From NCBI GenBank assembly GCA_017456285.1, contig JAFTJQ010000012.1, positions 1-64,000 on the forward strand: 64,000 bases of DNA, written 5' to 3'. This document shows, piece after piece, positions 1-64,000 of the stretch (position 1 is its first letter; each line of letters opens with the position of its first letter). This stretch comes from Lentisphaeria bacterium (lineage in GTDB: Bacteria; Verrucomicrobiota; Lentisphaeria; Victivallales; Victivallaceae). Both the position numbers and the translations under genes were made by a program. The notes under the pieces were generated by a model. That model saw only the letters and a list, made by a program, of their open reading frames with translations, was not told where the DNA came from and did no database searches.

Positions 1-13
1 AGGCTTAACCACC
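1..13 (+). rRNA. 23S rRNA, extreme 3' end (partial)
   Basis: The first bases read AGGCTTAACC, which is the conserved 3' terminus of bacterial 23S rRNA, and a 5S rRNA follows about 130 bases later in the same direction. Only the last dozen bases lie in the window. The exact 3' end is not defined. Confidence 0.75.
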
Positions 14-140
14 TTTTTTTATATCACTCGCTCAACGAGTTATACAAAAAAAGTTCTTTCTTAACTTGTTTTTTATACTTTAGAGTGTATATTATTGATT
101 GTACAGTGTATAATCTAATTCTTTGGTTTATGAGTTTTTT

Positions 141-252
141 TAGGTGCTCATAGCGGGGTAGTCACACACGTTCCCTTCCCGAACACGGTAGTTAAGGACC
201 CCAGCGGCGATGGTACTGCATTTTTGATTGTGGGAGAGTAGCACGGTGCCGG
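141..252 (+). rRNA. 5S ribosomal RNA
   Basis: The segment has the 5S landmarks in order: the TTCCCTTCCCGAACACGG loop region, a GTTAAG…CCCAGCGGCGATGGTACTG block and a TGGGAGAGTAGCACGG 3' domain. It lies just after the 23S 3' end and is followed by a strong terminator, so it closes an rRNA operon. The terminal helix is imperfect, so both ends are uncertain by several bases. Confidence 0.9.
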
Positions 253-266
253 ATTATTTTATAATG

Positions 267-303
267 GGTTCTACAATTCGCACTTGTAGAACCTTTTTTT
301 TTG
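267..303 (+). terminator. rRNA operon terminator
   Basis: A perfect 10-bp stem (GGTTCTACAA / TTGTAGAACC) with a 7-base loop is followed at once by a run of about ten T. This is a textbook Rho-independent terminator, 15 bases after the 5S gene. Confidence 0.92.
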
Positions 304-581
304 CTTGATTTATGGACAATCTCGCAGAAATTGTTGCTGTCGATATCGCAGTCACATACCTTTAGTATGCTCCTTTATATCTTCATTACAATTTGCGACC
401 TTGCCTCATAACTCAAGCAAAAAAGATGTTGAGATTTGATTATTTGAGTGGGTTTGATTTTTTTATTAATTGCTTCGCAATTATATATCTTTATTGTGAA
501 AGCGGAAAATGAAATAAATTTCATTCCGCTTTCAACAATAAATCTATAAATCAAAGCAAAAAAATTATCGGCAACATGCTA

Positions 582-622
582 CTTCTTTCTTTCGAAGTGA
601 AAGAAAGAAGCAAAGAAAGCTA
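582..622. repeat. Palindromic repeat copy 1 of 3
   Basis: A 12-bp inverted repeat (CTTCTTTCTTTC / GAAAGAAAGAAG) surrounds a 5-base centre and is followed by CAAAGAAAGCT. Similarity to copy 2 continues into TACTTCCTTGCGG downstream. The two other copies lie at 927-966 and 1056-1095. Confidence 0.85.
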
Positions 623-773
623 AATACTTCCTTGCGGGGATTTATCAGTAACGTGCTACTTTTTTTGGTTGGATTGTGCCTTCGCTTCGTTTTACTCCGC
701 TCAGGCTCAAATTTTGCTCCATTACAAAGTAATGAGCAAAATTGGTGGGAGAGTAGCGTTGTTTTGTTTAGGA

Positions 774-825
774 GAGAGGAAAACTTTTTTTCTTGATTAA
801 AAGAAAGAAAAGTTTTCCTCTCCCC
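774..825. repeat. Long hairpin, terminator-like
   Basis: The arms GAGAGGAAAACTTTT and AAAAGTTTTCCTCTC form a perfect 15-bp stem around an AT-rich loop. No gene ends nearby on either strand and there is no clean T-run outside the stem, so its role is unknown. Confidence 0.7.
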
Positions 826-926
826 TATAATCCCTCTCTTTTCAAAAAAAGAAAATGATATATAGGCAGATAGGTCAAAGTGGTTTGTCTTTGTGCGTGA
901 GCGTTATATTAAGTGCAGGAAACTCT

Positions 927-966
927 CTTCTTTCTTTCGCAGTGAAAGAAAGAAGCAAAGAAAGCT
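927..966. repeat. Palindromic repeat copy 2 of 3
   Basis: Same inverted repeat as at 582-622, with CGCAG instead of CGAAG at the centre, followed by CAAAGAAAGCT and a shared TACTTCCTTGCGG tail. Confidence 0.85.
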
Positions 967-1055
967 GTATACTTCCTTGCGGAGGGGGGGGTAATGTGGT
1001 GAGATTTGTTGTTTTTGAATATGATACTCTTGTGGGATTTTCTATATTTATTGAT

Positions 1056-1095
1056 CTTTTTTCTTTCGGAGTGAAAGAAAGAAGCAAAGAAAGCT
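1056..1095. repeat. Palindromic repeat copy 3 of 3
   Basis: Third copy, with the left arm slightly degraded (CTTTTTTCTTTCGG) but the right arm and CAAAGAAAGCT tail intact. It lacks the CTTCCTTGCGG extension of copies 1 and 2. Confidence 0.8.
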
Positions 1096-1285
1096 GAATA
1101 TTTTTTTACTTTTATACTGCATGCTTCGTCGTTTCACTCCTCTGCATGACGAGTTTTGGTAAAGAGGCGGTGGGATAATTTATTGTATCACCTATATTCT
1201 TTTTGTTTATATATCGCCGTTATTCTCCGTTTATTTCCGTTAATTCCCAGTATCTCATGCCTTTTTATTTCTTCGGAATTGCCGC

Positions 1286-1305
1286 GACCGCTAAAAATAG
1301 CGGTC
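1286..1305. terminator. Possible terminator downstream of fur
   Basis: GACCGCT and AGCGGTC form a 7-bp stem with a 6-base AT loop about 50 bases past the stop of the minus-strand Fur gene. There is no strong T-run on the minus strand, so this is only a candidate. Confidence 0.35.
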
Positions 1306-1357
1306 AAGGTTGCGACAAAACATGACAGCTTTATTTTAAACCTGCCATATCAAGTAA

Positions 1358-1822
1358 TTATTTGTCTTTATTCCAAGTTAGGATTTTGCTTTTGCGTTCA
1401 TTTTCGGCTTCGATTGCCTTGATAAGTTGTTCTGCTTTGGCTTCTTTGCAGCAATTGCAGACCTTTATTAAATCAAGTTTAATTTCATCCGCTTCGGTTT
1501 CGTTATAAATTTCAAGGATCAAATTTTGCAATTTTTCTGAATCTGAAAAGCTGACATGTGCGATTTTTCCGCATTCGGGGCAATAACTATGGATAAAATT
1601 TTCGGCAGGATTTTTCCATTCAAATTGGGCTTTGCGGTGTTCGAACGATAGTTTTCTAACCGAACCATTTGAGCATAAAATCTCCAAATTTCGGTAAATT
1701 GTACCTAAACTAATTTGCGGGAGAAACTTTTTGACATTGTTAAAAAGTTCTTCTGCAGTGGTGTGAGATTTAGCATTTTTGAGTTCTCGAATAATAATTT
1801 TTCTTTGCTCGGTCTGATTCAT
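1358..1822 (-). CDS. Fur/PerR-family metal-dependent regulator
   Basis: A 154-residue protein of the Fur superfamily, which binds DNA as a metal-loaded dimer and controls iron, zinc or peroxide responses. The winged helix shows the family's TIYRNLEIL recognition helix (about residues 41-49). Two cysteine pairs (CPEC near 80 and CNCC near 122) match the structural zinc site of Fur/PerR/Zur proteins. An SHTTAEELF segment precedes the recognition helix. Which metal or peroxide it senses cannot be read from the sequence. A clear promoter lies about 40 bases upstream, and a degenerate second Fur gene lies just beyond it on the same strand. Confidence 0.93.
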   Translation of the reverse strand: MNQTEQRKIIIRELKNAKSHTTAEELFNNVKKFLPQISLGTIYRNLEILCSNGSVRKLSFEHRKAQFEWKNPAENFIHSYCPECGKIAHVSFSDSEKLQNLILEIYNETEADEIKLDLIKVCNCCKEAKAEQLIKAIEAENERKSKILTWNKDK

Positions 1823-1863
1823 AATAATTCCTTTTGTTTCAGTTTAAGTTTTTTAACTATTTA

Positions 1864-1891
1864 AATATATCACAATTAAGCAAAATGTCAA
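1864..1891 (-). promoter_or_regulatory. Promoter of the Fur-family gene
   Basis: On the minus strand TTGACA and TATATT are separated by 16 bases, with GTGA directly before the -10. This is the best match in the window to the recurring promoter pattern. Confidence 0.75.
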
Positions 1892-1954
1892 TAGTAATAA
1901 AGATTATTTTTCGAAAATTTTTATAAAAACAAGAATTATTCTCAAAAAAAAGAC

Positions 1955-2154
1955 GTTATGCCCCCCCTCTCCATAAATCATGCTGCTTTTCAGGTTTTTC
2001 TTTTCCATTAACTTTAAGTTCCTGTGAATCGTAGATAACCCGATTGATGGACTTTAGGACTTTGTGCTATAAAAATTTCTTTTGCTGATGGATGATTATT
2101 ACTTTGTTGTAAAAATTATAAAATGAATTTACATTGAATAGTTTTATTTTTCAT
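1955..2154 (-). pseudogene. Degenerate second Fur-family regulator
   Basis: Reading the minus strand from an ATG at 2154 with a GGAGG ribosome site gives MKNKTIQCKFIL, a stop, then FLQQSNNHPSAKEIF, the first helices of a Fur protein. After one frame change and another stop the frame continues SPSIGLSTIHRNLKLMEKK, the Fur winged-helix recognition segment. The C-terminal metal-binding half is missing. So at least two stops and one frameshift have destroyed the gene. It sits directly upstream of the intact Fur gene, and its sequence differs enough that it is probably a paralogue of different origin rather than a recent duplicate. Confidence 0.82.
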
Positions 2155-2417
2155 AAATACCTCCATTTGATTGTAAAACATATCATTTGAAAGGGTATGA
2201 TAATATAAAACTCTTTATCTGCTTTTCAAATATATTTAATTTGACAAAATAAAGGATTCATGCTATCTTTTATTTGTTATTGAACTTTTAAGAACTGTTA
2301 TTTCGCCAATAGAAAATAAATTACCGCCACAAACAATAAAACAATTGTTGTTTGACTTTACAGATAGTTTTAGTTAAAAATAAAAATCTGACAAAATCAC
2401 TTTTTCGTATTTAGGAT

Positions 2418-3155
2418 TTAACGCCCGGAAAATATTTTCAAAATAAATGATATAATACCTGATATAACAATAATCATTATTAGTAATGGCAGAGTTGCCG
2501 TAAAATAGTTTAATGCAGCTTGGGTTATCTCTTCTTCCCATTGCCCACTCCAGCCCAAAATAAGGCAGCCAAGTAAAATTACGACCACAATCGCCAAGAA
2601 ACCATCAAATGCCCCCTCTATATCTGATAGGCTTAATGTGATGTGCGAAACAATCGTAAATGCTAAATACAGCCATACCCAAGCTTGCCATGTCGTCCAA
2701 AAATGAGGTGACAGTATGATAGATAAAATATCTCTCATGTTAGTTTCTTTGATAGGCAATAACCATTTAGAAATCAAAGTCAGGATAAACAATCCTCCAA
2801 TAATTGGACCGATACCGATAAAAAAATTACCAATCCGCTGATAAATATTACTTGAATCGTAAGAGTGATTTACATAGCCGAGAGTACCATCTTCTTCTGG
2901 CGAAAATAGTTTCATTTCGTTAATTTTGTGTCTGAAAACAAGACAAAAAAAGGCATGACTTAATTCATGAATAGCGACACCGGGAGCTGTTAAATAAATG
3001 AATCCATTGTCTCCTAATAAATTCGTTAAACTTCGGCGGAAATTATTAGAAATTTTTTGCATAATCATGGCGACAATAATCCACGGTAACAAAGCTGTTG
3101 TAAAAATCTTTAATGCATACACAATCGCATCTATAATATAATTAAAAAAACTCAT
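2418..3155 (-). CDS. M50B-like membrane metalloprotease
   Basis: A 245-residue polytopic membrane protein. The zinc-binding HELSH motif lies at about residues 63-67 within PGVAIHELSHAFF, next to a hydrophobic segment, as in site-2-protease-like M50/M50B enzymes. A possible second metal-ligand region, LSDIEGA, lies near residue 176. Four to five membrane segments can be seen (about residues 15-32, 110-130, 155-170, 182-200, 215-240). Members of this group cleave substrates within the membrane or act as uncharacterised peptidases; no substrate can be inferred. It is monocistronic on the minus strand, preceded by only a weak ribosome site. Confidence 0.75.
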   Translation of the reverse strand: MSFFNYIIDAIVYALKIFTTALLPWIIVAMIMQKISNNFRRSLTNLLGDNGFIYLTAPGVAIHELSHAFFCLVFRHKINEMKLFSPEEDGTLGYVNHSYDSSNIYQRIGNFFIGIGPIIGGLFILTLISKWLLPIKETNMRDILSIILSPHFWTTWQAWVWLYLAFTIVSHITLSLSDIEGAFDGFLAIVVVILLGCLILGWSGQWEEEITQAALNYFTATLPLLIMIIVISGIISFILKIFSGR

Positions 3156-3225
3156 AATTATTTCTCATACAATTTAATCAGTTTTTTTGATTTTTCTTAT
3201 TTTGAGTTTATTTCAAAAATACATC

Positions 3226-3253
3226 TGAGGGAGAACATCATAGTTCTCTCTCA
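3226..3253. terminator. Hairpin downstream of the gene at 3403-4290
   Basis: TGAGGGAGAAC and GTTCTCTCTCA form an 11-bp stem with a 6-base loop. It lies about 150 bases after the end of the minus-strand gene to its right. The flanks are AT-rich but lack a long T-run. Confidence 0.45.
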
Positions 3254-3402
3254 AACGTATTTATTTTGTAATTTTGCGGATAGTAAAATTATCTTATGAA
3301 ATTAGTTTGCCGCTTAACTTATCATTCAGCAGCAAATTAATTTATTTTCTTTATTTTTAGGTTTAGTTATACATTATGAAATATCTATGCATTTTCTATA
3401 AA

Positions 3403-4290
3403 TTAATCATCGTTACCACTATTCCGCTCAATCCAACTACAAAGCTGTTGACGATTCCTTTCATACCATTGTGAGCATAGATAATACTTCTGCCCATGAA
3501 TCTCAATGGGATTAGCATAATAGCGTATGTTTTTCTCCTTTGAAAGCAAAGGAAAATGAATGCCAAAAATATCTTTTGAATATTCTAATTCCATAAATTC
3601 TTTTATCGTATCCTCTGGGAAATTATTTCCTTGTAATATAGATACTAATTCCTCTTTAACATAATAAGCAATTTTAGATTCATTTGCGTTATCCATAGAT
3701 TCTTTTTCGGCAGATTCTAAATTATTTTTAGCATTTTCTATGTTATTTTTTTTAAACAACTGGCAAAGTTGTATGCTACGCAGAAAAAGTTCACTGGTAT
3801 CGGCAATATCATCCTGTATCTTTAGAATATTATCCATTATTTCTTTTTTGAAATTTTCATTTGCATAAAGTTTAAATTGAAATTTAAAACCAAATTCCGC
3901 ATTGTTAAAAAAATTCTGAAGTGTTTTTATTGAAATTTCAAGATCGTTAATCATTGAATTTCCTATTTTAGGAGAAGCAAATATTACATCTGCCTCTTTT
4001 ACGCCAAAATAACAATATAGAACAAGTGCCGTCCTCATAAGTTTTGAAATTACTTTTGCAATAGTAGTTGCACTTGAACCATAATTTAAATTACCGCTAT
4101 GATAGGCTATTTCTAATGTGTAATATGAAATTTTATTATTTGATAATGCACATCCAATGACATCACATTCGGTTTGGCGTAATATTTGTTTTAAGCCGGT
4201 ATTTTTCTTTAAAATATCCTTCCCATTGAAACTTTGATCAATGCTTCTGATAAGCTTATCTAGTTTATTAAATTCATCATCTTTACACAA
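3403..4290 (-). CDS. Unknown protein, possibly nuclease-fold; start uncertain
   Basis: I do not recognise this protein. The first conventional start is a TTG at 4290, but the same frame stays open back to 4446 and the extra residues (…ESLGASWLKHVKKCQ… and TNWKVSPHW) look like genuine protein. No ATG, GTG or TTG is available in that extension, so the 5' end may be damaged, or translation may begin at a rare start. The middle (DVIGCALSNN, then TLEIAYH, then LVLYCYFGVKEADVIFASPK) is reminiscent of restriction-endonuclease-like folds with spaced acidic residues, but this is only an impression. A Lys/Asn-rich linker spans about residues 180-205. Confidence 0.55.
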   Translation of the reverse strand: MCKDDEFNKLDKLIRSIDQSFNGKDILKKNTGLKQILRQTECDVIGCALSNNKISYYTLEIAYHSGNLNYGSSATTIAKVISKLMRTALVLYCYFGVKEADVIFASPKIGNSMINDLEISIKTLQNFFNNAEFGFKFQFKLYANENFKKEIMDNILKIQDDIADTSELFLRSIQLCQLFKKNNIENAKNNLESAEKESMDNANESKIAYYVKEELVSILQGNNFPEDTIKEFMELEYSKDIFGIHFPLLSKEKNIRYYANPIEIHGQKYYLCSQWYERNRQQLCSWIERNSGNDD

Positions 4291-4458
4291 AAGTTCCCAA
4301 TGTGGAGATACTTTCCAATTTGTTTGGACAACTTGGCATTTTTTTACATGTTTTAACCAAGATGCACCTAACGATTCACCTATTTCAATTTTTATTTTTT
4401 CTTTCCTTTCGGTTAGTTGAATATATTTTTTCTTATATTTGAAAGATTAAAGCGTATT

Positions 4459-4689
4459 TTATTCTTTAATTTCACGGATATTACAAACCCCTTGCGTAAT
4501 TGGGTTGACGTTTAATTTGTCAGTCAGCAGTTTTTGTAAGTATTCACGAGCTAAATTGTCTCCGATATATGGACTCAATCTGGCGACTGCGGCAGCTCTT
4601 GATAAATAATCATAATCATAATCATTGTTACTCATAATTTTATATAAATCAATTTTTATATGAGAAGCACAATAAAGGTTCAATAACAC
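4459..4689 (-). CDS. Small hypothetical protein
   Basis: A 76-codon frame starting with GTG. An internal ATG at 4635 (MSNNDYDYDYL) is an alternative start. Neither has a good ribosome site. The body is helical and Ala/Leu-rich (YLSRAAAVARLSPYIGDN), recalling one helical repeat unit. It lies between the glycan-modification operon and the unknown gene at 3403-4290, close enough to be the last gene of the operon. It could equally be a fragment. Confidence 0.35.
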   Translation of the reverse strand: MLLNLYCASHIKIDLYKIMSNNDYDYDYLSRAAAVARLSPYIGDNLAREYLQKLLTDKLNVNPITQGVCNIREIKE

Positions 4690-4709
4690 TGTGATATTGG
4701 CTGAAGGTA

Positions 4710-5480
4710 TCAGTTTATAATAACCAATCTATCACAATTATGTAGTACAATGTTTTCTTCAACAACCATATAAGCCTTTTGCATATCTAGCAATCTTAAC
4801 TTTGTGTTTATAAATTTCGTCTCTTTTACAATACCCTTATCTAAAAATACTTCATGCATAGGATCTACTGTCGTAATTATTTCACGATCTAAATATCTGA
4901 CAAACATAGAATATGTTTTGTTAGAAAGAAGACCATTCTTGTCTATATAATCAGCTGTAAAATTCTTTATAAATCGATAATTCACCTTATTTTTTTCTTC
5001 AATATGATGAACAAAGGTTGCTGAATGTTGATAAGGAACATTGATGAAAAGATTTTGAGCTTTCACTTTTGCAAACCACGCAAAAATAGAATCAGCGCCG
5101 AAAGCATCTCGATAATCAAGAGATGCCAAAAAATCCGCATCTTTCCCTTTTACTGCAAATGAATAAATTGGATGTTGAGTCCTAATAAAATCTTTTCGCT
5201 TTAAGACGATTCGTGGCAAAGCACCTGTTCGAGATTTTGTTTTATAGTAATCGAAGGTTATTCCTTTGCAAAAATCCCAATTATATGTTGGAAAAATCAG
5301 ATTTCCTTGCTCTCCGACAAGTTTATACAATAAATCAATAATTTCGTTCAGGTCAATCATGACACCAAATTCCAAAGAGTCGGATAAAAGAGTTGACACA
5401 TCAGATGAAACAAATAAAGTTTTCCCATTAATATCACCACAAAGGGCATGCATCGTTTTTTTGAATTTATCTAAAAACAT
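4710..5480 (-). CDS. AAC(3)-family N-acyltransferase-like protein
   Basis: The protein belongs to the antibiotic N3-acetyltransferase (AAC(3)/YokD) family, which transfers acyl groups from CoA to amines. Supporting segments are FPTYNWDF, GALPRIVLKR, RTQHPIYSFAVKGKDA and NVPYQHSATFVHHIEE, the last holding the histidines near the active site. ATG at 5480 is chosen because AAGGAG lies five bases upstream; an earlier GTG overlaps the preceding stop. It begins two bases after the DUF4910 gene stops. In sugar-modification operons such genes probably N-acylate an amino sugar rather than confer drug resistance. Confidence 0.85.
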   Translation of the reverse strand: MFLDKFKKTMHALCGDINGKTLFVSSDVSTLLSDSLEFGVMIDLNEIIDLLYKLVGEQGNLIFPTYNWDFCKGITFDYYKTKSRTGALPRIVLKRKDFIRTQHPIYSFAVKGKDADFLASLDYRDAFGADSIFAWFAKVKAQNLFINVPYQHSATFVHHIEEKNKVNYRFIKNFTADYIDKNGLLSNKTYSMFVRYLDREIITTVDPMHEVFLDKGIVKETKFINTKLRLLDMQKAYMVVEENIVLHNCDRLVIIN

Positions 5481-5482
5481 TA

Positions 5483-6799
5483 TCACTCCTTAACATATTC
5501 TAGTAAATTTACTTCGGATAATTTATTAACATAGTCTATTAATTCTTCGATAGGTACAGTGATAATATTACTAATATCAATTAAATCATTATTTCCATCG
5601 CAATAAGCTATGAAATTCATCATATTTCTTATCTTTTGGGCGGAGTTTTTTTGAGAAACAGAAGGATATAGCCCTCTTTTCCCTAACTGCGGTTCACAAA
5701 AACATTTTATCTTGTATTTTTTGTTATTTTCTAATGCCAAAATAATTTTTTGGTAAACATCATATGTTTCTTGTAGCCCATTTGCAGAAATAAAATCCAA
5801 GTCATCGCCAGAAGTGTGATATTCTGGATAGATGCCATATTTTGTTCGCATTATAGAACATACCGGCAAATCTACTCCAGGAGAACAATATTGACGTTCA
5901 TCTGAGCCTCTGTCTAAAAATGAGTATGTGATATACTTAGGATGTAATTCTTGTAAGATATTTTTTGCCACCTTATCAGCTAATGTGTTCCCATATCGAC
6001 TTTCTAAATATGAATAATCACCCTCATCGCCACAACAAGTTAATACAAAACCGGCAACAACATTTTTTTGCAAACTTTGTAAATTTTTTGATATATAAGT
6101 TATTGACCCAATTGTTTCAGGGACAAAGATAAATCTGTACGTATAATAATTATTCCCTTTTTCTTTCAGCCATTTTGCCAAATAAATTGCCACTGCCGGA
6201 CCTGAAAGCTCATTATTAGCCATTGAGGGATGACAAACATACGTTGAAAACAAAATTTCTTTTTCTATTTTTCCGGGAATAATTATATCTGCATATGTTA
6301 AAAAACCATCTTCCAAAGTTGCATCAATAAAAATTTCGTATTCATCTTCTCTTAGTGCTTGTTTTTGTTTTTCAGACATGCAAAAACCATAGCGTTCTGT
6401 ATAATAAGATGTTACATAAGGGATAAAGTCGGGTTGATCAGGAAGTGTATAAACGCATTTCAAAAGTTCAGCTAAATTAACTTTTTGATGTATAGGACAA
6501 GAATACCCCATGACATGTAAATTATTCTTTTTAAAATCTATTATCTTCTTGCCATTAGAGTTTTTTATCCAAGCATCTTTAATATTCCATTCTTTAGGAA
6601 TTGTCCAATCAAAAACATTAGTGCCGGTAGCGACTTCATAAATATTCATCTCTGGTACTATGTTCTGTAATTCTTTTAATGTTTCCCTGACTCCATTACC
6701 TGTTAATGATCGACAAATAGGGAATAACTTCTTTACCAAAGAATACATCACTTGCCCACTACAAAACGGTTGATTTTTTTTTAGTGTATTTATTGACAT
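5483..6799 (-). CDS. DUF4910/DUF2172 aminopeptidase-like protein
   Basis: A 438-residue protein of the DUF4910 family, whose core resembles M28 zinc aminopeptidases. The N-terminal LFPICRSLTGNGVRETL is the family hallmark. Candidate metal ligands are in STYVCHPSMANNELSGPA (His, Asn and Glu), FVPETIGSI, the YLESRYG/DRGSDERQYCSPG segment and EYHTSGDDLDF. Members recur in capsule, O-antigen and flagellin-glycan gene clusters, where they may remove or transfer an acyl or aminoacyl group. An AAGGAG ribosome site precedes the ATG. It sits between the SDR and the AAC(3)-like gene in one operon. Confidence 0.85.
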   Translation of the reverse strand: MSINTLKKNQPFCSGQVMYSLVKKLFPICRSLTGNGVRETLKELQNIVPEMNIYEVATGTNVFDWTIPKEWNIKDAWIKNSNGKKIIDFKKNNLHVMGYSCPIHQKVNLAELLKCVYTLPDQPDFIPYVTSYYTERYGFCMSEKQKQALREDEYEIFIDATLEDGFLTYADIIIPGKIEKEILFSTYVCHPSMANNELSGPAVAIYLAKWLKEKGNNYYTYRFIFVPETIGSITYISKNLQSLQKNVVAGFVLTCCGDEGDYSYLESRYGNTLADKVAKNILQELHPKYITYSFLDRGSDERQYCSPGVDLPVCSIMRTKYGIYPEYHTSGDDLDFISANGLQETYDVYQKIILALENNKKYKIKCFCEPQLGKRGLYPSVSQKNSAQKIRNMMNFIAYCDGNNDLIDISNIITVPIEELIDYVNKLSEVNLLEYVKE

Positions 6800-6845
6800 G
6801 ATTTTTTTACTCCTTGTATTATGCTATATTATATTGTAACTCACT

Positions 6846-7604
6846 TTAAATAGAAAATCCACCATCCACAACAATATCGGTTCCGGTAATCCAACGAGCC
6901 TGTGCAGAAAGTAAAAAAAGGATAACCGCTGCCACATCAGTTGTCTTCCCCAAGCCAAGTGGATGTTGTTTTTTTATTTCTTCTTTTGCCTCATGCGGCA
7001 TAAGTTCAAATTCTTTTTTAGTGATTCCGGTATCTATTACAAATCCCGGAGAAACCGAATTGCAACGTATGTTCAACGGTGCTAATTCTGCAGCCATGGC
7101 CTTTACTCCGCTGAGAAGAGCGCCTTTAGAGGCAGAATAACCTACGAGCCCTGGAAAACCGCGATGGGCGGTTGCTGATGAGATAAATACAAAAGATGCC
7201 CCTTTAGAAGATATTTTTTTGGGAGAGGCTAAACAACCGGCAATAGAAAAACCAGATGTAGCATTTATATTAAAAGTTCTTTGTAATTCATCATGCTCTA
7301 AAAATTTTAATGGAATTGTTGCGCTGATACCTGCACAACTTACAAACCCAGAAATCGGAGGTAAATTTTTACATTTTTCATTTAATAATGTTTTTATTTC
7401 ATTGCAATTGGCCAAATCTACTTCTAAAATATCATAAATGATCCCGGTAGGGAATAGCTTCGCAGTATCTTCCAGTGCTTGTTGATTTCTGCCTATCAGC
7501 AATTGTGCTGTTCCATATTGAGCACAACGGATAGCTACTTCTCTACCTATTCCGGAAGAAGCTCCGGTTATAACAATTGTTGAATTTGGAACTAATTTAA
7601 ACAA
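6846..7604 (-). CDS. Short-chain dehydrogenase/reductase, FabG-like
   Basis: A classical SDR: nucleotide-binding TGASSGIG near the N-terminus, the NxAG-type element replaced by SCAGIS, a catalytic Ser in FISSATAHRG and the YSASK motif. The C-terminus TGTDIVVDGG is typical of FabG-like enzymes. It probably reduces a 3-oxoacyl chain carried on the neighbouring acyl carrier protein. I place the start at TTG 7604 because GGAGAAG lies six bases upstream; the longer TTG at 7619 would remove the ribosome site. The start overlaps the acyl carrier protein gene by eight bases, which implies translational coupling. Confidence 0.88.
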   Translation of the reverse strand: MFKLVPNSTIVITGASSGIGREVAIRCAQYGTAQLLIGRNQQALEDTAKLFPTGIIYDILEVDLANCNEIKTLLNEKCKNLPPISGFVSCAGISATIPLKFLEHDELQRTFNINATSGFSIAGCLASPKKISSKGASFVFISSATAHRGFPGLVGYSASKGALLSGVKAMAAELAPLNIRCNSVSPGFVIDTGITKKEFELMPHEAKEEIKKQHPLGLGKTTDVAAVILFLLSAQARWITGTDIVVDGGFSI

Positions 7605-7827
7605 AATATTCTTCTCCAATTAATTTAATCAAATCGGCTACAGTTTTGATATCACTAAATTGAGGTCCTGTAATTTTTTTGGAAAAATGTCTGTCAACAT
7701 AAACGACTAGTCCCATGATGAAAAGTGAATCAAATTCAGGCAAAGCTCTCAAATCAGTATCTGTAGAAATTGGATCATCCACTTCTAACATTTCTGTTAA
7801 ATCTGCGATAAATTGTTTTTTTTGCAT
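7597..7827 (-). CDS. Acyl carrier protein
   Basis: A 76-residue acidic protein with the phosphopantetheine attachment site FDSLFIMGL (the Ser of DSL at about residue 35), preceded by a typical ACP helix I. Its length is normal. The gene is not the housekeeping acpP locus because its neighbours are a dedicated KAS III-like synthase and SDR, so it most likely serves the acyl-modification pathway of this operon. AAGGAG precedes the ATG. Confidence 0.9.
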   Translation of the reverse strand: MQKKQFIADLTEMLEVDDPISTDTDLRALPEFDSLFIMGLVVYVDRHFSKKITGPQFSDIKTVADLIKLIGEEYFV

Positions 7828-7848
7828 TTTTTACTCCTTTTTCTTGAA

Positions 7849-8871
7849 TTATAATGAAAGATCTATAGTACATCCTGCATATGAATACCCAACTCCAAAT
7901 CCCGCGAGTAATATTTTTTTGGGGGTGTTCAAAAAATTTTTTTTTGCCATTTTCTCTAGCAGTAATGGTATTGATGATGACACTGTATTGCCTGTATCAC
8001 TCATATCAATATAAAATTTTTCTTCAGGTAATTCTGATTTTATTCTTAGATAATCAAGCATATATTTATTTGCTTGGTGAAAGCAAAAATAATCTATATC
8101 ATCTTTTGTTAAATTACCTTTTTGTAAAACTTTTTGGCATAGTTCAGGAACTTTTTCAATAGTAAAATTAAATATTTCTGGGCCATTCATATAAAGGAAA
8201 TCTCCAGCCGAGCTGTCTTTGGGAGAATGCATTGCGCCATTTTTTACAATCAAGTTTTCAGCACCACTACCATCGGTTCCGAAAATAAAATTATCAATAG
8301 AATTTTCTTCGCAACATTCAATTAATGTGGCTGTCGCTGCATCTCCAAATATGGAACGATTACCTTTATCTGATTTGCTGATATATTTAGTATAAGTTTC
8401 AGAAGTAACAATTAAAACTTTATTGGCCATGGCACTTTGAATCAAACTTTTTGCCATCGCTAAGCCATAAACAAAGCCGGAACATCCTAAATTATAATCA
8501 AACGCTCCAATATCAGTACGCATACCCATATAGTGTTGCAAAATGCATGCCCCGGATGGAAGAAAATATTCTGGACTTTGGGTGCAAAAGATTAGAAAAT
8601 CCGCTTCTTTTGCTTCTGGCTTATTAGAAAAGAGTTTTTTTATTGCATTTTTGGCCAAATCTAAAGCAGTTTCCTTTTTAGAAGCAATATGACGACTTTC
8701 AATGCCAACCTTGCTTTTTATTTTTTTTGCAAAAAAATCCGGAAATTCAGATTCAAGATCTGAATTTGTTAATTTGCATTCTGGTAAATAAGAATTTATT
8801 GTACTTATTTTGCAACCTCGATATCTTCTATTTAGCATAAATATATGTCCTATTTTTTCTTTACTAATCAT
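7849..8871 (-). CDS. 3-oxoacyl-ACP synthase III-like enzyme
   Basis: A KAS III (FabH)-family enzyme of 340 codons with a complete triad: Cys in YNLGCSGFVYG, His in FCFHQANKYM and Asn in DTGNTVSSS. Such enzymes condense an acyl-CoA with malonyl-ACP. With the following ACP and SDR it could make a short 3-hydroxyacyl group for a sugar or lipid. Two starts are possible: ATG 8871, which overlaps the stop of a small upstream reading frame, or ATG 8835 (MLNRRYRG), which has AGGA upstream and fits family alignments better. It heads the operon running down to about 4.7 kb. Confidence 0.88.
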   Translation of the reverse strand: MISKEKIGHIFMLNRRYRGCKISTINSYLPECKLTNSDLESEFPDFFAKKIKSKVGIESRHIASKKETALDLAKNAIKKLFSNKPEAKEADFLIFCTQSPEYFLPSGACILQHYMGMRTDIGAFDYNLGCSGFVYGLAMAKSLIQSAMANKVLIVTSETYTKYISKSDKGNRSIFGDAATATLIECCEENSIDNFIFGTDGSGAENLIVKNGAMHSPKDSSAGDFLYMNGPEIFNFTIEKVPELCQKVLQKGNLTKDDIDYFCFHQANKYMLDYLRIKSELPEEKFYIDMSDTGNTVSSSIPLLLEKMAKKNFLNTPKKILLAGFGVGYSYAGCTIDLSL

Positions 8872-8929
8872 TATTATCTATAAAGTACTTCAATATAAAC
8901 CATTTTTTTGTTTTACTAAAAAAAGACAT
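8864..8929 (-). CDS. Small 21-residue leader frame before the KAS III gene
   Basis: An ATG at 8929 follows a strong AAGGAG ribosome site and encodes MSFFSKTKKWFILKYFIDNN plus D. Its TAG stop overlaps the ATG at 8871 by eight bases. It could be a leader peptide that couples translation to the KAS III gene. It is too short to classify and may not be a functional gene. Confidence 0.4.
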   Translation of the reverse strand: MSFFSKTKKWFILKYFIDNND

Positions 8930-8992
8930 AGTTATTCTCCTTATATTTAGATAATAACGATATCTCGGATATAAGTAAACCCTTTGACGGCG

Positions 8993-9042
8993 GAAAAATA
9001 AAAAAATACAGGGGATTTGTGATTTTGACACAAATACCCTGT
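8993..9042 (-). terminator. Rho-independent terminator (minus strand)
   Basis: CACAAATACCCTGT and its near-complement at 9008-9021 form a 14-bp stem with one mismatch and a 7-base loop. On the minus strand it is followed by ATTTTTTTATTTTT. It would stop transcription arriving from the Fic gene and insulate the glycan-modification operon. Confidence 0.75.
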
Positions 9043-9131
9043 AATGAAAATTGTAGCGTTTTGATTAATTTAATGGATAAGAGTAAGACAGAAGTGAGCC
9101 TTTTATATATAATTTTATTATATATTAAAAG

Positions 9132-9190
9132 GCTTGCTTGCTTGCTTGCTTGATTGCTTGCTTGCTTGATTGCTTGCTTGCTTGCTTGCT
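9132..9190. repeat. Tetranucleotide (GCTT/AAGC) microsatellite
   Basis: About fifteen near-perfect GCTT units, interrupted twice by GATT. Tetranucleotide tracts mutate by slippage and often make genes phase-variable. A minus-strand frame of 70 codons (9118-9330) runs through it and would end in a Ser/Lys/Gln/Ala repeat, but no recognisable protein is encoded. Confidence 0.9.
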
Positions 9191-9346
9191 ATACAACCTT
9201 CTATGAGAAAATAATATAATGATACAATGCTGTTTCGCAAAACTTCATTTATATAAAAAATACGATTGTTTAGTATCATTAACATATTAATTACCACTTC
9301 AATTTTGAGTTGTCTATTAAATAATAACACTTATACTATACTCCCT

Positions 9347-9435
9347 TTCGGGGAAAATGCAAATTCATTTCGGGAAAAAATTACTATTTTTATAAAAATG
9401 ATTTTTACTGAATTTTATTTGCTTTTTTACACTTG
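9347..9435 (+). repeat. 89-bp direct repeat, copy 1
   Basis: From TTCGGGGAAAATGC to TTTTTTACACTTG this matches 10801-10890 with two substitutions and one single-base length difference. The two copies bracket the Fic gene. Copy 2 lies in the leader of the antiporter gene, so copy 1 looks like a duplicated leader piece. Confidence 0.92.
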
Positions 9436-9442
9436 TTTTTTT

Positions 9443-10588
9443 TTAATTTCTATTATAAACATCTATATATTGGGTGTAGCAAAACAGCCGATTGCGTTTG
9501 TTGCCGGTGGTTTCTTCAATAATATTGAAATCCAGCAAGTAGTTCAGCATTTTACCAATGGTGGCATTGGTCAAGCCTGTCAACTCTTTAAGTTTGGCAA
9601 TATCAGTAATCGGATGACGGAGCATTGCCTGATGTACTGCCAAGGCTGATGCGGCAGCCCTGCCAAGTGTGGAAATTTTCGCTCTGTCACTTTCGATTTG
9701 CCGGTGCAGATTCAAAATAATTTCGTTACTCTCCCTTGCCGTTTCGATAACTGCATCCAAAAAGAAATCCAGCCAGCGTTCCCAGTCACCGTTTTCACGG
9801 ATGCCATTCAGTAAATCGTAGTAGTATTGACGGTGACTTTTGAAATAGCAGCTCAAATACAAAAGCGGCTGTTTTAACATCCCTCCATTACATAACAGCA
9901 GGGTAATCAGTAAACGCCCAACTCTGCCGTTGCCGTCAAGAAACGGATGTATTGTCTCAAATTGTACATGACTTAATGCTGCTTTAATGAGAAGCGGAGT
10001 GTTTTCATCATGCAGAAACTTTTCCAATTCGCCCATACAGCTTGCCGCTTCCTCCGGTGGTGGCGGCACAAAAAACGCATTGCCCGGACGAGTGCCTCCT
10101 ATCCAGTTCTGACTGTGACGGAATTCTCCCGGATTTTTGCCGCTGCCCCGACCTTTGGCAAGCAATTCAGCATGGATTTCACGGAGCAAACGCAATGAAA
10201 GCGGGAATCCCTCTTCCAAACGCTTCAATCCATAAGTCATTGCTGAAACATAGTTGCTTACTTCCTGTACATCATTAATCGGGACCCCTGGATTCTCTTC
10301 AAGTTCAAACAATAATAAATCAGACAAAGACGACTGCGTACCTTCGATTTGTGAAGATAATACCGCTTCTTTGCGAATAAACATATATAAAAAAATCCCG
10401 ACATCAGGAAGCAAATTAGCAGAACCATCTAATTTACCTAAAAGAAAAGCGGCTTCATCTAATTTTTTCTGCAGCTCACCCGTAATCTCCAATGTCGGAA
10501 ACGGCGGCAACGGATTGGGGATAAAGGCTTTTACTTTTTCTCCAATCGTGCTGATTATTTCATATTTTCCTTGTAATCCTCGTTTCAT
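9443..10588 (-). CDS. Fic-domain protein (probable AMPylase)
   Basis: A 381-residue Fic protein. The catalytic motif HPFLDGNGRVGR is intact at residues 214-225, so it should transfer AMP from ATP to a target hydroxyl. An N-terminal inhibitory helix is present (SSQIEG at about 78-83, matching [S/T]xxxE[G/N]), so activity is probably self-restrained as in class II Fic proteins. The N-terminal LPPFPTLEITGELQKKLDEA region is typical of DUF4172/Fic_N proteins, and the C-terminus carries a helix-turn-helix (ITDIAKLKELTGLTNATIGKML). It has no antitoxin-like neighbour. It is flanked by direct repeats and is GC-richer than the operon to its left, which suggests acquisition as a unit. Confidence 0.93.
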   Translation of the reverse strand: MKRGLQGKYEIISTIGEKVKAFIPNPLPPFPTLEITGELQKKLDEAAFLLGKLDGSANLLPDVGIFLYMFIRKEAVLSSQIEGTQSSLSDLLLFELEENPGVPINDVQEVSNYVSAMTYGLKRLEEGFPLSLRLLREIHAELLAKGRGSGKNPGEFRHSQNWIGGTRPGNAFFVPPPPEEAASCMGELEKFLHDENTPLLIKAALSHVQFETIHPFLDGNGRVGRLLITLLLCNGGMLKQPLLYLSCYFKSHRQYYYDLLNGIRENGDWERWLDFFLDAVIETARESNEIILNLHRQIESDRAKISTLGRAAASALAVHQAMLRHPITDIAKLKELTGLTNATIGKMLNYLLDFNIIEETTGNKRNRLFCYTQYIDVYNRN

Positions 10589-10705
10589 TGTATGCTCCTG
10601 AAAGTAAAATAATACAATCCCTTATTTTAATATAATGCAATATCGTAAAATATGCAAGTTATAAATTTTAAGATTTTCAAAAAAATTGATTTATAGTTTT
10701 TTGAT

Positions 10706-10734
10706 TTGACTTTTTTACCTGCAATACTGATAAT
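10706..10734 (+). promoter_or_regulatory. Candidate promoter of the arginine-decarboxylase operon
   Basis: TTGACT and GATAAT are 17 bases apart, about 220 bases before the antiporter start. A transcript from here would carry the second copy of the 89-bp repeat in its leader. Confidence 0.45.
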
Positions 10735-10800
10735 TTCTGTTAATACTTTTTTATAATATTCTGTCAAATTAATATCATAATATCGCTGTCTACTATTATT

Positions 10801-10890
10801 TTCAGGGAAAAATGCAAATTCATTTCGGGAAAAAATTACTATTTTTATAAAAATGATTTTTGCTGAATTTTATTTGCTTTTTTACACTTG
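10801..10890 (+). repeat. 89-bp direct repeat, copy 2
   Basis: Near-identical partner of 9347-9435. It lies in the untranslated leader between the candidate promoter and the antiporter start at 10951. Confidence 0.92.
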
Positions 10891-10950
10891 CCAAACTATT
10901 TTCAATAGCGGTACGAAAAACGCATTACAACTCAAAAAAAAGGAGAAAAA

Positions 10951-12427
10951 AATGAATCAAAACAAAAAACTCGGTGTGATTGCTCTAGCAGCAATCGTCG
11001 TCAGTGCCATGATCGGCGGTGGTATTTTCAGTCTGCCGCAAAACATGGCTCAAAGTGCTTCAGTAAATGCTGTAATTATTGCTTGGCTAATTACCGGTGC
11101 AGGGATGTACTTTCTTGCCAATACCTTCAGAATTTTGGCGGACAGCAACCCCGATTCAACCAGCGGTATTTACTCTTACGCCAGAATGGGATTCGGCAGA
11201 TTCGCCGGATTTGAAATGGCTTGGGCTTACTGGCTCTGCAACATTTTCGGCAATGTCGGCTATGCGGTTTTGCTGATGGATGCACTCAACTACTTTTTCC
11301 CCGGCGTCTTTACGGGCGGAAATAACTTATATTCGATTATCGGCGGCTCGCTGATTATCTGGTTAATGAACTTTGCTGTCTTGCGTGGAGTTAAGCAGGC
11401 GGCAAGCATCAACGTAATTGGTACTATCTGCAAATTACTGCCGATTTTTATTTTCATCGCAATCATGCTGGTAATTTTTAAGTGGCGGTATTTCACTACT
11501 GACATGAGCGGCAATGAACTTATCCCCGAACTCGGACTTAAACCCTTGGGAAGTTTCGGAAGTCAGGTCAAAAGCACCATGCTCGTTACCCTTTGGGCGT
11601 TTATCGGTATTGAGGGAGCGGTGGTGCTTTCAGGCAAAGCGAAAAATGAGCGTGCCGTTGGTTTGGCGACCTTGATCGGTTTTATCGGCTGTTTAACTAT
11701 TTACGTTCTGCTGTCGCTGCTCCCATTTGGTTACATGTATCAAAGTAAACTCGCAGCTCTTGCCAATCCCTCAACCGCTGAAATATTGCAATCAGCTGTC
11801 GGCACTTGGGGCGGAGTTTTAATGAATGTCGGCGTAATTGTGGCACTGCTTTCAAGTTGGCTCGCTTTTACCTTGATGATTGTCCAAATCCCTTATGCGG
11901 CGGCACTTGACGGAACTTTTCCGAAAGTTTTTGCCCGTGAAAGTTCTCAAGGAACTCCGACGGTATCGCTCTATGTAAGCAGTATTATCATGCAGATTTG
12001 TATGATTTTAGTCTATTTCTCAAATAATGCTTGGAATACGATGCTGTCAATTACTTCGGTTATGATTTTACCGCCTTATTTTGCCTGTACCCTCTATTTG
12101 TGGAAAATATGTGCAAACAAAAAATTCCCCGAAAATCTCGGAATCGGCAAAAAATTTGCCTATCTCTGCGGAGTTTTAGGTTCAGCTTATGCGATCTGGA
12201 TGATTTATGCTGCGGGGCTTAAATATTTGGTTCTGGCGTTTATCTTCCAATTAGTCAGTATCCCGATCTATCTCTGGGCAAGCCGTGAAGTGCGTGAATC
12301 CGAGCGAAACAGCAATCAGGCCCTTACACCTTTTTTCACTCGTGCTGAATTTGTCGGGATGTGCTGTTTGGTTTTCATTGCTTTGCTGGCGATTATTTTG
12401 GCGGCAAGCGGAAAGATAAAAATTTAA
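10951..12427 (+). CDS. Basic amino acid antiporter (ArcD-like APC family)
   Basis: A 12-helix APC-superfamily transporter of 491 residues. The first helix holds the substrate-site signature SAMIGGGIFSLPQNMA, and WAYWLCNIFGNVGYAVLL and WAFIGIEGAVVLSG match arginine/ornithine antiporters of the ArcD group. ATG 10951 is chosen because AAAAAGGAG precedes it; upstream in-frame codons fall in the repeat. Forty-six bases separate it from the decarboxylase gene. Together they would exchange external arginine for internal agmatine while decarboxylation consumes a proton. Exchange specificity is inferred from the partner gene. Confidence 0.88.
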
Positions 12428-12473
12428 TAACTTACAACTTTTTGAGGAATAATTTTTAATTGAGGAGGAGAAA

Positions 12474-14762
12474 ATGAATGAATTAATGGATAGGAAAATT
12501 TTGTTGGTCGAGGACGAACAGGTACTTAAAAGCGAAATTATGAACAAAATTCTTGATGAACTGGAAAAATCCCTCTGGGACTTCGGAATTTTATCCGTCC
12601 GCGCCGTGAGTTACGAGGAGGCTCAAGTGCTGATTACTACCGATATGGACTTGGACTGCATCGCCGCCGCAGGAAACATGATGATGGATAAAAAAGAAAA
12701 CGCAGAAGTAATCGAATTACTGCGGAATGCCAGAAAATTTCATGGAGAAATGCCGATTTTTATTTTTGCTGACCGAGGCGAAAATACCGGCAGTATGTCG
12801 CAACTTTCCATGGAACTTGCCAATGAATACATCTGGATTTTTGAGGATAGTCCCGTTTTTGTGGCAGGGCGAATCAATGCGGCAATAATTCGGTACAGAA
12901 ATAATTTAATGCCGCCGTTATTCAAAGCGGTTTATGATTACAATGAGAACTACCACGAGTATTCATGGGCGGCACCGGGGCATCAGGGCGGAGTCGGTTT
13001 CTCTAAAACCCCTGCCGGCAAAAAATTTCTGGACTTCTACGGTGAAAATCTTTTCCGCACCGATACCGGAATTGAGAGGTCAAGCATCGGGTCTCTGCTT
13101 GACCATGAGGGGGCATTCAAAGATAGTGAGATTTTGGCGGCGGAAGTTTTCGGTGCAGATGAGAGTTATTCGGTAATTTCAGGAACTTCAGGGAGCAACC
13201 GCACGATTATTCAAGGTTGTGTGGTCAATGATGAAATTATGCTTTGCGACCGCAACTGCCACAAATCAATTGAGCAAGGGATGATTTTAAGCGGAGCAAT
13301 GCCGATTTACATGCTTCCAACCCGCAATGCTTATGGGATTATCGGCCCGATTCCTGCTCGTGAAATGACTCCTGATGCTATCGGAGAAAAAATTGCCGAA
13401 CTCCCTGACTTCAAAGGACATACCAAAGGCAATCTCGTCTATTCCGTTGTTACGAACTGCACCTATGACGGTATTTGTTACAATGCGGAAAAAGTAGAAA
13501 ATGAACTCTCCAAATCCGTCGATACCATCCACTTCGATGAGGCTTGGTACGGCTATGCGAGATTTAATGAGATGTATGAGAGTCATTACGCAATGCGAGG
13601 GGAAGCATCCGAGCATAAAGGGGCAACAATTTTTGCCACCCATTCGACTCACAAACTGCTTTGTGCCTTGTCGCAAGCGTCTTATATCCATGTCCGTCAA
13701 GGGGCAAATCCGATTCCTTTCAAGCATTTTAACCAGAGTTACATGCTTAACTCCACCACTTCTCCGTTGTATGCGATTTGCGTATCAAATGATTTGGCAG
13801 TCAATATGATGGCGACTTCGGGGGAAGTGCTGACTCAAGAGGTGATAGATGAGGCAATTGATTTTCGTCAGGCATTAGCAGGAATTTATCGGGAATTTAA
13901 AAAGAATAAGAGCTGGTTTTTCAAGCCGTGGAATTCCGAAAGAGTTTACGATGAAAAGCGTAAACGCCACTACGAATTTGCCGATGCCCCCAAAGAATTA
14001 TTGGGGCACTCACAAAGCTGCTGGCGACTTAATCCTGACGACAAGTGGCACGGTTTCTCGGATTTAGAGGATAACTGGGCTATGCTTGACCCGATCAAGG
14101 TAAGCATTATCACACCGGGGCTTCGCAGTGACGGCGTATTTGAAGAGGAGGGCGTGCCTGCTGAATTAGTAGCAAATTATCTCTATTATCACGGAATTAT
14201 TCCTACCAGAAGCACGGACTTTCAGTTAATGTTTCTTTTTTCAATGGGGATTACCAAAGGGAAGTGGGGGACTTTGCTGAATACGCTTTTGAACTTCAAA
14301 GAGCATTATGACAATAATGATCTCGTTTCAGCAGTTTTGCCAGATTTAGCTAAAAATTATCCGGAAATTTACGGTTCGGTCGGTATTAAGGATTTAGGTT
14401 GTGAGATGTTTGATTATATCAAAAAAGAGAATCCGACTGAGAAACTTAATTCTGCATTCGCAAACTTGCCTGAAATCGCCATGCTCCCCAGAGATGCTTA
14501 CAATAAAATTGTCAAAAAAGAGGTCGAACTTGTCCCGTCAAGCAAACTTGCAGGTCGAATCAGTGCCAATTCGCTGATTCCTTATCCCCCCGGTATTCCG
14601 TTAATTATGTCGGGTGAAAGATTCGGCAAAAATAATTGTATGCAGATTGCTTACTTGAAGTCGCTCGGAAAATGGGATTTGGCTTTCCCCGGCTTTGAAC
14701 ATGTAACCGAGGGTGCGGAAAAAGTCAATGGAGAATACTCTGTTTTGTGCGTCAAAGAGTAA
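12474..14762 (+). CDS. adiA: Biodegradative arginine decarboxylase
   Basis: A 762-residue fold-type I PLP enzyme, very similar throughout to E. coli AdiA (756 residues). An N-terminal response-regulator-like 'wing' (residues 1-140) precedes the core. PLP contacts include EYSWAAPGHQGGVGF, CDRNCHKSIEQG and HFDEAWYGYARF, and the Schiff-base lysine is K394 in THSTHKLL. The run FRTDTGIERSSIGSLLDHEGAF has the arginine-enzyme form and not the 'DISIS' form of lysine enzymes. It should convert arginine to agmatine and CO2, consuming a proton for acid resistance. A GAGGAGGAGAAA ribosome site precedes ATG, and it is the second gene of the antiporter operon. Confidence 0.93.
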   Translation: MNELMDRKILLVEDEQVLKSEIMNKILDELEKSLWDFGILSVRAVSYEEAQVLITTDMDLDCIAAAGNMMMDKKENAEVIELLRNARKFHGEMPIFIFADRGENTGSMSQLSMELANEYIWIFEDSPVFVAGRINAAIIRYRNNLMPPLFKAVYDYNENYHEYSWAAPGHQGGVGFSKTPAGKKFLDFYGENLFRTDTGIERSSIGSLLDHEGAFKDSEILAAEVFGADESYSVISGTSGSNRTIIQGCVVNDEIMLCDRNCHKSIEQGMILSGAMPIYMLPTRNAYGIIGPIPAREMTPDAIGEKIAELPDFKGHTKGNLVYSVVTNCTYDGICYNAEKVENELSKSVDTIHFDEAWYGYARFNEMYESHYAMRGEASEHKGATIFATHSTHKLLCALSQASYIHVRQGANPIPFKHFNQSYMLNSTTSPLYAICVSNDLAVNMMATSGEVLTQEVIDEAIDFRQALAGIYREFKKNKSWFFKPWNSERVYDEKRKRHYEFADAPKELLGHSQSCWRLNPDDKWHGFSDLEDNWAMLDPIKVSIITPGLRSDGVFEEEGVPAELVANYLYYHGIIPTRSTDFQLMFLFSMGITKGKWGTLLNTLLNFKEHYDNNDLVSAVLPDLAKNYPEIYGSVGIKDLGCEMFDYIKKENPTEKLNSAFANLPEIAMLPRDAYNKIVKKEVELVPSSKLAGRISANSLIPYPPGIPLIMSGERFGKNNCMQIAYLKSLGKWDLAFPGFEHVTEGAEKVNGEYSVLCVKE

Positions 14763-14783
14763 AAAACTGTTTCAAAAACCTCA

Positions 14784-14829
14784 GGGGGAGATAACTTGAA
14801 TTATTTACCGAGTTCAAGTTATACTCTCC
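14784..14829. terminator. Bidirectional terminator between adiA and radC
   Basis: GGAGATAACTTGAA pairs with TTCAAGTTATACTCTCC around a 12-base loop, with a small bulge. It lies between two convergent genes. On the minus strand it is followed by GGTTTTTG; the plus-strand tail is weak. Confidence 0.65.
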
Positions 14830-14836
14830 TTGAAAA

Positions 14837-15517
14837 TTAAAATATATTATGTATTTTCATGCTGTAAGAACTATATTGAGATACAATTATGTGATCGGAT
14901 AATTCGATTTCATTATATTTCAATGCTTCATTTAATTTTTTCGTAAAATTAATATCAGCGGTGGACGGATTGCAATCGCCTGACGGGTGATTATGAGCAA
15001 GTGCCAAATAACTCGCATCATATTTGTAACACCTGCTGACAATTGCATTAACGGATACTTTTATATCTTTCGGAGTTCCGTGGTCAAAAATTTCGCATTC
15101 AATCAAATTGCCTTTGCTGTCCAAAAATATCAACAAATAATTTTCTCTTTTGGCATCGCTGATTTTACTTTTTGCAAACTCAGTAAGCAAATACGGACTT
15201 TTGAGATTATTAAATTCTTTGCACATCTCCCGCAAATAGCGACTATTAATGGCTTTCAGTAATTGGATAAGTGCGACAGAGTTTTCGCCGATTCCCTTAA
15301 TTTTCATTAATTCATCAGGGGCAGCACCCAAAACACCCTTGAGGTCATCAAAGGTGCTGATCAGATTTTTCGCAATCGGCTTAACATCTCTAAAAGGGAT
15401 GGAAAATGTTAAAAGCAACTCAATAAGTTCATAATCAAAAAACGCTTCTTCGCCGTTTTTCAAAAGTTTCTGTCTGATTCTTTTGCGGTGTCCTGCATTG
15501 AGATTCTTTTTGTCCAT
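14837..15517 (-). CDS. radC: RadC-family JAMM-domain protein
   Basis: A 226-residue RadC protein with an N-terminal helix-hairpin-helix segment (MKIKGIGENSVALIQLL) and a C-terminal JAMM/MPN domain. The zinc motif AHNHPSGDCNPSTAD is intact, with the upstream catalytic Glu in IECEIFDHG. Historically called a DNA-repair protein, its true role is unclear. It converges on adiA, and the damaged RlmD-like gene ends just upstream on the same strand. Confidence 0.92.
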   Translation of the reverse strand: MDKKNLNAGHRKRIRQKLLKNGEEAFFDYELIELLLTFSIPFRDVKPIAKNLISTFDDLKGVLGAAPDELMKIKGIGENSVALIQLLKAINSRYLREMCKEFNNLKSPYLLTEFAKSKISDAKRENYLLIFLDSKGNLIECEIFDHGTPKDIKVSVNAIVSRCYKYDASYLALAHNHPSGDCNPSTADINFTKKLNEALKYNEIELSDHIIVSQYSSYSMKIHNIF

Positions 15518-15523
15518 TTTATT

Positions 15524-16734
15524 TTACCTGTCAAGATAAGAAAAAACTTCGAAATGTCCCGTTCGGTTAAACATGTTAAAGGCCTGTACTTCTTTGAGCT
15601 TAAATCCGTGCTTCTGCAAACGCAAAACATCACGCACCCAGCTTGAGGGGTTGCAGGATATATAGATTAAATTTTTGATATTCAAACTGCGGTTAATCGC
15701 CTGTACCGCTTTCGCATCCAATCCGGTTCTCGGCGGATCAACAATTACGATCGAATTTTCCGGCACATTACCCAGAATTTCAGGAAGTTTTTTTGCGGCA
15801 TCGCCGGCGATAAACTTTGAATTTACGTTTGTAAAATCTTTCAAATTGAATTTTGCACATTCAATTGCGCGCTCATCGATTTCAGTGCCGATATATTTTT
15901 AACATCAGGACACATATTTGCAACGCCGAAAGCGAAAAAACCACTGCCGCAATAGAGGTCATAGCAAGTTGTAAATTTTTGATTATTAATAACTTCTGCA
16001 ACTCGCTCAAGAAGCATATTTGCTACTTCCGTATTTACTTGAAAGAAACTTCCAAGCGGCACGCTCAAAGTTCCGCAGTCAAGTTTCTCTCTTAACCATG
16101 ATGCTTTCAAATCAGGGGCATTCCGCCAGTAGTGAACCCGATTTTTGCCGCTCTCGTAACGCAAAGTAAATTCCATTCCGTCCCGCAATGAGTGCATAAT
16201 TGAGAGATTTTCACGAATTTTACTGTATTGTTGCTGAATTTCAGGAGCAAGCAGTAAGCATTCCGGAATATCCACTACTGAAACATTGTCGGCTTTTACA
16301 TACCCTAAATCCAGAAATTTAGAGACTCTATGAGCATGGAAAACCGCCTTGTTTCGGTAATGCAACTCATTTTTGCCGTAAGCAATCGGTTTAATACAAG
16401 ATTCATATTCAGGAAAAGCCTGCATAACAATATCTCGAAGCTGTTTTTCCTTGAGTTTATTTTCATATTCAAATGAGGTAAATAGATACTTGCAATTGCA
16501 ACACTCTTTTGCATATTTGCAAGGATTTTCCATTCGGTGCGGTGACGGTTCGAGAATTTTAACAATTTCTCCGCGACCGAAACTGCGTTTAACTGCCGTT
16601 ACTTCAACAATCAGTCGCTCTCCTTCCAAAGAGTTTGCGACAAATATCACCATTCCGTCAGGAGCTTTGCACATTCCGTCGCCCCCGAAGACATTTTTTT
16701 CAATGACTGCTTCAAATTTTTCGCCTTTTTCCAT
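15524..16734 (-). pseudogene. RlmD/TrmA-type 23S rRNA uracil-C5 methyltransferase, frameshifted
   Basis: The first frame (from 16734) gives a TRAM-like N-terminus, a cysteine cluster (CKYAKECCNCKY) for an Fe-S cluster, and the SAM-binding YDLYCGSGFF. At a run of five A (15896-15900 on the plus strand) the frame breaks. Reading on with one base more gives KYIGTEIDERAIECAKFNL and then IVDPPRTGLD and the catalytic SCNPSSWVRDV. So a single-base loss in a homopolymer splits an otherwise complete enzyme of about 400 residues. It may be a real mutation, an assembly error, or a site of slippage. No other sign of decay is visible. Confidence 0.85.
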
Positions 16735-16805
16735 GAGATTTTTCCTGTTTTTGTTAAAATTTCAATTTTTTTTATATAATATAGCATATTTTTTGATTAT
16801 TAAAA

Positions 16806-16833
16806 TTGAAAAAATGCGAATATGTGATAGATT
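16806..16833 (+). promoter_or_regulatory. Promoter of the DegT-family gene
   Basis: TTGAAA, 16 bases, TAGATT, with GTGA before the -10. It lies about 60 bases before the start codon and matches the window's recurrent pattern. Confidence 0.55.
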
Positions 16834-16895
16834 ATTGTATAAAGTTTAATTTTTTATCAAAAATTTTAATATTTCAGACAGAAAGTGGGGAAATT

Positions 16896-18023
16896 ATGAA
16901 GGTGCCTTTGTTAGACTTGCAGGGTCAGTACAACAATTTAAAAGATGAAATTATCAAGGAGATGATTGAGATTTGCGATTCACAGAGATTCATTCTGGGA
17001 CCGAAAGTCGAAAAACTTGAGAAAGAAATTGCAGAGTATTGCCAAAGCAATTACTCCTGCGGAGTTACTTCAGGTTCTGATGCTTTGATTATCGCTTTGA
17101 TGGTCGAGAATATCGGCTACGGTGATGAAGTAATTACTACTCCCTTTACCTTTTTTGCTACCGTCGGTGCCATTGTCCGTGTCGGAGCGAAACCGGTTTT
17201 CGCCGACATCGATCCCGAAACTTTCAATATTGACCCGAAATCAATCGAAGCAAAAATTACCGACAAAACCAAAGCAATTATCCCAGTACACCTTTTCGGT
17301 CAGAGTGCCGACATGGATCCAATTATGGAAATTGCGAAAAAGCATAATTTGATTGTTATTGAGGATGCCTGCCAGGCAATCGGTTCTGAATATAAGGGCA
17401 AAAGAGTCGGTTCAATCGGTGATTACGGTGCATTTTCATTCTTCCCGAGCAAGAATTTAGGCTGTTTCGGCGACGGTGGAATTGTTACTACCAACGATGA
17501 AGAAAAAGCAAAATTGCTTAAAGTTTTCCGTAATCACGGTCAGAGCGGTACTTATATCCATGACTATGTCGGCGGTAACTTCCGTTTGGATGCGTTGCAG
17601 GCGGCGATTCTTTCCATTAAATTGAGAGAACTTGATTCATGGAGCGTGGCTCGTCAAAAGAATGCTGCTGAATACCGTGAAATTTTCGCTAAATACCCGG
17701 CAGTTTTGGAAAAAATTAAACTCCCGGTTGAGGCAGATTATGAGCATCGTCACATTTACAACCAATTCTGTATTTTGGTTGCAGACGGCAAGCGTGATGA
17801 ATTGAAGCAGTTCCTTTTGGATAATGAAGTCGGTTGTGCGGTCTACTATCCATTAAGTTTGCACTTGCAGAATTGCTTCAAGGACTTGGGCGGCAAAGTC
17901 GGTGATTGTCCGGTATCTGAAAAGGTTTCACAGGAAATTCTGGCATTGCCGATATATCCCGAATCAACTACCGAACAGCGAGAGTATGTGGTTGCTAAAA
18001 TTAACGAGTTTTTTACAAAATAA
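16896..18023 (+). CDS. DegT/DnrJ/EryC1/StrS sugar aminotransferase
   Basis: A 375-residue PLP aminotransferase of the DegT/StrS family, which converts keto-sugar nucleotides to amino sugars for glycans. Recognisable blocks: MKVPLLDLQGQY, GVTSGSDALIIAL, VIEDACQAIGSEYKG, and FSFFPSKNLGCFGDGG holding the PLP lysine. ATG 16896 is used because a G-rich AGTGGGGA site precedes it; in-frame codons further upstream fall in the promoter. It is monocistronic, closed by a terminator. Its sugar product could feed the acyl-modification operon at 4.7-8.9 kb, but this is speculation. Confidence 0.92.
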   Translation: MKVPLLDLQGQYNNLKDEIIKEMIEICDSQRFILGPKVEKLEKEIAEYCQSNYSCGVTSGSDALIIALMVENIGYGDEVITTPFTFFATVGAIVRVGAKPVFADIDPETFNIDPKSIEAKITDKTKAIIPVHLFGQSADMDPIMEIAKKHNLIVIEDACQAIGSEYKGKRVGSIGDYGAFSFFPSKNLGCFGDGGIVTTNDEEKAKLLKVFRNHGQSGTYIHDYVGGNFRLDALQAAILSIKLRELDSWSVARQKNAAEYREIFAKYPAVLEKIKLPVEADYEHRHIYNQFCILVADGKRDELKQFLLDNEVGCAVYYPLSLHLQNCFKDLGGKVGDCPVSEKVSQEILALPIYPESTTEQREYVVAKINEFFTK

Positions 18024-18035
18024 GTTAAATCAATT

Positions 18036-18070
18036 AAGAGGCGGGATGAAAATCCTACCTCTTATTTTTT
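18036..18070 (+). terminator. Terminator after the DegT gene
   Basis: AAGAGGCGGGA pairs with TCCTACCTCTT (two internal mismatches) around a 6-base loop, followed by ATTTTTT. Confidence 0.8.
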
Positions 18071-18091
18071 AGAGATAAGTTACTTTTTGCC

Positions 18092-19363
18092 ATGTTATTG
18101 AAAAATAAAAAAATACACTTTATCGGAATCGGCGGAGTCGGCATGCAGACTCTGGCAGGAATTTTGCTGGAGCGAAAAAGTGATGCCGTCAAAGTAAGCG
18201 GTTCTGATTTGGAAAAGTCCGAACGCACCCGAAAATTGCAAGCAATGGGGGTGGAAATTTATTACGGACATCAGGCTTCTAATTTGCCGAAAGAGTGCGA
18301 TTTAGTGGTCTATTCTTCGGCAGTTACTTGCGATAATGTCGAGTACACTGAAGCCATTAAAAGAGATATTCCGCTAATCAGACGTGGTGAATTTTTAGCT
18401 GAATTGGCGAAAAATTACAAAAAAACCGTAATTGTAAGCGGGTCTCATGGGAAAACTTCGACCTGTGCTACACTGGTTCACCTCCTTAAAAAACAAAATA
18501 TTGATTGTGGATATTTAATTGGCGGTGAACTCGTGAATGGCAATCCATTCAGTGCCGGTGACGGAGAAATTTTTGTTACCGAAGCCGACGAGAGTGACGG
18601 CACGCATGTTTTTTTTGAGCCGTACATTAATATTGTAACCAATTTGGACGATGACCACTCTTGGAGTGTCGGGGGTGAGGATAAGTTAAAACAAAATTTT
18701 CTTGCCAGTGCCGCAAAAAGCCATAAACTTATCTATTGGCAGAACGAGGTAAAGGACGATATTTTTAATGGTCTTCCTAATGCAGTAGAGGCGAAAGAAG
18801 AGATGCTCCGAAGCATAAATTTCCCGCCTAATATCGTCGGCTATCAAAAGAAAAATTCTTTACTCGCCTTAATGGCAATGCGATTACTCTCCTTGCCCGT
18901 AAAGATTGATGATTTAAGCGATTTTGTAAATGTAAAACGACGAATGACCACAATTTGCGAAAAAGATAATTTTATTGTGATTGAAGATTACGCCCACCAC
19001 CCGAAAGAATTGAAAAGTGCTTTGGAGTTGTTGCGTGAAAAATACCCGAACTATAATTTAACTGTAATTTTTCAGATACATCGGGCGGCTCGTATGACTA
19101 AATATTTTTCAGAATTTGCCGAAATTTTAAGTCAAAATGCCGATGAGGTAATTTTGAGCAGAATTTTTGAGGCTTGGGTCAGTGACAGCAGTGATTATTC
19201 GCCGAAAATTTTAGCAGAAAAAATTCCAAACGGCAAATACATTGAAGACTTTTCCGAAATTGTAAAACAGGTAAAAGCGATCACCATGCGAAGCAGTAAA
19301 CAGCTGATTGCCGTAATCGGTGCCGGAGATATTCATAAAATAATAGGAGAGTTGGAGTTGTGA
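18092..19363 (+). CDS. murC: UDP-N-acetylmuramate–alanine ligase (MurC) family
   Basis: A Mur ligase of 423 residues. The N-terminal nucleotide fold starts IHFIGIGGVGMQTLAGILL, the P-loop is SGSHGKTSTCATLV (residues about 117-130; Ser replaces the usual Thr of GTHGKT), and EADESDG, EDYAHHPKEL and the C-terminal VIGAGDIH are MurC features. It would add the first amino acid to UDP-MurNAc in peptidoglycan synthesis. It is shorter than most MurC proteins (450-490) and somewhat divergent, so the related recycling ligase Mpl is an alternative. Its stop overlaps the next gene's GTG start. Confidence 0.8.
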   Translation: MLLKNKKIHFIGIGGVGMQTLAGILLERKSDAVKVSGSDLEKSERTRKLQAMGVEIYYGHQASNLPKECDLVVYSSAVTCDNVEYTEAIKRDIPLIRRGEFLAELAKNYKKTVIVSGSHGKTSTCATLVHLLKKQNIDCGYLIGGELVNGNPFSAGDGEIFVTEADESDGTHVFFEPYINIVTNLDDDHSWSVGGEDKLKQNFLASAAKSHKLIYWQNEVKDDIFNGLPNAVEAKEEMLRSINFPPNIVGYQKKNSLLALMAMRLLSLPVKIDDLSDFVNVKRRMTTICEKDNFIVIEDYAHHPKELKSALELLREKYPNYNLTVIFQIHRAARMTKYFSEFAEILSQNADEVILSRIFEAWVSDSSDYSPKILAEKIPNGKYIEDFSEIVKQVKAITMRSSKQLIAVIGAGDIHKIIGELEL

Positions 19364-20442
19364 AAACATTTAATGCAGTCAAAGAGTATATTTCTCAATT
19401 TTATAGTCCGAGTGAATACATAAATTTGGAACAGCAGATTACTAAATTCGGCAAAAATAAGGAGTTAAGTTTCTATTCCGTCCTTGATGCCACCCCGGTT
19501 TTTCGTAACACTCTGGTTAAATATCTGCCGCTGTTGAAAGCCAAAATGGATCTAACAATCGGTTACGGCAATGGTATCCCCTATGACGAAAAAGTTATTG
19601 AATTTCTTAATTCCGTCGGTATCAAAACCGTGCTTAACGGCGAGCGAATTTACCGCAAAAAATTCGATTTTATATTGGATTGTGCAGGAGCGAATGCGAA
19701 TGTTTTTGCCAATATCGGCTATGTGGAATTAACGAGATCCGGTCTCTACAAATACAATAAAAGCAGCAACAATGTTTTTTTGGCAGATGAAAGCATAATA
19801 AAGCGACTTGAAACCTCCCTCGGAACGGGAGATGGGTTTTTGCGTGGAATGCAGCACTTCGGCTATAATGATTTGCGAGGCAAAAAAGTTGTGATTTTCG
19901 GCTTCGGCAAAGTCGGACAGGGGGTTGCCTACTATGCGGAGAAAGCAGGTGCGGAAGTCATTATCATCGATGACGCACAAAAAATCACTCCGCCTGACTC
20001 TATGAAAATTATTGACTTACGCAATCGGCAACAAATTGATGATATTATCGAAATAAGTGATGTCGTAGTTTCAGTAACCGGAATTGCAGGGGCTTTAGCG
20101 AATACGCTTGATATTGCGAAATTAGTTGCTTCATCGGCGATTATCGTGAATATGGGGATCCATAATGAATTTGGTTCTGCCATGCCGAATGAGCGAGTTT
20201 TGAATAATAATGCCCCGTTGAATTTTGTTTTGGATGAGCCGACTCACTTAAAATATATCGCCCCGACAATGGCGTTAAGTAATTACGGAATATTGGAACT
20301 CCTTAATCATCAACACGATACAGCCAAGTTGATCACACCCGGCGATAAAATCAATCGGGAACTGCTGCGAGCAGTCAAAGAAAAAGGCTGTTTGCAGGAA
20401 GAATTGGAATTCCTTGAGAAAGAGTTGAAAGTTACTTTTTGA
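19360..20442 (+). CDS. S-adenosylhomocysteine-hydrolase-like NAD-binding protein
   Basis: A 360-residue protein with a central Rossmann segment VVIFGFGKVGQGVAYYAEKAGAEVIIID that corresponds to the NAD domain of adenosylhomocysteinase (GYGDVGKG…). The preceding LETSLGTGDGFLRGMQH aligns with the hinge. The N-terminal catalytic half is divergent and short compared with true enzymes of 420-470 residues, so the substrate is probably different. It starts with GTG overlapping the murC stop by four bases, so it is translationally coupled to a cell-wall gene. Function unknown. Confidence 0.65.
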   Translation: MKTFNAVKEYISQFYSPSEYINLEQQITKFGKNKELSFYSVLDATPVFRNTLVKYLPLLKAKMDLTIGYGNGIPYDEKVIEFLNSVGIKTVLNGERIYRKKFDFILDCAGANANVFANIGYVELTRSGLYKYNKSSNNVFLADESIIKRLETSLGTGDGFLRGMQHFGYNDLRGKKVVIFGFGKVGQGVAYYAEKAGAEVIIIDDAQKITPPDSMKIIDLRNRQQIDDIIEISDVVVSVTGIAGALANTLDIAKLVASSAIIVNMGIHNEFGSAMPNERVLNNNAPLNFVLDEPTHLKYIAPTMALSNYGILELLNHQHDTAKLITPGDKINRELLRAVKEKGCLQEELEFLEKELKVTF

Positions 20443-20450
20443 GGTGAAGC

Positions 20451-21329
20451 ATGGGCGAGATAAGTTTGAAAGAAATCAATCAAACCGGATTAATTATTAC
20501 CCTGAGTCGTGAAATCGAGAGTTTGATGACTCAATTGGGAGCAACTGAGGCAGGATTGCATGATAAAACCGACCATTTAGCGTCGAAACTCCCCGAAGAA
20601 TGTGTAAAATTACTCCATTATATCGCCGCCGTCAGAAATAAAAATGCCCACGAATCCGCTGTCAATGAAGACTTTGATATGGAATTTTTCAGCCAAAGTT
20701 GCGAATTGGTTATGGAGGAGTTGCGGCAGTTGCTGCTAAAAGAAAAAAATACCGAGGTGGAAATAAATACCGCACCGCAGCTTAATCACGAAGTTGAAAA
20801 TACGGAAGCAAAATTCAGCAGTGAATTTCAAGCGATGATGCGAATTTGCGGATATTTGCCGATTTTTAATGGTTGCTTTTTTCTCTATAAACTTGCAGTT
20901 CAAGTAGTTAAAGCAATTGATATGGTCGCAGGAATTGTCTTTTTTTTAATGAGCATGATTATTATAACCGGCAGTCTTTTGGATAGGAATTACCCATATT
21001 TCTATTGTGGTTTAATACTTTTTGGCGGAGTCTATCTGTACGGTATTATTTTAGCACTAATCAGCAAGGAAAAAATTAAAAATTTCAGGAATTTTGCCTT
21101 TATCCCCATTTTTAACTTCGGTTATTTTATCTATGGTAGTTATGTAAAGTTCAAAGTTGCGAGTTTAATTTATTACGCCATTGCTTTAGGGTTGTATATT
21201 TCATCATTTGTGTTTTACTATAAATTCAGTAACTTCAGTTACGCATTGCATAGTGCTTTGGGGTGCTATTTAATGGGACTTGTCGGAGCCATTAACGATA
21301 CTATTCGCGGAAAAATCAAAAAAAATTAG
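20451..21329 (+). CDS. Membrane protein with cytosolic helical N-terminus
   Basis: Not assigned. Residues 1-100 are soluble and helical and include VKLLHYIAAVRNKNAHES, an R-(x)3-6-H-like element resembling HEPN/DUF4145 domains. Residues about 135-285 contain five hydrophobic segments (for example GIVFFLMSMIIITGSLL and YCGLILFGGVYLYGIILALI). It follows the SAHH-like gene by eight bases, so it is the third gene of the murC unit. Confidence 0.6.
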   Translation: MGEISLKEINQTGLIITLSREIESLMTQLGATEAGLHDKTDHLASKLPEECVKLLHYIAAVRNKNAHESAVNEDFDMEFFSQSCELVMEELRQLLLKEKNTEVEINTAPQLNHEVENTEAKFSSEFQAMMRICGYLPIFNGCFFLYKLAVQVVKAIDMVAGIVFFLMSMIIITGSLLDRNYPYFYCGLILFGGVYLYGIILALISKEKIKNFRNFAFIPIFNFGYFIYGSYVKFKVASLIYYAIALGLYISSFVFYYKFSNFSYALHSALGCYLMGLVGAINDTIRGKIKKN

Positions 21330-21348
21330 ATTTCTTTCCAAATCTTAT

Positions 21349-21376
21349 TTGCTTTTTTGTAAAATCGTGCTATATT
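21349..21376 (+). promoter_or_regulatory. Promoter of tRNA-Val
   Basis: TTGCTT, 16 bases, TATATT with GTGC before the -10, ending 30 bases before the tRNA. Confidence 0.7.
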
Positions 21377-21406
21377 AAAGTATCTGATTGATAAAACAAA
21401 TCATTC

Positions 21407-21483
21407 GGGCGTTTAGCTCAGTTGGCTAGAGCGTCACGTTTACACCGTGAATGTCGGGGGTTCGAGTCCCTCAACGCCCACCA
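21407..21483 (+). tRNA. tRNA-Val (anticodon UAC)
   Basis: A complete cloverleaf: acceptor GGGCGTT/AACGCCC, D arm GCTC…GAGC, anticodon stem TCACG/CGTGA with loop TTTACAC (anticodon TAC), T arm with GTTCGAGTC, and an encoded CCA. It is 77 bases long. Confidence 0.96.
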
Positions 21484-21658
21484 TCCTTCGCTAAAGCTAC
21501 GGATGGCAGGCCGTAAGGAATGCCATACGTAGATTTTTTTTTGCAAGCAAAAATAAGCGGAGTGCAACGGAGCGTGCGAAGGATGCCCTCCATAGCCTTG
21601 GCGACGGAGGGCTGTACGGCTGTGAATTACAATAAACATTTAATTGGAGACAATAACA
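21484..21658. repeat. Palindrome-rich segment between tRNA-Val and a GIY-YIG gene
   Basis: Starting at the tRNA's own CCA there are nested inverted repeats: CCATCC…GGATGG (21481-21506), CATCCTTCGC again as GCGAAGGATG near 21572, and GCCCTCC…GGAGGGC (about 21585-21612). Similar tRNA-abutting palindromic leaders are, to my recollection, seen beside small GIY-YIG genes in other bacteria, so leader and gene may form one mobile unit. Confidence 0.55.
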
Positions 21659-21898
21659 ATGTTCTACACTTATATTCTTCGAAGCATTGAACATCCTGAA
21701 CAATGTTACATCGGTCATACTGCTGATTTGCGGGAACGGTTAATAAAACACAACAAAGGCGATGTCCCGCACACATCCAAATTCCGTCCGTGGAAAGTTG
21801 AAACATACATTGCCTTTGAATCAGAAGAAAAATCTATTGCTTTTGAACACTATCTCAAATCCGGCAGCGGTCACGCCTTCGCCAAGCGGCATTTTTAA
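21659..21898 (+). CDS. Small GIY-YIG nuclease-domain protein
   Basis: A 79-residue single-domain GIY-YIG protein. YTYILRS and CYIGHTADLRERL supply the GIY/YIG strands and the catalytic Arg, and FEHYLKSGSG holds the conserved Glu. ATG 21659 follows GGAGA. Such small proteins are found beside tRNA genes and may be mobile or act on nucleic acid; the biological role is unknown. Its last codons (AKRHF) lie inside a direct repeat found again at 22554-22627. Confidence 0.85.
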   Translation: MFYTYILRSIEHPEQCYIGHTADLRERLIKHNKGDVPHTSKFRPWKVETYIAFESEEKSIAFEHYLKSGSGHAFAKRHF

Positions 21899-21956
21899 CC
21901 AAAAAATCATTTGATAATTTGATTCAACCTGAAATTTCCATAATTTTGTTAAAAAA
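21883..21956. repeat. 74-bp direct repeat, copy 1
   Basis: CAAGCGGCATTTTTAACC… to TTTTGTTAAAA, matching 22554-22627 with one clear substitution near the middle and a small difference at the far end. It spans the 3' end of the GIY-YIG gene and, on the minus strand, eight codons (NKIMEISG and stop) of another gene end. Confidence 0.88.
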
Positions 21957-22081
21957 TTCTTTTTCGTTTTCCGAAAATTCTCTATCGAATAGAGAACTTA
22001 AAAAGTTAAAAATTTTTGTGATTTTTTTCTGCCTCTTTGACGGTTTGTGACAAAAAATCACATCTTTTTGAATTTTTGTTC

Positions 22082-22109
22082 TTGATTTTTTCTTGTGATA
22101 TGATATATT
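22082..22109 (+). promoter_or_regulatory. Promoter of the 96-residue hypothetical gene
   Basis: TTGATT, 16 bases, TATATT, about 55 bases before the start codon. Confidence 0.65.
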
Positions 22110-22162
22110 GTAGTCAAACGGAGTGCATATAGTATTTTGGAAAAACAGCAGGAGGTTAAATA

Positions 22163-22453
22163 ATGGCATATTTTGCTAACATCTATTATGACGGGATGAG
22201 TATCGAAGAATGTTCGAGACGTATTTGTAAAACATTGACTGAAATGGGGTTGACTTATCGGGAGTCTTCTGACCAGATTTATGCGTTAGTGCCTATGTCT
22301 GGGGCATCTTGGGGCGAAGAGATGACGATTTATTTTTCAAAAGATTATTTTTCGGTAGAAAGTAAATGTGTTGGCAAATTGCAAGTTATTGATTGGGGAA
22401 AAAATAAGCGTAATGTAAATAATTTTATAAAAATTTATAATCAGATGAAATAA
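22163..22453 (+). CDS. Hypothetical 96-residue protein
   Basis: No family recognised. The protein is soluble, with no signal or membrane segment, and has a central glycine/serine turn (VPMSGASWGEE). Its own promoter and an excellent AGGAGG ribosome site indicate that it is expressed. It lies between the two copies of the 74-bp repeat, so it may have arrived by insertion or been captured by a duplication. Confidence 0.7.
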   Translation: MAYFANIYYDGMSIEECSRRICKTLTEMGLTYRESSDQIYALVPMSGASWGEEMTIYFSKDYFSVESKCVGKLQVIDWGKNKRNVNNFIKIYNQMK

Positions 22454-22553
22454 GATTTTTAAATAAATATCACCGGTGCAACGGCATTACATTTCCGACA
22501 ACCGTTTTCGTTTGAGAGAAAATTTTTGAAGAATAAACACACTCCGCCTCTCT

Positions 22554-22627
22554 CAAGCGGCATTTTTAACCAAAAAATCATCTGATAATTTGATTCAACC
22601 TGAAATTTCCATAATTTTGTTTAAAAT
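22554..22627. repeat. 74-bp direct repeat, copy 2
   Basis: Second copy of the sequence at 21883-21956. Here no GIY-YIG gene precedes it, only CTCTCAAGCGGCATTTTTAA, so the copy retains just the final codons of that gene. Confidence 0.88.
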
Positions 22628-22720
22628 ATCACCATAAGAAATAATTTTCCAATGAGGTTGAATTTTACCAGGCGAATAATTTAATTGATTTATGATATTC
22701 TTTGCACTGACCTTCGCTTT
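22595..22720 (-). pseudogene. 3' fragment of an unknown gene
   Basis: The minus-strand frame reads …AKNIINQLNY, SPGKIQPHWKIISYG and DILNKIMEISG then stop, which looks like real protein, but it is cut off upstream by an in-frame stop and has no start. The same last eight codons occur on the minus strand at 21924-21950, after different upstream sequence. I take these as two leftovers of one ancestral gene end. Confidence 0.5.
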
Positions 22721-22841
22721 TTAATTGTGCAGAAAGCCGACATCTCACATTTCCCACAAACCATAACCCTGCAATTTTAATTCACAATTTTTAATTTTGT
22801 GGGATATTTGCGGAAAAATCAAGGATTTTTTGAATTTTTCC

Positions 22842-22869
22842 TTGTAAATTAAAAAAAACGTGATATATT
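22842..22869 (+). promoter_or_regulatory. Promoter of rpmE
   Basis: TTGTAA, 16 bases, TATATT with GTGA before the -10, about 57 bases before the start codon. Confidence 0.75.
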
Positions 22870-22926
22870 ATAGAAATATTTTAATCTGAAAATTAAATAA
22901 ATTGATTTAACATAACGGAGTGAAAA

Positions 22927-23136
22927 ATGAAAAAAGATATCCATCCTAAGTATGAAGATGCCAAAGTCATTTGTGCTTGCGGCGAAGTTTGGAACGTAAA
23001 AAGTACTCGTCCAGAAGTAAAAGTCGGTATTTGTGCAAAATGCCATCCTTTCTTCACCGGAAAACAGAAGTTTGTTGATACCGCTGGTCGTATTGATAAA
23101 TTCAATCGTCGTTTCGGTAATAAAGCTGCTAAATAA
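22927..23136 (+). CDS. rpmE: 50S ribosomal protein L31
   Basis: A 69-residue L31: [10 protein letters not shown] start, a cysteine near residue 16-18 (CACGEVW) and a CAKCHPF motif near 37-40, so this is the zinc-binding form. The tail [17 protein letters not shown] is diagnostic. It lies upstream of prfA, an arrangement common in many bacteria, but has its own promoter and terminator. Confidence 0.96.
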
Positions 23137-23160
23137 TTTTTACGGCAAAAACGAAAAAAC

Positions 23161-23199
23161 TCCCGGCTTGGAAATTTCAAGTACGGGAATTTTTTATTT
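23161..23199 (+). terminator. Terminator after rpmE
   Basis: TCCCG-GCTTG pairs with CAAG-TA-CGGGA around an AAATTT-centred loop, followed by AATTTTTTATTT. Confidence 0.75.
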
Positions 23200-23254
23200 A
23201 ATGAGTAAATTTTACCGATAAAAGGTTAAACCGCTAATTTGTGGATATGGAAAA

Positions 23255-24337
23255 ATGAGAGTAGAAGACATTGCATCATACATTGAAAATTTGCGTGGGC
23301 GTTTTGCCGAGTTGGAGAAAACCTTGGCAGATCCTGCGATTTATGCTAATCAAGCCGAGTGCCGCAAGGTGTCGCAGGAGCATCGGAAACTTGATGAACT
23401 TTTTAAGTCATTTGAATCTTGGAAAAAGGTTTTGTCAGAGATTGAAGAAAACAAGGAGATGCTGACGATTGAAACCGATACCGAGTTGCGGGATTTGATT
23501 CAGCTTGATTTAGAGAATTTGGCAGTCGAAGCAGAAAAGCTTGAAGGCATTTTGAGTATGGCATTGCTTCCCCCTGACCCGAATGATGCGAAAAACATTA
23601 TTATCGAAATTCGTCCGGCGGCAGGTGGCGATGAAGCGGCACTTTTTGCTGGCGAACTGGCGAGAGCTTATCTGAAATACGCTGAAGCCAAGCGGTGGAA
23701 AGTGGAAATCCTTGAGCAAAACAGCAGCGAATTAGGCGGTATTAAGGGCATGTCATTTTCGCTTATCGGGGATAATGTTTACTCCTGCATGAAGTACGAG
23801 AGCGGTGTCCACCGAGTACAAAGAGTTCCTGAAACTGAGAGCGGCGGTCGAGTGCATACTTCAACAATCACCGTTTCCGTCATGCCGGAAGCGGAAGAGG
23901 TTGAACTTGATGTGAAGCCGGAAGACTTGCGGTTTGACGTATTCCGCTCAAGCGGTCCGGGCGGACAAAGCGTTAATACCACCGACTCTGCGGTGCGAGT
24001 AACCCATATTCCGACGGGGCTTTCAGTTGCCAGCCAGCAGGAGAAGTCGCAACATAAGAATAAAGAGATTGCGTTGCGAATCCTTTTTGCACGCCTTTTA
24101 GAGGCGAAACAGCAGGAAGAGCAGGCGAAAGTCGATGCAGACCGCCGTTCACAAGTCGGTACGGGGGATCGGTCAGAACGTATCCGCACCTATAATTTCC
24201 CGCAAAACCGAGTAACCGACCATCGGTTCGGGTTAAACATTTTTGATCTGCCGAAAATCATGGAGGGTGAACTTGATTTGGTGATCCAGCCGACGATAAA
24301 AATTGTCTGTGAGCAGCGGCTTGAGGCGTTAAAATAG
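23255..24337 (+). CDS. prfA: Peptide chain release factor 1
   Basis: A 360-residue class I release factor. The GGQ motif lies in SSGPGGQSVNTTDSAVR, and the codon-recognition loop reads RVPETESGGRVHTS, giving a P-x-T tripeptide (RF1, for UAA/UAG) and not the SPF of RF2. Length is normal. An initiator tRNA promoter begins about 50 bases after its stop. Confidence 0.96.
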   Translation: MRVEDIASYIENLRGRFAELEKTLADPAIYANQAECRKVSQEHRKLDELFKSFESWKKVLSEIEENKEMLTIETDTELRDLIQLDLENLAVEAEKLEGILSMALLPPDPNDAKNIIIEIRPAAGGDEAALFAGELARAYLKYAEAKRWKVEILEQNSSELGGIKGMSFSLIGDNVYSCMKYESGVHRVQRVPETESGGRVHTSTITVSVMPEAEEVELDVKPEDLRFDVFRSSGPGGQSVNTTDSAVRVTHIPTGLSVASQQEKSQHKNKEIALRILFARLLEAKQQEEQAKVDADRRSQVGTGDRSERIRTYNFPQNRVTDHRFGLNIFDLPKIMEGELDLVIQPTIKIVCEQRLEALK

Positions 24338-24389
24338 CAGAAATGGTCAAAAGTTTGCGAAAAAATCTCAAAAAAGCGAATAAGATTAC

Positions 24390-24417
24390 TTGTAAAAGCA
24401 AAAAAATGTGATATATT
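24390..24417 (+). promoter_or_regulatory. Promoter of tRNA-fMet copy 1
   Basis: TTGTAA, 16 bases, TATATT with GTGA before the -10; the tRNA starts 11 bases later. Confidence 0.75.
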
Positions 24418-24428
24418 ATATAAAACAT

Positions 24429-24504
24429 TGCGGGGTGGAGCAGTGGTTAGCTCGTCAGGCTCATAACCTGAAGGCCATAGGTTCGATTCCTATCCCCGCT
24501 ACCA
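24429..24504 (+). tRNA. Initiator tRNA-fMet (CAU), copy 1
   Basis: Complete cloverleaf with anticodon loop CTCATAA (CAU). Initiator features: position 1 (T) and 72 (T) do not pair, while 2-7 and 66-71 do, and the D stem GAGC/GCTC has the A11-U24 pair. The anticodon stem has two G-C pairs next to the loop, not the usual three. CCA is encoded. Identical to the copy at 29338. Confidence 0.93.
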
Positions 24505-24513
24505 AAAATTTCC

Positions 24514-24549
24514 AAGTCGGGTTCAGTAAAAAGAATCCGACTTTTTTTG
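24514..24549 (+). terminator. Terminator after tRNA-fMet copy 1
   Basis: AAGTCGG and CCGACTT pair across a 16-base loop, followed by TTTTTTTG. Confidence 0.7.
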
Positions 24550-24552
24550 TGC

Positions 24553-24762
24553 TTATTTTAGAAAAATTATGGTTGCTCCGTAGGATTTTCCTCCAGCAAG
24601 CCATAGTTTTCCACCTTTTGGGAACGTTAAACGATCACCAGAAGTAACAACTGCATCACGTATAGTTTCCTTCTGAATGATTGTATTATCCGCTGAAACT
24701 CTAAAAGGAACTGAAATAAAAAACAATAAAATCGAGGCAATAAACAAAAATTGTTTTCGCAT
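24553..24762 (-). CDS. Small secreted protein or secreted-protein fragment
   Basis: ATG 24762 has GGAGA six bases upstream. The first 24 residues form a clear signal peptide (MRKQFLFIASILLFFISV…RVSA). The mature part of about 45 residues (…DAVVTSGDRLTFPKGG…) is not recognised. The stop lies right at the edge of the tRNA-fMet repeat and terminator, so the gene may be truncated by the event that created the repeat. An in-frame ATG six codons upstream is less likely. Confidence 0.5.
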   Translation of the reverse strand: MRKQFLFIASILLFFISVPFRVSADNTIIQKETIRDAVVTSGDRLTFPKGGKLWLAGGKSYGATIIFLK

Positions 24763-24935
24763 AAATTTCTCCAGTATCATTGTTGTAAATGTTTATTCAT
24801 TATAATTTAACACATATTAAAACAGTTGTCAAATTCTGTTTTGAAAATATATAAATTAATGATAAGTCATTATTTTACAATGAAAAACGGGAACAAATTT
24901 ATTTTGAAATTGTTCCCGTTTTTGAAAATTATGAT

Positions 24936-25295
24936 TTAGGCTTGTCGATATTTTTCTATCAATTCCTTGTAGAAATAAAACGATTTTTTCGGTTCTCTGT
25001 TTGTGTTTTCAATCGAGCATTTGATGATACCGAATTGTTTGCAATATCCGTGCTGCCACTCAAAATTATCCATAAGTGACCAATAAAAATAACCTTGTAC
25101 ATTGACATTGTCTTTTTCGATTGCATCCATCATCGCTTGTATATAATCTTGGATATAATTACAACGCGCTTGATCATCATCGACCGCACAGCCATTTTCT
25201 GTAACTAAGATAGGAATATTTCCATATCGGTTTTTCATCCACTTCAACATTACAAATTCAGAACTTAAATAATTCGAGTTATTTTTTCCGAACAA
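24936..25295 (-). pseudogene. C-terminal fragment of a GH1 beta-glucosidase
   Basis: The frame encodes only the last ~115 residues of a family 1 glycosidase. ILVTENGCAVDDD carries the catalytic nucleophile Glu (TENG), and YFYWSLMDNFEWQHGYCKQFGI is the conserved aglycone region. Full-length enzymes have about 450 residues, and the acid/base NEP region is absent. An in-frame TAG lies four codons before the first possible start. So this is a remnant, presumably of a larger cargo or of the ancestral locus. Confidence 0.85.
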
Positions 25296-25449
25296 TAACT
25301 TCTTCTAATGTTGTACCTGATCTATATGTACAACAACAGTATTTAATATCAAATATATTTCAATTTTTGATTATAATATTTTTTATTGTTTAAGTATCAA
25401 ATAATTGAAATTATGTCCCCGAATATTATATTAAACTCAGAGGAGATAC

Positions 25450-25470
25450 ATGGATTTACTTTTATATTGA
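25450..25470 (+). CDS. Possible six-residue leader peptide (MDLLLY)
   Basis: ATG with a strong AGAGGAGA site, then GAT TTA CTT TTA TAT TGA. It ends 85 bases before the decarboxylase start. An imperfect hairpin follows (TGTCG…CGACA, about 25479-25515) before the decarboxylase ribosome site. The arrangement resembles leader-controlled polyamine genes, but a coding role is unproven. Confidence 0.3.
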   Translation: MDLLLY

Positions 25471-25555
25471 AAAATTTTTGTCGTAATTGGGGTAAATATA
25501 AAAATCTCCCGACACAAATCGGTATAAAAATCCATGAACAAAAGGAGGAATCAAT

Positions 25556-27886
25556 ATGAAAATAACTCTCGCTGATTGGCCGGTTCTAATTGTATCCGGG
25601 GAATTTTTAACAAATAACAACGAAGGGCACCGCTTACGAGAACTTTTAGAAGAATTAGAGAAGACTTCTGACTGCAAAACAATTTCTGCTACAACCTATG
25701 AAGATGCTCTGGAAATTTTTTCCAGCCGTGCCGATATTGGCTGTGTGGTAATTGACTGGGATTTAGAGTTTGAACAAAGCGATGAAAAAATGGCCCCTGA
25801 ATGTTTACTTAAAAATATCAGGAAACGCAATTCCAAAATTCCGGTAATTTTGCTGACAGATCATCTGGAAACAGAAAATCTTTCAAAATGTATATTAAAC
25901 CAAATCAATGACTGTCTATGGAAAACGGCAGATACCATTGAATTTATTGCAGGCAGAATTGCTAATTGGGTAAAAAGTTATTCTGAAAATGTTGTCCCGG
26001 AATTTTTCGGAAAACTTGTAAAATATTCTGAACTATATAAATATGCATGGCACACCCCTGGACATTTAGGAGGACAAGGATTCCTGAGAGCGCCTGCCGG
26101 AGTGGTGATGTTTAAATTTTTCGGAGAAAATACCTTTCGTAGCGACCTGTCAATTTCAGTACCCGAATTGGGTTCGCTATTAGATCATGAGGGCGCTGTC
26201 GGCGATGCAGAACTCCATTCAGCTCAGGTATTCGGAGCTGATCAAACCTATTATGTACTCAATGGAACCAGCACGGTCAATCAAATTATTTGGAGAAGTC
26301 AGGTGCTTGCCGGAGATATAGCTTTGGTTGATCGAAACTGTCACAAATCCCTTAATTATGCGATGGTCATTACCGGAGCAACCCCGGTTTATATGATACC
26401 TCGCCGTAACTCTTACGGTATTATCGGGCCGGTTCGATTGTCCGAATTTTCAGCTGATTCAATCAAAAAACGTATTGAAGCCAACCCTTTAATCAAAGAT
26501 AAAAATAATGTATCTCATATTCAAATGAGTGCGCTTACCAATTCAACTTATGACGGAGTATGCTATAATACCAAAGCAATTATTGCAGAAAATAATACCC
26601 GACATGCAGTAAATTTCGGACTGAACAAAACAGAAATGATTAAAAATTTTCACTTTGATGAAGCATGGTATGCTTATGCACATTTTCATCCGATTTATAA
26701 TGATCATTACGGCATGGCGATACATGATTGTAATCAGCCGGTATTTTGTTCTCAATCCACCCATAAACTTTTAACCGCATTTTCTCAGGCTTCAATGCTC
26801 CACATTCGCAATGGTGAAAAATGCAAAATTGATCCGATACTTTTCAATGAATCATATATGATGCATGGCTCGACTTCTCCGCAGTACAGCATGATTGCCT
26901 CATTAGATGTAGCAACCCAGATGATGGAGGATAATGGGAAAACTATTCTCGGAGATATCATTCAAGAAGCGGTTCAACTGCGTCGCAAAATAGCAAGTTT
27001 AGAGCGAGAATTTCGTAAAAACGATGATTGGTTTTTCAGCATGTGGCAGCCTAAACACATCCGATACAATAATACCGATATTGATTTTGCAGATTGTCCA
27101 AGTGATTACTTAGCAGAAAATCAAGCACCATGGGTGCTTAATTCAAAAGATAATTGGCATGGGTTTGAGGATATTGAAGATGATTATGTAATGCTTGACC
27201 CTATCAAACTTACGATTTTAACACCAGGTATGGGCGAAGACGGTAATCTTATTGCACAAGGGGGGATTCCGGCAACAATCGTCAGTAATTTTTTAATTAA
27301 ACATAATATTGTCTGCGAAAAAACAGATTATTATTCATTTCTGTTATTAAATTCTCTCGGGACTAATCGCGCTAAACAAGGCTCTCTTCTTGCGGCATTA
27401 TTTGCGTTTAAAAAACTTTATGATAATGATGTTCCTCTGGAAAAAGTCTTTCCTGAATTAGTAAAAAATTATCCTGACCGTTACAAGAAAGAAACCTTAA
27501 AAACTCATTGTGATAATATGCATAGTTACTTGAAAAAACATAAAATTATCGAATTAATGCATCGTGCTTTTGAAGTTATTCCAACTCCGTCAATGCTTCC
27601 CGTAGATGCTGCTGCACATGTAGTTAGGGGAAATGTAGAGATGGTCGACGTCGCTAAATTACATAATCGCACAGTTGCAGTAATGTTAGTCCCCTATCCT
27701 CCCGGGATTCCGGTAATGATGGGAGGAGAAAATGTATCGGGTGATGCTTCTATTATCGCGGAATATTTGCTTGCCAGAGAAGAATTTGAAAATATTTTCC
27801 CCGGATATGAAGGTGATATTCACGGCATTACCAGAGAAAAACGCAGTGAACGAGTTGTTTTTCGTACATTATGTATCAAAAAATAA
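25556..27886 (+). CDS. Orn/Lys/Arg decarboxylase, lysine/ornithine-like
   Basis: A 776-residue fold-type I PLP decarboxylase with an N-terminal wing domain (1-145), core and C-terminal domain. PLP elements: YAWHTPGHLGGQGF, VDRNCHKSLNYA, HFDEAWYAY and lysine K404 in QSTHKLLTAFSQAS. The segment SDLSISVPELGSLLDHEGAV and HTPGH follow lysine/ornithine enzymes (CadA/LdcC/SpeF type), unlike the AdiA-like enzyme at 12474. The exact substrate is not certain. AAAAGGAGG precedes the ATG. It is paired with the next gene, a GadC-like antiporter, and both lie between the two tRNA-fMet copies. The product is probably a diamine plus CO2, consuming a proton. Confidence 0.87.
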   Translation: MKITLADWPVLIVSGEFLTNNNEGHRLRELLEELEKTSDCKTISATTYEDALEIFSSRADIGCVVIDWDLEFEQSDEKMAPECLLKNIRKRNSKIPVILLTDHLETENLSKCILNQINDCLWKTADTIEFIAGRIANWVKSYSENVVPEFFGKLVKYSELYKYAWHTPGHLGGQGFLRAPAGVVMFKFFGENTFRSDLSISVPELGSLLDHEGAVGDAELHSAQVFGADQTYYVLNGTSTVNQIIWRSQVLAGDIALVDRNCHKSLNYAMVITGATPVYMIPRRNSYGIIGPVRLSEFSADSIKKRIEANPLIKDKNNVSHIQMSALTNSTYDGVCYNTKAIIAENNTRHAVNFGLNKTEMIKNFHFDEAWYAYAHFHPIYNDHYGMAIHDCNQPVFCSQSTHKLLTAFSQASMLHIRNGEKCKIDPILFNESYMMHGSTSPQYSMIASLDVATQMMEDNGKTILGDIIQEAVQLRRKIASLEREFRKNDDWFFSMWQPKHIRYNNTDIDFADCPSDYLAENQAPWVLNSKDNWHGFEDIEDDYVMLDPIKLTILTPGMGEDGNLIAQGGIPATIVSNFLIKHNIVCEKTDYYSFLLLNSLGTNRAKQGSLLAALFAFKKLYDNDVPLEKVFPELVKNYPDRYKKETLKTHCDNMHSYLKKHKIIELMHRAFEVIPTPSMLPVDAAAHVVRGNVEMVDVAKLHNRTVAVMLVPYPPGIPVMMGGENVSGDASIIAEYLLAREEFENIFPGYEGDIHGITREKRSERVVFRTLCIKK

Positions 27887-27903
27887 AAATAGGAGAATAA
27901 AAA

Positions 27904-29292
27904 ATGAAAAAGAGTTTTTTAAGTATTACGACAATGTCTTTACTGACGGTTGCAGCAGTTTTATCACTGCGAAATTTACCCTCAGAAGCAGAATATGGTT
28001 ATAGTGTAATATTTTATATTACTATGGCGGCGCTCTGTTTTTTTGTTCCGTCGGCCTTAGTTTCCGCCGAACTTGCTTCCAGTTGGCCAGAAGACGGAGG
28101 CATCTATTTATGGGTAAAAGAGGCATTTGGGCCTAAATGGGGATTTGTTGCAGTTTTCATGCAATGGGTGGAAAACTTACCATGGTTTCCTGCGGTATTA
28201 ACTTTTGTGGCATCTTCTATCGCCTATATTTTTAATCCTGAATGGGCGCAAAACCGCTGGTTTGTTTTAATTACCATCTGGGTAATGTTGTGGTTGGCAA
28301 CATTTCTCAATTTTCGCGGAATGCGTCTGTCGGCATGGTTAAGCAGTTCCGGAGCCTTAGCAGGCACATTAATTCCCGGTGCAGCAATTATTCTTATGGC
28401 AATGGGCTATATTATTGCGGGCAAGCCTCCGCAAATTACATTCAGTGCAGATTCTTTAATTCCGAACCTCAATAACTGGAATCAACTCATGTTATTATCA
28501 GGAATGATGGTCGCTCTTGCCGGTATGGAAATGTCTGCAATTCACGTTACAGAAATGAAAAATCCGAGTCGAGATTTCCCGAAAGCAATTTTTACAGCAT
28601 GTTTTTTGGTAATTTTATTAAGCGTATTAGGTGCATTAGCAATCGCATTGGTAATGCCGCCGAGTGAAATCAGCCTTGCCGCCGGAGCTGATCAAGCCTT
28701 TGATGCAATGTTCAAAATTTTCCATATTCCGTGGATGACTCCTATTATGTGCTTTTTGCTTTCCTATGGGGCATTAACCATGGTTGTTACTTGGGTTCTC
28801 GGCCCATCAAAAGGGGTTTTGGAAGTAGCAAAAGAGGGATATTTACCTAAGGCATGGCAACATCGCAATAAAGATGGAATGCCGACAACAATTTTAATTA
28901 TTCAAGCCATAATATCTTCGTTGTTAGCCTTGGTTGTACTTTTCATGCCGACAATCAGCGGTGCATTTTGGCTGATGTCAGCTTTAACCGCCCAGTTATA
29001 TATGGTTATGTATCTATTAATGTTTGCGGCAGCGATTAAATTGCGTTACAGCAAGCCTGATATTGCCCGAGCCTATAAAGTTCCGGGCGGCAAAATCGGC
29101 ATGTGGTTAGTTTCTGGTATCGCATTCCTTACCTCTTTTTTTGCAATTATTACCGGATTCATTCCGACTCCCGGGATTCGAGAAAAAGGCATGTTGCATA
29201 TATTGGGCTACATTGCATTTCTTTTAATCGGCATGATAGTATTTATCCTTATCCCCTTGTGGTTATATAAACACACTCAAAAAAGCGAATAA
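27904..29292 (+). CDS. GadC-like amino acid antiporter (APC superfamily)
   Basis: A 462-residue, 12-helix transporter of the glutamate:GABA antiporter type: LSLRNLPSEAEYG at helix 1, WPEDGGIYLWVKEAFGPKWGF, EMSAIHVTEMKNPSRDFPKA and WVLGPSKGVLEVAKEGYLP are GadC hallmarks. No glutamate decarboxylase is nearby; instead it follows the Orn/Lys/Arg decarboxylase by 17 bases, so its substrates are probably an amino acid and its diamine. It lacks a long GadC C-plug: the protein ends KHTQKSE, and those last codons lie inside the tRNA-fMet repeat, which suggests that its 3' end was replaced at the recombination point. Confidence 0.87.
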   Translation: MKKSFLSITTMSLLTVAAVLSLRNLPSEAEYGYSVIFYITMAALCFFVPSALVSAELASSWPEDGGIYLWVKEAFGPKWGFVAVFMQWVENLPWFPAVLTFVASSIAYIFNPEWAQNRWFVLITIWVMLWLATFLNFRGMRLSAWLSSSGALAGTLIPGAAIILMAMGYIIAGKPPQITFSADSLIPNLNNWNQLMLLSGMMVALAGMEMSAIHVTEMKNPSRDFPKAIFTACFLVILLSVLGALAIALVMPPSEISLAAGADQAFDAMFKIFHIPWMTPIMCFLLSYGALTMVVTWVLGPSKGVLEVAKEGYLPKAWQHRNKDGMPTTILIIQAIISSLLALVVLFMPTISGAFWLMSALTAQLYMVMYLLMFAAAIKLRYSKPDIARAYKVPGGKIGMWLVSGIAFLTSFFAIITGFIPTPGIREKGMLHILGYIAFLLIGMIVFILIPLWLYKHTQKSE

Positions 29293-29298
29293 GATTAC

Positions 29299-29326
29299 TT
29301 GTAAAAGCTAAAAAATGTGATATATT
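29299..29326 (+). promoter_or_regulatory. Promoter of tRNA-fMet copy 2
   Basis: Same TTGTAA-16-TATATT element as copy 1, with GTGA before the -10. Confidence 0.75.
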
Positions 29327-29337
29327 ATATAAAACAT

Positions 29338-29413
29338 TGCGGGGTGGAGCAGTGGTTAGCTCGTCAGGCTCATAACCTGAAGGCCATAGGTTCGATTCCT
29401 ATCCCCGCTACCA
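29338..29413 (+). tRNA. Initiator tRNA-fMet (CAU), copy 2
   Basis: Identical over all 76 bases to the tRNA at 24429-24504, with the same initiator features and encoded CCA. Confidence 0.93.
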
Positions 29414-29423
29414 AAAAATTTCA

Positions 29424-29453
29424 CGCCTGACTGAAAAGTCAGGCGTTTTTTTT
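29424..29453 (+). terminator. Terminator after tRNA-fMet copy 2
   Basis: Perfect 9-bp stem CGCCTGACT/AGTCAGGCG with a GAAA loop and eight T. It differs from the terminator after copy 1. Confidence 0.92.
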
Positions 29454-29471
29454 AGAAAAAAGGAGGATATC

Positions 29472-29648
29472 ATGGAGGTATTTAGATTACTTATAGGTCT
29501 GCTTGTTATAGTTGGTGTGTTTTTGATAATTAGAGAATTTTGGTGTTGGTTTTATAAATCTAACGAAATATCAAGTCAAGTAAAGGCACTTTCACGGAAA
29601 TTAGAGGAACTTTCACAGAAAGTAGATGATTTGTCCAAGAATCATTGA
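29472..29648 (+). CDS. 58-residue single-pass membrane protein with coiled coil
   Basis: ATG with an AAAGGAGGA site eight bases upstream. Residues 5-20 form one membrane helix (LLIGLLVIVGVFLIIR), and residues 34-58 form a short heptad-like coil (SSQVKALSRKLEELSQKVDDL). It is closed by its own terminator. No family recognised; the topology resembles small membrane-associated accessory proteins. It lies just outside the tRNA-bounded segment. Confidence 0.7.
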   Translation: MEVFRLLIGLLVIVGVFLIIREFWCWFYKSNEISSQVKALSRKLEELSQKVDDLSKNH

Positions 29649-29669
29649 GAGAAAATATATAAAATTTCA

Positions 29670-29695
29670 GCCAGTCACCCGACTGGCTTTTTTTG
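29670..29695 (+). terminator. Terminator after the 58-residue gene
   Basis: GCCAGTC/GACTGGC stem with a 4-base loop and seven T. Confidence 0.88.
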
Positions 29696-30184
29696 TGCCG
29701 AAAAAGTGCTTATCACAAAGGACTTTGCAAAAGAACTGAAATTCTCTAAAACCCTCCCCGGACTCCGTAGCCTCGGCGAAGGAGTCTCTGATTCTCCGTT
29801 TTTCTCTGGGACTGCGTGCCATGTCCTTCGGAGATAAAGTTTGTGTAAATCGTTGAACAACATCGAATAATAAATTCAGATCCTCGCAATGGTTTTTCGT
29901 CGCCATTGCAAAGCAGAGAATAGAATTGCACAACTCTCGTCCACAACTTCCCAAGAGTGATGTCCGCAAAATAGGAGCAACTGTACGAAAAATTCAGTTT
30001 TTTGCGTATCTTCTATTACAACGGCATGAACACAAAAAAAATAATTAATTTTTTTCATTTAAAAGTTGACAATATACTTCTGTAGAGCTATATTAAATAC
30101 TGTGCGGCATTACTGAAATGTGATAATGCTTCAAGTTTGGTAATGTTTTCCAAATAATAAAAAAGGACAAGAGGATTTTAAAAA
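29696..30184. other. Intergenic region without a supported gene
   Basis: Several overlapping minus-strand frames of 60-100 codons exist here, but none has a ribosome site or recognisable domain, and they contradict one another. A segment near 29750-29800 (CCTCGGCGAAGGAG) faintly resembles the palindromic DNA beside tRNA-Val. A promoter for the next gene lies at 30066-30094. Confidence 0.5.
30066..30094 (+). promoter_or_regulatory. Promoter of the membrane-anchored protein gene
   Basis: TTGACA, 17 bases, TATATT; about 90 bases before the start codon. Confidence 0.6.
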
Positions 30185-30682
30185 ATGGCGGAAAATAAGA
30201 AAAAAGGATCATCATGCGGGGTAATTTTTGTTGTCATCGTAATTATTTGTATAGTTTATGCTTGTAATAGTGGAAGTTCATCAAAAAACAGTAACGACAA
30301 CAACAAAACAACGGTCATTGAGCAGGTTACATCCGCCCAGAGCCAGTTCGTTAATGCCTTTTCCAGTATACTGAAATCTGGATATAAATTTCATGCGCTC
30401 TACACAACGAAATCCAAAGACTTTAGAAATGTTTACATTATTGGAGGTGTCGTAGAGAAAAATGGCGAGTATTATTCTTGTATTTGGCACTCTAATTCTA
30501 TACAAGCTAAAAACGGTAGCCTTACTGGGCTCACCTTTTCATTTGATGATGCTGCCTTTGAAGTTTCTGGAATGGGCAAAGCAAATAAAGTGAATTCTTG
30601 GGATGATGGAGTGAGTCGAATCAAAGAAAAACTTGCTGAAGAAATGCAAAAAATAGAAGAACAAAAGAAAAAAGGTCAGTAA
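30185..30682 (+). CDS. Membrane-anchored hypothetical protein
   Basis: 165 residues: a basic N-terminus (MAENKKKGS), one membrane helix at about 12-27 (GVIFVVIVIICIVYACN), a Ser/Asn/Lys linker, then a soluble domain (residues 50-140) and a Lys/Glu/Gln-rich helical tail. The cysteine at the end of the helix does not sit in a convincing lipobox. Family unknown. It has its own promoter and an AAGAGGA site. Confidence 0.65.
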   Translation: MAENKKKGSSCGVIFVVIVIICIVYACNSGSSSKNSNDNNKTTVIEQVTSAQSQFVNAFSSILKSGYKFHALYTTKSKDFRNVYIIGGVVEKNGEYYSCIWHSNSIQAKNGSLTGLTFSFDDAAFEVSGMGKANKVNSWDDGVSRIKEKLAEEMQKIEEQKKKGQ

Positions 30683-30827
30683 AAGTTTTTCTGCAAACGA
30701 CGCAAACATCATTTTCTATTCACTATGTTTTATCAATAGTTAATAAACGAGATATAAAAAATCCCTGACCGGCAAATTGAGCTTTTCAAATCTGCCAATC
30801 GGGGTTGGTAATACACAAAACAATATT

Positions 30828-31922
30828 TTATTCATCGTCCATTGAGACAGGATCTGGGATAAAATTATCATCGTCATAATATTCAGAGCAATTTCCCCAC
30901 GACAATTCAATACTTCTGGGAGAGTCTATTTCCAAAAAATCTATTTTATACTCTTCTCCTTCCTTATGGACTGTCACGATACAAGAAAACTCTCGTTTGG
31001 CTTCAACTGTACCACGTAAGCGATCCCAATATCCAATAATTCCTTTCTCTTCAGAATCATATATCCCACTATCTATATCATCAATGTCTATATGTGACTT
31101 AAAACTAAACAAACCGCTTACCGAAATCTCTGCCGTATTGTTTGCGTTATCATAATCAATAATGTCTGTGTCCATTTTTAATATATTCAAACTTTTATAG
31201 TCTACATCTGGTTCACTAAAATCATCCCATGACAGTTTATCAGGATCAATTGTCACAACTAAATCGTTAAATTGTTTTAAGAATTCATTAATGAAAGAGT
31301 TTTGAACACAATCTTTTATCATTGTCCTTTCCTGAGCAATTATAGAAGTGATAGTGTCCAATAAGGCTGGAAGAGTTTTATAAAAAGCAAATGAATTTTT
31401 ATACTCATCTCGTTCGCATATTTTTCCCCAATCTTTTGTATTTCCAGATACAATTGCGACTTTATGGCCATTATTTTTTGCCCAATTTAACAATGAATTT
31501 GCGACAAATGCATCTGGGAATTCTGTTTTCCCTCCTTGAAATGGGAACCTTGCAGAAAAATAATCATCAAAAACCTCTTCTGGATTACTATGGGATAAGG
31601 CGACTTCTTCTCCCAAATGATATAAGTTTTTTTCTATTTCATCCCAAATTTGTGCTGCCAAATCCTTGTTATTTTTTAAGATAGGTTCTATATTTTCTGC
31701 TCCAGGAATTGTATAAAAAATTTTATTTGCCTGTATCGCGTTTGTTAACTGTTTGACATGAGATTTTATATGTTTGTTAATCTCGTTTGTAACAACCGAT
31801 GAAATAGCAAGAGAAATCTCTCCAGAATTAATATGTTCTGCAAGTTTTTGAAAAAATTTGTTTTTAACAGAAAAATTGCAGCTTTCAAACACTTGAGTGT
31901 CAAGAAAAACATAATTGCCCAT
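30828..31922 (-). CDS. PIN-domain (DUF4935-like) predicted RNase
   Basis: A 364-residue protein with a PIN-type nuclease domain in the first ~190 residues. VFLDTQVFESCNF holds the first Asp, EFPDAFVANSLLNWA the second acidic site and VSGNTKDW the last, matching DUF4935/PIN_16 proteins. The C-terminal 170 residues are acidic and unassigned. Such genes occur in defence and accessory islands as presumed RNA-cleaving effectors. No antitoxin-like gene is adjacent; a truncated insertion sequence begins about 45 bases upstream of its start. Confidence 0.78.
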   Translation of the reverse strand: MGNYVFLDTQVFESCNFSVKNKFFQKLAEHINSGEISLAISSVVTNEINKHIKSHVKQLTNAIQANKIFYTIPGAENIEPILKNNKDLAAQIWDEIEKNLYHLGEEVALSHSNPEEVFDDYFSARFPFQGGKTEFPDAFVANSLLNWAKNNGHKVAIVSGNTKDWGKICERDEYKNSFAFYKTLPALLDTITSIIAQERTMIKDCVQNSFINEFLKQFNDLVVTIDPDKLSWDDFSEPDVDYKSLNILKMDTDIIDYDNANNTAEISVSGLFSFKSHIDIDDIDSGIYDSEEKGIIGYWDRLRGTVEAKREFSCIVTVHKEGEEYKIDFLEIDSPRSIELSWGNCSEYYDDDNFIPDPVSMDDE

Positions 31923-31965
31923 ATAACAACTCCTCGCAAAAAATTAATAATTATCGCATAGTACA

Positions 31966-32486
31966 CTACTGTCCGGTAAAAATTACCGGAGTTAATTGAA
32001 ATTGTCGGGATTTGTTATATATTAAAAACGCTCAAATCTTTAATATTTAACACGAAAGGCCCGAACGATGTATTACAATAGTATATATTCTCAACTTTTC
32101 AACTTCATCCCCCGATATCGTTTTGAAAAAATCGTAAAAAAGTTAGGCGGAGACCGATATTGCAAGCATTTTACCGCATGGAAACAGTTTCTGACTTTGC
32201 TGTTTGCTCAAATTTCCGGTAAGGATTCTTTGCGTGAAATTGAAAACGCTTTGCTTGCCAACCACAAACGTCTTTATCACCTCGGCATGGAGGCTGTGGC
32301 AAAATCTACGCTTTCTGAAGCAATGAACCGCCGCAATCCGGAAATATTCAAAGTACTGTTTGAAGAAATTTTTGATCGGGTCATGGCAGTTGCTCCAAAA
32401 CACAAATTCAAGTTCAAAAATCCGCTGTATGCCATTGACAGCACAACGATCGATCTTTGTCTGTCTCGCTATAACTGGGCTTATAT
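31966..32486 (+). mobile_element. Truncated IS4-type insertion sequence (left end)
   Basis: The left boundary is marked by TACTGTCCGGTAAAAATTACCGG, a palindromic IS4-like end. A promoter (TTGAAA, 16 bases, TATATT, 31996-32023) drives the transposase. Homology stops abruptly near 32486, where GC-richer foreign DNA begins, so the right two thirds are missing. Confidence 0.75.
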
Positions 32487-32490
32487 GTAG
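32068..32490 (+). pseudogene. IS4-family transposase, N-terminal fragment
   Basis: 140 codons with the DUF4372 N-terminal domain (SIYSQLFNFIPRYRFEKIV) and the first catalytic Asp region PLYAIDSTTIDLCLS, after which the frame hits a stop in unrelated sequence. Full-length relatives have about 380 residues, so the second and third catalytic acids (DDE) are lost and it cannot transpose. Confidence 0.88.
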
Positions 32491-32762
32491 CCCACGCCGG
32501 AGCGATCCTCGGCGGATGGTACAAAACCGCAGAAGCGGTCAACGCCCTTATCCCCCTCGGAGATCTCAGCGAAATCAATGAAACACTGGAAAGTTGCGTG
32601 GCGTACCACCGCGACCATGGGGAGCAGTACCGCCTCCCAAGAACATTTGCCAGCGTGGAGGACTACCAGAAAGCGGTGGATGCCGAGCTTGCGGCACTCC
32701 GCTCCGGCAACCGAAACTTTGAAGGCATCGGATGGCCCGGCAAAAATGGGAGGGTGAAATAA
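32487..32762 (+). pseudogene. 5'-truncated mobile-element gene
   Basis: An open frame of 91 residues (VAHAGAILGGWYKTAEAVN … FEGIGWPGKNGRVK) with no start; its 5' part was removed at the insertion-sequence junction. Codon use is clearly GC-richer than the neighbourhood. Its stop overlaps the next start by one base (TAATG). Function not recognised. Confidence 0.6.
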
Positions 32763-32962
32763 TGCCTGATACCAAGACCAGCATCTCCGTGCGGCTCACC
32801 GGCACGGATGTAAATATTTTTTGCGTGTTCGCCAAAGTCAGAGTGGCACTCCGTCAGAACGGACGCTCCGATCTCATCAAGGAATTCACAGATTACATCA
32901 CCAGCAGCAGTTCCTACGAAAAGGCTCTCTGCCGCGTGATGGAAAATGTCATCGTAAAATAA
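32762..32962 (+). CDS. Small protein typical of integrative elements
   Basis: 66 residues, MPDTKTSISVRLTGTDVNIF … EKALCRVMENVIVK. The pattern 'TGTDxNIF…' followed by a helical DYxxSSSSYEKAL tail is shared, to my recollection, by small proteins encoded in conjugative elements of anaerobes. GGGAGGGTGAAATA precedes the ATG. GC-rich codon use fits the fragment upstream. Probably a surviving cargo gene; function unknown. Confidence 0.6.
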   Translation: MPDTKTSISVRLTGTDVNIFCVFAKVRVALRQNGRSDLIKEFTDYITSSSSYEKALCRVMENVIVK

Positions 32963-32973
32963 ATGGAAGAAAA

Positions 32974-33180
32974 ATGAAGACCATTTTAATAGAAAAGATC
33001 GCCAAACGGCTGAAATTTTAAGAACTTATAATCACGGCATCACTTTTTATTACTTTGCTTTTAGGCTTCGGAGCGTTGTACATTGCCGTACCACTTGCAA
33101 TCGGCGTATGGAGCATAACCGGACTATGCCTGACAGCCTTTATCGGTATCCGCATTGCCATCTGGTGGTGTTACGGATAA
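32974..33180 (+). pseudogene. Small membrane protein interrupted by a stop codon
   Basis: Reading from ATG 32974: MKTILIEKIAKRLKF, then TAA, then in the same frame ELIITASLFITLLLGFGALYI and a second membrane segment to WWCYG and a stop at 33178. One nonsense codon thus splits a 68-residue two-helix membrane protein. It belongs to the same element remnant. Confidence 0.6.
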
Positions 33181-33265
33181 ATAAAATCATACTCAAAATA
33201 CCAGTAGTAGACTAAAAAATCAGTTTTTTTATTGCAAAAAATATTCAAAAAGGCTGATTTACCAT

Positions 33266-33293
33266 TTGACTTTTGTTTTTCGGCTGATATATT
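33266..33293 (+). promoter_or_regulatory. Promoter of the XRE-type regulator fragment
   Basis: TTGACT, 16 bases, TATATT, about 45 bases before the start codon of the helix-turn-helix gene. Confidence 0.65.
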
Positions 33294-33336
33294 ACAAGCA
33301 AAGCTTGTATTTACCGACAACCACGATGGCGAAAAA

Positions 33337-33492
33337 ATGGAAGCATCGTATAAAAAACTTTGGAAACTTTTAATCGATCGGGATATGTCGAAAATTGATT
33401 TGCGTTTGAAAGCGGGAATCAGCACCATGGCTTTGGCTAAATTGGGTAAAAATGATTTATTACACCAAGATAAAAACAGGCTTAAAACTTGA
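33337..33492 (+). pseudogene. Cro/C1-type HTH regulator fused to a restriction-gene tail
   Basis: From ATG 33337 the frame encodes an XRE helix-turn-helix (YKKLWKLLIDRDMSKIDLRLKAGISTMALAKLGKN) and then turns into nonsense. From 33452 another frame reads MIYYTKIKTGLKLEIEE and stop (33505), which is nearly the C-terminus of the MjaI-like enzyme 600 bases downstream (MIYYTKTKTGLKIEVEE). So a deletion joined the regulator to the tail of a restriction-endonuclease gene. An intact relative probably served as a restriction-modification controller. Confidence 0.75.
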
Positions 33493-33523
33493 AATTGAAG
33501 AATGATATGAGAGGTAAGACTTT

Positions 33524-34116
33524 ATGGAATACGAAATGCAATGGACTCAACTTCCAGCCTATGTAGAAGATAAAAAAAGAAATTTAAGACATATTATTCT
33601 GGATTCATCAATGATGCCAATAGGTACGGAAAAGGCACAAAAAAAGAAAACGTCGGAGTAATGTTTAATGAATTTAAAAAATTTTGCAAAACAGTTGAAA
33701 CGCCAGAACTCGACAGTTGGATAGAATGGTATAACACGAACCATAAAGGAGCTATAGAAAAAGCAACCAAAGCCACCTTTGCAAAATTGCAAGAAATGAG
33801 GCGTAATATAGAAGAAATAAAGGAAGATGATGTTGAAAAATGGATTCGTGATCTCGTTATTACAAAATCTTTTAATGGTTTATACCTTCAACGAGAAATA
33901 ATAAAATTTATTGCCGCTCAAAAAAATTCAACTTTCAGAGAATCAACAAAAGAAGAGGAAGAATCTAAAGGTATTGACGGATATATTAATAATGTCGCAT
34001 ACTCTGTAAAGCCTGACAGTTACAAGCAAAAAAGACGAACATTAGAAAAGATCGAAGCCAAAATGATTTACTACACAAAAACTAAAACAGGCTTAAAAAT
34101 CGAAGTTGAAGAATAA
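33524..34116 (+). pseudogene. MjaI-family restriction endonuclease, frameshifted
   Basis: The first frame (ATG 33524) gives MEYEMQWTQLPAYVEDKKR … SSMMPIGTEKAQ and stops. With one extra A in the A7 run near 33638-33644 it continues KKENVGVMFNEFKKFCKTVETPELDSWIEWYN… to EVEE at 34116, the MjaI-type enzyme. The likely nuclease region is EEEESKGIDGYINNVAYSVKPDSYK. A single-base homopolymer change has split the gene; slippage could in principle restore it. MjaI-type enzymes cut CTAG, which fits the nearby methyltransferase; target assignment is by family only. Confidence 0.78.
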
Positions 34117-34144
34117 TGTGGAAGAGCACAAAGGGAATATGGAA

Positions 34145-34450
34145 ATGCTAAAAAAAATAAATGAGATTTTGTTGAATCATAAAGGTAAACAAAATCGTAT
34201 TACAGCTGGAAAAATTGCTTTGGCACTTGGGATCAATGAAGATGCTACTCATGCAAAAACACGAGCATTGATTTTTGAATGTGCAAAAAAATATGAGTTG
34301 CCGTTAGCCGCTAACAATAGAGGATATTATCTTATAACATGTCAAAAAGAATACGATGAATATATGGCTAACCTTAATTCAAGAAAAGCAGGCATCGAAG
34401 AACGGCAAGAAATCATTACAAAGAATTTCGACAAAGATAAAACCGTTTAA
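34145..34450 (+). CDS. Winged-helix DNA-binding protein
   Basis: About 101 residues from ATG 34145 (AAGGGA eight bases upstream; GTG 34118 and ATG 34139 are alternatives). The sequence KQNRITAGKIALALGI…THAKTRALIFECAKKYELPLAANNRGYYLI looks like a winged helix of the kind found in phage and mobile-element regulators. It follows the restriction gene closely and converges on the methyltransferase. Possibly a controller; function unproven. Confidence 0.6.
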   Translation: MLKKINEILLNHKGKQNRITAGKIALALGINEDATHAKTRALIFECAKKYELPLAANNRGYYLITCQKEYDEYMANLNSRKAGIEERQEIITKNFDKDKTV

Positions 34451-34470
34451 TTGGTCGTAGCAGAAAAATA

Positions 34471-34499
34471 AAAAGGGGGATTGCCCCCCCCCTTTGTAT
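34471..34499. terminator. Probable bidirectional terminator
   Basis: AAAGGGGG pairs with CCCCCTTT within a C9 run, between the convergent winged-helix and methyltransferase genes. Confidence 0.5.
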
Positions 34500-34510
34500 T
34501 TAAGCAAAAA

Positions 34511-35536
34511 TCAATACGAGCATCGTATGAAAGTATCCTGAGCTTCTACTGTTGCCACTTTGTCAATTTTGATATTAACTTCTTGCTTAGTTTTAACCGC
34601 GAATCCATGATGCTGATTATCGTAACATCGTTCGCGCTTGTCTGTCGGGAGTGAATTGATAAAATCAAGGTGCCTTTTCAATCTTTCCTCAATCACCGCA
34701 TTGAGAGACTCAGGAGTGACACAAATATTCTCTTGAGCTAACTTTGCGATTTCAGGATCAATTTCCACACCAATACTATTGCGATTAGCTACCATGCAAG
34801 TAAGGTTTGTTGTTCCAAGACCTGCAAATGGGTCAAGAATGGTATCTCCCTCTGCTGAGTACATATTTACCAGTCTATATGGGACTTCAAAGGGGAACGC
34901 TGCGCTGCGATCCCGACTCGCTTTAGAAGCCTGTATTACCTGAGATGTTCCTTTTATATCCCACAAGTCAGAAAACCACACATTCCTCTCTTCCCAGAAA
35001 AAAGCACTCTTTTGACGAAGTTTTTTTGCATTTCCATTAAATTCACGTTTATTACCTTTTCTGAAAATGAGAATATACTCATGTTCGTAGGTCACATACG
35101 CTCCCGCAGGAAACATACCTGATCCCATAAACTTATTGGGGGCATTGGATTGTTTACGCCAGTGAATATCCGGAAGAACGCAATATCCCTTTGACAAAAA
35201 ATACTCTATGATTCTTGTATGGTTAGAATAAAGCTGAAAATTCCCATCAATTGTCCTCGTCGCATCACCAATGTTGATACAGACAAAGCCATTTTCAATG
35301 AGAACACGATCACATTCAGCCCAAGTCTGGTCAAGCAATTTATGCATTTTTTGAAATGCGTCCATTCCCTTTCTCGCACTCAAACTGTTCTTGATAGAAG
35401 GGTCTTGATTTATAAACATCTCATCCCACATTTCAATCATGGGATAAGGAGGTGATGTCACTATCAAATGGACAGACTGATCTTTGATTTCAGTCAAGCT
35501 TTTACTGTCTCCTATTAAAATTTTATGCTCTGTCAT
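34511..35536 (-). CDS. DNA methyltransferase, N4-cytosine type (CTAG-like)
   Basis: About 341 residues with the beta-class order of motifs: catalytic IVTSPPYPMIEMWDE near residue 25, then the SAM-binding ILDPFAGLGTTNL about residue 240. TSPPY is the form usual in N4-cytosine enzymes. ATG 35536 is preferred; a 48-codon in-frame extension only covers the opposite phase of the upstream HTH gene. Its C-terminus is acidic and cysteine-poor. With the broken MjaI-like enzyme it formed a type II system; the methyltransferase frame is intact, so it may now be an orphan or protect against related enzymes. Confidence 0.88.
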   Translation of the reverse strand: MTEHKILIGDSKSLTEIKDQSVHLIVTSPPYPMIEMWDEMFINQDPSIKNSLSARKGMDAFQKMHKLLDQTWAECDRVLIENGFVCINIGDATRTIDGNFQLYSNHTRIIEYFLSKGYCVLPDIHWRKQSNAPNKFMGSGMFPAGAYVTYEHEYILIFRKGNKREFNGNAKKLRQKSAFFWEERNVWFSDLWDIKGTSQVIQASKASRDRSAAFPFEVPYRLVNMYSAEGDTILDPFAGLGTTNLTCMVANRNSIGVEIDPEIAKLAQENICVTPESLNAVIEERLKRHLDFINSLPTDKRERCYDNQHHGFAVKTKQEVNIKIDKVATVEAQDTFIRCSY

Positions 35537-35723
35537 ATCTATTCTTATCTTTCTCTGAAATCCATCTGTCAATTTCAGATTTTTTAAATTTCCACAGTCG
35601 TCCAAGTTTATGCGCAGGCATATCAGTATTTTTAATCCAATTCCGAATGGTATCTTTGCTGACACCAATGTAAGTTGCAATATCTGCCAAGCTTAATAAA
35701 TTATCATTTGTTTTTGCCTACAT
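35523..35723 (-). pseudogene. Excisionase-type HTH protein with stop at codon 2
   Basis: The frame reads ATG TAG and then 64 codons of a complete HTH_17/excisionase-like domain (LLSLADIATYIGVSKDTIRNW … AHKLGRLWKFKKSEIDRW). Apart from the TAG it looks intact, with a good promoter and a GGAAG site before the ATG. Its end overlaps the methyltransferase start by 14 bases, so it would be the upstream partner and possibly controller of the methyltransferase. Either the TAG is a nonsense mutation or translation starts at a non-standard codon after it. Confidence 0.65.
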
Positions 35724-35743
35724 AAAACTTACTTCCAAGTCCT

Positions 35744-35771
35744 AATATAGCACACTTTGGCCAAAAATCAA
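35744..35771 (-). promoter_or_regulatory. Promoter of the HTH–methyltransferase unit
   Basis: On the minus strand TTGATT, 16 bases, TATATT, with GTGC before the -10, 20 bases ahead of the ATG-TAG. Confidence 0.7.
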
Positions 35772-35999
35772 TAAGGAATATATTGGATTATATATGAAAA
35801 GATATGAATAACTATGAAATAATCGTAATTTTTCTCAGTAGGGGCTCCAATTTTGTAAAAAGCAAGTTGCAAAACGAAGAATAATGTCATTTAATTATTG
35901 AAAATAAACAACTTACAGACTTGCTAATGCTCGAATTGCATGGCAATGTATGCACCAGGAAAAGATAGCAAACAAGTTAAACATCAAGGAGATACAAAA

Positions 36000-36290
36000 A
36001 TGCAGAACACAATCGAAACCATGAAAAACCTGACTTTCGGAACCGAGCTTGAATATACCGGAATCGTTCGCCAGATCGCCAACATCGCGCGGATTTTTTA
36101 CAAGCAGGAAGAGCTGATTTTGAATGCCGCCGGAACCTTTGAAACCCGGCTTTCGCACTACACCAAACGCACTGACCGGTACAGCTCCACCGGTGAAGTC
36201 TGGCACACCACCTTGCCCAGCACCCGCAGGGCATCATTCAAAACACGCTTTTCTACTCTCATAAAACCTCCTTTTAAGTTTAGAATTTAA
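36000..36290 (+). pseudogene. Amidoligase-like gene remnant
   Basis: ATG 36000 follows CAAGGAGATA. The start MQNTIETMKNLTFGTELEYTG has the FGxElExTG signature of putative amidoligases (Amidoligase_2), but similarity fades after about 20-40 residues and the frame runs on into a gene start on the other strand. Full proteins have about 300 residues. GC-richer codons match the remnants at 32.5-33.2 kb, so both are probably parts of one decayed element. Confidence 0.55.
36158..36262 (-). pseudogene. 5' fragment of an unknown mobile-element gene
   Basis: On the minus strand an AAAGGAGG site precedes ATG 36262, and 34 codons (MRVEKRVLNDALRVLGKVVC…) run to a stop in GC-rich codon use. The excellent ribosome site and plausible protein suggest a true gene start that has been fused, tail to tail, with the amidoligase remnant by deletion. 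Confidence 0.4.
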
Positions 36291-36436
36291 AAACACAAAG
36301 CCCTGCCGATTCCAAAGAACCGGCGATGCTGATATTTGATCGTGGACTTATTCCACTATAGTGATATATAATTAACTTTATAATGAAAAGCAGTGTTGCT
36401 TAAAATAAATCTTTGTGCTTTTAAAGAAAAATGCTT

Positions 36437-36464
36437 GACTTTTTTGAAAACAACTGTATATTAT
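36437..36464 (+). promoter_or_regulatory. Promoter of the Vsr–Hachiman operon
   Basis: TTGACT, 16 bases, TATATT. The -10 lies between two related half-sites (AAAACAACTG and AAAACAGTTTTG), which could be a repressor site. The start codon is about 120 bases downstream. Confidence 0.65.
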
Positions 36465-36586
36465 TACTGAAAACAGTTTTGAATATAATAAACAGGCAGA
36501 AGAAAATCAGCGGAATTCATACAGCTACGAGTCCATCAGAGACATTTTCTCAAAGAATCGTTTAATCGAGTTGAAGGATTTATAAC

Positions 36587-37000
36587 ATGGATCATTTGAC
36601 ACCGGAAAAACGCAGTTGGAATATGAGCCGTATCAAATCAAAAGATACGACTCCTGAATGCATTGTGCGCTCATTTCTCCATCGTAATGGTTTCTGGTTT
36701 AGGCCCCATGCAAAAGACCTCCCGGGTAAGCCGGATATTGTCCTGCCGAAATATAAAACCTTGATAGAAGTCCGCGGCTGCTATTGGCATAGACACGAAG
36801 GATGCAAGGACTCGACAACGCCATCAACAAATACAGAATTCTGGAAAAAGAAGTTTGCTACTAATGTTTCTCGGGATAAACAAAACGAACAGGAACTGAA
36901 AAAACTCGGTTGGAATGTGATTGTCATCTGGGAATGTGAAATTGCTTCGGCAATAAATAGTCTGATTTCCCGAATTAAAACTGTTGGAATTAAAAAATGA
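36587..37000 (+). CDS. Vsr-like very-short-patch endonuclease
   Basis: A 137-residue Vsr-family nuclease. The sequence follows the family: MSRIKSKDTTPE, LHRNGFWFRPH, LPGKPDIVLPKY (catalytic Asp), then EVRGCYWHRHEGC (zinc-binding Cys/His), FWKKKFATNVSRD and LGWNVIVIWECE. In classic Vsr the segment is IFVHGCFWH; here the first His is replaced by Arg (VRGC), which may alter metal or mismatch recognition. Vsr normally accompanies a 5-methylcytosine methyltransferase, but none is nearby. Instead its stop overlaps the HamA start by four bases (ATGA), so it is the first gene of a Hachiman operon. Confidence 0.9.
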   Translation: MDHLTPEKRSWNMSRIKSKDTTPECIVRSFLHRNGFWFRPHAKDLPGKPDIVLPKYKTLIEVRGCYWHRHEGCKDSTTPSTNTEFWKKKFATNVSRDKQNEQELKKLGWNVIVIWECEIASAINSLISRIKTVGIKK

Positions 37001-37872
37001 GTGATGCAATTAATATTTTTCAAAACAAACCAGAAGATTTTTTCTGCAATAATGGTGTTATCTTACATAACATCTCACTCAAACCTGGGATATTAGGCTT
37101 AAATGTGGGTTATGAAGAGTCTGTTTGGCGTTATGATGAGTTTGCTGAGTATTTGATAGAATGGCTGCCTGAATTTGCACTAAAATATTCTGATGTAAAG
37201 AAAATAAATTATGCAAATGCTAGACAATTTTTAAAAAAAGCGGCAAAAACAGTTTACCAAACGGACAAATATCAAAATAGAGGAGAGTTTGGAGAACTGA
37301 TATTGCATGCCTTAATAAGATGTTTTTTTAATTCACAACCTGCAATAAGCAAAATTTACTATAAAACTGCCGCAAATGACACCATAAAGGGGTTTGATGC
37401 AGTTCATGTGGTTGAACAATCTGATGGTCTTGAGTTATGGCTGGGAGAAGCAAAATTTTACAAAAATATTGATCAGGCTATTGGTGATGTTATTGAAGAA
37501 TTACAAAAACATATCCAACGGGACTATTTAAAAGACGAATTTTTGCTTGTGGAAGGAAAAATAGATGAACAATGGCCTTATGCTGAAGAACTAAAAAAAT
37601 TATTGAGTCCCCGACATAGTTTGGATCAACTTTTTACAAAAATCTCTTTTCCTGTACTGCTAACATATGAAAGTACGGTTGTTAAAAATTATAAAGCTGT
37701 TTCAGATGAATTTATAAAAAACTTGACAGAAGAGATTCTCATCCACTACAACAAATTTAAGGGACAATTAAGTAATAATTCAATAAAAATTCATTTAATT
37801 TTACTTCCTTTGGAATACAAACAAACCCTTGTCAATACTCTTAATTTGAAATTGGAGGGCTTGCAAAAATGA
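36997..37872 (+). CDS. hamA: HamA, Hachiman anti-phage effector nuclease (DUF1837)
   Basis: A 291-residue DUF1837 protein. The predicted PD-(D/E)xK nuclease core is visible: E100 in RGEFGELILH, D134 in KGFDAVHV and E151-x-K153 in LGEAKFYKN. In Hachiman systems HamA is the nuclease held inactive by the HamB helicase until phage DNA is sensed. Identification rests on this motif set plus the adjacent helicase. Both ends overlap the neighbouring genes by four bases. Confidence 0.88.
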   Translation: MSDAINIFQNKPEDFFCNNGVILHNISLKPGILGLNVGYEESVWRYDEFAEYLIEWLPEFALKYSDVKKINYANARQFLKKAAKTVYQTDKYQNRGEFGELILHALIRCFFNSQPAISKIYYKTAANDTIKGFDAVHVVEQSDGLELWLGEAKFYKNIDQAIGDVIEELQKHIQRDYLKDEFLLVEGKIDEQWPYAEELKKLLSPRHSLDQLFTKISFPVLLTYESTVVKNYKAVSDEFIKNLTEEILIHYNKFKGQLSNNSIKIHLILLPLEYKQTLVNTLNLKLEGLQK

Positions 37873-39989
37873 CTCCAGACGAAATCAAAGCTTTTTTAGC
37901 TGATACAACATATGTGCGTTCTCATCAATTTGAATTGTTGTCAGAAATTAATTTTTTACTACATACAAATAAGAACTTAGGTCGCGAGCTCTTAATCTTT
38001 TTGTTGGAAAAAAAAGACTTTTTTCTACTATATGAGCCAGTTTTAAATTCTTTAATAGAGTATGCAGGATTAATTCCATATTTAGAGGAAAATCAGTTAA
38101 ACTCAACGGCAGATCAAATCGCATATGAGTACCATCGTCCTATTGGTTTGGATGATATTGTTTTGCATTCTGCTCAAATGGAAATTTATCAACAACTTTT
38201 AGCTGGTGAAAATATAATTTTGAGTGCGCCAACGAGTTTTGGAAAAAGTCTTTTGATAGATGCAATGATAGCCAGTGGAAAATATGATAAGATTGTGATT
38301 ATTGTCCCCACAATAGCTCTAATTGATGAAACTCGAATAAGATTATTTGAAAAATTTGGTGGGCAATTTAAAATTATAACCCATACTTCTCAGCAAACGG
38401 CCGAACATAGTATATATATTTTAACACAAGAAAGATTTCTCGAATTTAAAGAAGAAGTAAATCCAGACTTTTTTGTAATAGACGAGTTTTATAAATTAAA
38501 TCATAACAGTAATAACCCATATGAAGAACGTATGGTTTCTCTTAATAGTGCATTTTATAAGTTATATTCTTCCAATGCTCAGTTTTTATTAATAGGTCCT
38601 AATATTAACGGAATAAAAACTATAGCGGATAAGGAAATGAACTTTAAATTTATTCGCACTGATTTTAAGACTGTTGCAACAGATATAGAATATGTCTCGA
38701 ACGAGGGAGAGCTTGATAAAAAATGCATCGAAATAGCTCAAAATTTAGAGGAACAAACATTAATTTTTTGTAAATCTCCAGCCAGTGCTCACGCATTGGC
38801 AGATAAAATGTTAGAATCTGGAATGAATTTTGAAAGTGCAAAGGCGCAAGAACTTGCAAAATGGCTAAGAGAAAACTACCATCCTGATTGGGATATTGCA
38901 AATTTTATTGAGCATGGAATTGCTATTCATTACAGTGCTTTACCAAGAGCAATTTCTCATTATATACTAAAATTATTTAATGATGGAGCTTTGCGATTTG
39001 TGCTTTGCACATCAACTATTATTGAAGGAGTAAACACTTCTGCAAAAAATATAATTGTATATGATAATAAAATTGCACAAAAAAAACTTGATTTGTTTAC
39101 TTACAATAACATAAAAGGCAGAGCGGGACGTATGTTTCGCTATTTTGTGGGAAAAGTTTTTGTGTTAAATGAACAGCCTGAGGATGAATTACCATTTATT
39201 GATATCCCCGTCCTTTCTGTTCCTGATGATATTTCGGTTACATTGGCATTAGATTTGCCTGAAAAAGAGTTAAGTGACTACACAAAGGAACAGTTGAAAA
39301 AACTTCATGCACAAAATTATCTTGATGTAGCAACAATTCGTAAAAATCCTTCTGTGCCTGCTGAATATCAAATTGCAACAGCCAAAACAATAACAGATAA
39401 TATTGATAACATAGCTCCATTGTTAAATTGGACGCAAAATCCAGACACTAAGCAGTTACGTACCGTATGTAATCTTATTTTTGAAAATCTGCTGAACGGC
39501 ACACGAAAAGATGATATTTATTCATCAAAGCAACTTAATTTTAAAATTCGAGAATTACAATTTAATATGCCTAATGGTATTTTAACATTGATTCAAAAAG
39601 AACTTTCAAATAAAGAATATTGTAAAGATGCTACCGATGCTGTTGAAAGAGTTTTAACTTTTCTACGCCAATGGGGAGAATTTAATTTTCCACGGCTATT
39701 AAATGTTTTGAATGATATTCAAAAAGAGGTTTTAACAAAATACAATAAACCCAGCGGAGATTATGTAGCATTTGCAGAGCAGGTAAAACATTGGTTCTTA
39801 CCTCCAGCCGCAACAATATTAGAGGAATATGGCATCCCATTCCAAGTTACTCTAAAAATATGTGATAAAATCAACCTTGGTATTTTGCCAGATGAAATTA
39901 TAGAAAAAATCAAGAATGTAGATATAAATAGTATTGCTCTTAACAGTATGGAAAAAAGTATGCTAAAGGATGCAATATCACACTTATGA
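37869..39989 (+). CDS. hamB: HamB, Hachiman superfamily 2 helicase
   Basis: A 706-residue SF2 helicase. Walker A is SAPTSFGKS (residues 119-127); the Walker B/DExx box reads VIDEFYKL (205-208, DEFY in place of DEAH). Motif IV/V regions include IFCKSPASAH and LCTSTIIEGVN, and motif VI is GRAGRMFR. The N-terminal 90 residues are helical and the C-terminal 250 are helical and unassigned, as in HamB. It should sense or unwind phage DNA and release HamA. Starts on the ATGA shared with hamA. Confidence 0.9.
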   Translation: MTPDEIKAFLADTTYVRSHQFELLSEINFLLHTNKNLGRELLIFLLEKKDFFLLYEPVLNSLIEYAGLIPYLEENQLNSTADQIAYEYHRPIGLDDIVLHSAQMEIYQQLLAGENIILSAPTSFGKSLLIDAMIASGKYDKIVIIVPTIALIDETRIRLFEKFGGQFKIITHTSQQTAEHSIYILTQERFLEFKEEVNPDFFVIDEFYKLNHNSNNPYEERMVSLNSAFYKLYSSNAQFLLIGPNINGIKTIADKEMNFKFIRTDFKTVATDIEYVSNEGELDKKCIEIAQNLEEQTLIFCKSPASAHALADKMLESGMNFESAKAQELAKWLRENYHPDWDIANFIEHGIAIHYSALPRAISHYILKLFNDGALRFVLCTSTIIEGVNTSAKNIIVYDNKIAQKKLDLFTYNNIKGRAGRMFRYFVGKVFVLNEQPEDELPFIDIPVLSVPDDISVTLALDLPEKELSDYTKEQLKKLHAQNYLDVATIRKNPSVPAEYQIATAKTITDNIDNIAPLLNWTQNPDTKQLRTVCNLIFENLLNGTRKDDIYSSKQLNFKIRELQFNMPNGILTLIQKELSNKEYCKDATDAVERVLTFLRQWGEFNFPRLLNVLNDIQKEVLTKYNKPSGDYVAFAEQVKHWFLPPAATILEEYGIPFQVTLKICDKINLGILPDEIIEKIKNVDINSIALNSMEKSMLKDAISHL

Positions 39990-39999
39990 AAGGACGAAT

Positions 40000-40479
40000 A
40001 TGAAACTATATCACGGAAGTAATATGGCTGTGCCGAATCCTCAAATTCTGGTGTCAGACCGGAAACTGGATTTTGGTACTGGCTTTTATTTAACATCAAG
40101 TATTGAACAGGCTGAGCGCTGGGCTGAACTCACAACGGAGAGACGTGGAGAAGGCAAGCCGACAATTACGATCTATGAATTTGACGAAACTGTATTTGCA
40201 AATCTCAAGGTGATGCATTTTGAGAAAGCTAATAAAAAATGGTTGGATTTTGTTGTTGCCAATCGTGAAAACACTGTAGCGAATCAAAAATGGGATATAG
40301 TAATTGGTCCCGTTGCAAATGATAGAACAATGCCTGTGATCAGGATGTTTATTGCAAAAGTGTATACTGTTGCAGAAACCCTCCGGCGTTTGTTACCCCA
40401 GAAACTGCATGACCAGTATACCTTTAAAACAGAAAATGCGTTGCAGCATTTGAAATTTGAGGAGATTATTGAAAAATGA
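40000..40479 (+). CDS. DUF3990 protein, predicted ADP-ribosyltransferase-like toxin
   Basis: A 159-residue DUF3990 protein. It opens LYHGSNMAV and continues LDFGTGFYLTSSIEQAERWAEL, a His/Tyr-containing pattern shared with ART-fold enzymes (RES, DarT-like), with a possible catalytic Glu in the C-terminal half. ATG 40000 has AAAGGA upstream; a longer in-frame start overlaps hamB. DUF3990 genes commonly occur with DUF3791 genes and are suspected toxin–antitoxin pairs. It starts ten bases after hamB, so it is part of the defence operon. Confidence 0.78.
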   Translation: MKLYHGSNMAVPNPQILVSDRKLDFGTGFYLTSSIEQAERWAELTTERRGEGKPTITIYEFDETVFANLKVMHFEKANKKWLDFVVANRENTVANQKWDIVIGPVANDRTMPVIRMFIAKVYTVAETLRRLLPQKLHDQYTFKTENALQHLKFEEIIEK

Positions 40480-40727
40480 GTTTGAAAGAAGATATGGTCG
40501 TAATGCTTGATTATTACGACAAAGAAATAGTAAAAATGATTTGTAATAAATACGGATATGATCAAAAGGAGGCTCTGCGTAAATTCCTTGTCTCTGAAAC
40601 TTACCGTATGCTGCGCAATCCGAAACTTGCAATGTGGGATTTCAGCCCCGCAGGAATTTTTGATATGTGGGAAAGTGAGCAAATTACAGGCAATCCCAGA
40701 AACTCGCTGTACATAAGGAGGGATTAA
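40476..40727 (+). CDS. Small conserved partner of the DUF3990 gene
   Basis: 83 residues, acidic N-terminus and a conserved-looking tail (FSPAGIFDMWESEQITGNPRNS). It overlaps the DUF3990 stop by four bases and the next gene by one. I recall similar proteins next to DUF3990/DUF3791 genes but no assigned function. A role as antitoxin or adaptor is inferred from the gene order. Confidence 0.65.
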   Translation: MSLKEDMVVMLDYYDKEIVKMICNKYGYDQKEALRKFLVSETYRMLRNPKLAMWDFSPAGIFDMWESEQITGNPRNSLYIRRD

Positions 40728-40942
40728 TGATGAATGAGCTTGATAAAGAGATGGTTTTTTTCATTTATCTGTTGGAAAACTATGCGGCATATAAGAATAC
40801 CAGTGCGGATGAAATTTTGAAACAATGGGATTCTGCCGAATTAACGGATTTTTTCTACAGCATGTATGAACGATACCACAGTGAAGACCTGCAAAATGCT
40901 TTTGATGATATTGATAACATTACCGCCTGCAATAAAAAATGA
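40727..40942 (+). CDS. DUF3791-family small protein, probable antitoxin
   Basis: 71 residues: DKEMVFFIYLLENYAAYKNTSADEILKQW … LTDFFYSMYERYHSE, the all-helical pattern of DUF3791 (a 'YxxxxxxSxxEaLxxf…yl…fYdxxH' layout). Starts on the ATGATG overlapping the preceding stop. As the third gene of the cassette, it is the best antitoxin candidate. Confidence 0.7.
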   Translation: MMNELDKEMVFFIYLLENYAAYKNTSADEILKQWDSAELTDFFYSMYERYHSEDLQNAFDDIDNITACNKK

Positions 40943-40951
40943 AAGGAACAA

Positions 40952-41446
40952 ATGAATAAACTTTTTAGAACTACATTTATATCGTTATGGTGCGTTACAA
41001 TGATTTCTTTGTACGGATGTACAACCCACACACCACTTGCACCTCCGCAAAACAGTTTAAACCTATATAATACATATTGGGACGATTTTGCTGGAAGCAT
41101 AGAGGTCGGAAAAGTCTATACATACAGTAATAAAGGTTTTGACAAAAAGCTGCATTTTCATGTGTTACAAGTTTTGTCTGACGATGCAGTACTTATAATT
41201 AGATCAAGAGCAAGTGACTGGATACATGGTGATCTTAAAGATATATGCGAAGAGGCTATATTTCTCGTGATTTCAAAAAAAAGTTATGCAGATGGTGCAA
41301 AATTACGTAACGGCAATTATGTTTGCACCGGAACATATCAGTATACAACACGAAAAGATCTCGTAAAAACAGTTTATGTATTCACAGAATATGAACAAGC
41401 CACATCTTCTGCAAAGTCAGAAAATGCAAAAGACAAAAGTAAATGA
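40952..41446 (+). CDS. Lipoprotein of unknown function
   Basis: 164 residues with a lipoprotein signal: basic start, hydrophobic core and lipobox SLYGC (Cys at about 23). The mature part begins with a Pro/Thr-rich stretch and has a beta-rich domain (GKVYTYSNKG, LHFHVLQVLSDDAVLIIRS). It follows the DUF3791 gene by nine bases with an AAAGGA site. Why a lipoprotein would lie in a defence operon is unclear; it may only mark the operon's end. Confidence 0.7.
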   Translation: MNKLFRTTFISLWCVTMISLYGCTTHTPLAPPQNSLNLYNTYWDDFAGSIEVGKVYTYSNKGFDKKLHFHVLQVLSDDAVLIIRSRASDWIHGDLKDICEEAIFLVISKKSYADGAKLRNGNYVCTGTYQYTTRKDLVKTVYVFTEYEQATSSAKSENAKDKSK

Positions 41447-41512
41447 TAAAAAAACGTGTAGTTTAACCCGCTTTTGCTCGATGTGAAAAATTGGCATCGG
41501 AAGGAAAATAAT

Positions 41513-41917
41513 ATGCTTGCTTTCACCACACGCATCCCTTTGGCGGTAATGATTGCCATGGGTATAAAACAGTGGGAAAATCGTTCTGCAATGCCTTTCC
41601 CTGCGTGTGGTCGTTGCGCTATGACCTGCTCAAAGTCATCGGATGAGCGAGAGTATTCCAACTTCCTCTCTTGGGCGAAACAGGTATTTCCGGCAGAAGT
41701 ATTTGCGGCACTGCTGCAGTGGGAGCAAATCGCTGGCTGGCGCGGGAAACTGATTGCCGTCTGCGACTATGATGCATCTTATACTCCCGGACCGCCAATT
41801 TGGAATGAAGGCTATAATGTACGGTGGCGTCTGACCAATGTACAGATGCTGCGAGAACCGATAACTTGTCGAGGTAATGTCGGGATGTGGGAATTGCAGG
41901 AAGAAACTTACTTTTGA
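41513..41917 (+). CDS. ASCH/PUA-like domain protein
   Basis: 134 residues from ATG 41513 (GGAAGGA upstream). LAFTTRIPLAVMIAMGIKQWENRS matches the start of ASCH domains (where a Lys/Trp-Glu pair binds modified nucleosides or RNA), and CRGNVGMWEL ends the domain. ASCH proteins such as YqfB hydrolyse N4-acetylcytidine, while others bind RNA. It is the last gene in the co-directional cluster; 66 bases separate it from the lipoprotein. Confidence 0.72.
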   Translation: MLAFTTRIPLAVMIAMGIKQWENRSAMPFPACGRCAMTCSKSSDEREYSNFLSWAKQVFPAEVFAALLQWEQIAGWRGKLIAVCDYDASYTPGPPIWNEGYNVRWRLTNVQMLREPITCRGNVGMWELQEETYF

Positions 41918-42448
41918 ATGTAACTATTTGGCAAAGTTTCTGAAAGGCTATCCGTTGTTTTGTATCGTTTGAGTTGTACTGGATGAAGTGAGGCTTTTTC
42001 GAACTTTTTTTGATGTAGATTTTGAGTAGAAAATGAAGGACAACAGAGAATTTTTAGTGCTGCTCTGAAAGAAATGTACTCCCCCCAATACTCCCCAAAC
42101 AGAGATTTTGTTCGTTTTATTTTTGAGTCCGCGACCAAAAAATTTCCATCGGATACAAAAAATTGTATCCGATTTTTTTTATCGCCATAATATTAATGAA
42201 ATTAAACAATGAATTTCTAAAAAAATTAGCATCATTAGTTAATCTATCAATGAGGCTATGGATTTTACATTGTAATAAAGTATGAAAATTATTCGTGGTT
42301 ATTTTAGAGTTTTTTCAAAAAAATGATTGGGAATTTTGGAGGATTGGGACATAAAGGTGAAAAATGAATTTGATTTTTAGGATTTTTATGCTACTTTTAT
42401 AGAGAACTATTTTTTTATCGGTTTTTTATGGACGGAAAGGCTAATTTT
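41918..42448. other. Intergenic region at the right edge of the accessory region
   Basis: No supported gene. It holds one strong terminator (42148-42183). A minus-strand frame of 76 codons (41908-42138) has no ribosome site or known domain. Beyond the terminator the sequence is AT-rich up to the deacetylase gene. I see no attachment-site repeat or integrase. Confidence 0.5.
42148..42183 (+). terminator. Strong terminator
   Basis: Perfect 10-bp stem ATCGGATACA/TGTATCCGAT with a 6-base A-rich loop and eight or more T. It closes the defence cluster about 230 bases past the ASCH gene. Confidence 0.9.
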
Positions 42449-43177
42449 ATGAAAAAATTTTTAATTGCATTGTTGTTGTTTGTGGCAACTATCAGAACTT
42501 TTGCGGACGGAGTTTTGTGTTTAACCTTTGACGACAGGCATTTTACAAACTGGTGCAATGCGATAGAGATTTTCGAGAAGTATGATGCTCATGCGACCTT
42601 TTTTGTCTATGGCAAAATTGATGCGAATGCTCTCGCTTCGATGAAAAAACTGCAAAATGCCGGGCATTCAATCGGCTTACATTCATTTAATCACGCCAAA
42701 GCGGTTGAATCTTATCGGAAATTGGGCGAAGCTGAATACTTGAAGCAGGAGATTTTCCCTCAATTAGATGTCTGCCGCGTCAATGGTATTGAGATTCGCA
42801 GTTTCGCCTATCCGAATAGTCAACGCAACGACCAAACTGATAAAATTTTATTCAAGCACTTTGATTTTTTAAGAGGAAACTGCGGTAAAATTTTACCCAA
42901 AGGAGGAATTTTAGCTCAAGCTGATGGATTTTTCTGCAAAAATGTTGCTTTGAAACAGTTTTTTCCGGGTTATTCTTTGAGCGGTGATTTCGATATGAAA
43001 GTAATTCGTGATGCTATGGATAGAGCGGCAAAGGAGGATGCGGTAATTGTTTTTTATGCTCACAACATTACCCCTGAAATTGCCAAAAGCCATCATATTT
43101 CCGTCGGTCAATTAGAGGAAATATTGAGTTATGCCGTAAGTTTGCAAATGCAGATTAAGGGTTTGAATGAACTGTAA
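42449..43177 (+). CDS. Secreted polysaccharide deacetylase (CE4-like)
   Basis: ATG 42449 (GAAAGG upstream) gives 242 residues with a signal peptide (MKKFLIALLLFVATIRTFA). The NodB-type motifs are CLTFDDRHFTNW (catalytic and metal Asp), SIGLHSFNHAKAV (the H-x3-5-H metal motif) and RSFAYPNS. It would remove acetyl groups from cell-wall or extracellular polysaccharide. The family's late His may be in VFYAHNI. Convergent with dprA. Confidence 0.87.
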   Translation: MKKFLIALLLFVATIRTFADGVLCLTFDDRHFTNWCNAIEIFEKYDAHATFFVYGKIDANALASMKKLQNAGHSIGLHSFNHAKAVESYRKLGEAEYLKQEIFPQLDVCRVNGIEIRSFAYPNSQRNDQTDKILFKHFDFLRGNCGKILPKGGILAQADGFFCKNVALKQFFPGYSLSGDFDMKVIRDAMDRAAKEDAVIVFYAHNITPEIAKSHHISVGQLEEILSYAVSLQMQIKGLNEL

Positions 43178-43194
43178 GTACTATTTTAAGCAAA

Positions 43195-44325
43195 TCAGCG
43201 GATTCGGTAGGTTTTATCCGGATTTTTCAGAATAATAAGTTTGAGTTCAAGCATCATCAAGGTGCTGATCAAAACTCCGGCATCAAGTTGTGTTGCAAGC
43301 ACCAGTTCGTCAAAACTTTTCTCGCTCTCATTTAAACTGTCATACACAATTTTTTCATTGCCGGTAAGAACGCCTGAATCTGCTTCATCGCTGTCGCTCA
43401 GGTCGTACTCAAATTCTCCATCACGCAGACAATCGTCGCCACTGAATAGACCGCAATCCATAATATCAAGTGCATCATTGAAATTCTCAATCAGACTCGC
43501 CTCGCCGTTGCGGATAAGTTTGTGACACCCTCGTGACTGCGGATTATCGACATTCCCCGGTACGGCAAAGACATTTTTGCCATACTCATTTGCCAAATCA
43601 GCGGTGATCAATGCACCTGATTCCAGACCTGCTTCAACTACAATTGTTGCTTGAGACAGTGCTGCGACAATGCGGTTGCGACGGGGAAAAGATTGTCTGC
43701 TTACGGGAAAATTAATCGGAAATTCACTTATGACAGCACCGCCCTTTTGAATAATCTCACGAGCAAGCGGAATGTGTTCTTTGGGGGTGATTTGTGCCAA
43801 GCCGCCACCGAGAACTCCGACTGTAATTCCGTCATTATCCACTGTGGTTTTATGGGCAATATAATCTGCTCCGAATGCCAAACCTGAAACCACGATGAAG
43901 TTATGGAATACTGCTCCTTCGGTAATGGATTTAGTCATTCTTTCGCCGTACTTTGAGAGTTTTCGTGAACCGACGATCGCCACTGCATTATTGGTAAAAC
44001 TCGGCAGCACTCCACGCACATAGAGGCACAGCGGCGGATCATAGATATTTTTTAATTCAATCGGATATTCATCATCGAGAAGAGTAATAATTTGTACCCC
44101 TGAACGCTCGGCGATTTCCAACTCATTTTCAAGTTCTCCGTTTGCAGAAAATTCGATAATTCTCTCTGCTAAACTCTCTCCGACCCCTTTTACGGCAACA
44201 AGTTCCTCAAGTTTCGCCTCAAAAATCTTTTTCGGTTCTTCAAAATACTCTGTCAATGCCCGGTATTTGGCATAGCCGATGCCTGAAATCATATTCAAAG
44301 CGATTACCGCATGTCGATTATTCAT
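43195..44325 (-). CDS. dprA: DNA-processing protein DprA/Smf
   Basis: A 376-residue DprA: an N-terminal helix-hairpin-helix region (VAVKGVGESLAERI), the Rossmann-like core with VAIVGSRKLSKYGE, VVSGLAFGADYIAHK, GVLGGG and PGNVDNPQSRGCHKLI, and a C-terminal winged helix (EKIVYDSLNESEKSFDEL…). DprA loads RecA onto incoming single-stranded DNA in transformation. It overlaps aroB by eight bases. Confidence 0.95.
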   Translation of the reverse strand: MNNRHAVIALNMISGIGYAKYRALTEYFEEPKKIFEAKLEELVAVKGVGESLAERIIEFSANGELENELEIAERSGVQIITLLDDEYPIELKNIYDPPLCLYVRGVLPSFTNNAVAIVGSRKLSKYGERMTKSITEGAVFHNFIVVSGLAFGADYIAHKTTVDNDGITVGVLGGGLAQITPKEHIPLAREIIQKGGAVISEFPINFPVSRQSFPRRNRIVAALSQATIVVEAGLESGALITADLANEYGKNVFAVPGNVDNPQSRGCHKLIRNGEASLIENFNDALDIMDCGLFSGDDCLRDGEFEYDLSDSDEADSGVLTGNEKIVYDSLNESEKSFDELVLATQLDAGVLISTLMMLELKLIILKNPDKTYRIR

Positions 44326-45385
44326 AAGACTCTTCCAATGCTTTTTTGACTATTTCCATATCGATATTTGAAAAGACCTCTGAACTGCCGATTGCCGTCG
44401 GGAGAACAAAATTGATTTTACCTCGGCTGGCTTTTTTGTCATGGGTCATAACTTCCGTAATGTCATCGATTTTGATATTGCGTGGAATTGCATAACGCAA
44501 GTTCAAATCCTTGATAAGTTTGAGTTGCTTCAAGTAATCACTCTCGCTCCACAAATTAAGCAATTGTGATAATTTCCCTGCAATATTCATTCCGATTGCG
44601 ACACCTTCGCCGTGGCTGATTTCATAATTTGATAAATTCTCCAGAGCGTGACCGAAAGTATGTCCGTAATTCAGCAAAGCTCGGACATTTTTAGTCTCTT
44701 TCTCATCTTGAGCAACGATATCGGCTTTGATTTCGCATGAGCGGTGAATAATTTTGTTGTAAAAATTTAAATCCAGCGAATTGATTTTGTCCACATTCCC
44801 TGAAAGCAGTTCAAAAAATTTCTCATCCAAAGCAAAGGCATATTTAATTACCTCCGCTAACCCGTTTTTTATCTCCCGTTCTGGCAGAGTTTTCAGGAAG
44901 TTAACGTCGATTAAAACCAGTTTCGGCTGTTTGAATGCACCGATTAAGTTTTTGCCGCTCGCACTATTAACTCCGGTTTTGCCGCCGACACTCGAATCAA
45001 CCATCGCCAGCAAGGTTGTCGGCACCTGTATAAACTCCACGCCACGCATAAAAATCGCCGCCGTAAATCCGGTCATATCACCGGTAATTCCGCCGCCGAT
45101 AGCGACAAAGAGACTTTTTCTATCCAGATTTTCGCTGATTCCATATTCGCATAAACGCTCGATTTCGCTCAAGTTTTTATTGTCTTCACCGCCTGCAAGG
45201 GCGAAAAATTTACCGTAGCGGTACGCCATAAGCGGATAGAGTTGTTGAATTTTTTTATCTCCGACAGTCAGCACTGCCCGATTTTCTGACAACTTCAAAA
45301 AACGTTCTTCGAAATTTTCTGAGTTAAAGCTGGCAAAAACTATCTCGTAAGAGTTTTGATTTAATTTAACTTTCACATTTTTCAT
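44318..45385 (-). CDS. aroB: 3-dehydroquinate synthase
   Basis: A 355-residue AroB, second enzyme of the shikimate pathway. NAD-binding and active-site blocks are present: FVAIGGGITGDMTGF, IQVPTTLLAMVDSSVGGKTGVN, the zinc ligands Glu in NGLAEVIKYA, His in LNYGHTFGHALE and His in SHGEGVAIGM. Length is normal. Four bases separate it from the upstream lipoprotein gene, so it shares that transcript and continues into dprA. Confidence 0.96.
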   Translation of the reverse strand: MKNVKVKLNQNSYEIVFASFNSENFEERFLKLSENRAVLTVGDKKIQQLYPLMAYRYGKFFALAGGEDNKNLSEIERLCEYGISENLDRKSLFVAIGGGITGDMTGFTAAIFMRGVEFIQVPTTLLAMVDSSVGGKTGVNSASGKNLIGAFKQPKLVLIDVNFLKTLPEREIKNGLAEVIKYAFALDEKFFELLSGNVDKINSLDLNFYNKIIHRSCEIKADIVAQDEKETKNVRALLNYGHTFGHALENLSNYEISHGEGVAIGMNIAGKLSQLLNLWSESDYLKQLKLIKDLNLRYAIPRNIKIDDITEVMTHDKKASRGKINFVLPTAIGSSEVFSNIDMEIVKKALEESYE

Positions 45386-45388
45386 ATT

Positions 45389-47071
45389 TTATAACTCCGG
45401 TTCTTCAAACATCATATTTACAATATCTTTGCCGTTTCGGAAATTGAAAAATGGCTGTTTTTTAATCGGTTTGGCTTCAAGCAGGTTGTCTGGATTAATT
45501 TTGAACAAATCTGCTAAAAATTCCCGATAATTAAGGAGCGACAAGGCACAGCCATTAATAAAATTAACCGCAAAAATTTTTTGATTATCAGCAATTTGCA
45601 ATGTTTCGGCAAGTTTTGAAAACTCCTGCTTTTTATCCTGCAAAGCGTATGAATTTAATTTTAATAGTTTAACCGCCAGTTCCATATCAGAATTAAGTGC
45701 ATAATTTTTTACCTTATCAAGTGCCGCTGATTGCAGTTCTCCCTGTCCTGCCAGCCCGGCGGCAATCGCGTAGGCGATAAAGTAATTATTCTCCCATTCA
45801 ACATCGGTATTTGACGGTTCCGCAAATTTACGGTAATAGCGGAAAATATCTCCGGCTAATTCCATGGGCATATTGTTTTGATAGATGTAATAGTAGTCGC
45901 AATTCATAAATGCTTTATCGGCATTGCGGGATAAGTATTTAGTGTAATCAGCTCGCAAGGTCGCACTTTTATTTTGAAAACTATTAATGTAGAAGCCGAT
46001 GTCGCTATCAAGCAAATTCAATTCCGCATAGTGCCGATTTTTCCAAATTTCCTTCAAAACGATATTTAACCCGGAGATATTATCGAGCCGCTCCAAAGCA
46101 AGTTTCGGCTCGACATTATCGTTTGTGTTATTCATGGCAAAAAGGTTGTAAACAATTGCTTTGCCCCAGAGTTTCTGACTTTCATAATATTGAGCCAATT
46201 CACTTGTCGCATCGCAATTCCCACGCAAAGCGGCTTGTTTTAGCAGATAGATTCTCTCCATATCGCTATTGACGAGGTGACTTGACTTGTAATAAGCCTC
46301 GCCGGACCCCATCTCCATTGCTTTCTGCACGGCGGATTGCACTGCAAATTTATTGCCGTTGCGTTCTGCGGCATCCATCATTGCTTCTATGCAGTATTTT
46401 TCGGCACTTTTTATGAGATTAGCTTCGCTCTCCAAATTCGGGAAGTAGCGGTAAGCAAGGTAATAGGCGTGAGGGAAGTCGTATTGCATGGCTTTAAAAA
46501 GTTGTTTTTTTGCCAATTCGACGACAGTTGCTTCCGATGAGGATTTCAGCAGAAATTCCGCCATAATGAGCGGAGCGAAGTCATTGCCTTTTCTCTCTGC
46601 TTCAAGCAAAAGCGGCAAAACTTTTTCGCTTGTTTTTTTGACCCCGTATCCGTCACGGTACATTAAAGCAAGGACGAGTGAGCGATTTCCATTGGTATCG
46701 TCAAGGTCGCTTCGGAGTTTCTCTGCCGCCGTGGCAAAATAGTAGTTTGCTGCCGCAAAATCCACTTCGCTTGAATTAAGCCCCTGCAATTTCGCAATTC
46801 CGAGATAATAGGCAATAATTCCTTGTTGACGCTCCTCGCTTTTGTAGAGCAAATTAAAAATTTTCATCGCATTAGCGTAATCAATTTTGCCCACGCTGTA
46901 GTGTCCGTAGAAGTTATTTAATGCCGAAGTCAATAAATTAGGAGTTTGGTTTTCTAATATTTTCTCCGGCGGCGGAATCATGCGTATTTCAAGTTCAGTC
47001 GGAGTGCAGGAGACGAGGTAAGTCATTAATAACAATGGAGTTATGATTGTTGAAAAAAGTTTTTGCATCAT
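45389..47071 (-). CDS. Sel1/TPR-like repeat lipoprotein
   Basis: 560 residues with a lipoprotein signal (lipobox YLVSC, Cys near 22) and many helical repeats resembling Sel1-like/TPR units (for example ALMYRDGYGVKKTSEKVLPLLLEAERKGN and TSELAQYYESQKLWGKAI). Such proteins are envelope scaffolds. No enzymatic motif. It is upstream of aroB and dprA in the same direction. Confidence 0.75.
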   Translation of the reverse strand: MMQKLFSTIITPLLLMTYLVSCTPTELEIRMIPPPEKILENQTPNLLTSALNNFYGHYSVGKIDYANAMKIFNLLYKSEERQQGIIAYYLGIAKLQGLNSSEVDFAAANYYFATAAEKLRSDLDDTNGNRSLVLALMYRDGYGVKKTSEKVLPLLLEAERKGNDFAPLIMAEFLLKSSSEATVVELAKKQLFKAMQYDFPHAYYLAYRYFPNLESEANLIKSAEKYCIEAMMDAAERNGNKFAVQSAVQKAMEMGSGEAYYKSSHLVNSDMERIYLLKQAALRGNCDATSELAQYYESQKLWGKAIVYNLFAMNNTNDNVEPKLALERLDNISGLNIVLKEIWKNRHYAELNLLDSDIGFYINSFQNKSATLRADYTKYLSRNADKAFMNCDYYYIYQNNMPMELAGDIFRYYRKFAEPSNTDVEWENNYFIAYAIAAGLAGQGELQSAALDKVKNYALNSDMELAVKLLKLNSYALQDKKQEFSKLAETLQIADNQKIFAVNFINGCALSLLNYREFLADLFKINPDNLLEAKPIKKQPFFNFRNGKDIVNMMFEEPEL

Positions 47072-47100
47072 ATTGTCGCTAATCCTTTATTTCTGAATGC

Positions 47101-47814
47101 TTAAGGCTGGAGCGGCTTGACGGTGGAACTTACTTTTTCCTTGTGGCACTCAAGCAAGTAGGCAATTGCTTCTTCGGCGGAGTCAACCAGATGAAAAAGT
47201 TGTAAGTCCTTGTCATCAATCATCTTCTGTTCCTCAATCATTGCAGTTGATAACCAATCAATAAGGGGTGTCCAAAACTTTTTGCCGACTAAACAAATCG
47301 GAATACGATTAATTTTTTTAGTCTGCACCATGGTCAGGGTTTCAAAAAATTCGTCCATTGTTCCGAATCCGCCGGGAAAAACAAAAAGTGCAGTCGAATA
47401 TTTGAGAAAACAGACTTTGCGAGTGAAAAAATAACGGAAATTCAGCACATCAGTTTGATAGGGGTTAGGTACTTGTTCGTGGGGGAGTTCGATATTAAGT
47501 CCGATCGATTTTCCACCTGCGGTAAAAGCCCCCTTATTTCCGCTTCTCATAATCCCCGGTCCGCCGCCTGTGATTACTCCGTAGCCGTTTTGCACCAAAA
47601 GTTTACCAAGTTTCTCCGCTTCCAACGCCCATGGACTGTTTTCGGCAAGTCGGGCAGACCCGAAAATCGAAACTAACTCTCTTTTTTGGTTACTCATATC
47701 ATCAAAAGAATCAACAAATTCTGACATAATTCGTAAAATTCGCCATGTGTCATTGGCAATAAAATTCTGATTATCACCGAATTTCATATCTGACGGATGT
47801 TGTGATTTTTCCAT
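47101..47814 (-). CDS. LOG-family protein (TIGR00730, possible nucleotide phosphoribohydrolase)
   Basis: ATG 47814 with AAGGGG gives about 237 residues. The LOG signatures are GGGPGIMRSGNKGA (a PGGxGTxxE-like loop follows) and VFPGGFGTMDEFFE, the latter with the catalytic Arg-Glu region. Family members cleave AMP-type nucleoside monophosphates or pyrimidine/purine nucleotides at the N-glycosidic bond. A longer in-frame start at 47877 would run into the promoter. It is divergent from lysS. Confidence 0.88.
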   Translation of the reverse strand: MEKSQHPSDMKFGDNQNFIANDTWRILRIMSEFVDSFDDMSNQKRELVSIFGSARLAENSPWALEAEKLGKLLVQNGYGVITGGGPGIMRSGNKGAFTAGGKSIGLNIELPHEQVPNPYQTDVLNFRYFFTRKVCFLKYSTALFVFPGGFGTMDEFFETLTMVQTKKINRIPICLVGKKFWTPLIDWLSTAMIEEQKMIDDKDLQLFHLVDSAEEAIAYLLECHKEKVSSTVKPLQP

Positions 47815-47862
47815 AAAATACCCCTTTTTGTTAAAAAAATCAATTTTTTTTGCAATCATTAT

Positions 47863-47912
47863 ATTATAGCACCACACTTCGAGATTGCAAGATTAAAAAA
47901 ACGTGTTATATT
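47863..47912. promoter_or_regulatory. Divergent promoters of the LOG gene and lysS sharing one -35
   Basis: The palindrome TTGCAA (47885-47890) has TATATT 16 bases to its right (47907-47912, plus strand, lysS) and TATAAT 16 bases away on the minus strand (47863-47868, LOG gene). Both -10 elements carry a GTG-type extension. One hexamer thus appears to serve as -35 for both directions. Confidence 0.7.
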
Positions 47913-47964
47913 ATATTTTGTGCAATTTTTTTGTAATTTAATATATTAACGAAAGAAATTAAAG

Positions 47965-49494
47965 ATGAGTGAAGAAAATTTGAATCAAAATTCAGAAAAT
48001 GTCAATTCGGAAATTGACAACGAAGCAATGAATGAACTTTTCGCACAACGATTGGCAAAAGTTAAAGAGTTGCGTGATAATGGGATCGATCCTTTCGGTG
48101 AGCGTTTTGATGATGTCGAAATGGTTGAAGCTTGCCGTGCGAAGTACAATCCCGAAGCCCCCGAAGATGTGGAGCAAAGTGCAATTGTGGCAGGCCGCTT
48201 AACTGCAATGAGATTAATGGGCAAATCAATTTTTGCTGACTTGAAGGACTCAAGCGGTCGTATTCAGCTCTATGTCGGCAAAAATACCCTCGGTGATGAG
48301 AAATTTGACTTTTTCAAAAAACTTGATATCGGTGATATCGTCGGTGTACACGGTAACTTATTTACCACCAGAACCGGAGAACTCTCTGTAAAGGTCAAGG
48401 ATGTAAAACTTCTCTCTAAATCACTGCGTGCTTTGCCTGAGAAATTCCACGGTTTAACCAATGTTGAGCAGCGTTACCGCCAGCGTTATTTGGATTTGAT
48501 TATGAATGACGACAGCCGTCGAATTTTCAAGCAGAGAATCGCCATTATCCGCGAAATTCGCAAGTTTATGGAGGAGCGTGGCTTCCTCGAAGTCGAAACT
48601 CCGATGCTTCAGCCTTTGGCTGGCGGTGCAAGTGCTAATCCCTTCAAAACCTATTACGAAGCACTCAATGCTCCGATGTACATGAGAATTGCTCCTGAAC
48701 TCTATCTGAAACGCCTTTTGGTCGGCGGTTTTGAAAAAGTCTATGAACTTAATCGCAACTTCCGTAATGAGGGGATGTCCAGAAGACATAATCCTGAATT
48801 TACCATGATGGAAATCTATCAGGCTTACGGTGATTGTCAGAGCATGATGGAACTTATTGAGGATATGATTACTACGGTTGCATTAAAGGTTATCGGTACG
48901 CTCAAAATTGACCACGGCAACGGAAAGGTAATCAATCTCGAAAAGCCTTGGCGTCGAGCTACTTACAATGAATTGATTGAGGAGCAGGCGGGTGCGGACT
49001 GGTTCACTTTGGATAAATCAGCTAAAGTCGCCCGTGCAACCGAATTGGGACTCAATGTCGCAATCGAAATGTCTGACCTCGAAATCGATAATGAAGTTTA
49101 TGAGAAACTTTGTGAACCCAAAAATATCCAGCCGACCTTTGTTATGAAACTTCCTGCGGAACTTCTGCCGTTGGCAAAAGCCTGCAAGGATGACCCGACC
49201 AAGGTTGATGTATTCGAACTCGGAATCAACGGACAGGAAATTGCTCCTGCTTACACCGAACTTAACGACCCGATCGAGCAGAGAAAACGCTTCATGGAGC
49301 AGTTTGAAGCAACTCGTGAAGAGGGTGATACCGTCGCCGATAAAGTCGATGAAGACTTCCTCGTTGCTCTCGAACACGGTATGCCGCCGGCAGGTGGAAT
49401 GGGTGTCGGTATTGACCGCTTGATTATCTTGCTCACCGGAGCGGAATCAATCCGTGATGTATTGCTTTTCCCGCAAATGAAAATTAAAAAATAA
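47965..49494 (+). CDS. lysS: Lysyl-tRNA synthetase, class II
   Basis: A 509-residue class II synthetase. An N-terminal OB fold (IVAGRLTAMRLMGKSIFADLKD) precedes the catalytic core: motif 1 in FMEERGFLEVETPML, motif 2 in ELNRNFRNEGMSRRHNPEFTMME and motif 3 in GMGVGIDRLIILLTG. All lysine-specific blocks appear intact. It is followed after 35 bases by yebC. Confidence 0.97.
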   Translation: MSEENLNQNSENVNSEIDNEAMNELFAQRLAKVKELRDNGIDPFGERFDDVEMVEACRAKYNPEAPEDVEQSAIVAGRLTAMRLMGKSIFADLKDSSGRIQLYVGKNTLGDEKFDFFKKLDIGDIVGVHGNLFTTRTGELSVKVKDVKLLSKSLRALPEKFHGLTNVEQRYRQRYLDLIMNDDSRRIFKQRIAIIREIRKFMEERGFLEVETPMLQPLAGGASANPFKTYYEALNAPMYMRIAPELYLKRLLVGGFEKVYELNRNFRNEGMSRRHNPEFTMMEIYQAYGDCQSMMELIEDMITTVALKVIGTLKIDHGNGKVINLEKPWRRATYNELIEEQAGADWFTLDKSAKVARATELGLNVAIEMSDLEIDNEVYEKLCEPKNIQPTFVMKLPAELLPLAKACKDDPTKVDVFELGINGQEIAPAYTELNDPIEQRKRFMEQFEATREEGDTVADKVDEDFLVALEHGMPPAGGMGVGIDRLIILLTGAESIRDVLLFPQMKIKK

Positions 49495-49529
49495 ACTGTA
49501 ACATATAATTAATGTAAGGAGATTAAATT

Positions 49530-50285
49530 ATGTCAGGACATAGTAAATGGGCTAATATTAAACATCAGAAAGCAGCCGCAGATAAGAAAAAAGGTAAAAT
49601 TTTCTCTGCTTTGGCAAAGGAAATCATGGTTGCCGCTAAAAACGGCGGTGCAGATCCCAACTCAAATGCTAAATTGCGTGCGGCAATGACCGCAGCCAGA
49701 GCCGCTAATATGCCTAATACCAACGTTGAACGTGCAATCAAAAAAGGTATCGGTGAACTCGGCGATGTAGTATTCAAAGAACTCATGTACGAGGGATACG
49801 GACCGGGCGGAGTTGCGGTTTTGGTCGATTGCTTGACCGATAATACCAACCGCTCAAGCAGTGAAGTTCGTTACGCTTTTGACCGCAATGGCGGCAACAT
49901 GGCAGGTTCAGGTGCGGTAAGCAGACTTTTTGAACGCCAGTCACACTTTGTAATTGTCGGCGAAAATGCTGATGAGGACAAACTCATGGACTTGGTGCTT
50001 GATGCAGGGGTTGAAGATTTGGAAGTTGAGGACAATGTTGCTGAACTTTGGGGCCCGACCGATGCGTTTGAAAGTATTGCTAAAGTTTTGGAAGAAGCTG
50101 GAATCAGTTCTGAAGAAGCAGGTGTAATCCGCAGACCTTTAACCACAGTAAATATCACCGATGCAGATACTGCACGTCAGATTATGCGTTTGGTTGATAA
50201 ATTGGAAGAACTTGATGACGTACAAAGCGTAACTGCCAACTACGAAATTGATGATTCTATTGCAGATGCTCTTGATGAAGAGTAA
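49530..50285 (+). CDS. yebC: YebC/PmpR-family protein (TACO1-like)
   Basis: 251 residues beginning MSGHSKWANIKHQKAAADKKKGK, the hallmark of YebC/TACO1 proteins. YEGYGPGGVAVLVDCLTDNTNR and GNMAGSGAVSRLF are further conserved blocks. The family has been called transcriptional regulators and more recently translation factors that help ribosomes through proline-rich stretches. Good AAGGAG site; closed by a terminator. Confidence 0.96.
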   Translation: MSGHSKWANIKHQKAAADKKKGKIFSALAKEIMVAAKNGGADPNSNAKLRAAMTAARAANMPNTNVERAIKKGIGELGDVVFKELMYEGYGPGGVAVLVDCLTDNTNRSSSEVRYAFDRNGGNMAGSGAVSRLFERQSHFVIVGENADEDKLMDLVLDAGVEDLEVEDNVAELWGPTDAFESIAKVLEEAGISSEEAGVIRRPLTTVNITDADTARQIMRLVDKLEELDDVQSVTANYEIDDSIADALDEE

Positions 50286-50310
50286 TTAGAGTTTTATTAT
50301 AAACCAAAGT

Positions 50311-50345
50311 GGCTGTTGCAGTAAAATGCAGCAGCCTTTTTTTGT
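50311..50345 (+). terminator. Terminator of lysS–yebC
   Basis: GGCTGTTGCA pairs with TGCAGCAGCC (one G-T) around GTAAAA, then seven T. Confidence 0.92.
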
Positions 50346-50466
50346 TTCTGCTTTCCCAACTCGCTCTTTTAATGTACCACCCCATGCCTCCCGACCCTAA
50401 TTCTTAATTTCATGGGACATCGGCGTGTATGTGTGGCATTTTTCCTATAAAAATTGCCTTGCATGC

Positions 50467-50494
50467 TTGATATTTTCAAAAAAAGTGATATATT
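50467..50494 (+). promoter_or_regulatory. Promoter of the NuoEF/GltD-like operon
   Basis: TTGATA, 16 bases, TATATT with GTGA before the -10, 60 bases before the first gene. Confidence 0.72.
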
Positions 50495-50555
50495 AAGTAG
50501 TTATGCAAAAAAATATTTACAGATCATTAAATCATCTACATATTTGAGGTAAATT

Positions 50556-50987
50556 ATGGGAAAAAAATTTGATGTTTTAACTAAAATCGAAAACAGCCCG
50601 AATAATTTGATTAAAGGGTTGCAGGCGATTCAGGCGAGCGAAGGCTATGTTTCTGATGAAGCCATCGAAGCTGTCGGAGAGTATTTTAATATTTCTCCTG
50701 TCGAGGTTGAGGGTGTGCTTACATTCTATTCTCAATTCAAAAGAGTTAAACCCGGTAAATACAAAATCGCTGTTTGCGACGGTACTGCTTGCCACATTAA
50801 AGGCTCTCCGTTGATTCAGGAATGGGTGAAAAATGAGTTGAAAGTTAATGTCGGTGAAACTACTGCTGACGGACTTTTTTCTCTTGAATCAGTTGCATGC
50901 TTGGGGTGCTGCAGTTTGGCTCCGGTTATGAGTATCAATGGTCGTGTCTATGGTAAGCTTGATAGAAAAGCACCGCAAAAATCTTGA
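50556..50987 (+). CDS. NuoE-like [2Fe-2S] thioredoxin-fold subunit
   Basis: 143 residues, a NuoE/HydC-type subunit. The [2Fe-2S] ligands are in VAVCDGTACHIKG and ACLGCCSLAPV. It probably relays electrons to or from the NuoF-like flavoprotein. In Complex I this gene sits among nuoA-N, but here only three genes follow one promoter. It is the first gene of an operon that resembles stnABC of acetogens. Confidence 0.9.
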   Translation: MGKKFDVLTKIENSPNNLIKGLQAIQASEGYVSDEAIEAVGEYFNISPVEVEGVLTFYSQFKRVKPGKYKIAVCDGTACHIKGSPLIQEWVKNELKVNVGETTADGLFSLESVACLGCCSLAPVMSINGRVYGKLDRKAPQKS

Positions 50988-51003
50988 AGGAGTATTCAGC
51001 AAA

Positions 51004-52722
51004 ATGAGTAAAAATATTTTGAAAATCCGTGTCGGTATGGCATCATGCGGTATCGCAGCAGGTGCAACTAAAATTTTGGAAATGCTCCAAGCTAAAAATG
51101 CTTGCGTGATTGAGGAAACAGGTTGTATCGGACATTGTTATGCTGAACCGATGGTTGAGGTCGTTTATGATGACAACTCAAGTCAATACTATGCAAACTT
51201 AAAAGCAGAAGACAAGTACATCGACTCAATTTTGAGCGGCGGCGACCTCGGTAAATTCGATATTCACGAGGGCAGAAAGTCCAAAGAACTTTTGCGTGTT
51301 CTCCGTTTAGCAGGTAAAATTGACCCGAAATCTTTTGAGGATTACTGTGCTAACGGCGGTTATGTCGCACTTAAAAATGCTTTAGCAATGGAGCCTGATG
51401 CGGTTGTTAATGAAGTTAAACTTTCAGGTCTTCGCGGTCGTGGAGGCGGCGGTTTCTCAACCGGTATGAAGTGGAGCTTCCTCGCTGCTAAAAAGAATGC
51501 CGAGCAGAAGATTCTTATCTGTAATGCCGACGAGGGCGACCCGGGTGCATTTATGGATCGTTCTCTCATGGAGAGTGTGCCGCACCAGATGCTTGAGGGT
51601 ATGTTGATTGCCGCTTATGCGACAGGGGCGACTAAATTATTCATCTATTGCCGTGCTGAATATCCTCTGGCAATCAAGCATCTGAAAATTGCTATTGACC
51701 AGATTTATGAGCATAATCTCAATAATTTAAACGGCAGAAATGTTGAAATTATCATCAAAGAGGGTGCAGGTGCATTCGTCTGCGGTGAAGAGACTGCACT
51801 TATCCACTCACTTGAGGGTAAACGCGGAACTCCCCGCTTCCGTCCTCCTTTCCCGACTGACAGCGGTTACTTCGGTTATCCGACCATGATCAATAACGTG
51901 GAAACTTTCGGTAACGTGCCGATTATTCTCAAGGACGGTGCAGCGGCTTTTGCTTCTGTCGGAACAGAAAACAGCAAAGGTACTAAACTTTTTGCATTGG
52001 CAGGCGACTTGAAGTATCCCGGGTTGGTTGAAATCCCGATGGGTACAACTCTGGCGGAAATCGTTTTTGACATCGGCGGTGCTGATCGCAACGAGGTAAA
52101 AGCGGTTCAAACCGGTGGCCCGTCAGGCGGCTGTATCCCCGTTGAACTTTTTGACACTCCGGTTGATTATGATTCACTCAAAACTTTGGGTGCGATCATG
52201 GGTTCAGGCGGTATGATTGTTATCGGCAAGGATCGTTGTATGGTTGAAACAGCCCGTTACTTCCTCGACTTTACCCACCGTGAATCATGCGGTAAATGTA
52301 CTTTCTGCCGTGTCGGTACCAAAAGAATGTTTGAAATTCTTACCCGTATTACCGAGGGTAAGGGAACTCCCGAGGACTTGCCTTTCCTTAAGGATTTGGC
52401 TTTGAAGATCAAGAAGGGTTCTCTCTGCGGTTTGGGTCAGACGGCTCCGAATCCGGTTTTGGCTACTATGCAGTATTTCATGAATGAATACGAAGACCAT
52501 GTAATCAGAAAAACTTGTACAGCGCTTAAGTGCAAAGATTTGGTTAAACTCCAACTCGACCAATCCAAGTGCGTTAAGTGCCGTCTTTGTATCAAAAATT
52601 GCCCGGTCGGTGCTATCAGTGATGACTTTGTTATCGATCCGGAAAAGTGTACCAAGTGCAACAGCTGTATGGATATGTGCCCCAAAAAGGCAATTTCATG
52701 CGTTGCTAAAAATGAAAACTAA
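51004..52722 (+). CDS. NuoF-like NADH-binding flavoprotein with extra ferredoxin domain
   Basis: 572 residues. An N-terminal [2Fe-2S] thioredoxin-like domain (MASCGIAAGATKIL … TGCIGHCYAEPMV) leads into the NuoF core: GLRGRGGGGFSTGMKWSF for NADH/FMN, CNADEGDPGAFMDRSLME, and ESCGKCTFCRVGTKRM for a [4Fe-4S] cluster. Two C-terminal [4Fe-4S] ferredoxin motifs follow (CVKCRLCIKNCP and CTKCNSCMDMCP). This layout is that of bifurcating HydB/NuoF-type subunits. ATG 51004 has GAAGGAG upstream; earlier codons overlap the NuoE-like gene. Confidence 0.92.
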   Translation: MSKNILKIRVGMASCGIAAGATKILEMLQAKNACVIEETGCIGHCYAEPMVEVVYDDNSSQYYANLKAEDKYIDSILSGGDLGKFDIHEGRKSKELLRVLRLAGKIDPKSFEDYCANGGYVALKNALAMEPDAVVNEVKLSGLRGRGGGGFSTGMKWSFLAAKKNAEQKILICNADEGDPGAFMDRSLMESVPHQMLEGMLIAAYATGATKLFIYCRAEYPLAIKHLKIAIDQIYEHNLNNLNGRNVEIIIKEGAGAFVCGEETALIHSLEGKRGTPRFRPPFPTDSGYFGYPTMINNVETFGNVPIILKDGAAAFASVGTENSKGTKLFALAGDLKYPGLVEIPMGTTLAEIVFDIGGADRNEVKAVQTGGPSGGCIPVELFDTPVDYDSLKTLGAIMGSGGMIVIGKDRCMVETARYFLDFTHRESCGKCTFCRVGTKRMFEILTRITEGKGTPEDLPFLKDLALKIKKGSLCGLGQTAPNPVLATMQYFMNEYEDHVIRKTCTALKCKDLVKLQLDQSKCVKCRLCIKNCPVGAISDDFVIDPEKCTKCNSCMDMCPKKAISCVAKNEN

Positions 52723-52740
52723 AAGAGGATTTTATATAAT

Positions 52741-54753
52741 ATGTCAGTAGAATTTAAAATTGATGGCAAAACTATCGTTGCCAATGACGGCGAAACAATT
52801 CTTTTAGCCGCCGCTCGTAACGGTATTTCTATTCCGAGCTTGTGCTACAATCAGAAAATCAGTCACACTACCAGTTGCTTCGTTTGCGTGGTCAAGGATG
52901 TGAAAACAGGTCGCTTCCTCCCCTCTTGCTCAAGCATTCCTGCTCCCGGTCAGGAGGTCGAATCAAGCACCGCTGAAGTTCGTGATATGCGTCAAACCTC
53001 ATTGAATTTGTTACTCTCCGAGCATGTCGGCGATTGCGAAGCTCCGTGTACTCTTGCTTGTCCTGCACATGCCAAAGTCGAGGAGTATGTCCGTGAGGGC
53101 AAAAAAGGCAATTTCCTTGAGTCTTTGAAAATTATTAAACAGCGTATTCCGATGCCGATGAGTGTCGGTCGTGTCTGCCCGCGTTTCTGCGAGAAAGATT
53201 GCCGCAAAAATGTTACAGGCGAACCTTTGGCAATTAATGACTTCAAGCGTCTGGCGGCTGACTTGTACTATGAGACTTACATGGAGGACATCCCTGCAAG
53301 TATCGGCAAAAAAGTCGCTGTCGTCGGAGCAGGTCCGGCAGGTTTATCTTGTGCTTATTACCTCCGCTTAAAGGGCGTTGACGTTACAGTTTTTGAAGCA
53401 ATGCCCAAAGCAGGCGGTATGATTCGCTACGGTATCCCTGAATACCGCATGCCCAAAACTTTGCTTGACAAAGAAATAAAGCACTTCACCGACATGGGTA
53501 TTGAAATTAAATACGGCATGAAACTCGGTGATAACTTGTCACTTGACGAACTCAAAAAAGAGTTTGATGCAGTTGCAATTACTATCGGTTGCTGGAAACC
53601 CTCTTCAATGCGTTGTGAGGGAGAGGAATTTGTAACTCAGGGTATTGACTTCCTGCGTGAAGTTTCTCTCCATGATACCAAATATATTAACCCCGGCAAA
53701 ACTATCGTCGTCGGCGGTGGTAATACCGCTATGGACTGTGTCCGTACCAGCGTTCGTTTGGGAAGCAAGGATGTAACTTGTTTCTATCGCCGTACCGAAG
53801 CGGAAATGCCTGCTGAAAAATTAGAGATCCATGAGGCAAAAGAGGAAGGAGTTAAATTCCAGTTCCTCGTTGCTCCCGTCAAGGTTGAGAAACGCGGAGA
53901 AAAACTCGTTCTTACCTGCCAGAGAATGGAACTCGGCGAAGCAGATGCTTCAGGTCGCCGCAAGCCTGTCGTTATCCCCGGAAGCGATTTCGAAACTGAA
54001 GCAGATACCATTATCGGTGCAATCGGTCAGAAAACTAATGCACCTGCTTGTCTCGAAGCTGATAAATTCGGCAACCTTGCTGCAAACTTGGGCGACAATG
54101 TTTTCGCAGCAGGTGATTGCAATACCGGTGCGGCAACTGTGGTTGAAGCACTTGCAGGCGGCAGAACTATGGCAAACAGCATTTTTGAAGCAGTTACCGG
54201 TGAAAAAGTCGATGACAATGAAAATCCGATTTACGTTTCACGCGGTCACTGGAGACACTTGGCTAAAGACGATTTAGTCTATGTCAATAGTGCTTGCTCT
54301 GAAGCTCCGAGAACCAAACAGAGTTTGATTTCTATTGAGGAAAGAACTTCAACTTTCAAAGAAGTTGCAGCAACTTTCACTGAAGAGCAGATCAAGGAAG
54401 AGGGTAAACGCTGTATCGAGTGCAGCTGCAGTGCCAAAGGTGACTGTATGCTCCGTAATCATGCTAAAGATTATGATTGCGATGTCGATGCAATTAAGGG
54501 TGAAAAACTCAAAGTTGCTTACGATAACCGCCACAGCGTAATTATTCAGGATAGAGGCAAGTGTATCAAGTGCGGTACTTGCGTGAAAATCTGTAAAGAG
54601 GTTGTAAATAATAACCTCCTTTCAGCTAAAAAGCGTGGTCTCTATACCTACATCGGAACTGCTTTCGATAAGGGCTTCCCCGAAAGCTGCAAAGACTGTC
54701 TGGAATGCGTAAAAGCATGTCCCGTCGGTGCTTTGACTATCAAAAAGATGTAA
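52741..54753 (+). CDS. GltD/NfnB-like flavoprotein fused to NuoG-N and ferredoxin domains
   Basis: 670 residues in three parts. Residues 1-90 are a [2Fe-2S] ferredoxin (NuoG N-terminus; CYNQKISHTTSCFVCVV). Residues 100-480 are an NADPH-dependent GltD/NfnB-like FAD protein (CEAPCTLACPAHA cluster; VAVVGAGPAGLSCAYYLRLKG; VVGGGNTAMDCVRT; FAAGDCNTGA). The C-terminus carries further Fe-S motifs (CIECSCSAKGDC, CIKCGTCVKICK, CKDCLECVKACP). No hydrogenase H-cluster motif is present. With the NuoE/NuoF-like genes it fits the Stn-type electron-bifurcating transhydrogenase, coupling NADH, NADPH and ferredoxin. Confidence 0.87.
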   Translation: MSVEFKIDGKTIVANDGETILLAAARNGISIPSLCYNQKISHTTSCFVCVVKDVKTGRFLPSCSSIPAPGQEVESSTAEVRDMRQTSLNLLLSEHVGDCEAPCTLACPAHAKVEEYVREGKKGNFLESLKIIKQRIPMPMSVGRVCPRFCEKDCRKNVTGEPLAINDFKRLAADLYYETYMEDIPASIGKKVAVVGAGPAGLSCAYYLRLKGVDVTVFEAMPKAGGMIRYGIPEYRMPKTLLDKEIKHFTDMGIEIKYGMKLGDNLSLDELKKEFDAVAITIGCWKPSSMRCEGEEFVTQGIDFLREVSLHDTKYINPGKTIVVGGGNTAMDCVRTSVRLGSKDVTCFYRRTEAEMPAEKLEIHEAKEEGVKFQFLVAPVKVEKRGEKLVLTCQRMELGEADASGRRKPVVIPGSDFETEADTIIGAIGQKTNAPACLEADKFGNLAANLGDNVFAAGDCNTGAATVVEALAGGRTMANSIFEAVTGEKVDDNENPIYVSRGHWRHLAKDDLVYVNSACSEAPRTKQSLISIEERTSTFKEVAATFTEEQIKEEGKRCIECSCSAKGDCMLRNHAKDYDCDVDAIKGEKLKVAYDNRHSVIIQDRGKCIKCGTCVKICKEVVNNNLLSAKKRGLYTYIGTAFDKGFPESCKDCLECVKACPVGALTIKKM

Positions 54754-54769
54754 TTAATTTGAAATATAA

Positions 54770-54809
54770 AAAGGCTATTGCGAATTTTATTCGCAATAGC
54801 CTTTTTTTT
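54770..54809 (+). terminator. Terminator of the NuoEF/GltD-like operon
   Basis: AAGGCTATTGCGAA/TTCGCAATAGCCTT perfect stem with a 5-base loop and a T8 tail. It can also serve the convergent TetR gene. Confidence 0.94.
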
Positions 54810-54837
54810 AGTCGTAAAAGAATTGATTTTTTAATTA

Positions 54838-55488
54838 TTATAAACCTAAATCTCTTAATAAGCGAACCTGAATTTCCTTGATCGCATAATCTTCAAAATC
54901 TTCAGAGATTCGGCAATCATCAGAGAATACATAGATGCGATTGGGGTCTAAAAGGCGTTTGCCTAAAACCTCAAAACTTGCCATAAAAATGTAATAGGCA
55001 TGATTGGTGTCTTTGTCGCCGGTAATATGCTCATAAATTTTGCAGAAAGATAACATATCATATTGAAATGATGCAATAGAAATCAGCGATTTGAATTCCG
55101 GACTTTTCGCTAAAACTCGCTGAACTGAGTTGCATTTAATAATTTCACGGGGAATATTTTTGAAGTAATCATAAAAATACTCAACCATTCCCAAAATAAA
55201 TTCTCTCTGCAAGTTTTTGTCATCCAAATTCTGCTTGTGGGCTTCGTAATACTCACCCAATGGATTGTATTTGCAACGCTCCATGACTAATTTGCCGATC
55301 TCGTCAAGCAAAGCATTTTTGGTTGCGAAGTGGTAAGTGATGATTGAACCGGTAAGTCCGGTTCTTTTAGCAATATCTCTCACGGATACGCTATCTACGC
55401 TCTGACGCTCATAGATCAGATTTAATGCTGCATTCAGCAAAGTTTTTTTTGTTTTCTGCCCTTTTTTGGTTAATGATTTATCAGCCAT
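54838..55488 (-). CDS. TetR-family transcriptional regulator
   Basis: About 216 residues from ATG 55488 (GGGAGGGAG upstream; an earlier in-frame start would consume it). The helix-turn-helix is SVRDIAKRTGLTGSIITYHFATKNALLDEI. The ligand domain is unassigned. It converges on the NuoEF/GltD operon and follows the FAD oxidoreductase on the same strand with a 240-base gap that carries its own promoter. Confidence 0.92.
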   Translation of the reverse strand: MADKSLTKKGQKTKKTLLNAALNLIYERQSVDSVSVRDIAKRTGLTGSIITYHFATKNALLDEIGKLVMERCKYNPLGEYYEAHKQNLDDKNLQREFILGMVEYFYDYFKNIPREIIKCNSVQRVLAKSPEFKSLISIASFQYDMLSFCKIYEHITGDKDTNHAYYIFMASFEVLGKRLLDPNRIYVFSDDCRISEDFEDYAIKEIQVRLLRDLGL

Positions 55489-55581
55489 TTGTCTCCCTCC
55501 CACCAGATGTTGATAACTTGTACTACATTAATCACTTTATCCTGCAATAAACTTAAAAACGAAATAAATTTCCTTTATGAT

Positions 55582-55609
55582 AATGTATCACAAATGTTGG
55601 AAAAATCAA
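55582..55609 (-). promoter_or_regulatory. Promoter of the TetR gene
   Basis: Minus strand TTGATT, 16 bases, TACATT with GTGA before the -10; TTGTGATACATTATCA might also hold an operator, but no clear palindrome is seen. Confidence 0.6.
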
Positions 55610-55725
55610 GTTCAATCATGAAATTTTTCTCGGAAAAAATTTAACAATTCAGTAAAATTATATGAAAAAATGCCGCAACAATTATTAAAAATTATTGCGG
55701 CAAGTTTTACAGTTTCAGCAACTAT

Positions 55726-57459
55726 TTATTTTACAGTCCAAGCGAAAATTTTAACTTCTTCATCGCCGAAAGTCTCCAGCAAAGTGAAGCGGATTTTGGT
55801 ACATTCAATATCGAAGTTGTTGAAAACCAGTCGTTTGTAAAGGTTGTCAAACTCTCCTAAACTCTGCCAATTACCGTCTTTGTCGCAATAATCCAAGCGA
55901 TATTTTTTGACCAAAGATTTAGGCATTTCAAGCTGCGGCTGATTTTTGAAACGCAATGCCACGATGTTTTTCGGCTGGAAGTCAGCAAGATCGCTATCGA
56001 AAATCAATCGACTCTGCGAGAGTTTAATCGGGGAACTCCATGAGTATTCAACTTGATTGCCGACACGAGCGTACCATGCTTCATCGGCTTCATCGGTAAT
56101 GCGATTTTGTCCCATTCGCAAACCTTCGGGTGATTTGCCGTTATCTGCGGTCAAAGTTCCTGCCATAGTCAAATCACTCGGTATATAGCGGAAACGAGGC
56201 AGGTAGCAGTCAAGTTCCATCAAGCGATTTTGCAATTTTTTAACATCGACTTGACGAGGTAAAAGATTCTCTGCAACTGCCATTGAAGCTGCAATTCCTG
56301 CCGCCTGACCTAAAATTGCACAAGTTGCCATAACTCTGGTGGCACTTAATGCCGAGTGAGTTACGCTGATATTTCTGCCGGCACAGAAGAGATTTTCAAT
56401 GTTTTTGGAGTAAATCGCACGATAAGGCAAGCCGAATGGCGACGGTGCCGGGTGAAAAATATTCGGTGCAATTTCAGGTACTTTGAAGCCGGTCGGAGCG
56501 TGGTCATCCATTGTCCAGCCGCCGTAAGCAATTGTGTCCTCAAATTTGCCCCCTGATGCGACATCATTTTGGGTAACAATATAATCTCCGACATAGCGGT
56601 TGCTCTCACGTTTGCCGGGGAGGAAGCCGATCCACTCAAGTTCCCAATACTTATTTTTTTCTTTTTGGGTCGGGTGATTTTTGAGGTAATCCCAAGTGCC
56701 GAGGGCGATTTTCAGCAATTCATGGCGGCAAATATCCACGTCATGAAGTGCATCCATATCACCGCCGAGTTCAATCCACCAATAATTCTGCAACCCCTCC
56801 AAGTCGGGTTCACGATATTTGAATTGAGAAGCATCGGTGTAGTGATTTGCCCATTCAGGGGCAATAAATTCGTGGACTTCGTCGGTCTCTCTTGCCTGAA
56901 GCAGACAACTCATGCCCATAGTTTTTTTATCGCTCTCAATCGGGGCGATAGACTCATTAAATTCGTTTCTTGCCTCACGACCGTAACGGATTTCAGCACC
57001 GCTTAATGAGGCTAAAATGCTGTCGCCTGACGAGTCACAAAAGTATTTACCCTCAACGGTGTAGAAAGTTTGTGAAACTGATTGATATGCTTTAACTTTC
57101 TTGATTGCCGCATCGTCCATAGTTGCATCCATGCAGACTGCATTCAGGAGAATTGTTAAGTTTTTCTCTCTGGTTGCAGTGCTGTAGAGTACGGTATCCC
57201 ACAACGAAAAATTTCTTTCCGGGTTGCGGTAAATATTTTCAAGTAAAATTTCTTCAATAATACCGGTTTCACGCATATTGTCGCCATGTGCCCCGCAAAC
57301 CCACATGCGGATTTCGCTTGACGCATTGCCGCCTAAAACGGGGCGATCGTGAATCAAAACAGTTTTTATGCCCTCTCTTGCCGCTGCAACTGCCGCACAC
57401 AAACCTGACAAACCACCGCCGACTACGACAAAATCTGCTGAAATATTAATATTTTTCAT
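55726..57459 (-). CDS. FAD-dependent oxidoreductase (FAD_oxidored family)
   Basis: 577 residues. The dinucleotide-binding N-terminus is FVVVGGGLSGLCAAVAAAREG, followed by the family's GNASSEIRMWVCGAHG and, later, NLFCAGRNISVTHSALSATRVMATC, the FAD-binding C-terminal element of this family. A C-terminal beta-rich region (residues about 440-577) resembles a carbohydrate-binding appendage. Proteins of this type are abundant in Lentisphaerae and Planctomycetes near glycan-degradation genes, but their reaction is mostly unknown. Confidence 0.85.
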   Translation of the reverse strand: MKNINISADFVVVGGGLSGLCAAVAAAREGIKTVLIHDRPVLGGNASSEIRMWVCGAHGDNMRETGIIEEILLENIYRNPERNFSLWDTVLYSTATREKNLTILLNAVCMDATMDDAAIKKVKAYQSVSQTFYTVEGKYFCDSSGDSILASLSGAEIRYGREARNEFNESIAPIESDKKTMGMSCLLQARETDEVHEFIAPEWANHYTDASQFKYREPDLEGLQNYWWIELGGDMDALHDVDICRHELLKIALGTWDYLKNHPTQKEKNKYWELEWIGFLPGKRESNRYVGDYIVTQNDVASGGKFEDTIAYGGWTMDDHAPTGFKVPEIAPNIFHPAPSPFGLPYRAIYSKNIENLFCAGRNISVTHSALSATRVMATCAILGQAAGIAASMAVAENLLPRQVDVKKLQNRLMELDCYLPRFRYIPSDLTMAGTLTADNGKSPEGLRMGQNRITDEADEAWYARVGNQVEYSWSSPIKLSQSRLIFDSDLADFQPKNIVALRFKNQPQLEMPKSLVKKYRLDYCDKDGNWQSLGEFDNLYKRLVFNNFDIECTKIRFTLLETFGDEEVKIFAWTVK

Positions 57460-57475
57460 AAAAAACTCCTTTCAA

Positions 57476-57883
57476 TTAATTATAAAAATCATCTTTGTTA
57501 TTAAATTTAAGTCCGCATTTTGCACAGAAATTAGGTGCATCCAAGCGGAAAATGTAACTATTGCATTTGGGGCAGCGGACAAATACTAACTCAATCGGAA
57601 TGGTAATGAGAATTATTAAAAATGCCGTTAAGCTCCCGATTATGCTCATATTGCGAGCTTTTTTTATCCAAAATTCCTCTATATCAATGGCGTTGTTGGG
57701 GTAATTGCTCGGGGTCTCCAAAGTTTTGTAGTATAAGTTCTCGTTACTATTTACTTCGGAAGAGTCGAGTTCCATGTAGTTTACGAGGAATACAATCATC
57801 ATAAAAAGTGCAATAATTCTGATGATACGAAGAATTTTTTGCAGCAGCAAACGGCGATTTATGTAATTTGAAACGTTATCCAT
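57476..57883 (-). CDS. Membrane protein with C-terminal zinc ribbon
   Basis: 135 residues with two membrane helices (about 20-37 and 80-98) and a C-terminal zinc ribbon, CPKCNSYIF … CAKCGLKF. Family not recognised. Its start overlaps the end of the upstream PstS-like gene by eight bases, so the two are coupled. Confidence 0.65.
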   Translation of the reverse strand: MDNVSNYINRRLLLQKILRIIRIIALFMMIVFLVNYMELDSSEVNSNENLYYKTLETPSNYPNNAIDIEEFWIKKARNMSIIGSLTAFLIILITIPIELVFVRCPKCNSYIFRLDAPNFCAKCGLKFNNKDDFYN

Positions 57884-58595
57884 TGCTGAGCAGTTCCTCT
57901 ATTTTTGCTTTCTCACCTTTTCTGAAAATCAGATAAAAATCAAGTTGAGTTGCATTGTCGTTTTTATCAACAATCGGCAAAAGTTTTACATTTCTCAAGT
58001 AATTATTGTTTTTTTTAAGTTCAATCAAGCCAATAGCATTTGCATTGCTTTCGACCATGATTTCCACCTTTTCAATCGGATAATAGAGTAAATTATTACC
58101 GCTTGCATTTTTTGGAAAAATCCTATCGGCAATCAAGTAAACTGCCGAATTTTCCGGCATCCCGAAACGATGAATTGAATAGGGATTATCGGGAATTAAA
58201 AAACTCCAATTTTTTTCTTGATTGCAGAAAATTTTTTTTAAATCTTCGAATGAAATTTGTTTCAAACTATTTTTTTTATTGACAATTACACCTAAATAGA
58301 TACTATTGTACTTGACAAAGTCAAATTCTTCACTTGGAATTTGTGAAATGTCATTTGCGGTAAAGCAAGTTATCTCATTTTTTCGTAACTTGGAAATCGC
58401 AGTTTCCAACGGCATTTTTTCCAAAGTTGCCGAGAAATCAGCATTTTTCAAAATCAAATCAGTAATTTCCTGCCGCAAAAAATTATCCTGAATAAGCGTT
58501 GCCTCTCCGATAATAAAGTTGCTTGCCGACACGCTCAAAAAAAGCATTGTCGTGAAAATAAAACTTGCTAAAATTTTTTTTGAAAAAAATTCCAT
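57876..58595 (-). CDS. PstS-like periplasmic substrate-binding protein
   Basis: 239 residues with a signal peptide (LASFIFTTMLFLSVSAS). The body has the PBP-like pattern SIYLGVIVNKKNSLKQISFEDLKKIFCNQEKNW, which in phosphate-binding-like proteins is followed by the ligand region, and a late NANAIGLIEL. No transporter genes are adjacent, so it could be a stand-alone binding or signalling protein. Confidence 0.6.
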   Translation of the reverse strand: MEFFSKKILASFIFTTMLFLSVSASNFIIGEATLIQDNFLRQEITDLILKNADFSATLEKMPLETAISKLRKNEITCFTANDISQIPSEEFDFVKYNSIYLGVIVNKKNSLKQISFEDLKKIFCNQEKNWSFLIPDNPYSIHRFGMPENSAVYLIADRIFPKNASGNNLLYYPIEKVEIMVESNANAIGLIELKKNNNYLRNVKLLPIVDKNDNATQLDFYLIFRKGEKAKIEELLSNG

Positions 58596-58667
58596 AACTT
58601 CAAAACTGTAACAACGGCAAATTCACCTCTCCCCGGCAAATTCACCGTTGTTTAATTTTTTTAATGG

Positions 58668-59642
58668 TTAACGTCTGTATCCATTCGGATTTTTGAGTTT
58701 CCAGTTCCACGCAGAAGCAATAATGCTCTCTGCATCTTCAAATTGCGGCTTCCAGCCGAGCATTTTTTTGATTCTGTCAGAGCAGGCAATCAATACATCG
58801 GGGTCGCCGGCACGACGGGGAGCAACTTCATAATTGATTTTTTTACCGGTAACTTTTTCAGTCGCCTTGATAATTTCAAAAACGCTCAAGCCTTTGCCGG
58901 TTCCCAAGTTGTAGTGTCCGCTCTCGGGTGCATCCAATGCCAGCATGTGTGCCTGTGCCAAGTCCAGAATATGGATATAATCACGAATACAGCTGCCGTC
59001 AGGAGTATTGTAATCGTCGCCGAAAACCATCATTTTTTCACGAGTTCCTGCCGCTACTTGCAGAATAATCGGAATCAAGTGGGTTTCAGGGTCGTGTGCT
59101 TCACCGAAGTTTTCGGTAGCACCTGCCGCATTGAAGTAACGCAAAGCCGCATATTTAACACCGTGAATCTGTGAGTACCAGTTTAAAATTTTCTCGAAGC
59201 AAAGTTTTGATTCGCCGTAGGGGTTGATCGGTTTCTGGCTGTCATGCTCCTCAATCGGAGTTTTTTCAGGCTGACCGAAAGTTGCGGCGGTACTTGAGAA
59301 AACGAAACTTTTTACTCCGCCCTCGACTGCCGCATCGGCGAGGTTGATACCATTTGCGATATTGTTGCGGAAATACTTTGAGGGGTTAGTCATTGATTCG
59401 CCGACGAGAGATGCTGCTGCGAAGTGCATAATTCCGTCATAGTGTCCGTTTTTAGCAACGCTGATAATTTTGTCTCTATCCGCCAAGTCGCCCAAAACAA
59501 AATCTGCTCTGGGGTCAATCGCGTCAAAGTGACCTGTTACAAGTGAGTCATAGACAGTTACTTCGTAGCCGTGATCAAGTAAATATTCAGTACAAGCACT
59601 GCCGATGTAACCGGCACCGCCGGCAACCAAAATTCTTTTCAT
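58668..59642 (-). CDS. galE: UDP-glucose 4-epimerase
   Basis: 324 residues, an extended SDR: NAD motif GGAGYIGSACTEYLLDHG, catalytic SSTAATFG and YGESK (Tyr-x3-Lys), and LRYFNAAGA. It interconverts UDP-glucose and UDP-galactose for glycan synthesis. Good GGAGG site (ATCGGAGG). Divergent from tyrA. Confidence 0.94.
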   Translation of the reverse strand: MKRILVAGGAGYIGSACTEYLLDHGYEVTVYDSLVTGHFDAIDPRADFVLGDLADRDKIISVAKNGHYDGIMHFAAASLVGESMTNPSKYFRNNIANGINLADAAVEGGVKSFVFSSTAATFGQPEKTPIEEHDSQKPINPYGESKLCFEKILNWYSQIHGVKYAALRYFNAAGATENFGEAHDPETHLIPIILQVAAGTREKMMVFGDDYNTPDGSCIRDYIHILDLAQAHMLALDAPESGHYNLGTGKGLSVFEIIKATEKVTGKKINYEVAPRRAGDPDVLIACSDRIKKMLGWKPQFEDAESIIASAWNWKLKNPNGYRR

Positions 59643-59739
59643 AAAAGCCTCCGATTATATTAGTTAAATAACGTTATTGTTTATATTTATTACCCTATGC
59701 TATAATTTACAGCTTTTATAAAAAAAATCAAATATTTTT

Positions 59740-59767
59740 TTGACTTTTTGCAAAAAAACGGTATATT
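59740..59767 (+). promoter_or_regulatory. Promoter of tyrA
   Basis: TTGACT, 16 bases, TATATT. The start codon is only about 20 bases downstream, so the leader is very short. Confidence 0.65.
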
Positions 59768-59788
59768 AAGGAAAATTAATTTTATTAT

Positions 59789-60694
59789 ATGGGATTTGTA
59801 AGAGTGAAAGACAATGTATTAATAATCGGATTTGGACTGTTGGGGACTTCTTTGGCAATGGCATTGAAGGAGCGAAATGACTTTCGGGTGCTTGGGCATA
59901 CCCGCCGCAGGGAAATTATCGAATGGGCGGTGGAGAAAGAGATTATTGAGTCGGAATCTCTGCTGGAGTTAAATCAATTGCTTGCTAAAGCCGACATCGT
60001 AGTTCTGGCACTCCCGATTCCTGCAACTATCGAATTTTTGAAAAATCATGCGGATAACTTGCGTAAATCATGCGTGATAACCGACATCGGCAGTACCAAA
60101 AAATCATTTATGGAGGCCGGTGCGAAGTATCTTCAGAAAATCGGAGTTGCTTATGTCGGGTCGCACCCGATGGCAGGAACTGAAAAATCCGGGCCGTTTA
60201 ATGCTTTCAGCACTCTTTACAACAATGCGGATGTTTTTCTTTGCAGCGATGATTTTTCTCGTGACCATGAGGCGGTAAAAAAAGTTGCCTCCATGTGGGA
60301 ATCAATTAGTTGCAACTGTGTACGGATTTCTGCCGATAAGCATGATAAATTAGTTGCGAAAACCAGTCATGTCGCTCACATCCTGGCATCTGCATTGACC
60401 GTCAGTGTGCTTGATTACGGGGACAAAAGCGATAACTTTCACGGCTGTGCCAGTGGCTTCAGAGACACCTCCAGAACAGCATCAAGTGATCCTGTCATGT
60501 GGCGGGAGATTGTTGAATTAAATAAAAGTGCCGTACTTGAGGCATTGGATAAATTTGAATTTGAATACGGTAAATTCCGAAGAGCAATTGAAAATAACGA
60601 CTTTGATTCGTTTGAAAGGGAGTTTGCTCACGGTAAAACTTTGCGGTCAGAGTGGCTTGAATATCTAAAAAATAAAGGAATAAAAAATGGATAA
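59789..60694 (+). CDS. tyrA: Prephenate dehydrogenase (TyrA family)
   Basis: 301 residues. The NAD motif is VLIIGFGLLGTSLAMALKE, the substrate site GSHPMAGTEKSGPFNA carries the catalytic His, and KLVAKTSHVAHILASAL follows. It oxidatively decarboxylates prephenate or arogenate in tyrosine synthesis. There is no good ribosome site before ATG 59789, and the transcript leader looks short; a GTG at 59804 is an alternative start. Overlaps the next gene by eight bases. Confidence 0.92.
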   Translation: MGFVRVKDNVLIIGFGLLGTSLAMALKERNDFRVLGHTRRREIIEWAVEKEIIESESLLELNQLLAKADIVVLALPIPATIEFLKNHADNLRKSCVITDIGSTKKSFMEAGAKYLQKIGVAYVGSHPMAGTEKSGPFNAFSTLYNNADVFLCSDDFSRDHEAVKKVASMWESISCNCVRISADKHDKLVAKTSHVAHILASALTVSVLDYGDKSDNFHGCASGFRDTSRTASSDPVMWREIVELNKSAVLEALDKFEFEYGKFRRAIENNDFDSFEREFAHGKTLRSEWLEYLKNKGIKNG

Positions 60695-61484
60695 TAAAGA
60701 TAATTTGGCGATAGAGGTAGTCGGAGCTACTGTCTATTTAGGGGGGAAACAAATTATAAAAAACTTATCTTGGCAACTTGAAGCAGGTGCGAGATGTTTT
60801 ATTTTAGGTGCAAACGGTGCAGGGAAAACCACTCTCGTAAAGATGCTTATGGGCTACTCCTGGCCGGTGTACGGTGCCAAAGTTCGGGTGCTCGGCGAGA
60901 CCTTCGGCAATGTGAGTTTGATTGAATTAAGAAAAAGAATCGCTTGGGTCAGCCCCTTTATTCAGAGGTGGAGCGATCCTGAAACCACGGGATTGGAGAT
61001 GGTTGTATCAGGAATCGAAAGCACGATCGGGCTTTTTCGCAAAGTTCTGCCGCACGAAGAAGAGCAGGCTATGGAGATTATGGAGCGACTTAATTGTACT
61101 CACTTGCGAGATCAGTCTATGGTCACAATGTCCAGCGGCGAGCAGGTAAAAATTTTGATTGCACGAGCATTGATGACCAAACCTGAATTGATAATTCTCG
61201 ATGAACCGAGTGTTTATTTGGATATTGCAGGCAGGGAGTTTCTGCTTAATGCTATTAGCGATATGGCGGCAAAACATCCTGAAACTACTATTGTTTTCAT
61301 TACCCAGCGTATTGAAGATATTATGCCGGAATTTAAAATCGGAATGATCTTAAAGGACGGTATTATCGAAGCAATCGGCAAGCGTGAGGATGTGCTTACC
61401 GAGGAGAATCTCTCTAAAGCATTTGACCTTAATATCAAACTTATGGAAGGCAAAAACGGTCGTCTTTGGTCAATGATTCAGTAA
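60687..61484 (+). CDS. ABC transporter ATP-binding protein
   Basis: 265 residues with Walker A ILGANGAGKTTL, a Q-loop region, signature MSSGEQVKILIARAL (SSGEQ in place of LSGGQ) and Walker B LIILDEPSVYLD. It resembles stand-alone or ModF/YlmA-like ATPases. No permease gene is adjacent, so transport substrate and partner are unknown. Coupled to tyrA by overlap. Confidence 0.87.
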   Translation: MDNKDNLAIEVVGATVYLGGKQIIKNLSWQLEAGARCFILGANGAGKTTLVKMLMGYSWPVYGAKVRVLGETFGNVSLIELRKRIAWVSPFIQRWSDPETTGLEMVVSGIESTIGLFRKVLPHEEEQAMEIMERLNCTHLRDQSMVTMSSGEQVKILIARALMTKPELIILDEPSVYLDIAGREFLLNAISDMAAKHPETTIVFITQRIEDIMPEFKIGMILKDGIIEAIGKREDVLTEENLSKAFDLNIKLMEGKNGRLWSMIQ

Positions 61485-61494
61485 TTATCTTTGA

Positions 61495-62499
61495 TTATTT
61501 GACGCAATTTATCCAGTTAAAATGGATTGCCGTACACCAGAGTGTACCTAAAATAAGCCACAGAATAATTCCGAGGAGTATAGGTTTAATTCCTAACTCC
61601 TTGATTTTTTCTCTGCTTAAATTAGCGCCGATCATAAATAAAGTAGTTATCATTAAATATTTTGAGATATTTTTCAAAAATGCTCCGCTGTACGCAATTT
61701 CTTCAGCGGCAGCAGGAATAAGTTTAGGCAGATAAGTAACAACTGCCGCAGCAATAATGAACCACGGAATGAACCATGGAATGTTAATTTTGATTTTTCT
61801 GCTGTCATCTTCACTTCGGTCGGCAACGAAAACGCTTAAAAAAATTGTTACCGGTACGATCCATAATGCTCTGGCAAGTTTGACGGTCGTCCCGACTTCC
61901 AAAGCCTCTTCGCCGAAAGCCATAGTTGCACCGACAACCGAGCTGGTGTCGTGGATTCCGAGGGCGGCAAAGTAGCCGAACTCGACTTGATTAAAGTCCA
62001 AAGCCCTGCCGATAATCGGAAATATCCAGAGGGCAACTGCATTCAAGGTAAAAACGGTTACAGAAGCAATTGCCACATCGTGAGCTTGTGCTTTGAGGGC
62101 AGGGGCGGCGGCGGCAATGGCACTGCCACCGCAAATGGAAGTTCCGACACTGACCAAATAGGCGGAATTTTTTGATACTTTGAGGAGTTTGCCGAGTAAA
62201 TACCCTAAACCGATACCCAGAATGATACCGATTAAAGTATAGAGAAAGCCGTTCCCGCCTGCTCTAATAACTGCACTTAAATTCATGCCGCACCCCATGC
62301 CGACAATGGTTGCCCCCAATAATTTTGAAGTGATTTTTGAGGTGTAATTAATGTAGGGATTACCGAAGCATACCGAGAAAATAATTCCTGCAAGCACCGC
62401 CAGTCCGGGGGCATATTCTCTGCTTGATTCGATAAGGGCAGGAACAATAAAAAAAGCAATTACCAATATTACAAAACTTATTTTCTTTATCATTTTCAC
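61495..62499 (-). CDS. YeiH/Cons_hypoth698-family membrane transporter
   Basis: 334 residues with about ten membrane helices. GATIVGMGCGMNLSAVIRAG, VSVGTSICGGSAIAAAAP and AALGIHDTSSVVGATMAFG are hallmarks of the YeiH family (putative sulfate exporters). The substrate has not been shown for most members. Convergent with the ABC gene. Confidence 0.87.
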   Translation of the reverse strand: MKMIKKISFVILVIAFFIVPALIESSREYAPGLAVLAGIIFSVCFGNPYINYTSKITSKLLGATIVGMGCGMNLSAVIRAGGNGFLYTLIGIILGIGLGYLLGKLLKVSKNSAYLVSVGTSICGGSAIAAAAPALKAQAHDVAIASVTVFTLNAVALWIFPIIGRALDFNQVEFGYFAALGIHDTSSVVGATMAFGEEALEVGTTVKLARALWIVPVTIFLSVFVADRSEDDSRKIKINIPWFIPWFIIAAAVVTYLPKLIPAAAEEIAYSGAFLKNISKYLMITTLFMIGANLSREKIKELGIKPILLGIILWLILGTLWCTAIHFNWINCVK

Positions 62500-62527
62500 A
62501 ATAACCTTTTTGCTGCAAATTTATAAA

Positions 62528-63208
62528 TCAGTGACTTTTATCGGTTGTATTTGAACTTACGGCAGTCCAGTTGTCGCCCAGATAGAGTGAGTAGCGGTCA
62601 GTATAGTAGGTCATCTCATCGACATTGTATTTTTTGTGCTTTGCCGCATGGCAGTCAGCGTAAAGAATCACAATTCCACTGTGTCGTGTTTCGGAGCCGT
62701 CAACTTCAGGACAGGTATTTTGAGTGTAATTATCCTGATCGCAATCGCCGTCGAGAAAGAGATTAAAGGGGCTTTCTTCAATCAAAATTAAATTGCTTGT
62801 GCCGACTTTTGCCGATCCGAGTGCCGCATAATTCCAAGTAGCGAAAACTCCGCGACGCATGTACGGCTCATGGGTATTAAGTGAATAGGAAAAATCACGA
62901 CTTACTTCAACAGGGCACTTAAAAATTTTTTTCGGCAAATTATCAACCATACGCAACTGATTGATCCAGCCCTCGTATCCGCCGTCATCATTCCATTCAA
63001 CTACTTGGGTCGGAAGTGGAAAGTAGTCGTAACTATCTGCATACATTGACGAGGCAAGTCCGATTTGACGCATATTGCCGAGACAGCTTGCACCTCGTGC
63101 CGTCTCTCTTGCCTTGTTGAGGGCAGGGAGTAACATCCCTGCTAAAATAGCGATAATTGCGATTACCACGAGTAATTCAATAAGTGTAAAATTGAATAAT
63201 TTTTTCAT
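62528..63208 (-). CDS. Type IV pseudopilin-like protein (prepilin N-terminus)
   Basis: 226 residues starting [21 protein letters not shown], a prepilin leader with the conserved Phe-Thr-x-x-Glu. The mature part ends in a RHSG…[13 protein letters not shown] block, the 'H-x9-DG'-like motif of Lentisphaerae/Planctomycetes pseudopilins. These occur in dozens per genome, and their role is poorly known. It is coupled closely to ispG (two bases). Confidence 0.9.
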
Positions 63209-63210
63209 AA

Positions 63211-64000
63211 TTAATTTCCTTTCTCGGTTTTGTTTAAAATCATCTGCTTAAATTTTTCAAGTCCTTCACTTTCAGAAAATGAACCGATGACCTCTCCTTT
63301 TTCAAAAATTGCAATTTTTCCTTTGCCTCCTGCAATTCCCAAATCGGCTTCTCTCGCTTCACCGGGGCCATTAACGATACAGCCCATAACGGCGACTTTG
63401 CGGAGATTGATTTTTCGGTGATTTTTCTGTAAATCGTCAATGAAATCTTCAACTTCCGAAGCAAGGCGGATTAAATCAATTTGAGTTCTGCCGCAGGTAG
63501 GACATGAGACTAATTCAACTCCGTCGCTCCGTAAATTACAACTTTGAAGAATGATTTTTGCGACTTTTACCTCTTCAATCGGATTTGAGCTTAAACTTAC
63601 ACGCAAAGTATCGCCGATTCCCTGCAGTAATAATGCTCCGATACCTGCGGCGCTTTTGATAATTCCCTTTTTGAGAGTGCCTGCTTCAGTAATTCCGATG
63701 TGCAGTGGATAGTCAGAAATTTCCGCAAATCGCTTGCAGGCTTTGACCGTAACGGGAACTGAAGATGATTTAAGCGACACCTTGATATTGGTAAAATCAA
63801 ATTCCTCAAGCAGTCTGCACTGTTCAAGCACGCTTATAACCAGAGCCTCTGCCATGGCATCTTCAAATGTCGGCAACTCTTTTTTCAGCCGTTCAATTAA
63901 TTCAAGTTTGACACTGCCGGAATTTGCTCCGACTCTGATTGCAATATTATTTTTATTTGCCAAATCGGCAATTAATTTTACCTCATCACGGTTGCTTAAG
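63211..64000 (-). CDS. ispG: 4-hydroxy-3-methylbut-2-en-1-yl diphosphate synthase (C-terminal part)
   Basis: IspG (GcpE), a [4Fe-4S] enzyme of the MEP isoprenoid pathway. Visible are the TIM-barrel end ([50 protein letters not shown]) and the Fe-S domain: [13 protein letters not shown] and [24 protein letters not shown], with the Cys ligands. The 5' end lies beyond the window, since the frame is open to base 64000 (…[14 protein letters not shown]). Confidence 0.95.

Follow-up and report, generated by a model that had tools for sequence, protein, structure and literature searches.

Genomic islands that target tRNA genes and grow by accretion, together with CIMEs, (cis-mobilizable elements), resemble the locus described here in having a hotspot at the tRNA 3' end, nested elements and an integrase-less element with att-like ends, here directly behind the second tRNA gene (both systems are treated in PMC5704250 and PMC7563491). 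In contrast to these islands and CIMEs, the 4.9-kb segment at this locus is bounded by a full promoter and tRNA gene rather than by a 3'-end att copy, and one of its ends cuts a gene. Tandem gene duplications flanked by repeats are alike in their microhomology joint and in direct repeats that permit loss or amplification, whereas the downstream flanks of the two tRNA copies are wholly different here. A further likeness is to homology-facilitated illegitimate recombination, in which, as described in PMC3240628, one end is joined by homology (142 bp in the present case) and the other by a microhomology of a few bases; here only the end product is seen, in a natural genome. For the genes that the segment carries, the closest counterparts are the AdiA-AdiC, CadA-CadB and GadB-GadC pairs, in which a decarboxylase likewise lies beside an APC-family antiporter, although at this locus an enzyme of the AdiA/Ldc family is paired with an antiporter that is GadC-like and not AdiC- or CadB-like.

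The initiator tRNA gene and its upstream DNA are repeated

The locus lies within a 64,000-nucleotide stretch of a Lentisphaeria genome, which was analysed at its full length and is called the window below (Table 1). A sequence-only reading of this DNA had reported that a promoter and an entire tRNA-fMet gene are repeated with one mismatch over 138 bp at a spacing of 4909. Our analysis confirmed this repeat and extended it to 142 bp without gaps, the single difference being an A at 24400 and a T at 29309. Each copy comprises 62 bp of upstream DNA that includes an AT-rich promoter-like stretch (P), the whole tRNA-fMet gene and AAAA. Both genes were identified as tRNA-Met(CAT) of the initiator type by ARAGORN and Rfam, and they are the only full tRNA-fMet copies in the whole genome (2.42 Mb in 92 contigs), which upholds the statement that the cell has two initiator tRNA genes. 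A 20-nt probe from the tRNA 3' end, allowing up to 3 mismatches, matched both tRNA genes and revealed no further att copy, either across the window or over contig positions 64001-100000; shuffled sequences gave 0 matches, which excludes a chance origin of the repeat.

Both tRNA-fMet genes should be functional. Their anticodon stem is A-G-G/C-C-T in place of the usual G-G-G/C-C-C, a feature common to the relatives compared, and both carry an extra D-loop base that is absent from most relatives. The repeat copies differ by one mismatch in 142 bp while the promoter region of the sister species (G001) has strongly diverged, and their near-identity suggests that they either arose recently or have been homogenised. 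Carrying two tRNA-fMet genes is nothing unusual in this group, as about ten family genomes do so and one genome of the same order has four in tandem.

Table 1. Features at the duplicated tRNA-fMet locus (window coordinates)
Feature	Position	Strand	Evidence or remark
prfA, encoding peptide chain release factor 1; neighbour on the left	23255..24337	+	Pfam PCRF and RF-1
Repeat copy 1	24367..24508	+	Upstream/promoter DNA, whole tRNA-fMet and AAAA
tRNA-fMet copy 1, intact	24429..24504	+	No pair between positions 1 and 72 (bases T1 and T72); ARAGORN; Rfam RF00005, 67.9 bits
Terminator-like hairpin T1, behind tRNA1	24505..24550	+	Resembles DNA beyond the G001 fMet island; score 21 against shuffle mean 4.1 (0/500)
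69-aa ORF with signal peptide	24553..24762	-	
GH1 glycoside hydrolase C-terminal remnant, 119 aa	24936..25295	-	PF00232, profile positions 343-450 of 453, E 9.5e-32
Orn/Lys/Arg decarboxylase, AdiA/Ldc family, 776 aa, intact	25556..27886	+	PF01276/PF03711/PF03709; PDB 6q6i_A, E 5.9e-186
GadC-like amino-acid antiporter, 462 aa	27904..29292	+	TIGR03813; last codons from the tRNA repeat
Repeat copy 2	29276..29417	+	New joint, within the antiporter gene, at its left edge (29276)
tRNA-fMet copy 2, intact	29338..29413	+	Identical to copy 1; ARAGORN, Rfam
Integrase-less defence element, 12.7 kb	29414..42137	.	Ends shared with the G001 element
Terminator-like hairpin T2, fMet island left end as in G001	29414..29455	+	95% over 40 nt; score 33 against shuffle mean 3.8
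T3, terminator-like, directly behind tRNA-fMet in many family members	29663..29700	+	97-100% over 38 nt in G031, G082, G043, G062, G017
Decayed tRNA 3'-end copy CCGCgACCAAA, element right end, followed by hairpin T4	42129..42139	+	1 mismatch; alone not beyond chance

The segment carries a decarboxylase-antiporter cassette

No recombinase was found among the ORFs between 24508 and 29276. The 69-aa ORF had no relative among the fetched loci. The GH1 gene, described earlier as broken, is indeed represented by a C-terminal fragment that corresponds to the last quarter of the gene. When GH1 was sought as a native flank of tRNA-fMet, a GH1 gene was found near an fMet att copy in G038 only (43% identical), and the DNA after T1, with the remnant ORF and the GH1 fragment, was not found as an fMet flank in G001 or G011. 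To the left of the segment, the suggested look for a single tRNA-fMet after prfA in relatives found none: in the DNA downstream of prfA, all 30 relatives examined have prfA apart from tRNA-fMet, which rules out a conserved prfA-fMet neighbourhood.

The decarboxylase belongs with AdiA and the lysine decarboxylases, scoring 730 bits against NCBIfam AdiA (cut-off 1167) and 621 bits against the LdcC/CadA family (cut-off 968), and the antiporter scores 499 bits against GadC (TIGR03813; cut-off 650). Alignment to solved AdiA/Ldc enzymes did not assign the decarboxylase to one substrate, and its pairing, as an enzyme of AdiA/Ldc type, with an antiporter of GadC type does not point to one substrate either. 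The segment had been labelled an acid-resistance segment, and what stands of that label is the adjacent and conserved decarboxylase-antiporter pair, while neither protein reaches the curated thresholds (AdiA, LdcC, GadC). An acid-resistance role of the pair is plausible, and more broadly we infer a role in acid or polyamine metabolism. A second decarboxylase, nearer to AdiA (1134 bits, cut-off 1167), is encoded at 12474-14762, 12 kb upstream of the segment.

The antiporter gene adjoins the decarboxylase gene in nearly all fetched loci that have a full decarboxylase homologue (about 57% identity or more), and close decarboxylase relatives come from Lentisphaeria/Lentisphaerae MAGs, several of them from ruminant colon or caecum, which makes a gut Lentisphaeria MAG the most likely source of the window. 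The two genes form a cassette of about 3.75 kb that many family members share at 72-77% DNA identity, and its neighbours differ between genomes wherever a longer contig was read. Taken together, these comparisons indicate that the decarboxylase-antiporter pair is a nomadic cassette.

The tRNA-fMet 3' end is a hotspot occupied by a defence element

Copies of the tRNA 3' half, which begin at the anticodon stem/loop and carry no promoter, are present in five relatives (G001, G017, G038, G046, G072). Tyrosine-integrase fragments lie near fMet sites in G038 and G017, large serine recombinases or fragments of them in G062, G078 and G017, and DNA-methylase or restriction-modification genes follow tRNA-fMet in G062, G071, G072 and G011. 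In addition, 8 of the 20 fetched relatives' contigs end within 400 bp after tRNA-fMet, as is expected of a variable site. These observations mark the 3' end of tRNA-fMet as a hotspot of integration in this Lentisphaeria family. A search of viral contigs with the tRNA 3'-half pattern gave no match. Two viral contigs matched a tRNA-internal pattern and were ruled out as relatives of the locus, being phage tRNA arrays unrelated to it; each has an initiator-like tRNA-Met inside its array (L180, 7355-7431; L181, 8726-8802).

Directly behind the second tRNA gene lies a 12.7-kb element that the earlier reading had overlooked and that is the real island at this locus. Its defence cluster spans 33661-40479 and includes Hachiman HamA/HamB, the cargo genes being an MjaI-type REase (33661), an N6/N4 MTase (34511), Vsr (36587), HamA (36997), HamB (37869) and DUF3990 (39970). 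Compared with the restriction-modification element of G001, the left 40 nt are 95% identical and the right 190 nt 89.5% identical, while the cargo differs. No integrase or recombinase was found among the element's ORFs that were examined, and the only two Phage_integrase (PF00589) proteins of the genome itself (G000) are on other contigs. The element thus resembles a CIME in its att-like ends, of which the right remnant is weak, in having no integrase, and in ends that are shared across different cargo. T3, which elsewhere follows tRNA-fMet directly, lies only 250 bp inside the element, which suggests that the defence element may be two accreted elements of which one end has been lost.

T3 and the stretch after it (29663-29969, which includes a listed minus-strand ORF of 100 aa) are found beside tRNA-fMet in several genera, and this stretch has the look of dispersed non-coding DNA, not of a gene. 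A 165-aa protein encoded at 30185-30682 has a counterpart in one other genome of 61 (G006, 86%), likewise just downstream of tRNA-fMet.

The sister species has a single tRNA gene that matches the joined outer flanks

The sister species G001, of the same genus, has a single intact tRNA-fMet (C161), and the proposed comparison with relatives lacking the segment thereby yielded an empty arrangement. A composite built from the DNA left of copy 1, the tRNA and the DNA right of copy 2 aligned to G001 without interruption (176 of 201 positions identical). Its score was 124.5, whereas the two copies, each with both of its native flanks, reached 100.5 and 114.0; to the left of repeat copy 1 the similarity is weak, with 10 of 500 shuffles equally good. 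G001 thus fits the outer flank of each copy, and compared with it the window carries a 4909-bp insertion that includes one copy of the tRNA.

The order in G001 is tRNA, T2, restriction-modification element, short tRNA remnant, T3, a second defence stretch (type I restriction-modification, reverse transcriptase and GmrSD), a 3'-half tRNA copy and a T1-like hairpin, so that T1 is DNA beyond the island and T2 the left end of the island. On the best reading, tRNA1-T1 would be the empty and tRNA2-T2 the occupied configuration, such that two alleles of one hotspot stand in tandem. In a search of 78 family genomes, two intact tRNA copies on either side of this cassette were found in no genome but this one; the parts are all of known kinds, and the arrangement was seen in none of the 77 related genomes.

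Two hotspot alleles may have been stacked by homologous exchange and an illegitimate joint

Repeat copy 2 begins within the antiporter gene and supplies the final four codons and the stop of that gene (Q-K-S-E-stop); upstream of its tRNA, copy 2 has just the 62-bp region, joined directly to the antiporter. Close antiporter homologues whose end was read are longer and have a different tail after the L-Y-K-H-S-Q-K region, and the antiporter retains its membrane-spanning part, minus only a few C-terminal residues. At the joint is a short A-rich match, CTCAAAAAA. The position of the joint inside a gene and at such a match indicates illegitimate joining.

Our preferred account, which we hold with moderate confidence, is that two alleles of the hotspot were stacked in tandem with the decarboxylase-antiporter cassette caught between them. 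The starting locus would have been P-tRNA-T2-defence element, and an empty allele of that locus, P-tRNA-T1-remnants-decarboxylase-antiporter, would have been the donor. A single homologous exchange inside the P-tRNA stretch that both alleles share, together with an illegitimate joint at CTCAAAAAA connecting the antiporter tail to the DNA upstream of P, would set the alleles one behind the other, each with its complete tRNA, and all joints would thereby come from a single event. RecA acting at the 142-bp direct repeats should then be able to amplify the segment or to excise it as a 4909-bp circle, with one intact tRNA left behind. We infer the order of these events, the source of the donor DNA and the instability. 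Against this account, no donor allele was found, as the DNA behind T1 does not flank tRNA-fMet in G001 or G011; the similarity to G001 left of repeat copy 1 is weak, and the assembly is fragmented.

The segment had also been described as an island or a tandem duplication at a tRNA. An insertion or duplication at the tRNA that is absent from relatives was borne out, while a site-specific island was not supported. A tandem duplication has the same DNA after both copies, and here T1 and T2 and the DNA that follows each are unrelated; because the DNA after the two tRNAs is wholly different, a plain tandem duplication is an incomplete explanation. The main rival, which we judge unlikely, adds to it: after a microhomology-mediated tandem duplication of P-tRNA through the antiporter, the T2 element would have integrated at the second tRNA and the remainder of the second unit would have been lost. 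The end-to-start joint from the antiporter tail to the DNA upstream of P-tRNA is exactly the novel joint expected of such a duplication, G012, G040 and G019 have fMet units in tandem, and elements insert at the tRNA 3' end in relatives. However, this route requires an extra integration and a deletion, the genome has no second copy of the segment's decarboxylase apart from a 39%-identical paralogue at 12.5 kb, and the DNA past the right end of the defence element does not match T1 and the DNA after it. A tandem duplication followed by island exchange would yield an end product identical to that of stacked alleles.

That the 4.9-kb segment is itself a site-specific island with the tRNA as attB, or a degraded former one of the cis-mobilizable type, is very unlikely. 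The fMet hotspot of relatives has 3'-half att copies and recombinases, in G017 the start of the same decarboxylase lies 2.7 kb from an fMet att copy, and the segment is absent from a relative with an intact empty site (G001), as an island would be. In contrast, the repeat is not limited to the tRNA 3' part and has the 62 bp upstream and the tRNA 5' half that are missing from att copies elsewhere, and the segment has no integrase and ends on the right within the antiporter gene, all of which argue against site-specific integration. The site-specific-island reading is largely refuted by the extent of the repeat.

It is equally doubtful that the cassette was inserted later between the copies of an older, short tandem tRNA pair. 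Short tandem pairs with 120-143 bp spacing do occur in the order (G019, G012, G040), whereas G001, of the same genus, has one intact copy, the tRNA copies in the window are near-identical, and the 62-bp upstream region of copy 2 abuts the antiporter. An assembly artefact, with the repeat misresolved between the chromosome and another molecule or strain, is less likely still: the assembly is fragmented and the truncated contigs of relatives mark the spot as hard to assemble, but the antiporter/P joint lies outside the repeat and so does not come from repeat confusion, and splitting at the repeat would need a 4909-bp circle without a replication gene.

Implications for the Lentisphaeria hotspot

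The locus gives reason for caution, as repeats of a whole tRNA do not by themselves prove a site-specific island. There is a slim prospect that duplicated initiator tRNA genes serve as portable direct repeats, by which a cassette could be gained, lost or amplified at the hotspot through RecA only, with no integrase and with the essential tRNA never interrupted. The comparisons document that, in gut Lentisphaeria, defence and cargo elements have a hotspot at the initiator tRNA-fMet. The stacked-allele reading would add an example of two hotspot alleles ending in tandem, in which an essential tRNA was duplicated and a metabolic cassette carried along without the help of a recombinase.
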